64,000 bases of DNA from Isoetes taiwanensis. Lineage: Eukaryota; Streptophyta; Lycopodiopsida; Isoetales; Isoetaceae. Below, one piece after another: positions 1 through 64,000 of the stretch; position 1 is the first letter of the stretch; every line of letters starts with the position of its first letter. The position numbers and the translations under genes are program-made. The stretch is from NCBI GenBank assembly GCA_021234155.1, contig JAJEKV010000056.1:6848618-6912617 (forward strand), read 5' to 3'. A model generated the notes under the pieces. That model made no database searches. It saw nothing but the letters and a program-made list of their open reading frames with translations, and was not told the origin of the DNA.

Positions 1-57
1 GTCTATTAGAAGATCTTGCTTTGTGATTCTGAGCTGATCATATATAGTATTTTTTGA

Positions 58-640
58 TCATTTAAACTCCCTAGCCCTGTCTCGCCCCCAATTTTTAATC
101 CAGGCCTTAATCTTCCCAACCCACTGGATCCATGCCTTCATACTTGGCAACCCATTCTCCTGAGGATGGGAGATCAAGAAGGCTCGGAATGCATCGCAGA
201 AGGCTGACTTCCCTATTAGTGAAGTATTAAATTTAAAGGGAACATTGCCAGAACGTCTACTCGTTGGAGCATCCTCAAAGGTGAGCTTTTGTGGGACGGG
301 TCGACCGGGTGAAAGCCGACGCTTTTCGACAAAGCATCCGCCTAGGAAGCCACCGACTTGTTGGCCAAGTAGAATCCGCCCAAAGAAACAATAAACCCGA
401 TCATGTCCCTTCTGCTTATTGGACCAGGAGAAGGATGTGTTTGAAGGCGGAATCAGAGCAAAACCCACATTAACAAGTAATGAGTTCCATGAAGCATTCT
501 CTTCAGCTGACAGATTCCTGTGGAGTCCAATTTTCTGATCCCAAATATCGGTCATATTTAGGTCTCCCCCCAAGAGCCAGTTTTCGACTTCTTGCTGTAG
601 GATCCATCTCTCAATCTCTTTCCACATTATGGCCCTTTCA
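58..640 (-). pseudogene. LINE ORF2 endonuclease fragment (APE type)
   Basis: A minus-strand reading frame matches the middle of the apurinic-like endonuclease domain that opens ORF2 of plant LINEs. Visible hallmarks are WLLGGDLNM (the GDFN block with its active-site Asn), WNSLLVNVGF and SFSWSNKQKG (the TWSN block). The motif that normally follows, R-x-x-A-R-L-D-R, is degraded to RVYCFFGR, so a key Asp is missing. There is no N-terminal part of the domain and no reverse transcriptase within reach; the frame runs out of the fragment before position 58. The open frame extends to 669, but the last ~30 bases belong to the neighbouring tandem array, so the apparent Met start is not a gene start. 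Identification rests on motifs only; it is clearly a fragment, not a working gene. Confidence 0.72.
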
Positions 641-3600
641 CGCCCTCCACGACAGTATCCCGCATCCACATCCTAGGCCAATTGACTACGAGTGTGATGG
701 AAGTGAGCTACTTTGGCGCTTCTTGGAGGTCGGGTGGTCTTCTGGCCACGGAACTTGGTTCCCAGGGCAACGTCGATGTTCTGAGTCCAATGGCAGAGTC
801 AAATCGCGATTCCGAAGAGGGAGGTCGCCTGTCCGGCCCCGTGGCCTTGGGGAGAGGAAATTCGGGCAAGCAGCTTCCGGGGATTTTAGGGTCCATGCTC
901 AAGGCCAACACCCCCACTCCACGCCAAGTCACGCGCGCAAAGGTCCCGCCCGACCGACAAGGAGAGGGCCTCCAAAACGTAAACCCCGTGGGCTGCCGTG
1001 TTCTAGAAGGGTTTGGCGCTTTGGGGCCGAGACTTGGTCATTGCACTTGGGACCTGGCCGAGAAGCCGCAGCCGGTAATACGGAGCAAGGGGAACTGACG
1101 GAGTGGAGTTTGGGCCTGTCCCCTCCGGATGTGGCAAGTAGAAGTCGGGGGCTTTTTGCGTGGCAAGACATTCATAAATTCGCAATTAATGCATTGTACG
1201 AAAAATAAATTCTGATTTTTGCCAGCTGGAATCCTAATCCATTTCCAGCACACAGCCCAATTTTCTAAAAATTTCGAGAAGGTCTAGGTCAAAGGGTTAG
1301 ATTAGAACGTCGGGCAGCCCGCTGGTGGCAACCGAAGCCGCACCCTTCCCCAAGTCAAACGAGGCCAGACCTTGCAGGATCCCTCACAAGAGGGGAGAGT
1401 CCTGACCCCAAGAGGCGGGATCCAAAAGTTCCCGAGGCAGCCCTTCCCGCGCAGCCGCCCCCTGGGGTCGCACGCTAATGACCACCCTCCCGAGCCCGCC
1501 CCCTATCCCACCGCTGGATCCTCCGCTCAGGGCCCCTCTTCGAAGGCCCAAAAGATTCCAGATCGTCCCGATAACTTGTCAAACCGCTGGGCGCCCCGAG
1601 GTCTACCTTTGTAGAAACCGCAGTGGTCTTGTCGCTCGGCACCGGGAGGTCCTCTAATGGCAAATCGACCGCCAAATCGTCCGAATGGCGAAATTACCCT
1701 AGGGAGCAAGTTACAAGGTCGGTTTTGCAAAAGAAAGAAACACTCACGCCCCACGACAAGATCCCGCATCCACATCCTAGGCCAATTGACTACGAAAGTG
1801 TGATGGAAGTGAGCTACTTTGGCGCTTCTTGAGGTCGGGTGGTCTTCCTCGCCACGGAACTTGGTCCCCGTGGCAACGCCGACGCTCGAGTCCAATGGCA
1901 GAGTCAAATCGCGATTCCGGCGAGGGGAGGTCGCCCGGCCCGGCCCCCGTGGCCTTGGGGAGAGGAAATTCGGGCAAGCAGCGGTTTCCGGGATTTTAGG
2001 GTCCGTGGCTCAAGGCCAACACCCCCACTCCACGCCAAGCCACGGGCCAAGCAAGGTCCCGCCTGACCGACAAGGAGAGGGCCTCCAAAACGAAACCCCG
2101 TGGGTTGCCGTGTTCTAGAAGGGTTTATGCTTTGGGGGCGAGACTTGGTCTGCTGCACTTGGGACCTCCGGCCGAAGCCGCAGCCGAGAATACGGAGCAA
2201 GGAGAACTGACGGAGCAGAGTTTGGGCCTGTCCTCCTCCCGATGTGGCAAGTAGAAGTTAAATGGCGCTTTGGCAAAGCTGGCAAGACATTCATAAATTC
2301 GCAATTAATGCATTGTACGAAAATAAATTTGGATTTTTTTGCCACCTGAATCCTAATCCATTTCCAAACCCACACAGCCCAATTTTCTAAAAATTTCGGA
2401 GAAGGTCTAGGTCAAAGGGTTAGCATTAGAAAGGTCGGGCAGCCCGCCGTGGTGGCAACCGAAATGGCACCCTTCCCCAAGTCAAACGAGGCCAGACCTT
2501 GCAGATCCCTCACAAGAGGGGAGAGTCCCGGACCCCAAGAGGCGGGATCCAAAAAGTTCCCGAGGCAGCCCTTCCCCTCGGCAGCCCCCCCGGGTCGTGA
2601 CGCTAATGACCACCTCCCGAGCCCCCGCCTCCCTATCCCACCGCTGATCCTCCGCTCAGGGCCCCTTTCGAAGGCCCAAAAGATTCCAGATCGGCCCGGA
2701 GAACTTGTCAAACCGCTGGGCGCCCCGAGGTCGGCCTTGTAGAAACCGTAGTGTCTTGTCGCTCGTGCACCGGGAGGTTCCGAATGGCAAATCGACCCCG
2801 CCAAATCGTCCTGAATGGCGAAATTACCCTAGGGAGCAAGTTACAAGGTCGGTTTTGCAAAAGAAAGAAACACTCACGCCTCCACGACAAGATCCCCGCA
2901 TCCACATCCTAGGCCAATTGACTACGAAAGTGTGATGGAAGTGAGCTACTTTGGCGCTTGAGGTCGGGTGGTCTTCGCCACGGAACTTGGTCCCCGTGGC
3001 AACGCCGACGCTCGAGTCCAATGGCGAGTCAAATCGCGATTCAAGAGGGGAGGTCGCCCGTCCGCCCCTGTGGCCTTGGGGAGAGGAAATTCGGGCAAGC
3101 AGCCCGGGGATTTTAGGGTCCGTGGCTCAAGGCCAACACCCCCACTCCACGCCAAGCCACGGCAAGGTCCCGCCTCCTCGGCCGACAAGGAGAGGGCCTC
3201 CAAAACGAAACCCCGTGGGGTTGCCGTGTTCTAGAAGGGTTTGCGCTTTGGGGGGTGAGACTTGGTCTGCTGCACTTGGGACCCGGCCGGTGAAGCCGCA
3301 GAGCCGAATACGGAGCAAGGAGAACTGACGGAGCAGAGTTTGGGCCTGTCCTCCTCCCGATGTGGCAAGTAGAAGTCGGGGGCGCTTTGCAAAGGGCAAG
3401 ACATTCATAAATTCGCAATTAATGCATTGTACGAAAATAAATTCTGATTTTTTGCCACCGGAATCCTAATCCATTTCCAAAGACACAGCCCAATTTTCTA
3501 AAATTTTTCGAGAAGGTCTAGGTCAAAGGGTTAGCATTAGAAAGGCCGGGCAGCCCGCTGGTGGCAACCGAGCCGCACCCTTCCCCAAGTCAAACGAGGC

Positions 3601-6600
3601 CGTGACCTCTTGCAGGATCCCTCACAAGAGGGGGAGAGTCCGGACCCCAAGAGGCGGGATCCAAAAAAAGTTCCCGAGGCAGCCCTTCCCCGGCAGCGCC
3701 CCCTGGGGTGACGCTTAATGACCACCCTCCCGGAGCCCTGCCCCTATCCCACCGCTGATCCTCCGCTCAGGCCCCCTTCTGGAAGGCCCAAAAGATTCCA
3801 GATCGGGTCCCGGGAGAACTTGTCAAACCATGGCCCCCGAGGTCGGGCCTTGTAGAAACCGTAGTGTCTTGTCGCTCGCACCGGGAGGCTCGAATGGCAA
3901 ATCGACCCCGCCAAATCGTCCGAATGGCGAAATTACCCTAGGGAGCAAGTTACAAGGTCGGTTTTGCAAAAGAAAGAAACACTCACGCCTCCACGACAAA
4001 GATCCCGCATCCACATCCTAGGCCAATTGACTACGAAAGTGTGATGGAAGTGAGCTACTTTGGCGCTTGGAGGTCGGGTGGTCTTCCTCCCACGGAACTT
4101 GGTCCCCGTGGCAACGCCGACGCTCCGAGTCCATTGGCGTAGTCAAATCGCGATTCCGAGAGGGAGGTCGCCCGGCCCGGCCCCGTGGCCTTGGGGAGAG
4201 GGAAATTCGGCAAGCGGGGGGATTTTAGGGTCCGTGTTCAAGGCCAACACCCCCCACTCCACGCCAAGTCACGGCGCCAAGGTCCCGCCTCGACCGACAA
4301 GGAGAGGGCCTCCAAAACGTAAAACCCCGTGGGGCTGCCGTGTTCTAGAAGGGTTTGGCGCTTTGGGGCCGAGACTTGGTCTCGCTGCACTTGGGACCTG
4401 CCGAAAGTCGTGAGCCGGTGAATACGGAGCAAGGGGAACCGACGGAGCCGGAGTTTGGGCCTGTCCTCCTCCCGATGTGGCAAGTAGAAGTCGGGGGCTT
4501 TTGCGCTGGCAAGACTTTCATAAATTCGCAATTAATGCATTGTACGAAAATAAATTCTGATTTTTTTGCCACCTGGAATCCTAATCCATTTCCAAAGACA
4601 CGTTTCCAATTTTCTAAATTTTCGAGAAGGTCTAGATCAAAGGGTTAGCATTAGAACGGGTCGGGCAGCCCGCTGCATGGCAACCGAAGCCGGCACCCTT
4701 CCCAAGTCAAACGAGGCCAGACCTTTTGCAGGGATCCCTCACAAGAGGGGAGAGTCCCACCCCAAGAGGCGGGATCCAAAAGTTCCCGAGGCAGCCCTTC
4801 CCCCTCAGCGCTCCCCGGGTCGCGACGCTAATGACCACCCTCCCGAGCCCTTCCCCCTATCCGGACCGCTGGATCCTCCGCTCAGGGCCCCTCTTCGAAG
4901 GTTCAAAAGATTCCAGATCGGGTCCGAGAGAACTTGTCAAACCGCTGGGCCCCCCGAGGAGGTCGGCCTTTGTAGAAACCGGCAGTGTCTTGTCGTCGGG
5001 CACCGGGAGGTCTCCTAATGGCAAATCGACCGCCAAATCGTCCGAATGGCGAAATTACCCTAGGGAGCAAGTTACAAGGTCGGTTTTTGCAAAAGAAAGA
5101 AACACTCACGCCTCCACGACAAGATCCCCCGCATCCACATCCTAGGCCAATTGACTACGAAAGTGTGATGGAAGTGAGCTACTTTGGCGCTTGGAGGTCG
5201 GGTGGTCTTCCTCGCCACTTTAACTTGGTCCCCGTGGCAATGTCGACGCTCGAGTCCATTGGCAGAGTCAAATCGCGATTCCGAGAGGGAGGTCGCCCGG
5301 CCCGTCCCCGTGGCCTTGGGGAGAGGAAATTCGGCAAGCAGCCCGTGGGGATTTTAGGGTCCGTGGTTCAAGGCCAACACCCCCACTCCACGCCAAGTCA
5401 CGACGCAAGGTCCCGCCCCAATCGACAAGGAGAGGGCCTCCAAAACGTAAAACCCCGTGGGTTGCCGTGTTCTAGAAGGGTTTGGCGCTTTGGGGGCCGA
5501 GACTTGGTCTGTTGCACTTGGGACCCGGCCGAAGCCGCAGCCGGTAGAATACGGAGCAAGGGGAACCGACGGAGCGGAGTTTGGGCCTGTCCTCCTCCCG
5601 ATGTGGCAAGTAGAAGCCTGGGGCGCTTTTGCGGGGCAAGACATTCATAAATTCGCAATTAATGCATTGTAGGAAAATAAATTTGATTTTTTGTCACCGG
5701 AATCCTAATCTATTTCCAAAGACACGCCCCAATTTTCAAATTTTCGAGAAGGTCTAGGTCAAAGGGTTAGCATTAGAACGGCCGGGGCAGCCCGCTGGGT
5801 AGGCAACCGAAGCCGGCACCCTTCCCCAAGTCAAACGAGGCCAGACCTTGCAGGATCCCTCACAAGAGGGAGAGTCCCACCCCCAAGAGGCGGATCCAAA
5901 AGTTCCCCGAGGCAGCCCTTCCCGGCAAAAGCCTCCCTGGGCCGTTTGACGCTAATGACCACCCTCCCGAGCCCCGGTTCTATCCGACCGCTGGATCCTC
6001 CGCTCAGGGGTCCCTCTTCGGGAAGGCCCAAAAGATTCCAGATCGGTCCGGAGAACTTGTCAAACCGCTGGGCGCCCCCCCGAGGTCGGCCTTTGTAGAA
6101 ACCGCAGCTTTTGTCGCTCGCACCGGGAGGTTCTCGAATGGCAAATCGACCGCCAAATCGCCCGTAATGGCGAAATTACCCTAGGGAGCAAGTTACAAGG
6201 TCGGTTTTGCAAAAGAAAGAAACACTCACGCCTCCACGACAAGATCCCGCATCCACATCCTAGGCCAATTGACTACGAAAGTGTGATGGAAGTGAGCTAC
6301 TTTGGCTTCTTGGAGGTCGGGTGGTCTTCCGCCACGAACTTGGTCCCTGTGGCAACGCCGACGCTCGAGTCCATTGGCAGAGTCAAATCGCGCGATTCGA
6401 GAGGGGAGGTCGCCTCGGCCCGGCCCCCGTGGCCTTGGGGAGAGGAAATTCGGGCAAGCAGCTTCCGGGATTTTAGGGTCCGCGGAGCCTCAAGGCCAAC
6501 ACCCCCACTCCATCGCCAAGTCACGGCGCAAGGTCCCGCCTCCCGACAAGGAGAGGGGCCTCCAAAACGAAACCCCGTGGGCTGCCGTGTTCTAGAAGGG

Positions 6601-9600
6601 TTTATGCTTTTGAAGCCGAGACTTGGTCTGCTGCACTTGGGACCGGGCCGAGAAGCCGCAGTCGAGAATACGGAGCAAGGGGAACCGACGGAGCGGAGTT
6701 TGGGCCTGTCCTCCTCCCGATGTGGCAAGTAGAAGTCGGGGGCTTTTGCAAAGGGCAAGACATTCATAAATTCAATTAATGCATTGTAGGAAAATAAATT
6801 CTGATTTTTTGCCAAATGGAATCCTAATCCATTTCCAAAGACACGCCCAATTTTCTAAAATTTCTGAGAAGGTCTAGGTCAAAGGGTTAGATTAGAACGG
6901 TCGGGCAGCCCGCTGTGGCAACCGAGCCGGCACCCTTCCCCAAGTCAAACGAGGCCAGACCTTGCGGGGGATCCCTCACAAGAGGGAGAGTCCCGAGCCC
7001 AAGAGGCGGATCCAAAAGTTCCCCGAGGCAGCCCTTCCCCGCAGCGCCCCCCCGGGCGACGCTAATGACCACCCTCCCGAGCCCGGTTCCCTATCCGACC
7101 GCTGATCCTCCGCTCAGGGCCCTTTCGAAGGCCCAAAAGATTCCAGATCGGGTCCGGAGAACTTGTCAAACCGCTGGGCGCCCCCGAGGTCGGCCTTGTA
7201 GAAACCGGGCAGTTGTCTTGTCGTTCGCACCGGGAGGTTCCGGAATGGCAAATCGACCCCGCCAAATCGTCCGAATGGCGAAATTACCCTAGGGAGCAAG
7301 TTACAAGGTCGGTTTTGCAAAAAGAAAGAAACACTCACGCCTCCACGACAAGATCCCGCATCCACATCCTAGGCCAATTGACTACGAAAGTGTGATGGAA
7401 GTGAGCTACTTTGGCGCTTCTTGAGGTTGGGTGGTCTTCTGCCACGGAACTTGGTCCCCGTGGCAATGTCGACGCTCGAGTCCATTGGCAGAGTCAAATC
7501 GCGATTCCTGAGAGGGGAGGTCGCCCGTCCGGCCCCCGTGGCCTTGGGGAGAGGAAATTCGGGCAAGCCTTCCTGGGGGATTTTAGGGTCCGGTGGTCAA
7601 GGCCAACACCCCCACTCCACGCCAAGTCACGGCTAAGGGTCCCGCCAACCGACAAGGAGAGGGCCTCCAAAACGTAAACCCCCGTGGGCTGCCGTGTTCT
7701 AGAAGGGTTTGGCGCTTTGGGGGGCCGAGACTTGGTCTCACATTGCACTTGGGACCGGCCGAGAAGCCGCAGCCGAGAATACGGGAGCAAGGGGAACCGA
7801 CGGAGCGGAGTTTGGGCCTGTCCCCTCCTCCGATGTGGCAAGTAGAAGTCGGGGGCTTTTGCAAAGGGCAAGACATTCATAAATTCGCAATTAATGCATT
7901 GTAGGAAAATAAATTCTGATTTTTGTCACCTGGAATCCTAATCTATTTCCAAAGACACAGCCCCATTTTTCAAAATTTTCTGAGAAGGTCTAGGTCAAAG
8001 GGTTAGATTAGAACGGTGGGCAGCCCGCTGCGAGGCAACCGAAATGGGCACCCTTCCCCAAGTCAAACGAGGCCAGACCTTGCGGCAGGATCCTCACAAG
8101 AGGGGGGAGAGTCCCACCCCAAGAGGCGGATCCAAAAGTTCCCGAGGCAGCCCTTCCCCGCAGCGCCCCCCGGGTCGTGACGCTAATGACCACCCTCCCG
8201 AGCCCGGTTCCCCTATCCCACCGCTGATCCTCCGCTCAGGGCCCTCTTCGAAAGCCCAAAAGATTCCAGATCGGGTCCCGAGAACTTGTCAAACCGCTGG
8301 GCCCCCGAGGTCGGGCCTTGTAGAAACCGGCAGCTTTTTGTCGCTCGGGCACCGGGAGGCTCCGCAATGGCAAATCGACCGCCAAATCGTCCCGAATGGC
8401 TAAATTACCCTAGGGAGCAAGTTACAAGGTCGGTTTTGCAAAAGAAAGAAACACTCACGCCTCCACGACAAAGAGATCCCGCATCCACATCCTAGGCCAA
8501 TTGACTACGAGTGTGATGGAAGTGAGCTACTTTGGCTTGGAGGTCGGGTGGTCTTCGCCACTAACTTGGTCCCTGTGGCAACGCCGACGTTCCGAGTCCA
8601 TTGGCGCAGTCAAATCGCGATTCCTCGAGAGGGAGGTCGCCTCGGCCCGGCCCCTGCGGCCTTGGGGAGGGAAATTCAAGCAGCTTCCTGGGATTTTAGG
8701 TCCGCAAGCTCGCTGCCAACACCCCCACTCCACGCCAAGTCACGGCGCAAGGTCCCACCACCGACAAGGAGAGGGCCTCCAAAACGTGAAACCCCGTGGG
8801 CTGCCGTGTTCTAGAAGGGTTTGGCGCTTTGGGGCCGAGACTTGGTCTCATGCACTTGGGACCTGGCCGAGAAGCCGCAGCCGTGAATACGGAGCAAGGG
8901 GAACTGACGAGCGGAGTTTGGGCCTGTCCTCCTCCCCGATGTGGCAAGTAGAAGTCGGGGGGCTTTTGGCAAGACATTCATAAATTCGCAATTAATGCAT
9001 TGTACTAAAAATAAATTCTGATTTTTGCCACCGAATCCTAATCCATTTCCAGCACACAGCCCAATTTTCAAATTTTTCGAGAAGGTCTAGGTCAAAGGGT
9101 TAGTATTAGAACGGCCGGGGCAGCCCAAGGTGGCAACCGAGCCGCACCCTTCCCCAAGTCAAACGAGGCCAGGACCTTGCGGGATCCCTCACAAGAGGGG
9201 AGAGTCCGACCCCAAGAGGCGGATCCAAAAGTTCCCCGAGGCAGCCCTTCCTCGGCAGCGCCCCCTGGGTTGCACGCTAATGACCACCCTCCCGAGCCCG
9301 GGCTCTATCCCACCGCTGGATCCTCCGCTCAGGCCCCTCTTCGAAGGCCCAAAAGATTCCAGATGACGGCCCGAGAACTTGTCAAACCGCTGGGCGCCCC
9401 GGGTCGGCCTTGTAGAAACCGCAAGCTTTGTCGCTCGGGCACGTGGGGAGGCTCCGAATGGCAAATCGACCCCGCCAAATCGTCCTAATGGCGAAATTAC
9501 CCTAGGGAGCAAGTTACAAGGTCGGTTTTGCAAAAAGAAGAAACACTCACGCCCCACGACAAGATCCCGCATCCACATCCTAGGCCAATTGACTACGAAG

Positions 9601-11335
9601 TGTGATGGAAGTGAGCTACTTTGGCGCTTCTTGGAGGTCGGGTGGTCTTCTGGCCACGGAACTTGGTCCCTGTGGCAACGCCGACGCTTCGAGTCCATTG
9701 GCAGAGTCAAATCGCGATTCCTCGAGAGGGGAGGTCGCCTGGCCCGGCCCCGTGGCCTTGGGGAGAGGAAATTCGGGCAAGCAGCTTCGGGGATTTTATG
9801 GTCCGTGCTCTCGGCATCAACACCCCCACTCCACGCCAAGTCACCTAAGCAAAGGTCCCGCCCCGGACCGACATGGAGAGGGCCTCCAAAACGTAAACCC
9901 CGTGGGCTGCCGTGTTCTAGAAGGGTTTGGCGCTTTGGGGCCGACTTGGTCTGTTGCACTTGGGACCTGGCCGAGAAGCCGCAGCCGGTGAATACGGAGC
10001 AAGGGGAACCGACGAGCGGAGTTTGGGCCTGTCCTCCTCCCGATGTGGCAAGTAGAAGTCGGGGCTTTTGCAAAGGGCAAGATATTATAAATTCGCAATT
10101 AATGCATTGTACGAAAAATAAATTCTGATTTTTGCCAGCTGGAATCCTAATCCATTTCCAAAGACAGCCCCCCCAATTTTCAAAATTTTCGGAGAAGGTC
10201 TAGGTCAAAGGGTTAGCATTAGAACGGCCGGGCAGCCCGCTGTGGGGCAACCGAGCCGCACCCTTCCCCAAGTCAAACGAGGCCAGGACCTTGCAGGATC
10301 CCTCACAAGAGGGGAGAGTCCTGACCCCAAGAGGCGGGATCCAAAACGTTCCCGAGGCAGCCCTTCCCTGCAATTTCTCCCGGGTCAGACGCTAATGACC
10401 ACCCTCCCGAGCCCTTGCCCCTATCCCCCCGCTTGGATCCTCCGCTCAGGGGCCCCTCTTCGAAGGCCCAAAAGATTCCGTGACGGGTCCGAGAAACTTG
10501 TCAAACCGCTGGGCGCCCCGAGGTCGGGCCTTTGTAGAAACCGGGCAGTGTCTTGTCGCTCGCACCGGGAGGCTCCTAATGGCAAATCGACCCCAAATCG
10601 TCCTAATGGCTTAAATTACCCTAGGAGCAAGTTACAAGGTCGGTTTTGCAAAAGAAAGAAACACTCACGCCCACGACAAGATCCCGCATCCACATCCTAG
10701 GCCAATTGACTACGAGTGTGATGGAAGTGAGCTACTTTGGCGCTTTGGGGTCGGGTGGTCTTCTCGCCACTTAACTTGGTCCCCTGTGGCAACGCCGACG
10801 CTCCGAGTCCATTGGCGTAGAGTCAAATCGTGATTCCTGAGAGGGGAGGTCGCCTCCCGGCCCCTGTGGCCTTGGGGAGAGGAAATTCGGGCAAGCGCCT
10901 GGGGATTTTAGGGTCCGTGTTCAAGCGCCAACACCCCCACCACGCCACGCCAAGTCACGCAAGGTCCCCCCGACCGACAAGGAGAAGGCCTCCAAAACGT
11001 AAACCCAAAGTGGGTTGCCGTGTTCTAGAAGGGTTTGGCGCTTTGGGGGGCGAGACTTGGTCTGCTGCACTTGGGACCTGCCGAGAAGCCGCAAAGAGAA
11101 TACCGGAGCAAGGGGAACCGACGGAGCGGAGTTTGGGCCCGTCCTCCTCCCGGATGGCAAGTAGAAGTCTGGGGCTTTTGCAAAGGGGGCAAGACATTCA
11201 TAAATTCGCAATTAATGCATTGTACGAAAATAAGTTCTGATTTTTGCCACCGATTCCTAATCCATCTTCATCACACAGCCCAATTTTCAAAATTTTCTGA
11301 GAAGGTCTAGGTCAAAGGGTTAGCTAAGGTCAAAG
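641..11335. repeat. Tandem array of a ~1.11-kb unit, about 9.5 copies
   Basis: The landmark ATGGAAGTGAGCTAC recurs at 697, 1803, 2935, 4044, 5168, 6286, 7395, 8516, 9605 and 10721, giving unit lengths of 1089-1132 bp. A second landmark, CCCTAGGGAGCAAGTTACAA, follows the same spacing. All copies are head to tail; the last is truncated near 11,330. Units are highly similar, differing by short insertions and deletions next to CG-rich spots, while AT-rich landmarks are nearly invariant. Each unit has a GC-rich half and an AT-richer part around AATTAATGCATTGTA. The many short reading frames on both strands are not shared as conserved frames between copies, so I see no gene here. It could be a satellite, tandemised LTR-like units, or spacer-type repeats. 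The left edge abuts the LINE fragment near 641. Confidence 0.93.
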
Positions 11336-12106
11336 GAATGGAGTTTGTGGGATCGTTGTACTTGGGGTTGACCTTGGCTCATTGGACGCTATACTTGGTC
11401 TAAGATTGCATTGGACGAAACCCCGTGGACTTGCCGATTCTAGAAGGGTTTTGTTTTGGTTTTTCTCGCTCCCTAAAGCTATTTGACATGGATGGCATAA
11501 CTAACTTGTAATGAACTCCGTTTTGTTTCTCTAAACAATTGTACCTTGATGAAAGATTGCTTCATAGTTTCCAAGTGAAAATTTTTAATGTGTCCGGGCA
11601 GACCGCCTTTGTTGCCCCCGTCAAAGACTCAGCTTTTTTCGATGCACACTCTTTTTAGTTATGCATTTTATTGCATTTATGGTTTATAAATTCAGTAGTT
11701 AATGCATGGCATGGAATTAAATTATGGTTTTTGGTCAGCTGGCTTCCATGGTCATCACCAAAGATACGTGAAAATTTCCAAAATTTTCTGGATAAGGTCC
11801 GCACTCCAAGCTGGGGTTAGAACGGTCCCCGCAGCTCGTTGTTGGGCAAGCATGACTGCACCCTTCCCCAAGTCAAACAAGGCGACTTTGAATGGCCACC
11901 TCAGTAGAGGGGAGAGTCCCGTCCCCAGGAGACGGACCCCAAAAACGTTCTCGAGGCAGCCTGTCCCGCACCGCCTCGGGACTGTATGCTAATGAACACC
12001 CTCCCCGGCTCGGGCCCCTATATATCCGACCGCTGAATCCTCCGCTCAAGGATCCAGCCTCGGGGATCCATTCAAATAAGCCTAGGGACAAACTTTAATG
12101 AGCTTC
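11336..12106 (+). repeat. Diverged relative of the 1.11-kb unit
   Basis: Colinear landmarks of the array unit reappear with many substitutions: GATTCTAGAAGGGTTTT near 11440, TTATAAATTC..GTTAATGCAT near 11690, GGGGTTAGAACGGTC near 11815, CACCCTTCCCCAAGTCAAAC near 11860, and GAATCCTCCGCTCA near 12035. Unlike the array copies, which are close to one another, this copy is old and has sequence between landmarks that does not align (about 11470-11680). It may represent the unit before tandem amplification. It ends where the putative CACTA element begins. Confidence 0.7.
12019..12025 (+). promoter_or_regulatory. TATA-like box in the diverged unit
   Basis: TATATAT sits just before CCGACCGCTGAATCCTCC, in the segment where array copies read CCTATCCCACCGCTGGATCC or CCTATCCGACCGC. 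The array copies therefore lack the TATA while this older copy has it. This is consistent with an ancestral LTR-type or other promoter that was lost in the amplified units. Placement only; no transcript evidence. Confidence 0.3.
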
Positions 12107-12119
12107 ACATTAAAAAAAA

Positions 12120-12300
12120 AGATGCAAAAACAAAACGCCGCTATAACAAAATACGTTATGGACGGCGCCGCGCGACGCTAGATTGAAATAACGCCGCGAT
12201 AAGACGTGGACGCCGCATGCGACGCCTGTAATATTTTGAAAAACGCGGCGGCCGGCTTTTTCCGAACTTCTTTTTGCCCTACTTCTTCGAGGTTCTTGGG
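12120..12300. repeat. Left GC-rich subterminal region of the CACTA-like element
   Basis: Short repeated words such as ACGCCGC, GACGCC and GCCGCATGCGACGCC occur in alternating orientation, separated by A-rich spacers. The same kind of words reappear at 29500-29750 at the other end. Subterminal repeats of this sort are transposase-protein binding sites in EnSpm elements; that role is inferred here. Confidence 0.45.
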
Positions 12301-12389
12301 CGATCCGCGCTAGTACCTCGATCTACTCCGCAAAGCAACTATTCTAAGGTTAGTATATCATGTTTTTTAGATTGAATAGGTTTTTGGAT

Positions 12390-13230
12390 TGAATGGTGCA
12401 TGCCCAACCTTCCTCTTTTTTGGTTTCCTTTCCTTCCTCTTCTTCTTTGTTCTTGATTTTTTTTCTCCCATTCTTCCATGCCTCGCTCATTCTTCCTCCT
12501 TCTTTCTTTCTTCTCATGCTTCATTTCTTCCTCATTCTTCCTCATGCTTCATTTCTTCCTCCTTCTTCCATGCTTCATTCTTTCCTCATTCTTTCTTCCC
12601 ATATTTCTTCTTTTCCTCATTTCTTTCTCATTCTTTCTTCCTCATTCTTTCTCATTTCTTTCTTCCCTCATGCTTTCTCATTCTTTATTCCTCACTCTTT
12701 CTCATTCTTCCTCATTCTTTTCTCATTTCTTGCTTTCTCATTTCTTTCTCATGCTTTCTCATTTTCTTTCTCATGCTTTCTCATTTGTTTCTCATTTCCA
12801 TTCTTTCTCATGCTTTCTCATTCCTCATTCTTTCCCCTCCCTTCCCTCATTTCTTTCTTCTCTTCCCTTCCTTATTCTTCATTTTTTTTCATTTCTTATT
12901 CTTCATTCTTTTTAATTTCATTTCTTCATTCTTCATTTGTTTCTTATTCTTCACATTTCTTCCTCACTTTCCATTCGATCCTTTTCTTTCCCTTCCCTTA
13001 TTTCTTCCTTCCATTCTATTCCCTTCCCTTCTCTTATTTCCTCTTATTTTTTTCTTCATTCTTTCTTGTTTCTTCTCTTATTTCTTCTCTATTCTATCCT
13101 TATTTCTTCCTTCTATTCTCTTATTTCTTTCTTTGTTTTATTTCTATCTCTTGTTTTCTATCCCCCCCCTTTTTCCTTTTTTTCTTCTTCGATGTTTTTC
13201 TTCTTTGTTCTTATTCTTCTAATGCTTTGT
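12390..13230 (+). repeat. Pyrimidine-rich low-complexity tract
   Basis: About 840 bp made almost wholly of C and T on the plus strand, built from drifting copies of CATTCTTTCTC, CTCATGCTTTCTC and TTCCTTCC. Because TAA, TAG and TGA cannot occur in pure pyrimidine DNA, long open frames (over 270 codons in two frames, rich in Phe, Ser, Leu) appear by composition alone and are not genes. It lies 5' of the element's coding part, where it could act as a polypyrimidine leader or a triplex-prone tract. Confidence 0.85.
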
Positions 13231-13361
13231 TACTTCTGTTGCAACTTTCTATTACGATTTGGACCCGACAGGATCTTGTACACGCGTCCTTATTTTGGTA
13301 AGTAGTTGATCGCACTTGCATTTTATTTTTATAGTTTTAAGTAGGTTAAAAAATTGATGGA

Positions 13362-13746
13362 GTGGCTTGTTCAAGGGCACGGCCTGGCCCCACCTAGAGT
13401 GGGGAGGACCATGTACCCGGTTCAAGTCCACTTTCACTACAATCACCTAAATGTTTCCTAGGTTAATGAGTGGCTTGTTCAAGGGCACGGGCCGGCTCCA
13501 CCTAGAGTGGAGAGGACCACGCACCGGTTCAAGTCCACTTCCAGCCCACTTGTTATTTTTAGGTTTAAAATAAAATTGTAGTGGCTTGTTCAAGGGCACC
13601 TGGTCGGCTCCACCTTTATGGAGAGGACTAGGTGTCCGGGTCCAAGTCCACTTTTCTTCTCATTCTTAGGTAGATGTGGCTACGGGCAAGGACATGGTCG
13701 GCTCCACCGCTGAAAGTGGGGAGGACCAGTGTTCGGGCCTTAGTTC
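13362..13746 (+). repeat. Four tandem structured repeats with a conserved hairpin and a B-box-like word
   Basis: Copies start at 13362, 13470, 13581 and 13676. Each begins GTGGCT and ends in a word like GGTTCAAGTCCAC, close to the Pol III B-box consensus GGTTCRANNCC. Each has a central hairpin: CCCCAC-CTAGA-GTGGGG in copy 1, CTCCAC-CTAGA-GTGGAG in copy 2, CTCCA..TGGAG in copy 3, CTCCAC..GTGGGG in copy 4. The paired change C-G to T-A between copies 1 and 2 keeps the stem. In copies 3 and 4 the stem is extended outward by CCTGGTC/GACTAGG and TGGTC/GACCA. This suggests an RNA fold, possibly tRNA-derived. A cloverleaf with a normal acceptor and D arm cannot be drawn, so these are not tRNA genes. 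Confidence 0.6.
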
Positions 13747-13769
13747 ACGCTTATTGTCGGGCTTTAGCT

Positions 13770-14175
13770 AGAGGTAGCTAGGGCTAGGTTAAGTTAACAA
13801 GAATCGGATGATTCCCTTCACACCCGCGGTAGTTAAAAAAAAATAGGTTAGGCTAACTTAATGTAGTACTAATTCGCACTAAAAAAGCGCTGGTAAAAAA
13901 ATAACTTAACTAATTAACTAAATTATTTCAAACATGTCTAGTTAAGTTAGCCAAAGGCATAAAAATTATATGTACAATTAACTAAACTTAAAGTGACCTC
14001 TATAGTGCTAATTTCTAATTTAGTTAATTTTTTTAGTTAATTTTGCTAACTAATCCTAACAAGGTGTTTTTGGTTAAAAAGTTAACTAAATTTTGGGACT
14101 ATCTCGCTAACTAATTAACTAGTAATACGTAATGTAAATTGACCGTGGGTCCAATACCCTAATCTAACCTATTTA
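13770..14175. other. AT-rich spacer dense in TTAACTAA / TTAGTTAA words
   Basis: No gene seen. The word TTAACTAA or its complement TTAGTTAA, with close variants such as GTTAACTAAA and GCTAACTAA, recurs at least ten times in about 400 bp in both orientations. Neighbouring DNA lacks it. It is followed by a run of ten G near 14220. Clusters of short words in both orientations are typical of protein-binding subterminal regions or of MITE insertions. Confidence 0.5.
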
Positions 14176-14373
14176 GTTTTTCTTGTTTCTTCTTCTTTTT
14201 TTCTTGCTTTTGGGGCTGGGGGGGGGGCCTGATAAGGTATTAGTCGCCATAGGGCGGTTATAAGTAATGATTATATGGTCCGCATACATGTTTGATATTG
14301 TCGTATTATGTTGCATTTACTTTGTGCATGCTTGGCTTTTGTATTCATTATTTTGTTTTGTTTGTAGGCATAA

Positions 14374-15902
14374 AATGGCCTCAATAAGGACAGAGATGCT
14401 TAGTGAAATTAGGCGATCCTCATCAATCACATATGTGCACGCATCGAACCCGAACGACATATGCAAACCGATGATTGAATTAACCGCTTTGTAGCATCGC
14501 TTGAGAAAGAATGTCGGTCCGAATTATGTGGGAGGTGGCCGTGAGCATGAGTCCGAGTTGGAAGATATGATGAGAAAGAACTTAAAGTCTTGGGTTTGCA
14601 ATCCCGAGCCGAATTGAGGATGCTACTTAAGTATAAAGTGCCACTTATGAGCCCCTATGCCGAGGCATAATGGGACGATGGGCTAATTCGCGGGCGCGGT
14701 GCAAAGGTCCGACGCAAAGATCACAAGATGGCCAAGAGCAGCCTCAATGATGAACAAAGAAGGAGTTAGATAGTCTTATCCATGGTGGGAGCTCTATTGG
14801 TGCAGGGGCTAGATTATCATTACATGCTCATGATAAATGTGTCAGATTTATTGACAAAGATTCCCTGTGGATGCCGCTGGAGTTGTAAAGTGCATTGGTA
14901 GTAAACAAGACTCGCCAGATATACCAAATCCGCATCTTGGGAACCCCTGTGACTTTAATCAAGATGATTATTATAATCGGCATTATGTGGAGAGGCCAAG
15001 ATAGAGCTGCATCATGGTTGTTGGTCGACAAGTATATCCGCTTCAAGAGCCCAAGTCCAAAGATTGGCCACACCCCTTGACTTGCCCCCAGGTCTTTTGT
15101 GGAGATGAGCCACGTGGACCAATGGTAGTCCCGCCATTCATGAATGGAGGAACCTTTTGCAATTACTTGACCATCTTCCGAGCCAATTCTCTTCTTATAG
15201 GAGATGGTCAAATGCAATGCATAGTGCTCCAAGAAGGGCTGATATGAAGATAAGTGCGAGTGGAAAGCCAAAATGAGACTCGTGTATAAGTATCGCCCCA
15301 GAAATAGCTCTCGCCTCTTGCGTAGGAGTCTATGCCATCCACGCCCAGTTGGACACACACAAAGCTCAATTGCAAAAGGGTCAAACTCCATTTTGATGAC
15401 TCCCTTACAAATGTGTGGGTGGCTATTGGTGATTGGGACACGGCCCTCCGCTTTTTGCAAGGAGCTTAATGCCCAAATTGAAGAGCCGCTATACACTACA
15501 AGATGGAACGGTCGCGATCCTTGGTGGGAGAAGAGAGTTTTACATCATCATCGATGACCAAGCATCATGGGAGCATGAGATATCCGACATATATTCCCCC
15601 GGCTACATTTACGAGATGCTCCTTGATTTTGTCCAGCAATGCGGCTTATGGGGTTGTGTGTTGAGATAAACCCAACCGAATCGATACTCTAGCACATTGG
15701 ACATCATCCAACATATGAAGGTCCAAATGATGATGGATAGAGAGCTGGTGCACATGGATCGCCCATCTATTGCTCAAGGCGTGTCGATGTGTTCAAAACA
15801 AAGTAGGGCTTTCTTCGATATAGTTGTGAGAGAGAGACGACATATGAAGTGTGGTGATCCACTTGAGATGGCTAAGCTAACGTTAAATGCTTGCAAGAAG
15901 TG
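14374..15902 (+). pseudogene. Decayed coding DNA, product not recognised
   Basis: Several plus-strand stretches look protein-like but are broken. 14374-14490 reads MASIRTEMLSEIRRSS and continues, after a TAG, in the same frame to 14616 (HRLRKNVGPNYVGGG..). 14900-15240 reads through PNPHLGNPCDFNQDD and WPHPLTCPQVFCGDEP, and 15697-15902 gives a 68-codon frame. A 222-codon frame on the opposite strand (14828-15496) overlaps them and has no recognisable features. The position, between the structured repeats and the CACTA companion gene, is where the main CACTA transposase would be expected, but I could not identify TNP2 motifs. Treat as a remnant of unknown origin. Confidence 0.35.
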
Positions 15903-16774
15903 ATTAATATAATTTTGTCTTCCTATTTGAGGCTTGTTGCAACCAATAAATGTTTTTTAGTCAAAATTACTAATGAAAAAGTAATTTATTAATCAAAAAA
16001 ATTATTATTAATGGTAAATAAATTATTAATCATAACTTGTAGATAAAGTGTCGCTATAGACGCCAAACCCTAGGTTTTGTGTGCTACATCATCAAACCCT
16101 AGATTGTAAATGCCATGTGGCACAATCTAGGGTTTGATGATGTGGCACACGCAAGCTTGGGGTTTGATGACATGGCACTTACTATGATGTGGCAATAGGA
16201 AGTCGCGACGCGACACAACCTAGGGTTTGATGATGTGCCACACGCAACGTGGGGTTTTCATGATGTGGCACTAAAAATGCCACGGGATAATTTAGGGTTC
16301 TTGTATGACATGATACATGGCCTGATAATATGGCAACCTAGAGTTCGATATGCACCCCATACCTATATACGAGATACTTTTCTAATATAAATAAGAAGAT
16401 AAGAATATAAATTTAGGTATTTATTCAAAGACACTTGTTCAAAGCTTTTCTCTCGCTAATTCGTTATGTTCAAATTAATATATATAGTCATGGCGAGGCT
16501 CAATTCTTAGCGGTTTTCCTCATTGTGGCCCTCTTTTCTCACTGATGCAATATTCATGGCATTATGCGTCTCCCCCTCCGCCCCTGGTCAAGACGGTCAA
16601 GACTGCAGTAAGTCTGCCGGGGCTCATTAGTGGCACATTTCGAACCATAAAAATACTATTTTTCATCTCTATGGTTTGTAAGTATCATTCTATTATTGCA
16701 ACCAATATCATTCATGGTTATCAAATGTTTCTCTCACAATTTCTTTTGATCTAGGTGTGCTCTTTTTCTCGGCG
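15903..16774. other. Intergenic region with repeated CTAGGGTTTGATGATGTGGCAC words
   Basis: No gene seen. From 16060 to 16340 variants of the word TAGGGTTTGATGATGTGGC recur about five times in both orientations, making a foldback (separate entry). 16380-16770 is AT-rich leader-like DNA before the first exon of the downstream gene. Confidence 0.5.
16081..16148. repeat. Near-perfect 27-bp inverted repeat (foldback)
   Basis: Arms 16081-16107 and 16122-16148 are complementary at 26 of 27 positions and enclose a 14-nt loop. The arms contain ATCAAACCCTAGATTGT and its complement. A transcript would form a strong miRNA-precursor-like hairpin, though a foldback or MITE origin is equally possible. It lies upstream of the CACTA companion gene. 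Confidence 0.8.
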
Positions 16775-17097
16775 ATGAATAGCAATCGTACGGAGAATGA
16801 GCAAGACGAAGGTAAGTATTTATATAGTTTTTATTATACGCTTTACCCTCTAATTAGGTATGTGAGTTTATGCATGGAGTTTTAATTTGTTGTGTAGAGG
16901 AAAGGGACGAGTTTAGAGAAAATAGGAGGAGGACTCCACGAGGTAGGGGCAATCGTGCTGATGTTCCTCCAAGACGCCAACCTCCACCTATCACTACACC
17001 AGCAGGTTTGGGTATTAAGATAGCTTTTTATAAAAATAATAAATAAATGAATTGTTTTTTGCATGATATTTGTGCTTCTGCAGCTCCTCCGCCGCTC

Positions 17098-17102
17098 CCC
17101 GC
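17098..17102. repeat. Target site duplication, left copy (CCCGC)
   Basis: CCCGC immediately precedes the left LTR start TGTTGCC and is repeated immediately after the right LTR end. A 5-bp duplication is normal for Ty3/gypsy integrases. Confidence 0.85.
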
Positions 17103-18971
17103 TGTTGCCTTTCACAGAATCCTTGCAAAAACTGTGATGCACAAATCTCTAAATTGTGGGATTTCCTAAAAGATACTTGCCAAATTCTGTGTTTAGGGGG
17201 CAGAGAGCCAAAGGTGTGGTGAGGGGATGTGAAAAGATGAGAAAAGAGGTGCAAATGTGAGGAAATAAGGTGATATGTGAATGCAAATGACCGATGTTTT
17301 CTCAGAATAAAGTGGTGAAAATGATTGAAGAAAAAACTTTGGGATGCAAATAAACTTCCTTTGAATGCAAATGAAATATTTGAGCAAATTCCGCGTAATA
17401 GCTATTTGTTTAGCTAAATCTAAATAATATCGATAACTTAAATTGATTTCAACTCATTTGTTGATCAAGATTGGTGGAAATTGGTGGCAAAGTTCGCCGT
17501 ATGGATCGCACATAAAAAATGGGAAAACCCTAATTTTTGAAAAAACTCAAAATCGATTGAAGAAAGGGGAAACACCATGGATTGCTCAAGAAAACTTTTC
17601 TCGATTATCTTAGGAACATAATACACCGTCGTAATCCATTTGATCACTCAAATAGAATTTGTATCGAACTTCAAAAATCTTGGCTTTCAAGAACAAGGGC
17701 GGTTTCTAATCAAAAATCTCCTCTCCTAGTGTGGAATACGGCTCTCTGATCATCTTTATAGACCCGTGGTCGGGGTAGTTAGAGCTCCAATTTGTCCGCA
17801 TATGGCCAATGAACTCTTCTTTCCCAAAAATAGGCAATATTCTCGTTCTTGGCATGATCTCCATTAATTCGCATCCTCTTCGTGATTCGATTGGTTCCGT
17901 AAGTCGATTATGATCGCGAATCGCCTCGTGATCACTCAAAGTGCGCGAAGCCGCCGAGAATCATAGAACCCTAATGGATCTTGGCCGGATTTTCTTCAAA
18001 GGATATATCCCACGTGCCTAAATCAAAAAAGTCACCAGTATATATAGCTCGATCCACGAAACTCTTAAATTGACGGTCTTGCCCACGGGATTCGGTATTC
18101 CCACCGCCCCCACACGCCCGGTGAGCCAATGGAGGGGGGGTGATTGGCTGAAAAGGAATCTAGGTCGGGGGTGGTAGAATAGGACAATTTTTTTTACATT
18201 TTCTCAAAGGGCACGATTCCCAAGAATTGGAATTCAAGGGTCTATATAAGGTCTTTTTTGGAAATTTTTTGTGCCAGGTGGCATATTTTCATTGGGGCAA
18301 CCTGGTGAGGTGGTCAAATTTTGGAAAATGGCACTTTGATTTTTGGCTAAAAAGGTGAATCAATGGTGACCGGACATGATGAAATGATGACTTGGCATAA
18401 TGAAGGATGATGTGGCAAGGTCAAACATGGCTTTTGCCTAAGTGGATTTTCGAAATTTTAAATGCCCCTTGATATTTTTGATGAGGTGGCATGATTTTGA
18501 CCCAAGTGGCAAAGATATAACCAAAGTTGGATGACAAAGCATTTTTGTGAGCAAGGTGGCCATCCTAGGTGGCATTTTGACTCTTGATGACGTGGCAAGG
18601 GTATTTTTTGGAAAGTGTGCCTTTTGACTTTCTATTTTGACTTTCACTTGACTTTTTGACATCTTTGGCACTTTTGGATGATGACTAGGATGCCACTTGG
18701 CAAAGGTATAGATTTTTTGGCATTTTGGGATTTTTAGGCATCTTTAGAAGCCTATTTGGCTAGCGATAGGGAAAATCAAGGAGAAATGGGAGATAGGCTC
18801 AAAAAAATTTGGGAAAAATCAAGGATGGCTAGTTTTGGCTAAAGGATTTGGCAGGGTACTCACCGCCTAGATTCTCTTTCAGCCTGATACCTTTCCTTAA
18901 TAGCTCCTCCAATACTTAGAATTTTCTTCATATCTTCATTTCTTCTTCATGTTGCCACTTCAAGGGCAACA
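17103..18971 (-). repeat. 3' LTR of the Ty3/gypsy element (left copy)
   Basis: 1869 bp, TGTTGCC at one end and GGCAACA at the other, forming a 7-bp terminal inverted repeat. It aligns along its length with 25400-27283; about 18313-18770 looks identical to 26620-27055 by eye. It contains many degenerate GATGTGGCA-like words (18360-18660), which explain the shared 77-codon open frame that is not a gene. Confidence 0.93.
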
Positions 18972-20045
18972 TCTTTGCCCAAAGAAAAAATGGCTGGTCC
19001 CCAACCTTGAAACCTGTTAAAAACTTCTCCCCGACATCCGGATCTCAATTATCCTGCTCAAATATCGAGCTTCTTAGAATGCAAAGATAAAAGCATCCTA
19101 AAAGTGCAAATATATGAGAGTGAATGCCAAATCAATGCATCTCCCTGCTCCTGAGATAATATAAGGTTTTCTTGAGGTCTTCATGAATGGAAAATGGTGC
19201 CGAATAGGAAACCGGATAGAACTATGTGTACTTCACATTTTTGGTGATGAATTTCGCAACTTTGAACACAAAGAAGAACTTTTTGAACATTTATAACCCG
19301 TAGGGTCTGCTACCATGTTCTTTTGACTTCCCATAAGTGTTGAAACTTGGGGACGCCAAAAATCTGCTTCGATGATCTTGTGAATAAAACTTGATGCTTT
19401 TGGGGTTTCAAATACCCATTCTTGTAGGAGTCTTGAAGAAATGACTTGGTAGATGGAGCTAGAATGTTATGGAAGGGTGCGCATACATTCTAGAAGATGT
19501 AATGGTCCCGCAAATTTGCCCAAAAGAAAAAAAATGGTGGTATAAAGTCAAGCTAATGGGTAAAGGATGATCCCGCAAATGACATGAAATAGAGAGTTAG
19601 GAGACTCGCTTTTATGATGCAATGTGGATGAATAGCAGCCCAGAGGTGATGAATAAAAGTGGGAGCAAGGCTTATATGAATGGGAGGCCAATAAATGAAA
19701 AATGAATGGTATGGAAGACTAGGATGGTCCCAAAAATGACATGATGACTCGTGATTAGTACTTCAATCCCCGCATTCATCACAAGATGTTCAAAGAACCG
19801 CTCATGATGATTTTGAGTTCTTGCATATGAGCACAACTTTAGGAAGCAATGGTTTTTTTGGTCGGCTTTTAAACAGAACAACTAATGAACCCCGCAAATG
19901 ACAATGTTAAAGATCAAAACGCATATTTTTTCTTTTTCAAATTTTCTTCTTTTTATTGTTTTCTCCCATAGTGTTAGCAAATTATATCTAGAACAATTTC
20001 AACTACTTCAACCTTTTTTAGACTACCTACAACTATACTAACTAG
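18972..20045. other. Non-coding 3' region between integrase and 3' LTR
   Basis: About 1.07 kb with no recognisable coding. A 69-codon minus frame (19672-19881) has no family features. No clear polypurine tract precedes the LTR on the minus strand; the adjoining minus sequence is pyrimidine- and purine-mixed (CCATTTTTTCTTTGGGCAAA). Confidence 0.5.
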
Positions 20046-21545
20046 CATTAGCTAGTTTAGATCCAATAAGCTTTCAAGTGTTGTGCATTGAGAGGATTTG
20101 GCAAAATTCTCTCGTGACTCTAACTCCCAGAAGTAATATGAGTTTACTCCAAAGATGTGAAGGAATGACAAATGGACCTTCCCAATTTGCGTAAAAAACT
20201 TACCTAGAGTGGGATCTTTGTTTCTAGCTAACTTAAGCACCAAATCACCAACCCGATAGTTGACTTCTAACGCTTGTTTATCAAATTTCTTCTTGATTTT
20301 CATCTTGTGTTCTGCTATCACCTGAGTCTTATCTCCTCGAAGTCCTCAAGGGCTAGCATCCGGCCGTGAGCCCCGCACTGATAGCATCCTCTTCACTTTT
20401 GACTTGTATTTGCATCGCCCTGGCAAAGTACCGCAACTCAAAGGGTAGAATGACACTAGTACCATACACAATAGAGGCAGGAGTGTTTTTTATAGCCACT
20501 TTATAAGTGGTTCTCAGAGGGACCAAAGGGCATAGATCAACTTTGTATGCCAGCTTCTTGGAAACCTATCTACTATCTTCTTCATAATGGATATCGGGTT
20601 TTATTGGTGGATTCTCGCCCGCCATTTCCCCGAGGGTAGTAAGCGTAACTTTTGTATGTCTTATCTCAAGCAATTGGGTAAGCTTGTCTATTACTTCATT
20701 CATAAAAGGCGCTCCTCCGTCGAAACAATCTTCAATGGTACTCCAAACCTAGCACATATATTAGACAAGAGGGAAACTTGTCGTGGTATCCGTGATTGGC
20801 ACTTGTCAATGGAGTTGCTTCAGCCCATTTAGTGAAGAAGTCCAGAGCAACTAGGATGTATTCATGTCCGCAGGAAAGATGGGTAACATAATCTAATCCC
20901 CAAACAAGAAATGGGCCGGGGGCCACAATAGGTGAAAGGGGAGGTACCTTCAGCGCTTATCGGCATGCTTTTGACAAATGTAACAACTCGCCGACGCATC
21001 TTTGACATCATGATGAAGTGTAGGCCAATAGTATCCGAACTTAGAATTTTTCTTGGTCAGGCATCCATAGAATAGTGTCCACCACAAAGGAGAGGTCATG
21101 AGCATGTCTTAGAGCTTGTACTGCTCTTCTTCACCAAGCACCTCAACAAAATCTGAAGGCATCTTCCTACATAAAATGTCCTCAACCAGCACATATGTTA
21201 GACATCTTTTCCTAAACTTAACTTTCTGATGGTGAAAATGTGGCAGGACCTCTTGATGTTTTAGATAATTGACAATGGGTTGCATCCAAGACCTGGCTTC
21301 TCCAACTAAATGACATACCTCTTCCTTTTGTTTGATCCTCTTCGAGGTCAAATCATATTTGTAGAAGGCATAGGGTATGAAACTACTCGGATCCTTTTCT
21401 GCTTTTGACAAGGTGGACTTCAATGGCAAAGTCTTGAAGCATGGCAGCCCACTTATAGAACTTGGTCTTCGGGCTTGTTTACCATACAACATTGGAAGAG
21501 GATTGACCTTCATATAGACTTGAATCTTTGGAGCTTGCATCGAAG
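20046..21545 (-). pseudogene. Integrase of the Ty3/gypsy element, broken
   Basis: A zinc-finger-like part is visible around 21050-20960 (HHDVKDASASCYICQKH, matching the H-x3-H/C-x2-C arrangement only partly). The catalytic core shows FLVWGLDYVTHLSCGHEYIL then VALDFFTKWAEATPL near 20,900-20,830, the standard W-G-x-D and D-x-F-T-K-W blocks. The C-terminal domain is seen at 20,321-20,052 (NYRVGDLVLKLARNKDPTLGKF). Several frameshifts and stops separate these. Integrase inserts the cDNA into the host genome; this copy cannot do so as read. The 143-codon frame 21109-21540 lies just before it and covers the linker between RNase H and integrase. Confidence 0.75.
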
Positions 21546-21599
21546 ATGGGGAATTTAGTGGTCAAAAATATTAGGGCAGCAGCAGACTTCTCTAGGACC

Positions 21600-22930
21600 G
21601 GGTAATTCACCTGGTTCCACCAACGCTTTCCTCGCATAGTTTAGTACCCTTTTTGTTCTGAAATAAGGCTAATCCTACAAAGAAATGATGTAAATCAAGT
21701 ATATAAACTTGGAAATCTTCACTTGGTTTAGGGGCAAGAAGGGTTACCTTCTTGTTGAGCTCTTCTTTGATCAATTCAAATGCCCTTTGGCAATCTTCAT
21801 TCCACTCAACTGAACCTTTTGGCTTGTATTTTGGATACATACCCTACTTTGGTGAGCTTGGTGATAGGTCTCAAAATGTGAGAGAAGTTGGGGATGTAGA
21901 TCCTCAAGCCTTGAAGTGTACCAACAAAACCCTTTGATCCGCTTCAATGTTTTAGGTACCGGGAGGTCGAGAACTATTGTCGCTTTTGTCCGCAAAGAAT
22001 CCGAACTCCTTCTTCGATATCCGATGGCCTAACAAAGACACCTTTGTCGGTCAAAAACAAACACTTCTTTGGATTTAAGTTCACACCACCGGATCTCTGC
22101 ACAAAGAAAACATATTAGAGATTGTTTTGAGATGATCTCCCAAAGAGGTGGCCGAGTCAAATCATCCGTAAAAGCCCCGAAATTTTGGGGAGATAATGAC
22201 TCAAAATATTGTTCATTGCCCTCCTAAAGGTTGCAGGGGGCATTTTTCAAGCCAAATGGCATTCTTAGCATCATATAAGTTCCCCAAGGTGTAATGAAGG
22301 CGGTTTTTTGGTCGTGATAAAGGATCAACTTCTATTTGGTTGAAACCGTAGAAGCCATCCATAAGAGAATAGACTTCTTTTTCCACTCATGGTATGCAAA
22401 ACTTCTTCTAGAAACGGTAGGGGTAGCAATCTTTGATTGTAACCTTATTGATATCTCTATAATCAATACAAATTCTAAGTTGGCCACTCCTCTTCTTGAT
22501 CGGGCACAATGCAAGACAACCACTCAAAGTTCCAATGTCTCACATATCAGCTTAGAACTCTCCATAGTTTTTAATTCTTCATAGATAAGTGGCGCGCAAG
22601 CGCGTAATTTATCCTCCTTAATTTCTCACGAACAGATCAGAGCCCTCTTTTACTTTTATTTCAAATTTTGCTTTAGAGGGAGGAATTCCTTTTAGTTCAG
22701 AGTAATCCCAAGCAAAGACATCTGAGAATTCTTGACACAGCATAGGAAATGAGTTGAAGCAAGGCTCAGGAGCTTTTGGACCAACTTTCAGGGTCCTGGT
22801 TTGGCCATTCTTTTGGATACAAATGACTTGCTCTCTGCTTGCTTCCTCTATCCCTATAGTTAGAATTGGGCAAGTCCGTGAGAGGTTCAGCTTCTTCTTC
22901 CCGAAAGGCTCCTTCACTAAAAAATCCAAT
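21600..22930 (-). pseudogene. Reverse transcriptase and Ty3-type RNase H, broken
   Basis: Reading frames on minus carry, in order, a connector ending FSDVFAWDYSELKGIPPS (the typical approach to gypsy RT), then [34 protein letters not shown], and after a shift QGLRIYIPNFSH-like linker sequence. The RNase H start is at 21,840-21,607 (WNEDCQRAFELIKEEL, then FQVYILDLHHFFVGLALFQN). The Y-x-D-D catalytic box is not readable in any frame, so the polymerase is damaged or lost near 22,150. These proteins copy element RNA into DNA. Identification is secure from block order. Confidence 0.8.
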
Positions 22931-22940
22931 ATGGTACCTT

Positions 22941-23546
22941 TTAGCTAGCCCTGTCTACTTCACTATTCAAATGCCTAGGGATATACTCTATAGTCCAGAC
23001 CTCAAATTTGTCTAACAGTCCCAAAACCTCTTCTTTAAGTTGTACTAACCTTGAATGCTTGGTTTGGTATACCTCTTGGACTTGATTGCACACGAGCTGA
23101 GAGTCCCCCTTTATATTTAGCTTCTTGATTCCCATCATGTAAGCTTCTTGGAGACCTGCAATTAAAGCTTGATACTCTGCCTCATTAGAGGTTATATTCT
23201 TGTGAATTCTTGCTGTTTTAGCCACTGTCAAAGCCTCCGGGCTTTTAATGATGGCAGCAAAGACAAAGCTAGGCTCAACTTCCTCGCTACAACTGCCATC
23301 AAAGAACAATGTATGAGTATGCTCATCAAGTTTTTGCTCTTCTTCTTCCAAAAGTGGATCTACATAGATGTTGTACACACCTACATCTTTATAAATTAGT
23401 GCATCATCAATTGAAAAGGCAAATTCTTCTTGGAGTTTACCTTCCTGGTTGTAGAGTGTGACTTCTTGCTTACCATCTGTTATTGTGCATTTACCTCCTC
23501 CCCCACTGGGCTTTGCGAAACCACCCCGAGCCATTTCACCGCCCAA
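22941..23546 (-). CDS. RNase H (plant/archaeal-like type) between protease and RT
   Basis: A 201-codon uninterrupted frame. Four acidic catalytic positions are visible in order: LFFDGSCSEEV (Asp), SNEAEYQALIAGL (Glu), IKGDSQLVCNQV (Asp) and HLNSEVDRAS (Asp). The pattern follows the RNase HI form found as an extra domain in Tat/Ogre-type plant gypsy elements and in plant cellular RNase H-like proteins, rather than the shorter Ty3 RNase H, which is separately present downstream of RT. It would degrade RNA in RNA-DNA hybrids during reverse transcription. Its location upstream of RT is unlike the usual place next to the Ty3 RNase H and integrase. It is probably part of a polyprotein; the first Met is only an ORF start. 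Confidence 0.8.
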   Translation of the reverse strand: MGGEMARGGFAKPSGGGGKCTITDGKQEVTLYNQEGKLQEEFAFSIDDALIYKDVGVYNIYVDPLLEEEEQKLDEHTHTLFFDGSCSEEVEPSFVFAAIIKSPEALTVAKTARIHKNITSNEAEYQALIAGLQEAYMMGIKKLNIKGDSQLVCNQVQEVYQTKHSRLVQLKEEVLGLLDKFEVWTIEYIPRHLNSEVDRAS

Positions 23547-23689
23547 AAGAAGGTCATAGCTGCCAACCCGAGAAGGAAACGTACTACAACAAAAAGTCCG
23601 TGGTCATCTTGATGCCCCCTACATCCGCTGTCAAGACATCATTAACCACTCCTTTTGGTTGTACACTCTCATTAGCAAAAAGATTTTAG

Positions 23690-23860
23690 AATAATTGGGG
23701 TCGCGTAGTGATTTTTAACTCTAAAGAGTCCATAATATGTAAAGGCATGATATTTATACCTGAGCCTCCATCCAAGATGACTTTAGAGAGTGTTTTACCT
23801 TCGACTTGAGCTTCACATGAGAATATACCGTGGTCTTTTCCAACTCTAGAAATGTTGTGG
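23690..23860 (-). pseudogene. Retroelement aspartic protease core
   Basis: The minus strand reads VEGKTLSKVILDGGSGINIM followed by LHIMDSLEL. VILDGGSG is the active-site loop of gypsy proteases, with DGGS in place of the more common DSGA or DTGA, a known variant in plant elements. It lies between gag and the RNase H. The frame ends soon after in a stop. Confidence 0.7.
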
Positions 23861-24028
23861 ACAATAGGTTCCTAATTCTCCTCTATAAGTGTTTTGACAC
23901 GCTCTCTATAGGAAGGTGCTATTCTTAACAAGGTCAAAACATCTAGGGTGACTCTAGTAGACTTCAACACTGGTCAACTTCACCTAACACAAAGGCTGGT
24001 CATTTTGAGGGTGAAACCGCTCTCAGAA

Positions 24029-25330
24029 TCACAGAGGGGCAGGAGCTATGCTATTTCTAGGCATGTTGGCTTGCCGAGGTCCGGATCTTAGGCTATAGGG
24101 AGTACCAGCAGCCAAGACCTCTTCTTCTCTTCGAAGTTCATCACCTCCTTCTACATGAATCGAGAAACAAAGATGAGAAGAGGATGCATCTACAGCCTTA
24201 CCTTTATCTTTCAACATATACTCTTTGATCCCCGCACTTGTCTTCATAATGGCCTGTTTCTTTACAATATGAACACACACGGGCACTCCTTACCAAGGTG
24301 TGGCCCTTTCTATCACATCTAGGGCAAGGCTTGGACCAAAGAACTACTTTCCTCGAATGGCCCCGATTTCTTAGAGGGTACAATGTTTTCTACTTTGTGT
24401 AGAATCTGAAGAGTTGAAATCGGAGGCCTCATCTCTGGGTGCTGGAGCCTTCTTGAGCTCAGAGAGTTGCTTGGTAACCTCCATAAGTGTCTCTGCAGTC
24501 CTGGCATGTTCAGTTGCAATTTTAAGGTTAGTAGCTTGCAACTTAGAAATCTCTTCTCTCATATCTTCTTCAAAAGAATTTTTCTTCTTCACTGTACACA
24601 CAGGTTCATACTTAGTCTCTAAATCATTGAAATAATCAAGATCAACGTGCTCAAAAGTAGAAAATGCAGCCCTTAGCCTGCTGATCTCAATTGCTTTGGA
24701 AAATACCCTTGGTAATGTCTCAAAACATTGTTGTTGATGTATTTTCATTAACTTCTTGTAAACAGGAGGTCTGAACTTCAAACCATGCAAGAAAGCAGTG
24801 ATCAAATGCAAAGGAGGATTATCTACACCCTTTGACTCACACTTTATCACATGCTCTCCAAATCTATCAACATAAGCTTCTATGCTTTCATCACTTCTAA
24901 TAGAAAGAGAATGCAGCTTCTTTGAAGCAAAGTTTCGTGAGTCACAGATTCGCCAAACCTATCAATGAATCTGCCCTCATCTCTTCAAATGTGTGAACAC
25001 CATAAATCTTTCTTTGAGTGTTAAACCATTTAGTAGCAAGATCATCAGATAAAGAAAGCTTGAACAATTCCAACTTAGTCATACCTCTAGGAGCATGATT
25101 CCTAAAATAATCATCAAATGAGTTTAGAAATACCTCCGGGGTTTCTTTTTCTCATAAAGAGGTCGTGAAGGAGGCATCTCCAACCCGAAGATAGGGTCGA
25201 AGATAGTTGCCTAGAGGTGCTTTGCGCTTCCGGCCGCCGCTTTGCCGCCAACCCAGTGCTCGTGAGGCATATCTTCAAGATGGCTAGGCTCTCCATCACC
25301 ATCCATATCTGTACCAGCCTTCCTTGGGTG
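24029..25330 (-). pseudogene. Gag-like region
   Basis: Minus-strand frames 25,302-25,114, 24,850-24,371 and 24,286-24,029 lie 5' of the protease. The 159-codon segment is helical and charged (LITAFLHGLKFRPPVYKKLM, then a Glu/Lys-rich stretch), like plant retrotransposon gag. The last part has CVHIVKKQAIMKT-like sequence. Reading the alternative frame gives Cys/His residues consistent with a broken zinc knuckle near 24,240-24,310. The product would form the element's capsid. Broken in several places. Confidence 0.55.
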
Positions 25331-25380
25331 CCTCACCATGAGGGGCTCTCAAGTTTTTGCAAGAGTTTTTTAGAGAATCC

Positions 25381-25396
25381 CTAAGGGACCTCCAAA
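25381..25396 (-). promoter_or_regulatory. Candidate primer binding site
   Basis: On minus, five bases after the 5' LTR ends, the sequence reads TGGAGGTCCCTTAG. PBSs start with TGG, pairing with the CCA tail of a tRNA, at this distance. It does not match the common initiator-Met PBS; the tRNA is not identified. Confidence 0.4.
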
Positions 25397-25399
25397 AGA

Positions 25400-27283
25400 T
25401 GTTGCCTTTCACGTAATCCTTGCAAAAACCGTGGATGCACAAATCTCTAAATTGTGGGATTTCCTAAAAGATACTTGCCAAATTCTCGTGTTTAGGGGGC
25501 GAGAGAGCCAAAGGTGTGGTGAGGGGATGTGAAAAGATGAGAAAAGAGGTGCAAATGTGAGGAAATAAGGTGATATGTGAATGCGTGTATGATCGGGATG
25601 TTTTCTCAGAACAAAGTGGTGAAAATGATTGAAGAAAAACTTTGGGATGCAAATCAAACTTCCTTTGAATGCAAATGAAATATTTGAGCAAATTCTGGCA
25701 GAATAGCTATTTGTTTAGCTAAATCTAGATAATATCAGATAACTTGAATTGATTTCAACTCATTTGTTGATCAAGATTGGTGGGAAATTGGTGGCAAAGT
25801 TCGCCCGTAAGTGGATCGGCACATAAAAATGGGAAAACCCTAATTTTTGAAAAAACTCGAAATCGATTGAAGAAAGGGGAAACACCATGGATTGCTCAAG
25901 AAAACTTTTCTCGATTATCTTAGGAACATAATACAAATCGTCGGGTAATCCATTTGATCACTCTGAAATAGAATTTGTATCAGAACTTCAAAAATCTTGG
26001 CTTTCAAGAACAAGGGCGGGTTTCTAATCAAAAATCTCCTCTCCTAGTGTGGAATACGGCTCGGATCATCTTTATAGACCTGTGTCAGGGTAGTTAGAGC
26101 TCCAATTTGTCTGCATATGGCCACGAACTCTTCTTTCCCAAAAATAGGCAATATTACGTTCTTGGCATGATCTCCATTAATTCGCATCCTCTTCATGATT
26201 CGATTGGTTCCGTAAGTCGATTATGATCGTGCGAATCGCTCGCATCACTCAAAGTCTTGAAGCCGGGCCAGAATCATAGAACCCTAATGGATCTTGGCGG
26301 ATTTTCTTCAAAGTGGATATATCCCACGGGCCTAAATCAAAAAGTCACCGGTATATATAGCTCGATCCACGCAAACTCTTAAATTGACGTGTCTTGCCCA
26401 CGGGGGATTCGGTACCTCCACCCCCCACACGGTGTGAGCCACGTGAGGGGGTGATTACCGAAAAGGAATCTAGGTCGGGGGGTGGTAGAATAGGACAATT
26501 TTTTTTACATTTTCTCAAAGGGCACGATTCCCAAGAATTGGAATTCAAGGGTCTATATAAGGTCTTTTTGAAATTTTTGTGCCGGTGGCATATTTTCATT
26601 AGGGCAACCCGGTGAGGTGGTCAAATTTTGGAAAATGGCACTTTGATTTTTGGCTAAAAAGGTGAATCAATGGTGACCGGACATGATGAAATGATGACTT
26701 GGCATAATGAAGGATGATGTGGCAAGGTCAAACATGGCTTTTGCCTAAGTGGATTTTCGAAATTTTAAATGCCCCTTGATATTTTTGATGAGGTGGCATG
26801 ATTTTGACCCAAGTGGCAAAGATATAACCAAAGTTGGATGACAAAGCATTTTTGTGAGCAAGGTGGCCATCCTAGGTGGCATTTTGACTCTTGATGACGT
26901 GGCAAGGGTATTTTTTGGAAAGTGTGCCTTTTGACTTTCTATTTTGACTTTCACTTGACTTTTTGACATCTTTGGCACTTTTGGATGATGACTAGGATGC
27001 CACTTGGCAAAGGTATAGATTTTTTGGCATTTTGGGATTTTTAGGCATCTTTAGAAGCATATTTGGCTAGCGATAGGGGAAATTCAAGGAGAAATGGGAG
27101 GTAGGCTCAAAAAATTTGGGAAAAATCAAGGATGGCTAGTTTTGGCTAAAGGATTTGGCAGGGGTACTCACCTGGCCTAGATTCTCTTTCAGCCTGATAC
27201 CTTTCCTTAATAGCTCCTCCAATACTTTAGAATTTTCTTCATATCTTCATTTCTTCTTCATGTTGCCACTTCAAGGGGCAACA
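25400..27283 (-). repeat. 5' LTR of the Ty3/gypsy element (right copy)
   Basis: 1884 bp, same TGTTGCC and GGCAACA ends as the left copy. Length differs by 15 bp, almost all from small indels at CG-rich positions such as CACAGAATCC versus CACGTAATCC. Transcription of the element would start within this LTR and proceed leftward. Confidence 0.93.
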
Positions 27284-27288
27284 CCCGC
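27284..27288. repeat. Target site duplication, right copy (CCCGC)
   Basis: Exact repeat of 17098-17102, directly after the right LTR. Coding of the interrupted exon resumes here. Confidence 0.85.
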
Positions 27289-28660
27289 CTTCCTCGCAAA
27301 CATGTCTCCCGCCGAGAGAGACCAAATTGCAGCATATTTTGCCTCTTTGACACCAACGCCAGTTAGGCAGCCTCCCGCTCCTATTCCCCAACGACATAGT
27401 GTTGATTATCGGCCTCCACGTTCTCGCGAGAATATTGAGAATGCTAGACGTAGTATGGACTCCCGTTCTAGGCAAGAGACGGGAACAGATTTTTCTAATG
27501 CAAGGAACTTGGAGGAAGATTTCAACAGGTAAATATATATCCACTACGTACCAAATATTTCTTTGGTTGCAGCATGTTAAAGATGCTCATTCTCTCATTA
27601 CTTCTCAGGTCAAGAAGTAGTGGAGCAACAGACTCACAACGTTCAAGATCGCGACGATCATCACAGGGTTCGGGATCCGAAGAACATGGTCGCTCGCCTG
27701 ACTTGGAGAGGGAAGGATCCCGACGACGTCCACGTGTCACTGAAGAAGAGCGTCCATTTCGCTTTGTTTTAGACACGTAAGTCTGCGGGTGATTTGGCCC
27801 CGAATATACCCGACTATCATATTAATAATAATTTTTTGATGTAAGTTATGTGAACATATTATTTAAGATATCAACCTTAAATATTAGTACTTTGTCATCT
27901 AAATTTGTTGTTTTGTTCATTCTCTTCACTTAGAATACATTGTAAAGTGCTCAAAAGGTTCTTAATGGGGACGGGATATGTATATTGACGGTAGACATAA
28001 ACACGCTTTTATATACCCACCATTTATGCTTCGAGGACGATCTTCCTAAGAAGGATGATGAGGGAAGTGTCTTTATACTACACCGAGGGGCGGGTCACAA
28101 ATAATATCTCTCGTTTATGGCCTCCCAGCGGTATAGGGGAGTGGCCTGGCGCTTATGACCAACGCCAAATAGAGAGCGTCAAAATAAAATGAAACGAGTT
28201 TCGGAGATAGAAAAAGCAAAGGCGTTTAACTGGAAGAAGCTCACTTCGATGATGGGCGAGCTTATACGAAAAAGGAGGTACATGACCTAGTCATAGTCTT
28301 GTTTTTATTATTTTGATATGGCGTTGATCTATCGATTTATGTCAAAGGCACCATGTGGTCAAGGAACTGAAGCAGACTTGCGAAAAAGAAGGAGGCGATT
28401 GGTCAAAAGTCCTAAACCACTTAATCTCCACAAGGAAGATATCAAGGTATTTCTTATTTTTTTGTCATTCGTTCACTTTAACTTGTGATAATGTTGTGTG
28501 CCTTGCAATCGATTGCATTGAATGTGCAAAGGATCCGAAAAACAAACATAGAGCTCGGACCCGAAACAAAGCAACTAAAAGTGAGCGAAAGCCGTCTCAT
28601 TTGGGCTCCGTCGGTCGAAAAGGGTTTCTCTATAGATTCGTAAGAGCTATATTAGTTCAC

Positions 28661-29120
28661 ATTAATTTTAATAAGAACTTTAAATGTCACTAGCTAATAC
28701 TCGTTATATTGTCATAGGAACATCTATACGGGTTTAAACCTAACAAGCGAAGCGTACAAGTAGCCACGGGCGTGGAGTCATTTATCTGTATCAACAGTTA
28801 TCTGACGAGGGAACTCTCCCACTTGGCGGGAATGCGGGGGTGCGTTGTAGAAAATTATTATAATTCTATGAACTACATTAACGCCATATTCTTTTGGTTT
28901 TATAGGAGCGATGGCGGATATGAATGAAGGTCTAGAGCATGACATGGGGCCTCCGGGCGTGAGGATCGCAAGCGTCATTGGAGAGCCATCCAATCACAAA
29001 CCGTAGATGCGGTGACGGTTTGAGGCGTACTCTAACTACATACTCGGATGACTACTCCACTTTGAATCGAGAGAGTAGCTCTAGGCTAAAAGGGTGGATA
29101 CTCCTCTTAACGAGTCTTTT
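28661..29120. other. 3' part of the CACTA gene, partly coding
   Basis: Short protein-like pieces remain on plus (YGFKPNKRSVQVATGVE.. near 28725-28800) but exon limits cannot be set. After about 29,000 I see no coding. Confidence 0.35.
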
Positions 29121-29275
29121 GTGATTATTTAAAAATATAAATACAATTCACTTTTGTGATTATTTAAAAATATAAATATAAAAATAATTTTGTGACTATT
29201 TAAAAATATGAATATAAAAACACTTTTGTGATTATTTAAAATATTTTTTTATATTTATATTTTTATATAAATATT
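29120..29275. repeat. AT-rich tandem repeat, three copies
   Basis: The word CTTTTGTGATTATTTAAAA and variants recur at about 29152, 29188 (TTTTGTGACTATTTAAAAA) and 29222 with spacing of 35-36 bp, each followed by TATAAATATAAAA-like sequence. A T-run follows at 29280-29300. Confidence 0.7.
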
Positions 29276-29329
29276 TTTTATTTTTTTTTTTTTTTTTTCC
29301 CACGTCAAGATAAATCGGCGTATCCACGT

Positions 29330-29773
29330 ATTTTTTTTTTTGCCACGTGGCTTTTCAATTTTCCACGTGTATATTCCACGTGTCACGCGTCATCGGGCGT
29401 CTACACGCGGGGCTTTTACGCGCGTGTATATTCCGCGTATATTCCCCGCGTGTATATGCCACGTGTATATTCCATCGATACCGTTCCCACGTGTCACGTC
29501 GCATGCGACGTATACACGTGGCTTTTACGGCACGCGTGGATTTTGGTGATATTCCACGTGTATATTCCACGTGTATATTTCACGTGTCACGTGCCATGCG
29601 ACGTCTGCGCGACGTCTGTGTCACGTCTGCGCGACGTCTGCTGGCGCTGCCGACGCGTCGCATGCGGCGATGTCTGCGCGAACGACGTCTTGACGACGCG
29701 TCGGCGGCAGCCGTCGGGCGTCGCGCCCGGGACGTCGCTATTAAGGCCGCTAAATGACCCTTTTCTTGTTGTG
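29330..29773. repeat. Right subterminal repeats and terminus of the CACTA-like element
   Basis: Words ACGTGTATATTCCACGTGT, CACGTGTCACG and GCATGCGACGT recur roughly ten times between 29340 and 29600, giving way to CGACGTCTGCGCGACGTC repeats, then TAGCGACGTCC-like sequence and the terminus TTTTCTTGTTGTG at 29761-29773. This layout (dense short subterminal repeats and a CAC/GTG end) is typical of CACTA elements. The G-box-like CACGTG words could also bind plant bZIP or bHLH factors. Confidence 0.65.
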
Positions 29774-31000
29774 ATGTCTTGTAGTACCCCAGCTTTTCAA
29801 TCCATTTGAACCTCATCTTAAAAGAATTCCCACGATGGCGAATCCAGACCTCCCACCCACGGGGGTTGAACCCCCTCAAACCCCCGTGCCAACCACTAAG
29901 GGCGGGCATCGTTTATGTTTGAATTATAATTCTTAATTATATTTAAGCTTTAATAATGTTAGATAATATTAATGGCCAAGCCTTAGACTTAGAACCAAGA
30001 TCCTTAAGCTAGATAGAGACAGCATCGGCATTCATCATACCTTAGTTGTCGCTCTTATCTTGCTAAGTATTCTCTTGTCTACATATAGGTAGTATAATTA
30101 AACATTTTTCTTAGAAACCCAGCTAGTTGCCAAGGCCTTAGAAATTGTTGTCACACGTTGGTATGATACACCAACACACGTTATAGGTGCACTATCATCA
30201 AGTGTCTTCAGCCATGCCTTTGTATCATAGATAATTATCTAGGAATTCATTCTATCTAGGTAATTCAGTCTAGCACACCAAGTACACCCAGTGAATGAGT
30301 CCCCTTCTACCACCCCATAATAGTAAATAAGTACCTTCTCAGTGCCTAGTAAAGTGCCAAATGCCAAATGCCAAGTGCGTCATTTGAGGTAGAGTGGATA
30401 AAGGTATAAAAATAGGGATTGTAGAGTAAGTAGACATAAGTAATTCTTGTTGTGATAGTATTAGTTGCCTTGTGCACCTTAGGGCAGTAAAATAGATCAG
30501 CAGAACCTTCGTTCCGGATCCTCGAGCCTCGACAGGGGAGACACTCGACAACATCAACGAATTGAAAGCAGAGAGCAAACTTATGGAGGAAACTTCACCA
30601 AATCAAAAGCCAAGATGGAGTACAGGGAAGCCCGAACATAAATTAAGAAAGGGGAGCCTATCGGAAGGACGATTGCGACATCAAGGATAAACACAAGACT
30701 TGCCAAGAAGGCTATGCAACAGCCAGTGAGCATCATGTCACTTACAAAATTGATTACATTAGGGGAGGAACACTTCCTAGTCAAGGATATTCTCCAAGTG
30801 ACATATTGTCTCGAGGAACGGCCCCACATCGATGACTAATGTCACAACTATGCCACCAACAAGTAGACAACTTCATCGACTTATGATATCAAGAGCCCAA
30901 AGGATGAGACTGGACATACCTCCTCGGAAGGGCAACTATCGTAGATATACATGCCATAGTAGTATCAGATCTAGACTCCAAGCAGGCATGCTTTGACTAA
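29774..31000. other. Unassigned DNA with a TATA-like box
   Basis: No coding recognised. GGTATAAAAATAGG near 30408 and the flanking repeats CCAAATGCCAAATGCCAAG could belong to a degenerate LTR or leader of the downstream chromovirus. No second copy of the 35.7-37.3 kb LTR is found here, so this is not its 5' LTR. Confidence 0.35.
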
Positions 31001-33059
31001 GGAGGTATTACAAGCCAGCAAGGGTGGGCTCCTCAGGAATAGAAATATGGCGAGACTGTAACAAACTTCTTCCTCATCAGCCCCGATACTTCAGACCAGC
31101 TACATCAACCTCGGCAAGCATCATCTCAAGATCATGATGATCTTCGATCTTCCACCGTAGAGATGGAGGTCAAACACCATCAAGAAGAGGCATCATGGGG
31201 GACCAAATACCAGCATTATTAATTGATCAGTCAAGATTAGGCCCTGCAGATGGATGCACATAAACTCCTTTCAGCAAGAGAAGTTGCACAGTTAGAAGAG
31301 GTAAAGCACTCAACATTGTCATCAGCCCTATAACAACAGCATGTGGCCGCCAGGATGAAGAATCAAATCGACAAGCTCAACACAACAATATCAATTCAGG
31401 AGTTAGAAGAATCATCCTCGAATCTAATAACCTTCAAGGTAGATGAGTTAAACACGAAAGATTCTACGCAGTGGTGAACATTACCTTCAAGGGTCTAGGA
31501 TGCGACACCGAGCTTTATATCGCCACTACATCAGCAAGTCTTCTAAGAGGAATAATTTTAATGAAGGTAGTCAGCATCAACATTAAGGACGAGAAGAGCC
31601 AGAATATGTTCAATGAAAGAAAGCAGAGCACACGAATGATTATACAGCAACTCCAATACCAGATTCTTTTCAATAAATTATGGATCATCGCCTTGCTACT
31701 CCAACGACTAATGACTACACCAGCTTTAAGCAAGCTAGAAGACCTATTGGATAGTCGAATATCTTAGAATTATGGGTGATAACATCCATGATGGGATTGG
31801 GACGAAATTTCGAGTAGATTTTTTTGTTATTTCTTTTAGAAGGGATGTACCCAAAAATGGAGCAAAGCTTCAAGGATTGGGAAGAAAATGTATGGAGTGC
31901 AATAATTGTATACATTGCTGGCAGACATCCAACATATTGGAACCTCTTCGTGAGCTTGATCACATCGCTAAGAAGGATTCAATAATAGGATAACCGTCGA
32001 CCATGTATATGACGAGTACTTCTGCAGCATAAGGAATAATCCGACCAAATGAAGGGAAGCAATCTAATAAGTCCGGCCAACTTCTTAGATGGCATCAACT
32101 CAAAGGTGGGACTATTTCAAGAGGGCAATAATTAAGAAAAGGGAGAACCTAAGTATAGATTAGATCTAAAACAAGAATATTTATCTAATCATATAGTTTT
32201 CTATGTGTGCCCAAAGTAATATCATGCCGACTAAACTTGTGGCCATAGGATTTATGTAAGTAGTTCTTTAACTTGTAACCTTGCACCTCCTAGATGGTGG
32301 ACATCCTTAAGAGCAAGACTCTTAAGTCTAAATCTAGGCAAGTAATTAAGGCAAGGCCGAGTAATTAGCAGCACCAACGGAACAAGAGTCAAGTTCGACA
32401 TCAACCTTAAGCGAAGCAAAGTAGAGCATCGGCATCAACTTATGTACATTGGCAATTATGACCTCATAATAAGCATGCAATATTAAAGCTGGCTAAGGCA
32501 ATAATTGATTATCATAAGTAAGAGATACTTATCCCAGCACCAAAGGGCAAGCACCTTATAATTTAAGTTAAGTAATTCCAATCGTGCAACGCATGTCAGT
32601 AAGGCAATTACTTAAGTGCATCATGAGGAATGAGGTCGTACATAAGCTACAAGTCGTTGACCCCGACTATAAGAGTAAGAAGGAAGATGCTACTTCGAAA
32701 TAGTTGCCTCGGCCAATTTCTAAGTTAATCAAGAAGTCCCATGATATACCTCAAGATGAAATTTGAGAGCTTTTGCTCTATAGAAGCATAGAGTCTGAAA
32801 TCACTCTTGCACCGGAGGCAGAGCCGATCAGCAAGGCTCTTTATAGAATCAGCACTTCCGAGCTAAGCAGAGCTCAAAAAGCAGTTGTAGGAGTTGACCG
32901 ACTTGGGGATCTTTTCGGCCAAGATGGAAGTCTAAAGATGTATATCAACCATGGGCAGCTCAACAAGCAACGACATAATGGATCAGCCCCAAGAAGCAAG
33001 ATTCTTCTACAAAATCGACTTAAAATCGGGCAATCAGCAAATAAGGATGAAGGGGGAAG

Positions 33060-33300
33060 ATAATTATAAGACTCCTTCAAAACACGGTATGGGCACTATG
33101 ATTTCACAGTAATGCCCTTGAGTATATGGAATGCTCCACCAACTTGTATGCATTTGAGGACGACATCTTCGAAGATTCCTTGGAGGGTTTCTTCATCAAT
33201 CTCTCTTCAACGACATCGCGATCTACAGCAAATCAATGGAAGAGCATGCAGCCGTGGAGATGTTAAAACGTCGCCACTCATTGGCAAGCTTTTGAAGCAG
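33060..33300 (+). pseudogene. RT remnant of the chromovirus
   Basis: Read across frames, the segment gives pieces matching the part of gypsy RT from the P-F-G-L-x-N-A-P block to just after the catalytic box: MPLSIWNAPPT in one frame and LFNDIAIYSKSMEEHAAVE in another. The catalytic Y-L-D-D appears as LFND, so one Asp is changed. Only a short part of the domain survives. Confidence 0.6.
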
Positions 33301-33699
33301 CGATTTGCAATGCCATCTCCACTTCGGCAAGCGAATTCGGCAAGAAGATAGAAGAAGACATCTCCCCCAACATGGAGTTCAAGCACATATGGGCTAGTCC
33401 TTACAAGACTGCAAGGACGGATTAAGAAAGAGAAAACCTTCAAATATCTTAAAAAGGAAGGTAATCTTTAATAGCAAAGAACAACTATGCGTACCCAAAG
33501 TATAAGAAGTAAGAAAATCTTCCATGACACGCATAATAGCCCTAATTTCGGCCATATAAAATTATAAAGGCCTATTTGAACATTAGAAGTAGCTACGTCT
33601 AGCTGGGTATGAAGAAGCAGATAATCAGACATATCCAAGAATGTCAGTGGAGTCAGCAGACAAGGGCGGAACAATTTCGAATTCCAGGAATTTTTGAAC

Positions 33700-34200
33700 C
33701 TTGGGCGGTGCAAGACGCCAAGTGGGAAGTCTCAGCATGGGTTTTATAGTTGGCCTTCGAAGGACAACAAGAAGCTTTGAAGCCTTGATGGTTGTGGTAT
33801 ATAGCTTATCAAAAGGGCACATACTTGCCATGCCACACCATAGACACCGCCTTGGATCTAGCCGTGTGGTCTACATAAGAGTTCTTTTAGGCTGCATGGA
33901 ATGCACAGGTCGATCATCACCAACAGAGATCCGAAGTTCTTTAGCGACGTTTAGCAAAACTTCTTCAACACGAGCTGCACCAACTTGTTGATGAGTTTTG
34001 CTTATCATTTGCAGTCAAATCGGCAAAGGGACCGCACCAACACAATTTTGGAGAGCACGTTGAGAAACTATGATTGGAACAAGTAATCCAAATAGGCCGA
34101 GTACATCCACCTGGTCAATTACGTACAATAATATGAAGCAAGAGTCATCGAAGATGTCTCCCCCATGATCAGTTACAGTTATCAATGCTTGACCATAGTT
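33700..34200 (+). pseudogene. Integrase core remnant of the chromovirus
   Basis: MGFIVGLRRTTRSFEALMVV then VVYSLSKGHILAMPHH resemble the D-F-I-x-G-L-P and V-D-R-L-S-K blocks of chromovirus integrase, with the first catalytic Asp replaced by Gly. Further on AYHLQSNRQRDRTN resembles the A-Y-H-P-Q-T-D-G-Q-T-E-R block, and TYNNMKQESSKMSP resembles A-Y-N-N-S..S-P-F. Frame changes separate the pieces. Confidence 0.65.
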
Positions 34201-34379
34201 ATGTGACATAATTTAGTGCGCAAGGTGGAAGTTTCTCAACAACGACAGCATATATGCGGTAGCTTTTGGTAGAAGTGTGAGAGTATCTTCAACAACATGG
34301 GCATATTTGAAGAGTCTAGCAGATAGACATAAAACTCCTCGAGAGTTGTTTTGTTGTGACAGATAAAGTTGGCTCAAGT

Positions 34380-34795
34380 AAAGGTTAAGCAAGGGAAGCT
34401 TCGCATCGGCAATTGCAAGAAGCTCGCCCCTAGGTGGGCCGGTCCGTTCAAGATCTTGGAGAAGAGTGGGCTCTCAAGCCTGCAAGTTGGATCTCTTGGC
34501 CCACCTTAAGGTGTTCCATGTGAGTTTATTGAAAAGGCACGATCCTAACCCTGAGGAGGTTTTGGATACTCCAACTTTGTTGGAAATGACGGAGGATCAA
34601 GTTGAAATTGTGCCTGAATTGCTTCTTGATAAGTCATTCAAGAGGACTAGGTGGTCTCAATTCCTCCAGTATTTGGTCAAGTGGAAGCACTTGCCCGTGG
34701 AAGACGTGACATGGGTATTGAAGCAGGATTTGGAGAAGCAATACCCAGAGTTTAGGAAGAAGTTTGATGGGCGAGAGTCGCCTCCGGTTTGATCG
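34380..34795 (+). pseudogene. Integrase C-terminal region and chromodomain
   Basis: LRIGNCKKLAPRWAGPFKIL is the conserved G-P-F-x-I block. A one-base shift later the frame carries LKVFHVSLLKRH (H-V-S-x-L-K block) and ends in a chromodomain: VPELLLDKSFKRTRWSQFLQ, YLVKWKHLPVEDVTWVLKQD, then LEKQYPEFRKKF. The aromatic and acidic positions (VKW, VTW) are kept. Chromodomains in these integrases steer insertion toward marked chromatin. Confidence 0.85.
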
Positions 34796-34889
34796 GCCTT
34801 GACTTGCCAGGAGGTTAGCTTAGTATGTTTCTTAGTGAGCCTTAAGTTCTGGCTCATGTATTCTAGTTAGTAGAGTGCATGTGCCAGAA

Positions 34890-35240
34890 TCTTGGAACGT
34901 GTGGGCGATGATGGGATACGCCTTTAAGGCATTCTCTAGGCCAACACGCACCAAGAGGTGCGCATGACCATTAGGGTCATGTGAGTGAGGAATGAGGCAT
35001 GGTGGGCGATGATGGGACATCGATCGGATGCTCTCTATGCCGCGATGCGGGGTACGCACACCTGGCCGTAGGAGGGTCATGGTGAAGGTTAAAGTGATCA
35101 TGCGCGATGATGGGATCGTGAGACGTTCCCTAGCTTGAAACCCTCGGGGCATGATGCACTGGGGTGTACTCGATCTGGGCGATCGTGTACAAGGTAGCAC
35201 TTGATCATGGGCGATGATAGGAGCATCTTAAATGTTCCTT
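34890..35240. repeat. Four degenerate ~105-bp repeats with GGGCGATGATGGGA
   Basis: GGGCGATGATGGGA or a close variant occurs at about 34901, 35005, 35102 and 35207, each followed by a variant of GACGTTCCCTA or CTTTAAGGCATTC. Non-coding 3' region between chromodomain and LTR. Confidence 0.65.
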
Positions 35241-35692
35241 AAGCTCAAATCCTTATGGGGCCATGATCGGGTGCAAGGTAGTAGGGTAACCTTGAGCTGG
35301 TAGTTCGGCTCAAGGAGGTAGGTAAGGGGGGTGGTCCCCTAAAACCACAAACTTATTAACTTATATAACGTAATGTGCTACTTGTGCAGGTCAGTGAAGG
35401 GAAGCATGAAGGAGGGAGCACGTTACGAGAAGATAGGAGTCATAGATTTTAGACTAACTATGAGCTCCTAAATTTGTTGTAATAATATTATATGTGTATA
35501 CTTTGATAATAATAGTTGTTATAGCTATATAATTTTGTATAACTTATAAATATACCTTTATAATTACATAATAAGTAATTAACGAAAAGTTGATCTTTTC
35601 AATAAAGTTAAGTTCATATATTCTTGTTGTGTGCTTTTGCAGGATTAGAGTAGGTTGTCACCTTAGCGCAATGCTGAGGACAGCATTGTCCT

Positions 35693-35705
35693 AAGGGGGG
35701 GAGAA
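35693..35705 (+). promoter_or_regulatory. Polypurine tract
   Basis: AAGGGGGGGAGAA directly precedes the LTR start TGTGACG, the expected site and orientation for plus-strand DNA priming in a plus-coding retrotransposon. Confidence 0.8.
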
Positions 35706-37349
35706 TGTGACGTTCCAGGGGAATATACGCTATAAATACGTATATTCCTGGACCCGTCACTATACAAGTCTATCTTCATAGCCTTGTATACCATAGATTG
35801 TGGCACTAGGGGGCGTGACTAAGTTATTCATATAACTTAGCCAACCTTAGGTTAAGACCATTTTCCACGTGGCCTTAACCCATTGGGCACCCGCCACACG
35901 GACTTACCCTATTGGAGCCACATGGCATAACATGTGAACCCTAACCTATAAAGGCCTAAACCCTAACCCTAGGCCTCTTTTCTGGCTCCAACAGTCTGGG
36001 AACCTTCTTCACGCTCGAAACTCCGTTTCGAGAACCGTCTGCTGTGGCACAGCATAGCATGGCAGCCCCCAGAGCGTGAGCGCATCAGCAGGAGTGGGAG
36101 CTACCTCGAACACTTCGAAGACCATGGAGACGCCAAGATTGGGAGGGAGTGCTTTTGGAGCAGGTATGTAGAGTAGTAGTCATAGTAGTTCATCTGGAAT
36201 TAGCATTCCAGATGAGTTAGTATCTTGTATCTAGGGTAGAGCCATCCTAGAACCCTCATTCATCATCTTGAACCCTAATCAAGGAACTCTAACTGTAAGT
36301 TAGATATAGATGATTAGGTTAAGATGTTCTTATAATTATTCTCATGATATGATGATTATGTGATGATGGTTGATCATGTTTGCTCCTCTTGTATTGGGAA
36401 GGGGGGTAGAGACCTAGAGCCATATGTAGTATGCTCCTAGATTAGATCCCTTAGTTCCTATTAGTTGCGGCCTGTGCATAGGAGCCCACCAGGCTATTGA
36501 GGCTATGATGTGACTCAGCACCACATAACGGGGCTATAGGCAATGTGGAGGGAGGATCCCTGCCGAGTGGGGGCTTCGGGGGATCCCATAGTGGGCTAGA
36601 CTTATGGTCGGTCACTTCGTGAGGGCCGAGCATGGGTCCGACACCTCCTGGGGCAATGGTGTCGCCCTGCCTCTCGAGAGCTGCAAGTGTCGGCTTGGCT
36701 CTCGTTTTGGGGGGTTAAGTCGGGTACGAATCGTGTGTCGCCACGATTCTCTAGCCGCCCACGGAACCTCTAGACCCTGGGAAGGGGAGATGCAACCCTT
36801 CCTGCCTCATCGGACCAGGGAGATGCAACCTGGAGTAGTCCCGATGGGTGATGCCATGGGATTGCGTATCCGGAAGGCTAGAGTCACGCCAGAGCCTGAT
36901 TTAGCCCATCTGCATAGTATGCACAGGAGGGGCGGATGGAGTGGTCAACCCTAGCCATTATCTTATGCCAGCCCTCGCCATTGCCATGACTCGGTCTGCT
37001 CTATCTTGAGGCCAAGCCGGTCAGTCATCCTCCTTACGAGTCTGAGCCTGGGTAGGAGCCATCATGTTTTACGATTTATGATTATCATCCTTGCATTGGT
37101 ATATGTGTGATGGGCTACCCTTTGAGGTAGTATTTATATGTTTGATGCTAGTTCTGACATGTTTATCGCTTCCGCTGATATAGGAGCCCATAGGGGAAGG
37201 GCGCGCAAGACACCTTCGTGTCCCCTCCCCGCACTAGGGTCACCACAGAGTGCGGGGCAGACGAAGGGCCTGTGCGGTTGTTGAGCCGGACGGGGGATTT
37301 CCTGCCGAGTGTACGGCCGGGCGCCGTATGTTTAGCAGGGAGCGTCACA
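35706..37349 (+). repeat. 3' LTR of the chromovirus
   Basis: 1644 bp starting TGTGACG and ending CGTCACA, a 7-bp terminal inverted repeat. Near its start AGGAATATACG / CGTATATTCCTGG form a foldback around CTATAAATA. A second TATA-like box CCTATAAAGG lies near 35948 beside AACCCTAA words. No genes. Confidence 0.75.
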
Positions 37350-37950
37350 TGAGGCTGCCTTCCATGCACACAGAAGGATTAGGAAATTCTTGTGCATGTT
37401 GGAAGGATTTGCATCAGGAATCAAAAGATTGCCCTACCACATCAGAACGGCTCCTTAGCTTAGCATCTGAGACCAACGACCGTGCTTCATGACCAAAGCG
37501 CTGCATCCAAGAAGGTTTACATTAACATTTTGCACCATATGCTTGCTCCTACAAAATAAAAAGCTCCTGTGTAATGATATTGGCCATGTAGCAACAATGT
37601 TGCATCAAGATGGACACAAATCGTTCACATAATAAAAAATCTTACCCAGAGAATTTCTCGTCAAGTGAATGGAGTTAGATTCCAAAAGGAAGATTTGATA
37701 CTAAGTAGAATGTAGCAGAAATGCTTGCTAGATGTTTAGGAAAGCTTCTTACTACTGTTGCATCAAGATAAAATGCTTGGATAAGAGGCACCTGCAGAAA
37801 AAAGACCAGATGCCAAGGATGAATGTATTTGCCTACTTTGTTTGGCAGAAGCATTGGATTATGCATGAGGGAACAATAGTTGCCCCTACAGATATCAACC
37901 GATGTGGCATTGGCATCAAGATTTTACATACCAGAAAAAACTAGGTACAA
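37350..37950. other. Unassigned DNA between chromovirus LTR and LINE
   Basis: No coding recognised. TTGCATCAAGAT recurs at about 37602 and 37758. Confidence 0.4.
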
Positions 37951-38109
37951 TAGACTTCATATAGAAATTCCGCAGCAGCTTCTAGAGGAAGATAACGATG
38001 CCATTTCGGCATCTTAGAGACTCCGTTAAGCGTACATGCAAAGAAAGTTAAAAAGGGAATGACCTTACTCATAGATCGGAGTTTGCTTTGCCTGCAAAAG
38101 GCAATACAG

Positions 38110-38800
38110 AAGAATATAATCAGAACACGTATGAAGGCTCCTTTTCTCTTCAATATAGCAGCAGAAGCTCTCTCACAGTTATTCCTGCAAGCATCTGCAG
38201 ACGGTCTCATTTAGGGACTAGAAATGTGGGACAATTCTTAACAAATCTGTAACCAGTATGCAGACGACTCATTTCTGTTTATCGAGGCAGAGGAAAACAA
38301 TATGTCATGTGCAGGACAACTACTGGCCACCTTCTCAATAGCTTCAGGTTGCCTCATAAATTGGAAAAAATGCTCAGTGCAGTGGCCTTTGGAGAACAGG
38401 CATCCCATATGTTTGGAAAGCTTACCATGGAAAATTATCCCTGAGGGTGAACATTCCAGCTTGTTAGGAATCGCAGTGGGCATTAACATCACTAGTGCAC
38501 GAATATGGGATGAAATGCTACTAGGCCTACATAAACACCTAAATTGGTGGAGGGTAGCAAAGTTATCCCTTGCAGGGAGGATTACTGTGGCAAAACATGT
38601 GCTAAGTAATACTTATGTATACATATCATCAATTCTACTTGCTCCGAGAGAGAAGGTGCAGGAGTTAGAAGGGCTGATTCGAAACTTCGTCTGGGGAGGT
38701 AATGAAGAAGGTGCAACGATCAAAATTGCTTGGTGGAAGTGCAAGAGGGACAAAACAGAAGGGGAATTGGTATGTTTGACATAGTCTTACAGAGCAAAGT
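38110..38800 (+). pseudogene. LINE reverse transcriptase, C-terminal half
   Basis: APFLFNIAAEALSQLFLQA (the G-C-P-L-S-P-x-L-F-N block) is followed, after two stops, by NQYADDSFLFIEAEE with an intact YADD catalytic box near 38255-38275. The next block is FSIASGCLINWKKCSV (ASGL-N-x-x-K-S), then KLSLAGRITVAKHVLS, both diagnostic of plant L1-like LINEs. The first stop-free frame starts at 38302. Confidence 0.88.
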
Positions 38801-39925
38801 ATTAATAGCCAAATTCATATGGATGATTCTTCAGGAAAAGGTGAAGTCTCCAGGTTTGCACCTCATCAACCAAGCTCTATTATATTCTTGTAAGCATAGT
38901 AAGCCCTCCGTCAAGGTCTCGCTTCCATGGTCTCTCTTTTTTGATCTCAAGCCATGTAAAGAAGCCTCCCCCTTCTTGAAGGGTCTTATTTCGGCTTGGA
39001 ATGCCATAAAGAAACTATTCACGCTTGATATCAGCAAATTTAAAGCAGGGACCTCCCCTCCATGGTGGGTACCAGTGGAATTGCACAATAAACAAGGCCC
39101 ATTAGGTATAGTGGCTGACACGAGGATTGTGAAGAGATGGAAAAACTGTGGTATACATTCTTGTGCTCAGTGGTATATGGGAGAGCACCTGGCCAGTTGG
39201 GAAGCATTTCAAGCATGTTTTGGTTTAAAGGAGGCAGACAAGATAATTTGGGAATGCGTGGCTTCCGTACTCCCAAACACAATAAATAGAGGAGATCAAA
39301 GTCCATGGGTCGTACACAGCCAAACAAGTTTGTGAAGTCATGCTACAGTAGTTTGAAGACTAAGGGATTTCTTCCAGTATCTCCCAAGTGGGAGCTAGTG
39401 ATCACGGAGGACATCCTTAAAAACATCTGGAGAAACGCTTGGCTGAAATTCCTTCCTCCACGAATCAACGCCTTTCTTTGGCAAGTGATCCACAGGATCC
39501 CAAGGGTCAATCATCTAGTCTCCAAATGGGAGAATAACGTGAGCCCACTTTGCCCTATGTGTGAAGAGGAAGAGGAATCCATAGAACATTGTCTGGTGGA
39601 ATGTGGGATGTTGCATGAAGTATGGGCCTGGAGTCTGGATAGGTTCGAATACCCCTTAGGAACCAAAGAATTGCTGCTAGGAATTCTCCCTCCAGAATGG
39701 TGTCCCAAGAAGAAGATTTATTTTCACATAGCCAGGGCCTGGACGATTTGGTCAATATGGAAAAGGAGGAATGCCCGAGTCTTTGCTGAGAATCAGGAGG
39801 TATTCATATCATCAACTCAGCTACTTCACCTGGTACTTGAAAGACTTAAAAAATTTAGGCTAGTTTTTAAATGTGAAGAAGAGGTAAAGGAAGAAATATG
39901 GGGCACCTATTTTAATCTGGTCTAG
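38730..39925 (+). pseudogene. LINE C-terminal region with zf-RVT domain
   Basis: 38730-39335 and 39305-39925 are two overlapping frames joined by a shift. The second has WRNAWLKFLPPRINAFLWQV and CPMCEEEEESIEHCLVECG, the Cys/His set of the reverse transcriptase zinc-binding domain (C-x2-C..H-x3-C), then HIARAWTIWSIWKRRNARVF. The domain is thought to bind element RNA. Confidence 0.88.
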
Positions 39926-40076
39926 GTCGGGAAAGAGAATAGTACAAGCTGGAGCTACGTAGCTACCCCCATCTCATATTCGTGGATGGGTGCACCTCTG
40001 CCATGTGGCTTTGTATCATTCTCTCTAAGTAAATAAAATCTTTTTTATCCCTCAAAAAAAAAAAAAAAGTCCTGCT

Positions 40077-43000
40077 TCAGAGGTCATAGTTTAAAAGCAA
40101 AATAAGATTATTGTTTTCCTCGACTAAAGAATGATGTCCACGATGCCTTGGAGAACAACCATTCCATTTGATGTATGCTGGAATGTGGGAGGACAAGGTA
40201 TCCAAGTAAGCATGAAGGGAAGGTTGGCGTTGGACATGGTGAGAAGCTGCAAACTCTTGAAGGAGAAATTTGAACTCATCCTCTATGGCTTGCAACCTTT
40301 GACACGATTGCAAGATCGCTTCTTTCATGGTGCATCCAGAGGTTTCTCTCATTATCGACAGGGCATTCCATAAGACACCTTCATCCTGTTGAAAAGAAAG
40401 AATATCATTAGTAAAGATAAAAAAAGTCAGCAACAAGGTTATGCATTCGTTGGAAGGTGGGATTGGACCACAACGTCTCATCGATTTCTACACTGACAGT
40501 GGGTGCGACGAGGGGGAAAGTAGCAGTGCAACCGATGGTTTTTCTACGGATACGCATGTAGCGAGTGAGTTGCAGAGGGGGCGTATGGGGGATAACTTGG
40601 AGATAAGACTGTTGGTGGAGGCCATACAAAGTAAGAGGCAATATTTTGGGAGAAGAGGGACCATTAAGCACAGTTTCATTAAATATGGACAATACCTTGA
40701 ATTGTGGACTTTTTATAAAACAGACGCTTCGATAACACTAACATGCATCCCCCGCAAGTGCCGCATATGCTTCTGCAACAAGCGTAGGAATCTTGACAGT
40801 GTTTGGTAGCCTCTTCTTATTGGAAGGACTCCAAGCATAGTCGATACTCTCTATCTCAATGCGGTCACTAGCAGTCGTCGGCCTCCATCTCTTCTTCCAA
40901 CAATTGACATAGTTGGCTGGGAACACCTGGTTCCTAACAGGGACAGGCTCCCACCAAGTGACATGGATAGTCTCGAAGTTGTCTTTCTTATCATCCATTT
41001 GGGGTTCCTCTGTAGCATACCCTTAGCCATGTTGGGCACAAGACATCATCAGGGCGCGCCAATACAAACATGCCCTTCTTCAAATCCTTGAAAGGATTGA
41101 ATTCTGGTACGGGCTTATCCTTCAATGGACCAACATAAGAAGGAGTAATGGTTGCAATTGGCTCCACCACAGCCACCACGTCAGGTACGTCAAGTCTATC
41201 TTGCCTAGTGCGCGGCCAAAAGTCCTCGTAAGGACCTTCCACGTTGGTGATGTTACCCAGATGCTCCAAGAGTCCCATCCAATATTCAATTGTCGCCGTA
41301 AATTGTGTTGTATATTTGGCCGTCTCTGGTGTGCCCTTCTTGTTCGTCGAGCATGCGACCCAATGGAGGATATGCTTATGGATACTGTTTCGGAGCTGAC
41401 CAATGTCTTTCACCGAGCTCTTAGGTGCTAGCATCTTCGGATTTCCAGATGGCATTAGGGGTTTTCCATCCTCTCCTTCTTTCCACATTCTTATTCTACC
41501 AGCAGGTAGCCAATCCACGAACGTAGGACGAGCCTTATGGTACATGACAGGCCAGTCACCATTCGTAGCAAACCTAAAGGTTAGAGGCTCAGTGTGACCA
41601 GTCAATCTATCTTCCCCATCAGGGATATACCCTTCTATGAAACCTTTCCAATCTGGAACCTTATGAACAAGATATGGCACTGGCTTGTTGAGATTGCACG
41701 TATGAAATTCATACAACAACTCGGGCATGGTTAGCACTTCGGCTTTCCTCAAGGTAGATGAAAAATTACCAAACATAGCATCTATATCATCATGTGTATG
41801 GCCAGGCATCATAAAACCTAACTCAATCTCCTCGAAAACACCCAGATATACAAGGTATGAAAGATATGAGAATACATACCTATTTTTGTTTTGTCCGGAT
41901 GCATTGTCTAGTTGCAACATCAATTTGCGAGGGAGGCTCTTCAATGAGGGTCCCTCAGGTTGAGGGATGGCAACGGGGATGCTCTTCCCAGACAGCGACA
42001 ACTTGGACGCTAGCGCAGTGGTGTCACGTAAGGCCCTTGCCCAATCTGGGACTGAAGGATCAGACTGTGCAAGATGGCCTCCTGCAAACTCATTAGACAG
42101 CTCCAACCTTTTCAGAATACTATTCAAGGAACCTACGTGGAAGTTGGAGTCGTCTGACCACAGATCCAAAGCAAAATTTCCATAGCACCCTCTCCCATGG
42201 CCGTGGGTAAGTGCACCTGCCAACGAAGTCTTTAGCTTATCTAGTCTCCAAAGAGACTTCACGGAATCGAACAACTTTGGAATCATAGTCTTTGCCTGAT
42301 CCATTTTGTCGTGAATGATACATACATAGTCTCGAGGATGCCTGTGGGATAACAGTCTCCATGACCAGTACTGGGTGCGACATGATTGCTGCTCTAGTCG
42401 ATGTGCCCTTCTCTGATCATGCAATATTCTCCTTTCAGCCTCATCCTTAGTCTTCAACAGCTTCGTGCGGATAACCTCGCAAGTGTCACACTTGGAGAAT
42501 GCATTCTTCTTAGCAATACTGACGTCCTTGAAGCTACGTCTCCACGTCCTATGAAATCCTGTCGGAGATACCGTCTTGCCTGTGAGTGCCATCACTTCAG
42601 CGTTGACCTCTTCGAGAATGCATGTCTTCGTAAACATAGCAGGCAACTTCCTCACGTTTTCTCTAATCCCATCATCATTCCTCCTGCTACGGTGAGGTAA
42701 GGATTCACAATTTTCCTTCACAAACATGGAAAAAACAGCCTCTGAGGCCAAGGTCGCCGCACGTGCTTTCATCGTGCCTGAATTGCCATGCTCAGCCTTT
42801 CGAGCACCGGAGCGGAATTCTGCCTTCCACTTGAGATACCCCGACTTTGAAATCCCAAGACCAAGGTACCAAGCTCTCTCACAGACACTGACGCCTTGCA
42901 AGACTAGCCGATGTACCCTTTTACCCTTCAGATTGTTGCCTAACATATCATACACAAAAGTGGTCCTGTCACTCGATTTCATGGCGAAGAAATCCTTTCG

Positions 43001-43939
43001 CATGTTTATAGCTTGATCCCTACTGAATTTCTCACAACATCTCTGTTTACAACACATGGTCTTCCTATACCTCAAGATGGCTTCATTGGTTGTTAGCCGA
43101 TCTATCTTTGGAGGCTTTGATGCTTTCTTTGGCTGACGAGAATGGAAGGTGTATTTGCGCTTCTCGTACTGCGGATGCTTCTCAAGCTCCGAGCTCCCCT
43201 GGCTGGATGTGGTATCATGCTGTTCCACTGGTGCTGCACTTAAAATTTCCGATACCTTCACCCCACAAACCCTAACTAGATCATTATTCCACCTCAAAAG
43301 CATGCCCGCTTTAGGTATTGTCAAACATGCCTGACACCGGAAGTTCACCTCTGTCGGAGGGGGAAAGCCTTCAGTAACAGACACTCCTACGGTCTTCATA
43401 CCCAAGAACTGGTCACATACTGCATCGTCTGGACCAGTGAAGGATATAAATCCCTTCGCTGCAGGGATGGCAGCACAAGAGTGATAAATTTCGCAGTCAG
43501 TCTCCAGTAGTGTGTACCTAGTTAGCGACATAGTGTCTCTCTTGCTTCCCACTCGTTGTCTTTTGGATGCTGATGGCACGTCCACGACATTGGAGTCCTG
43601 AACATCACTTTCCCTCCAGAGAATGAAGGAACCCAGCGCCTCACCTAAGGTTCTTGCATCTGGAGTAGGCCAACAGAGAACATGATGCCCCTCAAACACA
43701 GCTAGAACACCAACACTCACAAGTCCATTTGGGATGTCTTTGAAGTGGCATCTCTCCATGGCTCCTATGGCTCCTTTGGCAACTGCCCGACCGTCTTTGA
43801 ATAGGTACACCTCCTGCACAAAGAAGAAATGAATCCGTTGATCCGCAAAGTTTTGGCAGATGGTCCTTACCAGGTGAAATTGGGTGACTGCCCAATTTGC
43901 TTCTTTTTGTAATGGTTCTTGGAAGGTGAAATTGGGCAC
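40077..43939 (-). CDS. Transposase-like protein with DUF7869-like (RNase H-fold) motifs
   Basis: A 982-codon open frame (40,991-43,939). The first ~42 codons are probably intron and palindromic leader: TTCTTTGTGCAG ends at 43,814 and coding-like sequence begins EVYLFKDGRAVAKG. Residues 43-112 resemble an N-terminal module seen in other plant element proteins (TLGEALGSFILW), which I recall as DUF8039-like. Cys clusters lie at 296-302 (CCKQRCC) and 483-487 (CDTC). The DUF7869-like part has IIHDKMDQAK (about 541-550), LMLQLDNASGQNKNRYVF (about 673-690) and MPGHTHDDIDAMFG (about 711-724), which would supply three acidic residues of a nuclease core. The frame continues after a shift near 40,995 (MDDKKDNFETIHVTWWEPVP) to about 40,738. 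A good acceptor at 40,386 precedes a likely last exon to 40,077. Expected role: element mobilisation. Confidence 0.75.
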
Positions 43940-44355
43940 CCGCCCAATTTCCTCCCTGCTGTAATCAGAAAGACTAACTATGTATCATTTATGAAAGCAC
44001 CATGTGATGGCAAATTGGGCGGGTGCCCAATTACAACTGCTATGGAGCACTACAAGGAGCATGAAATTGGGCGCCCGCCCAATTTCACCTAGTAAGAAAA
44101 ACTGCAACAGGTAGCAAATTGGGCGGGCGCCCAATTTCAACTCCTTAAGACCACCGCCTTGGGGGAGGAAATTAGCACTAATTTCACTGCATGGAACACC
44201 GCAAAGTGTCTTGTTCCAAGAAATCCTTAGTGGTGAAATTGGGCTGGGCCCCCACCCCCCCGCTGGTGCTGGTCCTTAGAGTTGAAATTGGGCACCCGCC
44301 CAATTTGCTACCGCTGCGCCTTTTCTAGCGTGTGAAATTGGGCGGCTTCAATTTC
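43876..44355. repeat. Palindrome cluster 1 (about 8 copies) at the 5' end of the transposase gene
   Basis: Interrupted palindromes of the family with core TTGGGCGGGCGCCCAA (or its complement TTGGGCGCCCGCCCAA) start at about 43877, 43929, 44011, 44063, 44118, 44233 (degenerate), 44284 and 44333. Variants have ACCC or GACT at the centre, while arms AAATTGGG and CCCAATTT are kept. The first two overlap the start of the transposase frame and its first intron donor. Confidence 0.9.
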
Positions 44356-44431
44356 ATGCTCCTTGTAGTGCTCCATAGCCCAATTTGCCATCACATGGTG
44401 CTTTCATAAACGATACATAGTTAGTCTTTCT
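43967..44431. repeat. Large imperfect inverted repeat (arms ~100 and ~84 bp)
   Basis: 43967-44069 matches the reverse complement of 44348-44431. Shared segments include AGAAAGACTAACTATGTATC, GAAAGCACCATGTGATGGCA and TATGGAGCACTACAAGGAGC. The second arm lacks ~20 bp, which removes half of one palindrome. It covers the transposase 5' leader and could form a cruciform or a hairpin transcript. Confidence 0.88.
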
Positions 44432-44459
44432 ATGTATGGGTCTATCTGCCCATACATAG
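44430..44459. repeat. Perfect 11-bp hairpin
   Basis: CTATGTATGGG, 8-nt loop, CCCATACATAG. It adjoins the outer end of the large inverted repeat, whose arm ends in the same TATGTAT word. Confidence 0.85.
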
Positions 44460-44879
44460 TTGCCTAGGAATCAAACTACCCTACTTGGCCCTGCACATCT
44501 ACCTGGGTATGAAATCGATTTGCTAACCTAGCTGGAATAAAATATGGCCATTCGCATCTACCTGGGGTGTCTAATTGGGTTGTAACCAGGACAGCTTCCA
44601 TGCTACCCAACATAGATTGTAGGCTACGTCAGTTATGTTTGGGGGACCGGACATACATCTCAAATCTTCTATTTATTTCTCAAATCGCATCAATAATGTT
44701 CTATACCAATCCAGGCATCTTAAAATCCCCGCATGCAACCTACAGTGGCAAATAATAAACGTAAAAACCGAAAGAAATTTACCTTTGGTGAATCGCACGC
44801 CATCCGCTGGAGAAGTAGCCGCCCAAGAATGTGGGTGAACGAAAAACTTAGCTGCTCCGCTTCAGTGAGAGTATTTCAA

Positions 44880-45120
44880 AGTTCAATTCTCCAACTAAAG
44901 TTTGATTGGGCGGGTGGGCCCGTAATATATATTCAAATTCAAATTCGGGCGGGACGGGGCCGTGATTTCAAATCCAAGAAATTCAAATTGGGGCGGGCGG
45001 GCCCGTATTTTCAAATTCAAATTGGGGCGGGCGGGCCCGTATTTTTAAATTCAAATTTGGGGGCGATTTTTTTAAATTCAAATTGGGGCTGGCGGACGTC
45101 CATATTAATTTCAAATTCGG
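44880..45120. repeat. About five ~40-bp GC-rich repeats
   Basis: AATTCAAATTGGGGCGGGCG followed by GGCCCGTATTTT recurs at roughly 40-45 bp spacing. The TTGGGGCGGGCGGGCCC part looks like a derivative of the palindrome family with one arm altered. Confidence 0.75.
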
Positions 45121-45285
45121 CATTTAATGGTTCCGTCATTTAAAGTCTCTTTTTATTGTTATTTCTTTTGGTCTATATTTAGTTAAAACGGTCTATTTTT
45201 AAGACTCTTCATTTGCATGGCTGCCACTTGTCATTCAGCTGTTCAATCTCATCACCCATTCTTAACCGCTTGCTCATTCATTTGA

Positions 45286-45480
45286 GATTCTTGCTGCGCC
45301 TATCGACTTGAGAGTGATTGCGCCTGCGCCTTTCTGCATGAGAGTGATTCTTGCTGCGCCTATCGACTTGAGAGTGATTGCGCCAGCGCCTATCGACTTG
45401 AGAGTGATTGCGCCTGCGCCTATCGACTTGAGAGTGATTCTTGCTGCGTCTATCGTCGTTTGAGTGATTGCGCCAGGTTT
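45286..45480. repeat. Minisatellite with ~30-bp unit, 6-7 copies
   Basis: The unit CGCCTATCGACTTGAGAGTG, followed by ATTGCGCCTG or ATTCTTGCTG, repeats to about 45480. The minus-strand 83-codon frame over it (repeats like RRRRNHSQVD) arises from the repetition. It sits in the space between the divergent genes, where promoters are expected. Confidence 0.85.
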
Positions 45481-45746
45481 CGATTCGTCTAAGCGCTGAC
45501 CCTGAGCTTCCAGGCCCCAATGGTTTCATGGAAAAACGACCCTTGAAGGAAGGAAAAGGTACTGCTTTTATGTTTAAGTTTAGTTTATTATATTACTGCA
45601 GGCGATAAGCCACTGGCCTCTGCACCAAATAACCCTCTACATCCACACACCCTCTGCTTCCATGCTTATAAACCTACTCTGGGTGTCTCCAAACCGATCT
45701 GGCCGGTCTGGCGGGTCTTTGCTTGCTAACCTCCTCTGGTCTGGCA

Positions 45747-46484
45747 AATTGGGCGGGCGCCCAATTTGTCTCCTCATGCCTCTGTTGCTCCATCCAAAAC
45801 TCCTCTGGAGTGCCAAATCGGGCGAGCGCCCAATTTGGAACTCTAAACCCGTCGTGCTTGCTAACCTCCTCGGTATATGGCAAATTGGCGGGCGCCCAAT
45901 TTGTCTCCTCATGCCTCTATTCCTCCATCCAAACCTCCTCTGGGGTCTCAAATCGGGCGGGCGCCCAATTTGGGACCCTCTGGCCCGTCTGTGCTTGCTA
46001 ACCTCCTCTGCTCTGGCAAATTGGGCGGGCGCCCAATTTGTCTTCTCTTGCTTCGTTCCTCCGTCCAATCCTCCCACAGGGTGCCAAATTGTCTTGAGCC
46101 CAATTTGGGACCCTCTGGCCCGTCTGTGCTTGCTAACCTCCTCTGCTCTGGCAAATTGGGCGGGCGCCCAATTTGTCTTCTCTTGCCTCTTCCTTCGTCC
46201 AATCCTCCCCTGGGGTGCCAAATTGGGCGGGCGTCCAATTTGGGACCCTCTGGCCCGTCTGTGCTTGCTAACCTCCTCAGCTCTGGCAAATTGGGCGGGC
46301 GCCCAATTTGTCTTCTCTTGCCTCTGTTCCTCCGTCCAATCCTCCCCTGGGGTGCCAAATTGGTGAGCCCAATTGGAACCCTCCTGCTTTCACGGCAAAT
46401 TGGTGAGCCCAATTGTCTCTTCTTTCCTCTGTTCCTGCATGCAAACCTCCTCTGGGTGGCAAATCGGGCGGATGCCCGATTTGG
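45747..46484. repeat. Palindrome cluster 2 (about 12 copies), upstream of the ParB-like gene
   Basis: Copies start at about 45747, 45814, 45880, 45950, 46018, 46085, 46150, 46218, 46287, 46356, 46396 and 46461, mostly 65-70 bp apart, inside a ~135-bp higher-order repeat containing GCTTGCTAACCTCCTCTG and TCTTCTCTTGCCTC. Five copies are degenerate. Long open frames on both strands here come from the repetition. A splice acceptor (GTTATGCAG, ending 46589) follows five bases before the ATG of the next gene, so the cluster is probably in a 5' UTR intron or promoter. Confidence 0.9.
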
Positions 46485-46594
46485 CACCCTTTTGCCTCTG
46501 TTCTTGCTTTTAAAACTCCTCTGTTCTCCCCTACCTTGTTTCAATGCTTGCGTACACTACTAATGGGATTAATGAATGATGTTATGCAGCACCC

Positions 46595-48199
46595 ATGGCC
46601 AGAACTAAACAAACTGCACGTGTACCTGGAGCTGGCCCTCCGATGGCACAGGCATTTGCTGCAGCAAAGGAAACAGAATCGAGCATTCAGTTCAATGGTA
46701 TTGAAGTCGTCCCAGAGCTAATGAGTAATGTAGCCGACAAGTTTTCATGGTGCATAGAGGTAGGCCCAATCCACCCTGGCTCAAGCACAAATCATCTCAA
46801 GGATCTGTGCTTATACTTTGCTGAGCCGGGGAGTCAGAGGACACAGAATGCTGGTATCGCAATTGACATGACTGTGAGCAGTGAGGTTGACGGCGAGATA
46901 GATCTTGTCGTGCAAGACGTGCTTGATAAGTCATTTCAGGGATACAGGTTACCCTTTGAGACTTACGATCCTCAGCTAATGCATGCAAGCATCACTGAGG
47001 CTCCACATTCGTGTCAGTCCAAGAGCTGGGTCCTCGCTTCTTACGAAAGCCTTGAAAGATCTGGACTCACCAAACATGGAGATATTATAGATGGGTTTAA
47101 CACAGTTAGACAATGCATACTAGATCATAAACAGAATCGATCAAAGGCCCTTTACACAGAATATCATGGGAAGAACCAACCAAAGGTCTATGACACGCCT
47201 TGGTTGAGGTCACGTTATGGAGTTTCTAGGAAGAATGACGGACCGAAGGGCACAGAGAAGCCAACATCTGTGTCCTCAGAAAAAAAAACTGTTCCTAAAA
47301 AGAAAAGATCAGAAACAACAACGAGCAAATTGATTCTTGGTGGTATGCGAAGAACATCACGTAGCCCGGACCCAAGCATTCCATCGCAGGAGATATCTGA
47401 GGAGTCTCCCCCAGAAATGCAAGCAAGAAAACGAAGTCGGCACGAGGCTATAGCTTCCTCGTCGAAGAAAAGAAGAGACTCGACTCCTCCATCCACGTCA
47501 GGTGGATCCGATGGGGGGAGTTCGACAGGGACAGGCTCAGAGGAAGATGACAGGCAAATTGTTAAGTGCTCGACATCTGGCGGGGCCTTGACCCAGGAAA
47601 GCAGACGTGAGCTGTCACAAAGTGCATTGATCAACATTAAGCACAGGGAAAGGATCTATCCTCTTGGAATTGATTTCGAAATAGAGGTGGATATATTTAA
47701 AATGCATCAAGCACCTGCAAATATGACCTGCAGGGTCATCAGTCCTGAACATGTAGATACACTCTACGAATCGTTTGTTAATGTCCAGATGCATCCACCT
47801 TGTGCGGATGTTGTACACTTTGATCCAGACACTGGACGTGCACTGAAGTGGAAGAAGGCCAGCGATTTGGAAAATGCAGAATTCTGGATTGTAAATGGCA
47901 ATCACACCACTGCAGTTGCCCAAATTCTTGTTAATCAGGCCCTCGAATGGCCACCAGAAAGGGCTCATCTGAAAGATCTTATCTTTTTCTTCTACGCTAA
48001 AAGAAAATGTCGCGTGCTGGCAGGGAATCTCACTCCTACTGAATATGTGAAGGTTGGCCAGGAGAGCAACGATATCACAAAGAATACCATCCATCAGGAT
48101 GTTTACTTTGAGCAAATACAGCAGCTAAGGAATCAATGGGCAATCTATGGAAAGCCGAAGAAGGGAAAGCGTGGACTATCCCAAGATAGCGCATATTCA
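46595..48199 (+). CDS. Protein with exact histone H3 N-terminus and ParB/sulfiredoxin-like domain (first coding exon)
   Basis: 535 codons to a GTAAGT donor at 48200. The start ATG has a strong context (CACCATGG-like: CCCATGG) right after a splice acceptor. Residues 1-9 are MARTKQTAR, identical to histone H3 with its Met; after Met removal the chain would begin ARTKQTAR with Lys4. There is no H3 globular domain. Residues 30-205 look globular but are unrecognised. 210-330 is Ser/Lys-rich with nuclear-localisation-like clusters (PKKKRS 234-239, RKRSR 279-282, KKRR 291-294). Residues ~350-460 fit a ParB-like fold: RVISPEHVDTLYESFV, PPCADVVHFD, and WIVNGNHTTAVAQIL, where GNHTTAVA corresponds to the G-x-H-R-x-x-A motif. 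ParB-like domains bind or act on DNA/nucleotides. Proposed: nuclear DNA-associated factor of the element. Confidence 0.8.
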
Positions 48200-49053
48200 G
48201 TAAGTCAATTCTAATTGTTCTTGTAGTTTTTTTTTCTCATCAAATTGGGCGGGCGCCCAATTTGGGACGCCCTCATGTGTATATGCATGTTAAATTGCAC
48301 CCCGTTGGCCATCAAATTGGGCGGGCGCCCAATTTGGGAAGCCTCCTTGTGCACTCACCCCGTTAAATTGCACCCCCTTGGCCATCAAATTGGGCGGGCG
48401 CCCAATTTGAGAGGCCTCCTTGTGCATTCACCCTGAAATTGGACCCCCTTGGCCATCAAATTGGGCGGGCGCCCAATTTGAGAGGCCTCCTTGTGCATTC
48501 ACCCTGAAATTGGACCCCCTTGGCCATCAAATTGGGCGGGCGCCCAATTTGAGAGGCCTCCTTGTGCATTCACCCTGTTAACTTGCACCCCCTTGGTCAT
48601 CAAATTGGGCGGGCGCCCAATTTGGGAAGGCTCCTTGTGCACTCACATACTTAAATTGCACCCCCTTGGCCATCAAATTGGGCGGGCGCCCAATTTGAGA
48701 GACCTCCTTGTGCACTCACCCTGTTAAATTGCACCCACTTGACCATCAAATTGGGCGGGCGCCCAATTTGGGAAGGCTCCTTGTGCACTCACCTACTTAA
48801 ATTCCACCCACTTGACCATCAAATTGGGCGGGCGCCCAATTTGGGAAGGCTCCTTGTGCACTCACCTACTTAAATTCCACCCCCTTGGCCATCAAATTGG
48901 GCGGGCGCCCAATTTGAGAGGCCTTCTTGTGCACTAACCCTGTTAAATTGCACCCCCTTGGCCCCATGTGCATCTCATGTTAGCTTGTGCATTTCTCAAT
49001 TTTGAGAGCATATATTTCAAAAATGCTAAGTTTACTATGCTGTGCAGGATTAG
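48200..49053 (+). other. Large intron carrying palindrome cluster 3
   Basis: Donor GTAAGT at 48200. Acceptor candidates are TGTGCAG at 49047 or, six bases on, GATTAG at 49053. Only the second avoids an immediate in-frame stop and opens LAIAKQTLKKLSMRDYDYF. The intron is mostly filled by the repeat array. Confidence 0.65.
48241..48916. repeat. Palindrome cluster 3: ten copies at a 71-73 bp period
   Basis: Near-identical palindromes start at 48241, 48313, 48385, 48457, 48528, 48601, 48674, 48747, 48820 and 48893. Each has 11-bp arms (CAAATTGGGCG / its complement read across CGCCCAATTTG) around a 2-bp GG centre. Spacers are also similar to each other (GGCCTCCTTGTGCACTCACC, CACCCCCTTGGCCAT), so this is a tandem repeat of a ~73-bp unit. 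The palindrome is better kept than the spacers. Confidence 0.95.
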
Positions 49054-51084
49054 CTCGCTATAGCGAAACAGACATTGAAGAAACTTAGCATGCGCGATTA
49101 CGACTACTTCGTGTACTTGGATGACGAAACTTGGAATATGTGCCTACAAGTGGCTCAGTTGTTCTATGAAGACCAACTAAAAGATGAATTGGGTGAGACG
49201 ATAGTGGTTAAGGACCGCCGCTGAGAATGTTCACGAATAACAAGTGCAGACCCTTAAAGTCCATGCATCCAAAGGATTTGCAAAGACTGTTGACAGAGAT
49301 CATGACAGGCACCACGTACATCAAGACCACTAAAAATTACACGGGTAGGCGTGTCATGAAAATCCGTCTTGGAGAATCGAAGAAGATTGGCACCGCCGAA
49401 ATGCACTCCTTAAGTACCTGAAAGATGTAAAGAAGGTCAAAGTTGAGAACATGGCAGATTTGAGGAAAATTCATCCCATATTCACGGAAAATTTGATGTT
49501 AATGTTCGCTAATAGTGTAGGTGAATGGGTTGATAGCCGCAAGGAGGCAAAAAAGCTCAACCTTCCAAAGGCTCTTATCCTTAAGATTGATGAGTATCTG
49601 CGCGGACCGGTGGAAGAGGGATCTAAATCGTTCAAATGCTACCGTGTCAGTCCTCTGGGGATGTCAGTTGATGTGGTCAATACCTCTGCTCGTTTTATCG
49701 GATGTGATTTCAGAAATATCAGGAAATGGAGCAAGGAGGATTACCAGAAGTTCTTGGACCAGATTAGTGCGCTAACGGATCAGCAACTATATTGGATCAC
49801 GATCTTTATCAGTCCAGATCGTTTGAGTGAATGCTTGTCCGCCATGAAGACTATAGACGGAGGTAGTCGTGTATGGGTGGGAGCGTACCAGGATCCTAAA
49901 AAGAAAAACCCTTCCTCTCGTTCGCGAAGCCGCGGACTCTTGTTCGTAAATGTATGTGGCGAGAGACCAAGCAAATGCCCCCGCTATGAATGATCCGAAT
50001 ATATGCTTCAACGACACGGACCATCCTCAAGAGTATTCAAGTTTTCGCAAAGACTTGAAAGAAGCGGAGGACATAGAGAAGAACCTCCCCGATCATGAGT
50101 GCGCAGCAGGTAACATGATTTTAACTTGTGTCTCTGTTCATTTCTTTTCAATACCACCTATAACGATTGTCTACTTTCCTTCAGCATACTGGTTGTATCG
50201 ACCTTGGGGTGACAAGAGTGTGGCAGGAGGCGGGGGTGCTCTTTTGCCACATCAATTAGATTCCAGGACATGCACGTACCTAGTGCGGAAATTTATGCTT
50301 GAGGGTTGCAGTGTCCTTGACTTCTTCTCCGGAGGAGCCTTTAGCCGTGCAGCTGTGTGTGAAGGGTATAAATCCACTGCATTTGAAATTATACAGCTTA
50401 AACTTGTTCAGATATTTGATCCTCGACGTTATGCTGGACGAAAAGAAATCGAGAGCCCGTGCATTGCAAAAGAGAGCTGAGGGAAAAAAGAAAGCAAGCG
50501 GCTCCAATGTACCTACAGTAGCGACCACTCCTCCACCTCCTTGTCCATTCCCTGCACAAACGGTGCAAGAGTTGCAATCCACTCTTCGGATGTCTAAGGA
50601 TTCTCTCACAGACCATTTAAGAAAGTTTGCAGGTTTTGGAGCAAAGGACATGTCTTTCTTTAGAAAGAAGAAGGATAACATTAATGCTTTGGCGGGCACT
50701 ACACTAGTGTCCACCCAAGATGTGATCGAGGGTAGCTCGAAGTTTACGCAGCTACTCCTCAAGGATCAAGACCCTTCTGTTGTCTTGGAGACACAAGAAG
50801 CTCAACCTGTGGACCCGCTACCATCAGAGCAAGAAAAGGATGTCGAAAAGGAGAAGGAGGATGAGGAAGTTGAGAAGGAGGACGAGGAAGATGAGAAGGA
50901 GGACGAGGAAGATGAGAAGGAGGATGATGTTGAAATGGAAATTGAGAAGGATGCTCCTGACGCTACACTAACCTCTGAAGAATTCCTCGCCCAGATGGAA
51001 CTCCTTAAGCAAGCGGCACAGGCAGGGGGAGAAGAAAGCGAAGCTGCTCACACAACTACGTCAGCTGAAGGGGTGGACCCTTAA
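49054..51084 (+). CDS. Downstream exons: methyltransferase-like region with acidic tail, frame broken
   Basis: Continues the H3-tail gene. Coding-like frames are 49054-49213, 49227-49421, 49451-49993, 49950-50430 and 50430-51084, separated by four apparent 1-2-base shifts. A 75-nt intron (50110-50184, GT-AG) is likely. LLPHQLDSRTCTYLVRKFML then VLDFFSGGAFSRAAVCEGY (50313 onward) match the arrangement before and at SAM-binding motif I (V-L-D-x-F-x-G-x-G) of class N4/N6 DNA methyltransferases. The place of a D-P-P-Y motif reads SVDVVNTSARF, so catalysis is doubtful. The C-terminus has KKDNINALAG, Pro-rich and Glu/Lys/Asp-rich repeats (50,840-50,960) and stops at 51084. ParB plus DNA methyltransferase fusions are known in phage and bacteria. 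Whether the shifts are real is unclear. Confidence 0.6.
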
Positions 51085-51117
51085 GCACAAGGAGTATGTT
51101 TTGCTAGCACAGGGGTG

Positions 51118-51213
51118 CAAATTGGGCGGGCGCCCAATTTCGCATCTCTGATACTCAGTGTATATGTCTTTAGAGTGAGCATAGGGGTGCAAATTGGGCG
51201 GGCGCCCAATTTC
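51118..51213. repeat. Palindrome cluster 4: two copies 72 bp apart after the gene
   Basis: Starts at 51118 and 51190, same core and same spacing as the intron array, but with different spacer text (TCGCACCACTGTTACTCACT). Located 34 bp after the stop codon, in the 3' UTR or terminator region. Confidence 0.92.
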
Positions 51214-51435
51214 GCACCACTGTTACTCACTGTATATGTTTTTATAATGAAATTGAGTGAAAAAAACTTATGTACATTGACAAAGAAAATAAATACATGT
51301 CGAAAATTTTTGGTATTACTTTCCAATGTTTGGTATTCTTTTAGATAAAGAAAATACATAGGTCTTACAAGACACGGCTAATTCAACACAAACATACTAG
51401 ATAATAGACAACATGTAATAGAAAAGACCAAAGCT

Positions 51436-51936
51436 TCACTCTATGCCCACTTCAACCTCAATAAGATCCTCCAGATCAAACTCATCAATATGACTTCGAC
51501 TGAACAGATCCAGCCAGTCATCCAAGTTTTTGAGAGAGTGACCACTGCTGACGATGAGCTTGGTTACCAAACCTTCGCATTGTCTTCTTTGCTTCTTGTA
51601 AAGCTTCTTAAACAGAGGTCGGAACGTGTTGTGCATCCAAACGTCCTCCATTTTCAGCAGCCTTTTTAGTGCCTTTGCCCTGTAAATAAAGCGTTTCAAA
51701 GATATGAGGCAGTCCTCCAGCTCCACCCTACTGAGTTGTTCCTCATCGCCATTCCTTATCAACCCATCCCCTTCGAGGAGCTTCGTGAATTGGGCGCTAA
51801 CTTCTCTCGTTCGGATCTGGTTCATCTTGTTTTGTACCTCCAGCTGCAACTGATTCGCCCGACCTAAGATTGCCTCACTAATATGAGACTGCATTTCGGT
51901 GATGGTGTGTCCTCGTCTGCGCCTTGTGTCGACCAT
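51436..51936 (-). CDS. Small helical protein, 166 aa, unrecognised
   Basis: Starts MVDTRRRRGHTITEMQSHIS and ends in an acidic stretch (SHIDEFDLEDLIEVEVGIE). It appears mostly alpha-helical and charged, with a basic start, a Glu/Leu-rich middle (VELEDCLISLKRFIYRAKAL) and a Lys-rich segment (FKKLYKKQRRQCEGL). No Cys/His clusters or membrane segments. It converges with the H3-tail gene, their stops being ~350 bp apart, across palindrome cluster 4. No family recognised; a single uninterrupted exon and lack of repetition support it being real. It may be a third element protein. Confidence 0.5.
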   Translation of the reverse strand: MVDTRRRRGHTITEMQSHISEAILGRANQLQLEVQNKMNQIRTREVSAQFTKLLEGDGLIRNGDEEQLSRVELEDCLISLKRFIYRAKALKRLLKMEDVWMHNTFRPLFKKLYKKQRRQCEGLVTKLIVSSGHSLKNLDDWLDLFSRSHIDEFDLEDLIEVEVGIE

Positions 51937-53300
51937 TTTCAGTGTCCTGAGATGAATGTAAGAGAGCGAATGAAGGTGCTTGCACGAAGAGATAGAATGA
52001 AGAGACGATGAAGAGACTGGATGAAGGGACCTCCTACCTCACCTACTTGCACGATTCCCGAAATTGTGGCTCCTTTTAATAACAAGAAATGACGAAATCT
52101 AAAAATTCGCATTGGGTTCCACGACCTGCCATGTCAGCTACCCGCACGGAATCCGAGTTCCTTTTTAAGCAAAAACCCTATATTTTCAAGAAAAAATCCT
52201 ATATTCTTACCACTGGCGCTAATTTGAGATATTTATGGACTTGTGGAAAGTCCATAAATAATGAAACTGTGCTTCCATTGGGAGGGTGTGACAAAAGGGC
52301 GAGAAAGGGAGGACCAATCAAAGAATGCATGGACTAAAGGGTGATGGAGATGATGGGGGGTGTATTGACCATCAAGGATGGAAAGGATGTGGGGGGCAAT
52401 ATTTTGGCTACAAATGTTGCCCTTTTGGCGAGTATTAGATTCTACAAAGGAATTCATGAGGTCATCAAAGGGCACCAGAAAGAGGCTGAACATAACAGCG
52501 GCGAGTGCAGCAGGAAAAGGGGCAGAATGAAGGAACGACAACACCAGCAGAGGCACATCTGATTCTTCAAGTTTTGGATCGCACACATATTGGCGCAGCC
52601 AGGCATGCGCTTCTTCTCTGATTTGCCCAATCTCCGGATGGCAGCGCCATGGTATGCTGGATCTTATTTGCAAATCCTCTGTTTTTTCTGTCACTCTGCA
52701 TCGCATATTCAAATGATTTTTAGCCTGCATAGAAATGCAAGGTTTTTTTGAATGCACATTCGCACGAATTTGAGCGTGCATGCCTGTTTTCGGCCACGAA
52801 ATGCAAGGATTTGTTGAGCCTCTGTAGCCATACAAATCGTTGTTGTAGCCATGGCTTCCACAGAATGATTTGCTCGCTCGTTGTTCTGTTGTATTTATAA
52901 ATTGAGGTCTTTTTCGGTGCCATCCTATATTATAATGTTATTGCGTGAGTGTTGGACCCAGCCCTAATCTTAACGGCCCAGATTCGACCAAACTGATGGT
53001 GGGGATGAGGCCACATCATAAGGTTTTAGGGTTTGCGAGGGTGGCTATGGCACCGTTAGTTTCTAGAACGATCATTCATCTGTTATTCTATTCGTGGGCG
53101 GCAAGAAAGGAGACAGAATAAAATTGCAATCTTTGCATGACGAGCAGAAGAAATCTAGCATGGTTTGGTACTTTTTGTGTGAAGATTTTGTCAGTTTCTA
53201 TGTGTCCATGAAAAAATCGTTGCATGATTGGGTGAGAGAAATCCAAAAGAATCAGATTTAGGTCTACAATGCTGCAGCGGCGAGAAACAGAGGAGCTATG
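51937..53300. other. Mostly unassigned; one long minus-strand frame
   Basis: The minus strand is open from 52,835 to 52,233 (200 codons), including SSIPWRCHPEIGQIREEAHA and a hydrophobic run LVLSFLHSAPFPAALAAVMF. I recognise no family, it lacks a convincing start, and it may be chance. The region may include the right end of the candidate transposon. 53,000-53,300 shows nothing. Confidence 0.3.
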
Positions 53301-53964
53301 GCAGGGTGGTTTGGGATGACGCTCAGCACTTCATCGAGTCAATGAAAGAATATGTCTTGATGCTAAATATGTGCCAGTATAGTTGCATAGTTGATCTTTT
53401 CAGTCGTGCAGGGCTTTTGAATGAGGCAGAGACTTTACTCCAGACTGCATTGGTTGGAAGTCTTTATTAGCTGCCTGTAAAACATATGGCAATGTGGTCC
53501 TAGGTAGGAGATGCTTTACCGAAGTTCTTAAATTAGATCCTCAGGATGCTGCTGGATATCTTCTTATGTCAGGGATATATTCAGATTCTTGCATGTGGAA
53601 TGATGCAGTCAATGTAGAATTTCTCAGACATTCAACAGGTGCGTGGAAAAAACCTGCAAAGGCATGGATCGAGATCAACAACAGGGTCCATGAGTTTGTA
53701 GTTAGAGATAAAAGGCACCCGCAAAGTGCGAAAATTTATGCTATGCTGAAGAAGTTATGGATCCAAATGAAAGAGACAGGATACATGCCTAAATTGGACT
53801 TGGTTTTGCAGCCAATGTCTGATGAGGATAAGGAAGATGCCTTATGCGGTCACTGTGAGAAGCTGGCTATAGCCTTCGGACTGCTGAGCACATCTCCACA
53901 TGCAACTCTTCGGATAACCAAAAATTTACGAGTGTGTTTGAAGTTGAATTTCGGTCTGGCATAA
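53300..53964 (+). pseudogene. PPR-DYW RNA-editing factor fragment
   Basis: Last PPR-like repeat and E/E+ motifs: YSCIVDLFSRAGLLNEAETL, then after a one-base shift near 53,470 LGRRCFTEVLKLDPQDAAGY and YLLMSGIYSDSCMWNDAVNV, WIEINNRVHEFVVRDKRHPQ. It enters the DYW deaminase domain, where GHCEKLAIAFGLL corresponds to the H-x-E zinc/catalytic block with Ser changed to Cys (H and E kept), and LRITKNLRVC. The frame then leaves the family before the C-x-x-C-H block and DYW end. The N-terminal PPR array is absent. Such proteins edit C to U in plant organelle RNA; this is a nuclear fragment with no function. Confidence 0.88.
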
Positions 53965-55590
53965 ATCTTATCTGACATCATATGCGGCTACTTGGCGCCA
54001 AGGTATACCCAAAGTGGGCTTGGGAGTTCTCCTAATCTCGGACTTGCTTGCTTTGCTTAAATCTTCTGGTAGCTATGCCCTAGAGGCTCTTTCTCACAAA
54101 GAACACAGGAGATACGCAGTGCAGCCGAGTTCTCCTTCTTTTCTTTTTAAATTTTTGCCGAATGGTATTGTTCTTGCATTATATCTACTGTGTAATTGAG
54201 ATATTGCTGCTGTAGTGAATCATGTTATATGTTGTTGTAAATCCAGCGACTACAAGGCAGTGTTTCTAGACAGATATCGAATTTGGGGTTAATTCTGGTG
54301 ATTCTATATTTGCAGTACATATCATATGAAAGGGTAATATTAGCACCTGAAGTTCTGGACAGTGAATCATTTCTGCAAGTAGGTCTCCAATACAACAATG
54401 ATTATGCAAAAATAAGTCCAGAATTAGATTGTCTAAAAGCAGTTTACAAGAGATGTCAGCTTTGCTATGTGATGGAATTTTGACCGGTGTGACAGTCATT
54501 TTTAGCTTCTGCTCATAGCAGAAATATATGTCCTCAGTTTAGGTGAGCCTGAGATAGCCCTGAGGTGCCACAGTAAAAGTGAAATTATTGTGGTTTTGGG
54601 GCCTTATGGACAGTACTGCTTTGCCTGCTTTCAAACTTGCACAATGCAGATGCTTAGATATGGTGGTGCTTAGATATGATGGCACTGTTGCATCCAAATT
54701 TAGGGTGAAGCGACCATGTTATATGGCAGTCAGGATGTGCATAAGGCGGCTAGGGAGCTTTTCGCTTTGTGCCTAGAGAGATCTTCCACCAAAGAAATAT
54801 GAATGATGCTACTGTTGCAAGACCAAGTGACAAGTTTTCATTTTGCAGATTTCTGACATGGCGAGAATAAGTGAAGGAAAAATTACAAATCTCTCAAATC
54901 AAACAAAAAGGGAACTGGTTCTTATCTTGAAAGAAGCCTCTGCTATGGAGTTTGCTGATGGATTGGAAACGCTATGGAGTTTGCTGATGGATTGGAAACT
55001 CTGTTGCCAAGTTGACAAACCAGTTGGCAAATGCATGGTCTGTTGATCTGATTGAAGAGAGAGCATACTATTTGATTTGCACGAAGGTATTGTTGCCAAT
55101 TTGATTTGCTTCAAGAAAGAAATAAGGACCATGTAAAGCTTTTGGTCCACTCCAAAAGCAGATGGCAGAGTAATGGCATCTCCAAGAAATCTGAATGAGC
55201 AGGTGACAAGTTGTCAAGAGTTTGTAAAATTTGCTGACATTTATTGCCTCTGTAGTATATGGAAAATCATTTATTGCCTCTGTAGTTTATCTCCTGTCGG
55301 CTTGATTGATCAGGTGTACGGCATGTTAGCTCCCTCCTATTTGCATGTGCAACCATAAAACGGTAAAGCATTGGATTGCAATGCCTGGCTTTGAGGACCC
55401 GCAGTAAAGTAGCACAGAATATTAGAGCATAATAAAAAACAACATTCTTATTCCTGTTTACCATCTCAATGCATCTTTTATACGTTATTGTAAAATCTTT
55501 ATATATTAAAGCATCAATCACACTTTAAGTCCACTTCCAAGACATCATAATAATCACATGTAAAGCCCACCAATGGTGGGCAATTTACTA
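53965..55590. other. No gene recognised; small tandem duplications
   Basis: Only short frames without features. A 28-bp direct duplication GCTATGGAGTTTGCTGATGG.. lies at about 54944-54999, and TTTATTGCCTCTGTAGT is doubled at about 55240-55290. Confidence 0.5.
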
Positions 55591-55644
55591 GTAGTCTATA
55601 TTTCCAAAGGCCAATAAACACCTGTCCCTCTTTGTCGTGTGGTC

Positions 55645-58029
55645 TTAACCCAAAATCGGAACACTATTCTCTTTCCTTTGCTCGTCTGCAAGGAACCTTT
55701 TTTCCAAAGCAGCCTGCCCATCATATTCTCCTTTCCCGTGGCCTGAGCCAAAATAATTCCACTGCATCCTAATTTTATACCTGTTATAATATTGGGCCAC
55801 ATCCAAATAAAAGGCTCGAGAACATTTAAACTGAGCAGCACACCCATCAGACCACATGACATGGTATTTGATGTGGCCAAAACCTTTTTGCATCATCCAA
55901 ATATGGTGTTTCTTGAGTGCAGCCTGAACAAAGAAAGCATTATGCTTCATAACATCGGAAACATACAAATGAACAGTTTTTTTTAGCTCGTCATTGACTT
56001 TCATCATGGTTATATGCATCAGAATAGTTATCTGGTCATTGTTCCAATGCTCGGACTGAACCTCCCTAAGTGGCTGCAAAGTATAGTTCTCTGCAAAGTC
56101 CATTACTGACAAAACAGAATCATCCCTCAAATTTTGCACTGATTTCTTGAATTGTTTGCTCTGCCAACTTGCTGAAAAGTTGTGAATAGTGAACTTTGTA
56201 AGGTGATGAAACATCTTGTCAAGCAATGTACCTGTACTCCCGCGTTCAGTAACAAGCTTCAGCCTCCTTGAAGTGCCAGCTTTGGAAGGTTCGTTCACGT
56301 ACTTGTAAACTTGCCATTCAATGTTCTCATTCTGCAACTCTTTCTCCTTAGGACAGATTTGAATATTTTCAGTGCCACAGCTCTGGCACTCTCCCTTGAG
56401 ACAGTCCAAACTATGCCACTCTTCGCCTTCCTTGTCATAGACCGTAGCTCTCCATATAGCACTAACATTTTGAAATATTTTAGAAGGAGTTTGGCAGACG
56501 CCATTGTTCTCATCTGCTGCACAAACACCACAAGAACATGTACAATTGGCATGAAATTTGCTCCTTAGGACGCTAAATGCTTTTCTGTATAGCTCAGCTT
56601 GTTCATGCTTCACGCAACAGCATGTGTTCCTCTCTTTCAACCTTCTCACACACGTAGGCTTAAGCAGCTCGAACATTCTGACGCTTCATGATGTTCATCT
56701 TTGAACATCTCATACAATTCACTCTGCAAGGAAAAAAGCGGCATGTATAAGTAAAATATAAATTAAAACTACTTACGAATTCAAAGATGTTGCAGACATT
56801 GCATTAGTTCTATGGCATTCAGACCATGATTTGATATACATTCAACTACTATAATACAACATCGTACATACTATATACATGATATGTATAAATATATAAA
56901 GAATGTACTCCAAAGCATTCCAGATGTACATAAAAAACTCAATATGTAACGAGGTCACACACAGTGTCACTGTGTTACAGATGTATGTTTTCAATACTTT
57001 TCTTATGGAGGGAAGTACATTTAAATACTTTTATGTATCACCCTATCTTTCAAAAGTATCTTGAGATCGGGAAAGCTCAAAATGTACTAGAATGTACTTG
57101 GGAACTATAAAAACTGAGACTATAAAAACACAGCCTGACTTTCAACACATTTTCTGCCTTCTGCCATATTGGATGTAATTGGAAGTACATCCAAGTACTT
57201 TTCCTGTTAAACATAGCTCATTCAGTACCTCCAAGTGTAAAAATACAATTATTGTAGTTGGATGTACTTCAATGTATGTCAGATACATCCCTTGCATGGA
57301 ATGCAAATAGGATTACTAAACTTATCCAGGGTGCACAGAAGTTAGCTTCTATCGAGCTTGCAAAAAAGAGGATTAAAAGACTTAAAACTGACCTGGGGCA
57401 TGTCCAAAAACTGGATTGGAAGTGTCCTTTTCTTCCCGACATCCCTGTACTTTGGAGAAGTTTTTGTGTGGGTTAACCAAAAATCATTTACCAACTGTTT
57501 GGTTGATTCCAGAAGCATGTCTGCCCTGGGTTGCCTTCCTGCCAGTGCCCACATATTAGCACCTGATAATGACATGCGCTTTCTTCTAATTGCAGCTTTT
57601 GTGAGGTTTCTTGCTTGCACTTGAAGAATTCTGGAGACTACTCCTTTTTGCTTGAGTTTTCCATTCTCACCAACAATCATTGATAACAGGGAATGCTTAG
57701 CTGCTAATTTATCATTGCTATTTGCTTGTTTCACTTCCTGCAGACCTTCACGGATATTTTGTAGCATAGTATCCTTCACAATTGCTTGCGCTGGATTTCC
57801 AATGGCAGGTTCACCTTTCATCCCGAACAATTTTCACTGCTAAAGCTCTCCTTTGCACAGGACGTAAATCTTGAACCTGATCATATATGAATTTAACAAT
57901 TTCATCATTCTTACGCTTCATTTTCTTTGTCACATTCCCGATATTGCAATCTTCTTGCGCCATTTCTGTTCCTTCGTTGTTCATCATGGTTCTTGCGTGG
58001 TTTAGGGTTAGCTGGAGGAATTCTGGCAA
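55645..58029 (-). pseudogene. Second DDE-like element protein (DFAEN / SDGAAQFK family)
   Basis: The main frame 56,676-55,645 (343 codons) has Cys-rich modules (CTCSCGVCAADENNGVC, CLKGECQSCG) and then the conserved blocks VMDFAENYTLQPLREVQSEH, WNNDQITILMHITMM, VMWSDGCAAQFKCSRAFYLD and NYFGSGHGKGEYDGQAALEK. The same block order occurs in transposon-derived proteins of many eukaryotes; Asp in DFAEN, SDG and the DG after GHGKG are candidate catalytic residues. Upstream exons lie at 57,830-57,342 (ending WLTHTKTSPKYRDVGKKR) and 58,029-57,811, with shifts. A good acceptor (TTTTTCCTTGCAG) precedes 56,723. The intervening 56.73-57.34 kb has GGAAGTACAT..AAGTACTTTT words. It lacks a shared repeat with the 40-52 kb element and is unrelated to it. 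Confidence 0.7.
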
Positions 58030-58733
58030 GAAGTAGGGAAATCCTGGAGCTGGGCGAAGTTTTAGCCAGAAAGTGGGAAATTCTCCTAACGTTCAGGCGT
58101 TTCTTGGAGTGGTTAGAGCGGCGGGAATGAAATCTGCTTCATGATTGCGTTTTAATTGACGTGGCAAGTAATTCCGAAAAAAAAAGCTTCCTTAATATAG
58201 CTATTATGTACATAATAAAAAACGGTTATGTATTTGAAATGTGATACATCTCTTACTCTACATTTGGCCAAATGTAAGACAACCTAGCTTTCTTTTACCC
58301 CTCTTCGCAATCCCAGAAACCATAGCGGTGGAGTGTAGGACTAACTTTTGTGGGTACCTCCTGAAAGTATATTATTCTTGATGTGGACTCTTGCAATCAT
58401 GTTTTCCCTGATTTTCTCATTATCCTAACATGGAATACATACTAAACAATGCAAACAAGTCAAGGCTAGAGAATTCATGCACATATAGATCACATATAAT
58501 ACATATACGTGGAAAATTCATACATGCCAAATATTACTAAGATAAAATAGTTCATTTGGTAATGTGAAAAACAAAATGATGCTCCCATTGTATATAGCCT
58601 AGGATATGCGGGTCATGCCATCTTCAACTTTGTTGTACCCACGAGCTTGTGAACAGTTATTTTTAAGATACACGACGATAAATCATTTATATTTCGATAG
58701 CATAATGATAGCATAATGTTATTTGTGATAATG
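58030..58733. other. No gene recognised
   Basis: AT-rich DNA with no coding signal or repeat seen; probably flank between two elements. Confidence 0.4.
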
Positions 58734-59409
58734 TGTAGAACCCCTGATCGAGAAGGGATGGGTGGATGACATAACCATATTGCCGAATTCTGAAGTCATC
58801 ATAAGAGGGTTTTGGTCACTTGGAGGTAAGTGGACGGTTTCAATGGGATTCACGAGTCTTAAGGTCGCACTCACCCTAGGATGTTGGTAACTTAGAAGCT
58901 AGGTCTAATGACTCAAGTCTAGCCTAGTTTCAAGTCAAACTTAGTCTCTAATATTTTTTGTTGTCTTAAGATAGCTAGGCTTGTAATAATGATGTTGTGA
59001 AGCAAGATAGGTGTTAGTCCTGTGCCTCCTGGTTCAGGACTATTCATGCATACGACGGACCAGGTCAAGCTCAAGGATCCACAGACAGGCACGGGTCAGC
59101 CGTCAAAAGCCCAGCAAAAGACCAAGCAGCAGACCACGCAGTCAAAGCCTGGGTCTGCTACCAAGAGGCGCCGCGACAAGTGATGACCTGTCAGCGTGAT
59201 TCTAGGCACTTCAAGAGGCACCGCCAACATTCCTGCAAATCAGGCCTCCTTCCAGGAGTCGGCACCGAGATCAGTCAGAGTGTCTATATTGGGCCAAAGG
59301 CCATTGTACTATATATATGAGTAGAGCTAGCACATGAGTTTGAGATGAGTTTTGAGTCTTGTCTCTCTTCAGCCTTCTCTCGATTGCGAGAGCTCATGTA
59401 TGTTCATCA
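58734..59409 (+). repeat. Putative 5' LTR
   Basis: Starts TGTAGAACCCC, a common gypsy LTR start. It contains TATATATA near 59310 with a candidate start region after it, and ends just before a primer-site-like sequence. A 45-codon frame (59046-59183) inside it is Lys/Gln-rich and ends KRRRDK; significance unknown. No second copy is in the window, so limits are provisional. Confidence 0.45.
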
Positions 59410-59424
59410 TTGATATCAAGGAAG
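59410..59424 (+). promoter_or_regulatory. Candidate primer binding site
   Basis: TTGATATCAAGGAAGC resembles, with mismatches, the initiator-Met PBS TGGTATCAGAGC. Position between LTR-like DNA and gag fits. Confidence 0.35.
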
Positions 59425-59720
59425 CTTATCATTTTCCCCTCATTGTTCTCTTTTGTTCTGTTTTCTTCTTCTTGTTCTTTTCTTGCAAATCCCGCGTGAC
59501 ATAGTCCCGGTTCTCTGTTAGATCCAAGGGTCCTCACGGAGGGCTGTCTTGCGGGAGTTCCCGAACCCACAAAACCCAAACAACCCTTTGGTCTTACGAT
59601 TGCATTTTCCTTTCTTACGTAGCCATGTAATGCGTTAGAAACTTCACGCGGAAAGAACTTCTTTCCCAGACGGCGTCTGCGCTTGGGAGCGCCATCATCG
59701 AAGAAAGCTGTTAAACATGT

Positions 59721-61559
59721 ATGGATCTGCTTATGACATTGAGGGAGGCCACATTCGGTCTCGGGCTCGGTCGGCGCCACCCACCCTCGTGTCATGTCTC
59801 CGTCCAAATTCTCCGCCTCAAGCGTGCAAACATTGCTCCGCGACCTCGGTCTCCTCATCACTATCGGGGGAGCCCTATCCGGCTCAACACGCTCAACCTT
59901 ACTTTCATACCCCGAACATGCCTTCATCCATCGGTCTTACGGCCATACGCCTCTGCCTTCACAACCATCATCTCCTACGGTGGGCGGGGGATATCCACAT
60001 GTCTCTTTTGCTCCTCCCCCCCCCCCTTCCCTACATTTCCCACCCCTCTTCCTGTTTACAACCTTACCGACCTCAAAACCAATGATCAGGCACCTCCAGT
60101 ACCTCCACCTCAGCAACCCCTTCAGCAGGGTCTTTCCGGCACCATACCACCTCCAACTCCACCTCAATATCCTCACTATACCGTTCCTGTCCAGCCCAGC
60201 ACTTTCACCTCTACCTTTCAGACCCTTAAGCTGACTTATCCCACCTTTGGCAACACGAAAGGCAAACCTTTAGACCAAAGTGCTCAGGCCCACATGGAAG
60301 AATTTGAGGCTCTGGCTGTCCTGAATGGTCATGCGCAACTTCAACTGAAATTCCACATCTTTTCCACCACACTGCGTGGCTCCCCTCATCAATGGCTCAT
60401 GTCCAACAAAAGCCACTGGAAACAAGATTGGTCGGAAATGAGAACTGCTTTTCTTTCTCACTATGGGACCACGGATGATGATCAGCTTCATCTCAAGCAA
60501 CTCAATGACCTTCAACAAGAGCCCACGGAGTCTGCCAGGGATTTTGCAGATCGACTTCACATTCTGCTCAGCAAGCTCAAGGAGTACCCCACACAGAGCC
60601 AGATCTTGGTCTGGTTTCTCCAAGGACTTCCTCCAGCTATCCGACTCATGACTGAATACCTGCGCCCGAAGACTTTGGAGCAGGCTATCGATCTTGTCAA
60701 TCACTCAGTCAATGTTTCCTCCCGTGGCGTGGCTCTTCAGGAGCTCCCTTTCATTCCACCCGTCATGGTTCCCCAGACTGCTGTTCAACCTCAACACGCC
60801 AATCCACAGCGCAGTCAGATCTGGTGCCATATCTGCAAATATCAAGGCCACTTGGCGAATGAATGCAACTCCACCAATGGCTCGCCTCATTGTAAAAGAT
60901 GCAACATGTGCAATCATGCCACGGAAGAGTGCACTCGCACTCATCCTACACCTTTCCGCAACAAGATGGTTTATCAAGTGCAAACCACACCTCAGCACCA
61001 ATCGCAATATCAGCAGCCACCACTGCAGGCGCAACCCAATCAACTCTATCAGCAACAGGAGCAACAACGGGGACCCAACACACGTCCTCCTTTTGATCCT
61101 TCGAAAGCTCAGTGTTATCACTGTCAAGAATGGGGTCATACCACCACGGCGTGTCCTCAACTTCCACAAGTTCAGGTGCAGCTTCCTGGCACAAATCAGA
61201 CCAACTATGGATTGCTAATGGCAAACAAGGCCCGCGTCCTGTTCTTCAGAAGCCACCTCGCGCGCCTCAGCAATCACGCTATCAACCAGCTCCTGCCAAT
61301 CAACCTCAGATGGATCAACAAGCACGGAAGAAATTTTTTCGGGCTCTTAATCCTCCAAATCCAGCCATCAAATTGGGTTGGTTTGGTTTCCGCGCCAGAC
61401 CATGCGTCACGTCCCTTAACCATTATTCCTAATGGCACGCAAACTTGCCTTTTTTTGTCGACACCATTCCTCATGACGAAGCAAAAAAGGTTCACTTTGC
61501 ACCTGACTTGGAGAAACTCATGCCGCATGTTATGCCTAAAGTTCGCCAAAGCATTTTGA
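59721..61559 (+). pseudogene. Gag polyprotein region with three zinc knuckles
   Basis: A 612-codon frame. The gag domain core is around 60,230-60,720 (LTYPTFGNTKGKPLDQSAQA, then HYGTTDDDQLHLKQLNDLQQ, ESARDFADRLHILLSKL). Three C-x2-C-x4-H-x4-C knuckles follow: CHICKYQGHLANEC, CKRCNMCNHATEEC and CYHCQEWGHTTTAC (60,830-61,155), with a Gln-rich linker. After about 61,200 the coding signal moves to another frame. The first ~90 codons are Pro/Ser/Thr-rich and may be leader rather than protein. It would package element RNA. Confidence 0.85.
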
Positions 61560-61565
61560 AGCACG

Positions 61566-62486
61566 TTGGCTAATGTTCATGCCACCACTAGAGCTCAACA
61601 AAGACAAGAAGCACCTTCCACGTCTCAACCTCCACGCTCTCAGACATATCCAAATATCGCTGCAGAGGTTGACCTACTCAAAGAAGTTGCTGCTTCTTTA
61701 CCATGCACTCCCGCACCTGTGGATCCAGCAGATCCTTTTTCTCATGTCCCTCTGGAACTCCAAGAGGAGCTAGCCAAAATCAAAATTCCTTTAAGCTTGA
61801 CCACAATTTTGAAACTCTGTCACGCGCTCTCAAGGACCGGTTACCACTCCTCCCCGCTTTTGGTTGGGGCTGTTGCTACCTCTACTCCCACGGTACATGC
61901 CACGGTGGGCAATCAACAAGTCAATCATGTTCAAATTGACGGAGGTAGCGCGGTCAATCTCATCACGGATAAACTCCGCAAACAAATGGGCATCAAACAA
62001 CTCTATCGTGCCCCATATGACATCAAATTGGCCAATGGCCATATCACGAGACCTCAAGGCGTCACGCCTCTTCTTCACATCAACATTGGTGATCTCAGAT
62101 TCCCCTTGGAATTTGGTGTTTGGAAGGCTGGAGAAGATCCAGGTGATTATGAAATGTTGGTCGGCAGACCTTTTCTCCGCCAGGCCAAGAGTATCCATTA
62201 CTGGGCGACGGATCAGTTAGTCATCACAGATGGTCACCTCAATGCCACCATGGACTTGGAAACAGGCAAAATCATTTCCGTCGACAATGCTGAACCCTCT
62301 CTCTCCGACACCGATTCTGAGGACGCCCAGAATATCTATCAAGTTCAGGCTCCACCTGCGAGTCTGCCTCTGTCCTCCTACCCCGAATATGCTGATCCTT
62401 GGGGAGAAATGACTCTTGATCGTGACCAGCCGGCTGCTTTGCTTGACCCTTTACCCGGCTCCTTGCAATCGAATCCAACGTGTTGA
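61566..62486 (+). CDS. Aspartic protease region of the gypsy element
   Basis: 306-codon frame. HVQIDGGSAVNLITDKLRKQ is the active-site loop (DGGS variant), and YEMLVGRPFLRQAKSIHYW is the conserved I-L-G-R-P-F-L block that closes the fold. The domain covers residues ~110-225; the remainder is linker toward RT. It lies one base-frame away from gag. Protease would cleave the polyprotein. Confidence 0.82.
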   Translation: MANVHATTRAQQRQEAPSTSQPPRSQTYPNIAAEVDLLKEVAASLPCTPAPVDPADPFSHVPLELQEELAKIKIPLSLTTILKLCHALSRTGYHSSPLLVGAVATSTPTVHATVGNQQVNHVQIDGGSAVNLITDKLRKQMGIKQLYRAPYDIKLANGHITRPQGVTPLLHINIGDLRFPLEFGVWKAGEDPGDYEMLVGRPFLRQAKSIHYWATDQLVITDGHLNATMDLETGKIISVDNAEPSLSDTDSEDAQNIYQVQAPPASLPLSSYPEYADPWGEMTLDRDQPAALLDPLPGSLQSNPTC

Positions 62487-62711
62487 TCACTTTTCGATGC
62501 TGAACCTCCTGCCGCCCTCAGATGTACACGCCGTCATGAAGCAACCTCCGCTGATGAAACTCAAAGAACCTCTCTTTTCACCACGCAGAGTGCCACGATC
62601 CCGTTATGCTTCAACCTCCCCGCCACATTGTCCAAGACACGGAAGTTATTCCCCATATTCAGACTCCTGAAGTCGAGATTGTGGACGTAGGCAACAATCA
62701 GCCTGTCCGCA

Positions 62712-63434
62712 TTGCTGCACATCTTCCGACACCATATCGTAACAGGGCAGTCACGCTCTTCAAAAAGTTCAAACACATTTTCGCCTGGATCTTCGGGGGA
62801 TCAACAAAACCTTGGGGGAACTCACCATTCCTACCAAGTCCCGATGCACGCCCAAATAGCAACGACAAGCATCGGGCTCAACCCCACTTACCGTGATCGC
62901 GTCAAGGCGGAAATTGACAAACTCCTTGCTGCAGGTTTGATCTATGAGGTCAAACATTCTGAATGGGTGAGCCCCATCGTCATTGCACTCAAACACAATG
63001 GTAAGATCCGCGTTTGCGTGGACTACCGAAAACTCAATCAGGCCACGGAGCGTGATCATTTTCCACTTCCCTTCACAGACCAGGTTCTGGAAGAGGTTGC
63101 TGGACATGAGATGTACTCCTTCATGGATGGTTTTTCTGGCTACAATCAGATCTCAATCAAAGAATCAGATCAACTCAAGACTACTTTCACCACCCCGTGG
63201 GGCGCTTTTGCCTACAAGGTGGTTCCTTTTGGATTATCAAACTCTCCCTCCACGTTTCAACGTATCATGCTCTCAGTTTTTCAGGATTTTATGAAGGAAA
63301 ATCCCTTCTTGCAAATTTTTCAAGATGACTTCTCGCCTCTGATTCCATGGCTGACCATTTGGATAAATTGGAACTCGTCTTTCAGAAATGTGATGAGTCC
63401 CATTAGTCTCAATCTGAGAAATGCACCTTTTTAA
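62712..63434 (+). CDS. Reverse transcriptase of the gypsy element
   Basis: Blocks in order: AEIDKLLAAGLIYEVKHSEW, SPIVIALKHNGKIRVCVDYR, KLNQATERDHFPLPFTDQVL, MYSFMDGFSGYNQISIKESD, TTPWGAFAYKVVPFGLSNSP, STFQRIMLSVF and the catalytic box FLQIFQDDF. The box is F-Q-D-D instead of Y-x-D-D; both catalytic Asp are kept. The frame leaves the family after the box, near 63,340, where a shift separates it from the RNase H part. Confidence 0.88.
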   Translation: MLHIFRHHIVTGQSRSSKSSNTFSPGSSGDQQNLGGTHHSYQVPMHAQIATTSIGLNPTYRDRVKAEIDKLLAAGLIYEVKHSEWVSPIVIALKHNGKIRVCVDYRKLNQATERDHFPLPFTDQVLEEVAGHEMYSFMDGFSGYNQISIKESDQLKTTFTTPWGAFAYKVVPFGLSNSPSTFQRIMLSVFQDFMKENPFLQIFQDDFSPLIPWLTIWINWNSSFRNVMSPISLNLRNAPF

Positions 63435-64000
63435 GTCACTTCCGGTGTTCTTTAGGACATGTAGTCGTCAAAGCGGTATCACCACGGATCCTGCCAAAAT
63501 CAGCTGTGTGCTCAAGGCTCAAGCACCAGCCAATATCAAGGAAACACGCTCTTTCTTGGGTAAGGTCAATTATTACTCCACCTTCATCCCCGACTCGCGG
63601 CCATTGCGTATCCCATTCATAAACTCACGGGTGATGAATCCACCTGGGCTTGGAATTCCCAGGCGGATGCTTCCAACAGTTGAAGCTCTTGCTTACTCAG
63701 GCCCCGGTTCTTGTTCCTCCTCAATGGGACAAGCCCTTTCATGTTCATGTCGATGTCTCGGCATTTGCTATTGGAGCTGTTCTTTCTCAAGAATATGATG
63801 CGCACACTGATAAACCAAAACCGACCGCCCGGAACTCAATTCTGGCGGCGCAACTACTCTGCCACGCAGGCGAAAGCCTTGGGTTTAATTTTTCAAGGTC
63901 CAACGCTTCCGTCACTATCTTTTGGGCAGTCAGATCAAATTCTTTGTTGACCACCAGGCACTTCTTTATTTGATCAACAAATCCACGCCCACGGGCCGCA
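63421..64000 (+). pseudogene. RT thumb and RNase H, truncated by window end
   Basis: ISCVLKAQAPANIKETRSFL then GKVNYYSTFIPD is the connection region (R-x-F-L-G-x-x-N-Y-Y-R-x-F-I). After a shift, LLTQAPVLVPPQWDKPFHVH and VDVSAFAIGAVLSQEYD is the RNase H start with its first Asp. Coding runs to the window edge. Confidence 0.8.

Follow-up and report, generated by a model that had tools for sequence, protein, structure and literature searches.

The question raised by this locus is why a protein that is otherwise unrelated to histones begins exactly like histone H3, and whether this start serves the DNA that encodes it. Within the stretch of DNA analysed here (64 kb, hereafter the window), the plus strand encodes from the ATG at 46595 the peptide MARTKQTAR (46595..46621), which is identical to the first nine residues of H3, the Met included, as reported in the preliminary description. 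The corresponding ORF, 46595-48214, comprises 539 aa and opens with MARTKQTARVPGAGPP. Its sequence starts as MARTKQTARVPGAGPPMAQ, with 530 non-histone residues following MARTKQTAR, and the N-terminal H3-like peptide of the tail protein reads ARTKQTARVPGAG. A mimic of the H3 tail is expected to carry at least residues 1-4 of H3 in exact order, and the peptide carries them; residue 9 of the H3-like tail is V, and K9 of H3 is absent. The gene was modelled as follows.

46595..48199, plus strand: main exon of the H3-tailed gene in the gene model, 535 codons; the raw ORF extends to 48214
48200..49053, plus strand: predicted intron, with a 73-bp tandem repeat that holds 10 exact copies of the palindrome
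49054..51084, plus strand: downstream coding sequence, interrupted by several frame breaks and taken to belong to this gene

The probability of meeting this peptide by coincidence was evaluated both by simulation and on real sequences. MARTKQTAR at 46595 was the sole match with at most three mismatches in the six frames of the window, and a first-order Markov model returned 1.7e-7 exact matches expected per window. Among 40 simulated windows, four mismatches was the best result in 35, three in 4 and five in 1. As an empirical control, a degenerate pattern coding for the peptide was searched in genome_contigs, a collection described as 257 Gb of prokaryote species genomes, where it matched 10 loci. 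Seven of these (L003, L004 and L006-L010) correspond to H3, as genes or as a first exon, and in our own reading come from contaminating eukaryotes. The three others comprised one locus reading MASTKQTAR on a 22-codon ORF (L001) and two exact matches outside histones, at the head of ORFs of 28 and 19 codons (L002 and L005), while no locus matched the pattern in viral_contigs. A random nine-residue coincidence therefore appears extremely improbable: exact chance matches do exist in very large sequence sets, as the two in 257 Gb demonstrate, but they head ORFs of 28 and 19 codons rather than one of 539 aa. Since the Markov expectation is so low and the non-H3 matches to the pattern occur only on ORFs of 19-28 codons, a chance origin of the peptide is practically excluded, in agreement with the earlier claim that chance was very unlikely.

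The remainder of the protein was then compared with histones. No Pfam histone family was detected in the H3-tailed protein, and no Pfam family of any kind exceeded the cut-off in the main exon; the matches of the plus-strand gene (Ig_NUP210_9th, bPH_9, DUF3634, DUF268 and others) were all below it. The H3 signal is absent directly past residue 8, as the alignment of residues 10-60 with H3 residues 9-60 was equalled by 899 of 2000 shuffled sequences. Both an H3 remnant directly past the octapeptide and an assignment of the whole protein to histone H3 were thus rejected, and the description of the remainder as non-histone was upheld. A basic stretch at residues 211-288 aligned with H3 residues 7-91 at a level reached by 4 of 500 shuffles of the whole protein and by 12 of 1000 block shuffles, a score that we read as a reflection of composition. 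Further basic stretches occur in the main exon, e.g. PKKKRSE and RKRSR, together with WIVNGNHTTAVAQ, which by eye resembles a ParB-type motif; no DNA-binding domain was recognised in the protein. When the first 26 residues were used as a PDB query, the H3 peptide 7uqj was returned at an E value of 0.6. AlphaFold2 modelling of the 539-aa ORF, with one sequence in the alignment, gave a pLDDT of 34 and a pTM of 0.19, and the fold is not usable.

With the 539-aa ORF as query, the 7994 best-scoring candidates from 5.8 billion proteins included no homologue at E <= 0.001, and none was confirmed in viral_contigs. Residues 340-948 of a 948-aa read-through likewise had no homologue at E <= 0.001, again among the 7994 best candidates from 5.8 billion proteins. 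In the downstream part, the segment SVLDFFSGG within GALLPHQLDSRTCTYLVRKFMLEGCSVLDFFSGG (50320-50384) is similar to motif I of DNA amino-methyltransferases, with a weak match to phrog_498 (E 0.061). No Pfam methyltransferase family was found in this part and no catalytic tetrapeptide of a DNA methyltransferase was seen by eye; on sequence grounds the downstream part is perhaps an inactive methyltransferase.

The surroundings of the ORF identified it as part of a mobile element, as had been proposed. The best match between 34000-43870 and 48930-60000 was a pair of terminal inverted repeats (TIRs) flanked by a target site duplication (TSD) of CCATT, and from this arrangement the element, at 40666-52274, is a DNA transposon of 11,609 bp that is complete from TIR to TIR. 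A DUF7869 gene lies between the repeats, so that the inverted ends, the duplication and the gene expected of a DUF7869-bearing DNA transposon were all found. Besides the H3-tailed gene, the element contains the features listed below.

40666..40690, plus strand: left TIR, 25 bp, with 92% identity to the inverted sequence of 52250-52274 (E 6.2e-4)
52250..52274, minus strand: right TIR, the inverted partner of 40666-40690
40661..40665 and 52275..52279, no strand: left and right copies of the TSD CCATT, directly abutting both outer ends
40991..43813, minus strand: exon 2 of the DUF7869 gene (PF25273, 5.4e-40)
43814..44782, minus strand: modelled intron of the DUF7869 gene, with 6 palindromes, two of which overlap the raw ORF upstream of exon 2
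44783..44803, minus strand: modelled exon 1 of the DUF7869 gene, encoding MACDSPK, donor 9.8 bits
51436..51936, minus strand: third ORF, 166 aa long and matching no Pfam family

When one CCATT was removed, the minus-strand ORF of the flank continued across the insertion site; the ORF reading across the restored empty site matched no Pfam family, and a PDB search with it returned none. The left-flank minus-strand ORF 40077-40481 resembles terpene synthase family 2, falling slightly short of the curated cut-off (E 2.4e-4, 21.4 bits vs 23.7), the element being inserted beside terpene-synthase-like sequence. Elsewhere in the window we observed the remnant of a DYW-type PPR gene at 53494-53961 (DYW_deaminase, 2.5e-16), which points to a land plant as the host, a Ty3-type retrotransposon at 59721-63431 that is split over several ORFs (gag 2.1e-12, reverse transcriptase 2.9e-18), and a 343-aa minus-strand ORF at 55645-56676 that has the motifs WSDGCAAQFKC and HGKGEYDG and no Pfam family, and by eye looks like part of another transposase. 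Positions 1-11400 are G+C-rich (0.52-0.59), with similar ORFs and short words recurring at steps of about 1.1 kb; this region is a possible long-period repeat, and no tandem or ungapped repeats were found in it at strict settings.

The DUF7869 protein is probably the transposase. Exon 2 carries a frame break near the C-terminus, the remainder being located by eye in ORF 40738-40998. The joined exons aligned with protein P0002 from Met1 (1 of 500 shuffles equally good) and with P0001 from residue 9 (0 of 500). As the seven residues MACDSPK are little conserved, with only M and S common to P0002, the exon 1 model rests on length and phase. Ten DUF7869 relatives were found, e.g. KC19_3G000300 of Ceratodon purpureus, which shares this domain with the minus-strand gene of the element. 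None was confirmed in viral_contigs among 109 pattern matches, and a PDB search with the DUF7869 profile gave a single, meaningless match (E 0.77). No MULE family was detected at E <= 1 in the six element ORFs scanned against Pfam, and DUF7869 does not occur as a term in the literature searched, which for the most part did not include subscription papers.

A mimic of the H3 tail would need a free N-terminus, and the position of the translation start was analysed in detail. The preliminary description had placed the ATG at 46595 in a strong start context directly after a splice acceptor. A plausible acceptor, TTATGCAG, does end at 46589 and looks good by eye, with a branch-point-like motif TACTAAT about 25 nt upstream of it, also noted by eye, while in an unspliced RNA the frame ends at a TGA at 46577-46579. 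The context, on the other hand, proved mediocre: GCACCCATGGC has a C at -3 and is not optimal, only the G at +4 being in agreement, and it is similar to those of the ATGs at 45520 (GCCCCAATGGT) and 45528 (GGTTTCATGGA). The use of 46595 as the start was not confirmed either, as a competing first exon and intron can be modelled upstream.

45528..45558, plus strand: candidate first coding exon, encoding MEKRPLKEGK, phase 1, which would make the tail internal
45559..46589, plus strand: predicted intron, with 9 palindromes in a 68/135-bp tandem repeat

Only two donors of at least 3.5 bits, as scored with a position weight matrix, occur before the array in 44900-46560, namely 45559 (AAG/GTACTG, 5.5 bits), which is the best, and 44914 (4.2 bits). 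Joining 45559 to 46590 places the ATG at 45528 in frame and produces MEKRPLKEGKAP-MARTKQTAR. Removal of the palindrome intron 45559-46589 would then yield the protein MEKRPLKEGKAPMARTKQTAR, in which the H3-like stretch is internal and, devoid of a free N-terminus, no classical K4-tail mimic; lysine or arginine modifiers might nevertheless use it as a substrate, or it might function in the manner of the internal VRT motif of DPPA3. Frame and phase of this junction fit, and the DUF7869 gene is itself modelled with a first coding exon of seven codons before its own palindrome intron. However, a random join has a one-in-three chance of being in frame, the ATG at 45520, 8 nt upstream and out of frame, overlaps 45528, and the donor-like sites at 46363 and 46403 inside the array score slightly higher (6.0 bits each vs 5.5). 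Use of donor 46403 would bring the ATG at 45877 into frame, with translation running through the array, and a start there is unlikely. Moreover, a Met is expected at the position preceding ARTKQTAR in two cases only, namely if translation begins at the tail or if the start codon was copied along with it; with an internal tail it has no explanation other than derivation of the block from an H3 gene. On balance we consider an internal tail rather unlikely and a start at 46595 somewhat probable; the rival in-frame start and the architecture of the sister gene weaken the claim of a free ARTKQTAR N-terminus, which remains plausible.

A copied block might also have no function beyond initiation, the element having captured from a host H3 gene its splice acceptor and start, with the nine codons serving only as a translation start. 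The inclusion of the Met in the match and the acceptor lying 5 nt upstream are in line with such an event, and small H3 first exons exist, the contaminant locus L004 being an H3 first exon that seemingly ends soon after residue 14. A recent capture, however, should carry more H3 sequence, and none can be traced directly past residue 8, while an old one should show drift within the octapeptide; furthermore, no other tail match with up to three mismatches occurs in the window. Passive capture thus seems to us unlikely. What favours a selected mimic is the exact eight-residue H3 end placed right after the Met, with 1.7e-7 matches expected per window, together with the sharp loss of identity after residue 8, as reader proteins contact the first few residues of H3. 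Against it count the rival start at 45528, the C at -3 and the lack of a homologue in the searches, as well as the frame breaks downstream, the failure to recognise a DNA-binding domain and a CpG content giving no sign of escape.

The noncoding DNA of the element provided a second peculiar feature. A 22-bp palindrome, AAATTGGGCGGGCGCCCAATTT, is present in 27 near-copies (up to 5 mismatches) between 43877 and 51212, 18 of which are exact in either orientation. All 27 are located inside the element, with none in the remainder of the 64-kb window and no exact copy in viral_contigs. According to the gene models they are exclusively intronic or intergenic and none falls in a modelled exon: 6 belong to the DUF7869 intron, 9 to the intron before the tail, 10 to the next intron and 2 to the gap between the plus-strand gene and the third ORF.

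51119..51212, no strand: 72-bp repeat with two exact copies of the palindrome, in the gap that separates the 166-aa ORF from the H3-tailed gene

Three of the four blocks are tandem repeats of 68-73 bp, and neighbouring palindromes are mostly 66-69 or 71-73 bp apart, with some at 52 bp and a few longer gaps. The palindrome is a candidate binding site for an element-encoded protein; that the H3-tailed protein itself might bind it is a guess.

The CpG observed/expected ratio was 0.63 for the element, 0.63 for the left flank and 0.57 for the right flank. The region 44804-45527, between the two divergent genes, showed a value of 1.11 and contains 30-bp tandem repeats at 45294-45474, while the other parts of the element measured ranged from 0.42 to 0.75 and the array introns were depleted (0.42-0.52). 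CpG depletion was discarded as a sign of methylation escape, as the element equals its left flank and escape of the whole element finds no support in these values. An Rfam scan of the window gave no match and a bacterial promoter scan of 44000-46700 was uninformative.

Taken together, these data allow us to propose, tentatively, that the exon is an auxiliary gene part of the DUF7869 transposon and that its start is a selected copy of H3 residues 1-8, acting as a mimic in an anti-silencing factor specific to the element. Translation would begin at Met 46595 and, once this Met is removed, the protein would display a free ARTKQTAR end. It would be recruited to the element by the 27 noncoding palindromes, either directly or via another protein of the element, and the tail would occupy host readers of the unmethylated K4 region of H3, most likely a ZMP-type PHD finger in plants; alternatively, the tail may itself accept K4 methylation and resemble active chromatin. 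In either case the outcome would be that the element stays expressed. The confinement of the palindrome arrays to the noncoding DNA of the element, as given by the gene models, is in keeping with an anti-silencing role and recalls the VANC21 targets. In its most specific form, a transposon-encoded H3 decoy tethered to the intron arrays, which captures ZMP-type readers of RNA-directed DNA methylation (RdDM) or takes a false K4 mark and thereby leaves the element unsilenced, the proposal is doubtful.

The choice of reader was guided by published specificities. According to the available part of PMC7617993, ZMP, a Pol IV-associated protein with a PHD finger, reads unmethylated H3K4 for RdDM, whereas SHH1 reads unmethylated H3K4 for the same pathway and also methylated K9. 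A ZMP-type reader is thus favoured and SHH1 was demoted as the main target, because the peptide has a V at the position of K9. The CG-maintenance route through UHRF1/VIM is not favoured and is retained as a parallel only, since the PHD finger of Arabidopsis VIM1 is reported, in a title cited in PMC7617993, not to recognise the H3K4 peptide. The earlier suggestion that the tail could recruit or block the K4 machinery is supported in part: N-terminal H3 mimics that bind readers are known (PAF15, Sgo1). The missing K9 and the report on the VIM1 PHD finger weaken two obvious plant targets.

A transposon protein bearing an exact histone tail of the kind read by the silencing machinery would suggest a concrete and testable mechanism; if true, selfish DNA would join the viral and host proteins for which histone mimicry is known. 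Among the matches listed in the literature searched, no mimic of the H3 N-terminus was reported to be encoded by a transposon, a corpus with most subscription papers outside it. We conclude that the H3-like start is a real, non-chance and unusual feature of an under-described transposon, and that its attractive interpretation is partly supported, resting on an unproven start and on a single decayed copy of the element with frame breaks downstream of the H3-tailed exon.

VANDALs are MULEs, and among the closest known systems VANDAL21 of Arabidopsis with its VANC21 protein resembles the element in layout. The Isoetes element differs in having DUF7869 in place of a MULE-type transposase and a 22-bp palindrome as its motif. 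In the accessible portion of PMC5735166, the targets of VANC21 are described as YAGTATTAY motifs in tandem repeats of noncoding DNA, including the introns of VANB21 and VANC21, and that of PMC10398659 reports that RdDM re-silences VANDAL21 noncoding DNA; no H3 tail is mentioned for VANDAL21 in these portions of the two papers. As far as these sources go, both are plant DNA transposons that carry several genes besides the presumed transposase and short tandem motifs in their noncoding DNA, their own introns included, the latter according to the gene models in the Isoetes element.

N-terminal mimicry of the H3 tail also occurs in SNAG-domain factors, which recruit the chromatin enzyme LSD1; these are host transcription factors and the SNAG domain is only distantly H3-like. 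Closer parallels are described in the consulted parts of three further papers. UHRF1 reads residues 1-ARTK-4 of H3 through its PHD finger, on which the N-terminal H3-like stretch of PAF15 binds with a Kd of 2.2 uM vs 1.5 uM for H3 (PMC7060239). Sgo1 docks on Survivin through an H3-like N-terminal tail (PMC9253516) and mimics the H3 N-terminus with a free Ala-1, as the tail protein would, although the similarity is limited to AKER and Sgo1 is a host chromosome-segregation protein. In mouse DPPA3 an internal H3-like VRT motif and two helices block UHRF1 in competition with H3 (PMC11187062). Within the scope of these excerpts, PAF15 and DPPA3 resemble the tail protein as non-histone proteins with an H3-like stretch, N-terminal in the case of PAF15, and differ from it in being encoded by the host and in matching H3 over a short part only, VRT, instead of eight exact residues. 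PAF15 acts for the maintenance of DNA methylation whereas mouse DPPA3 acts against it.
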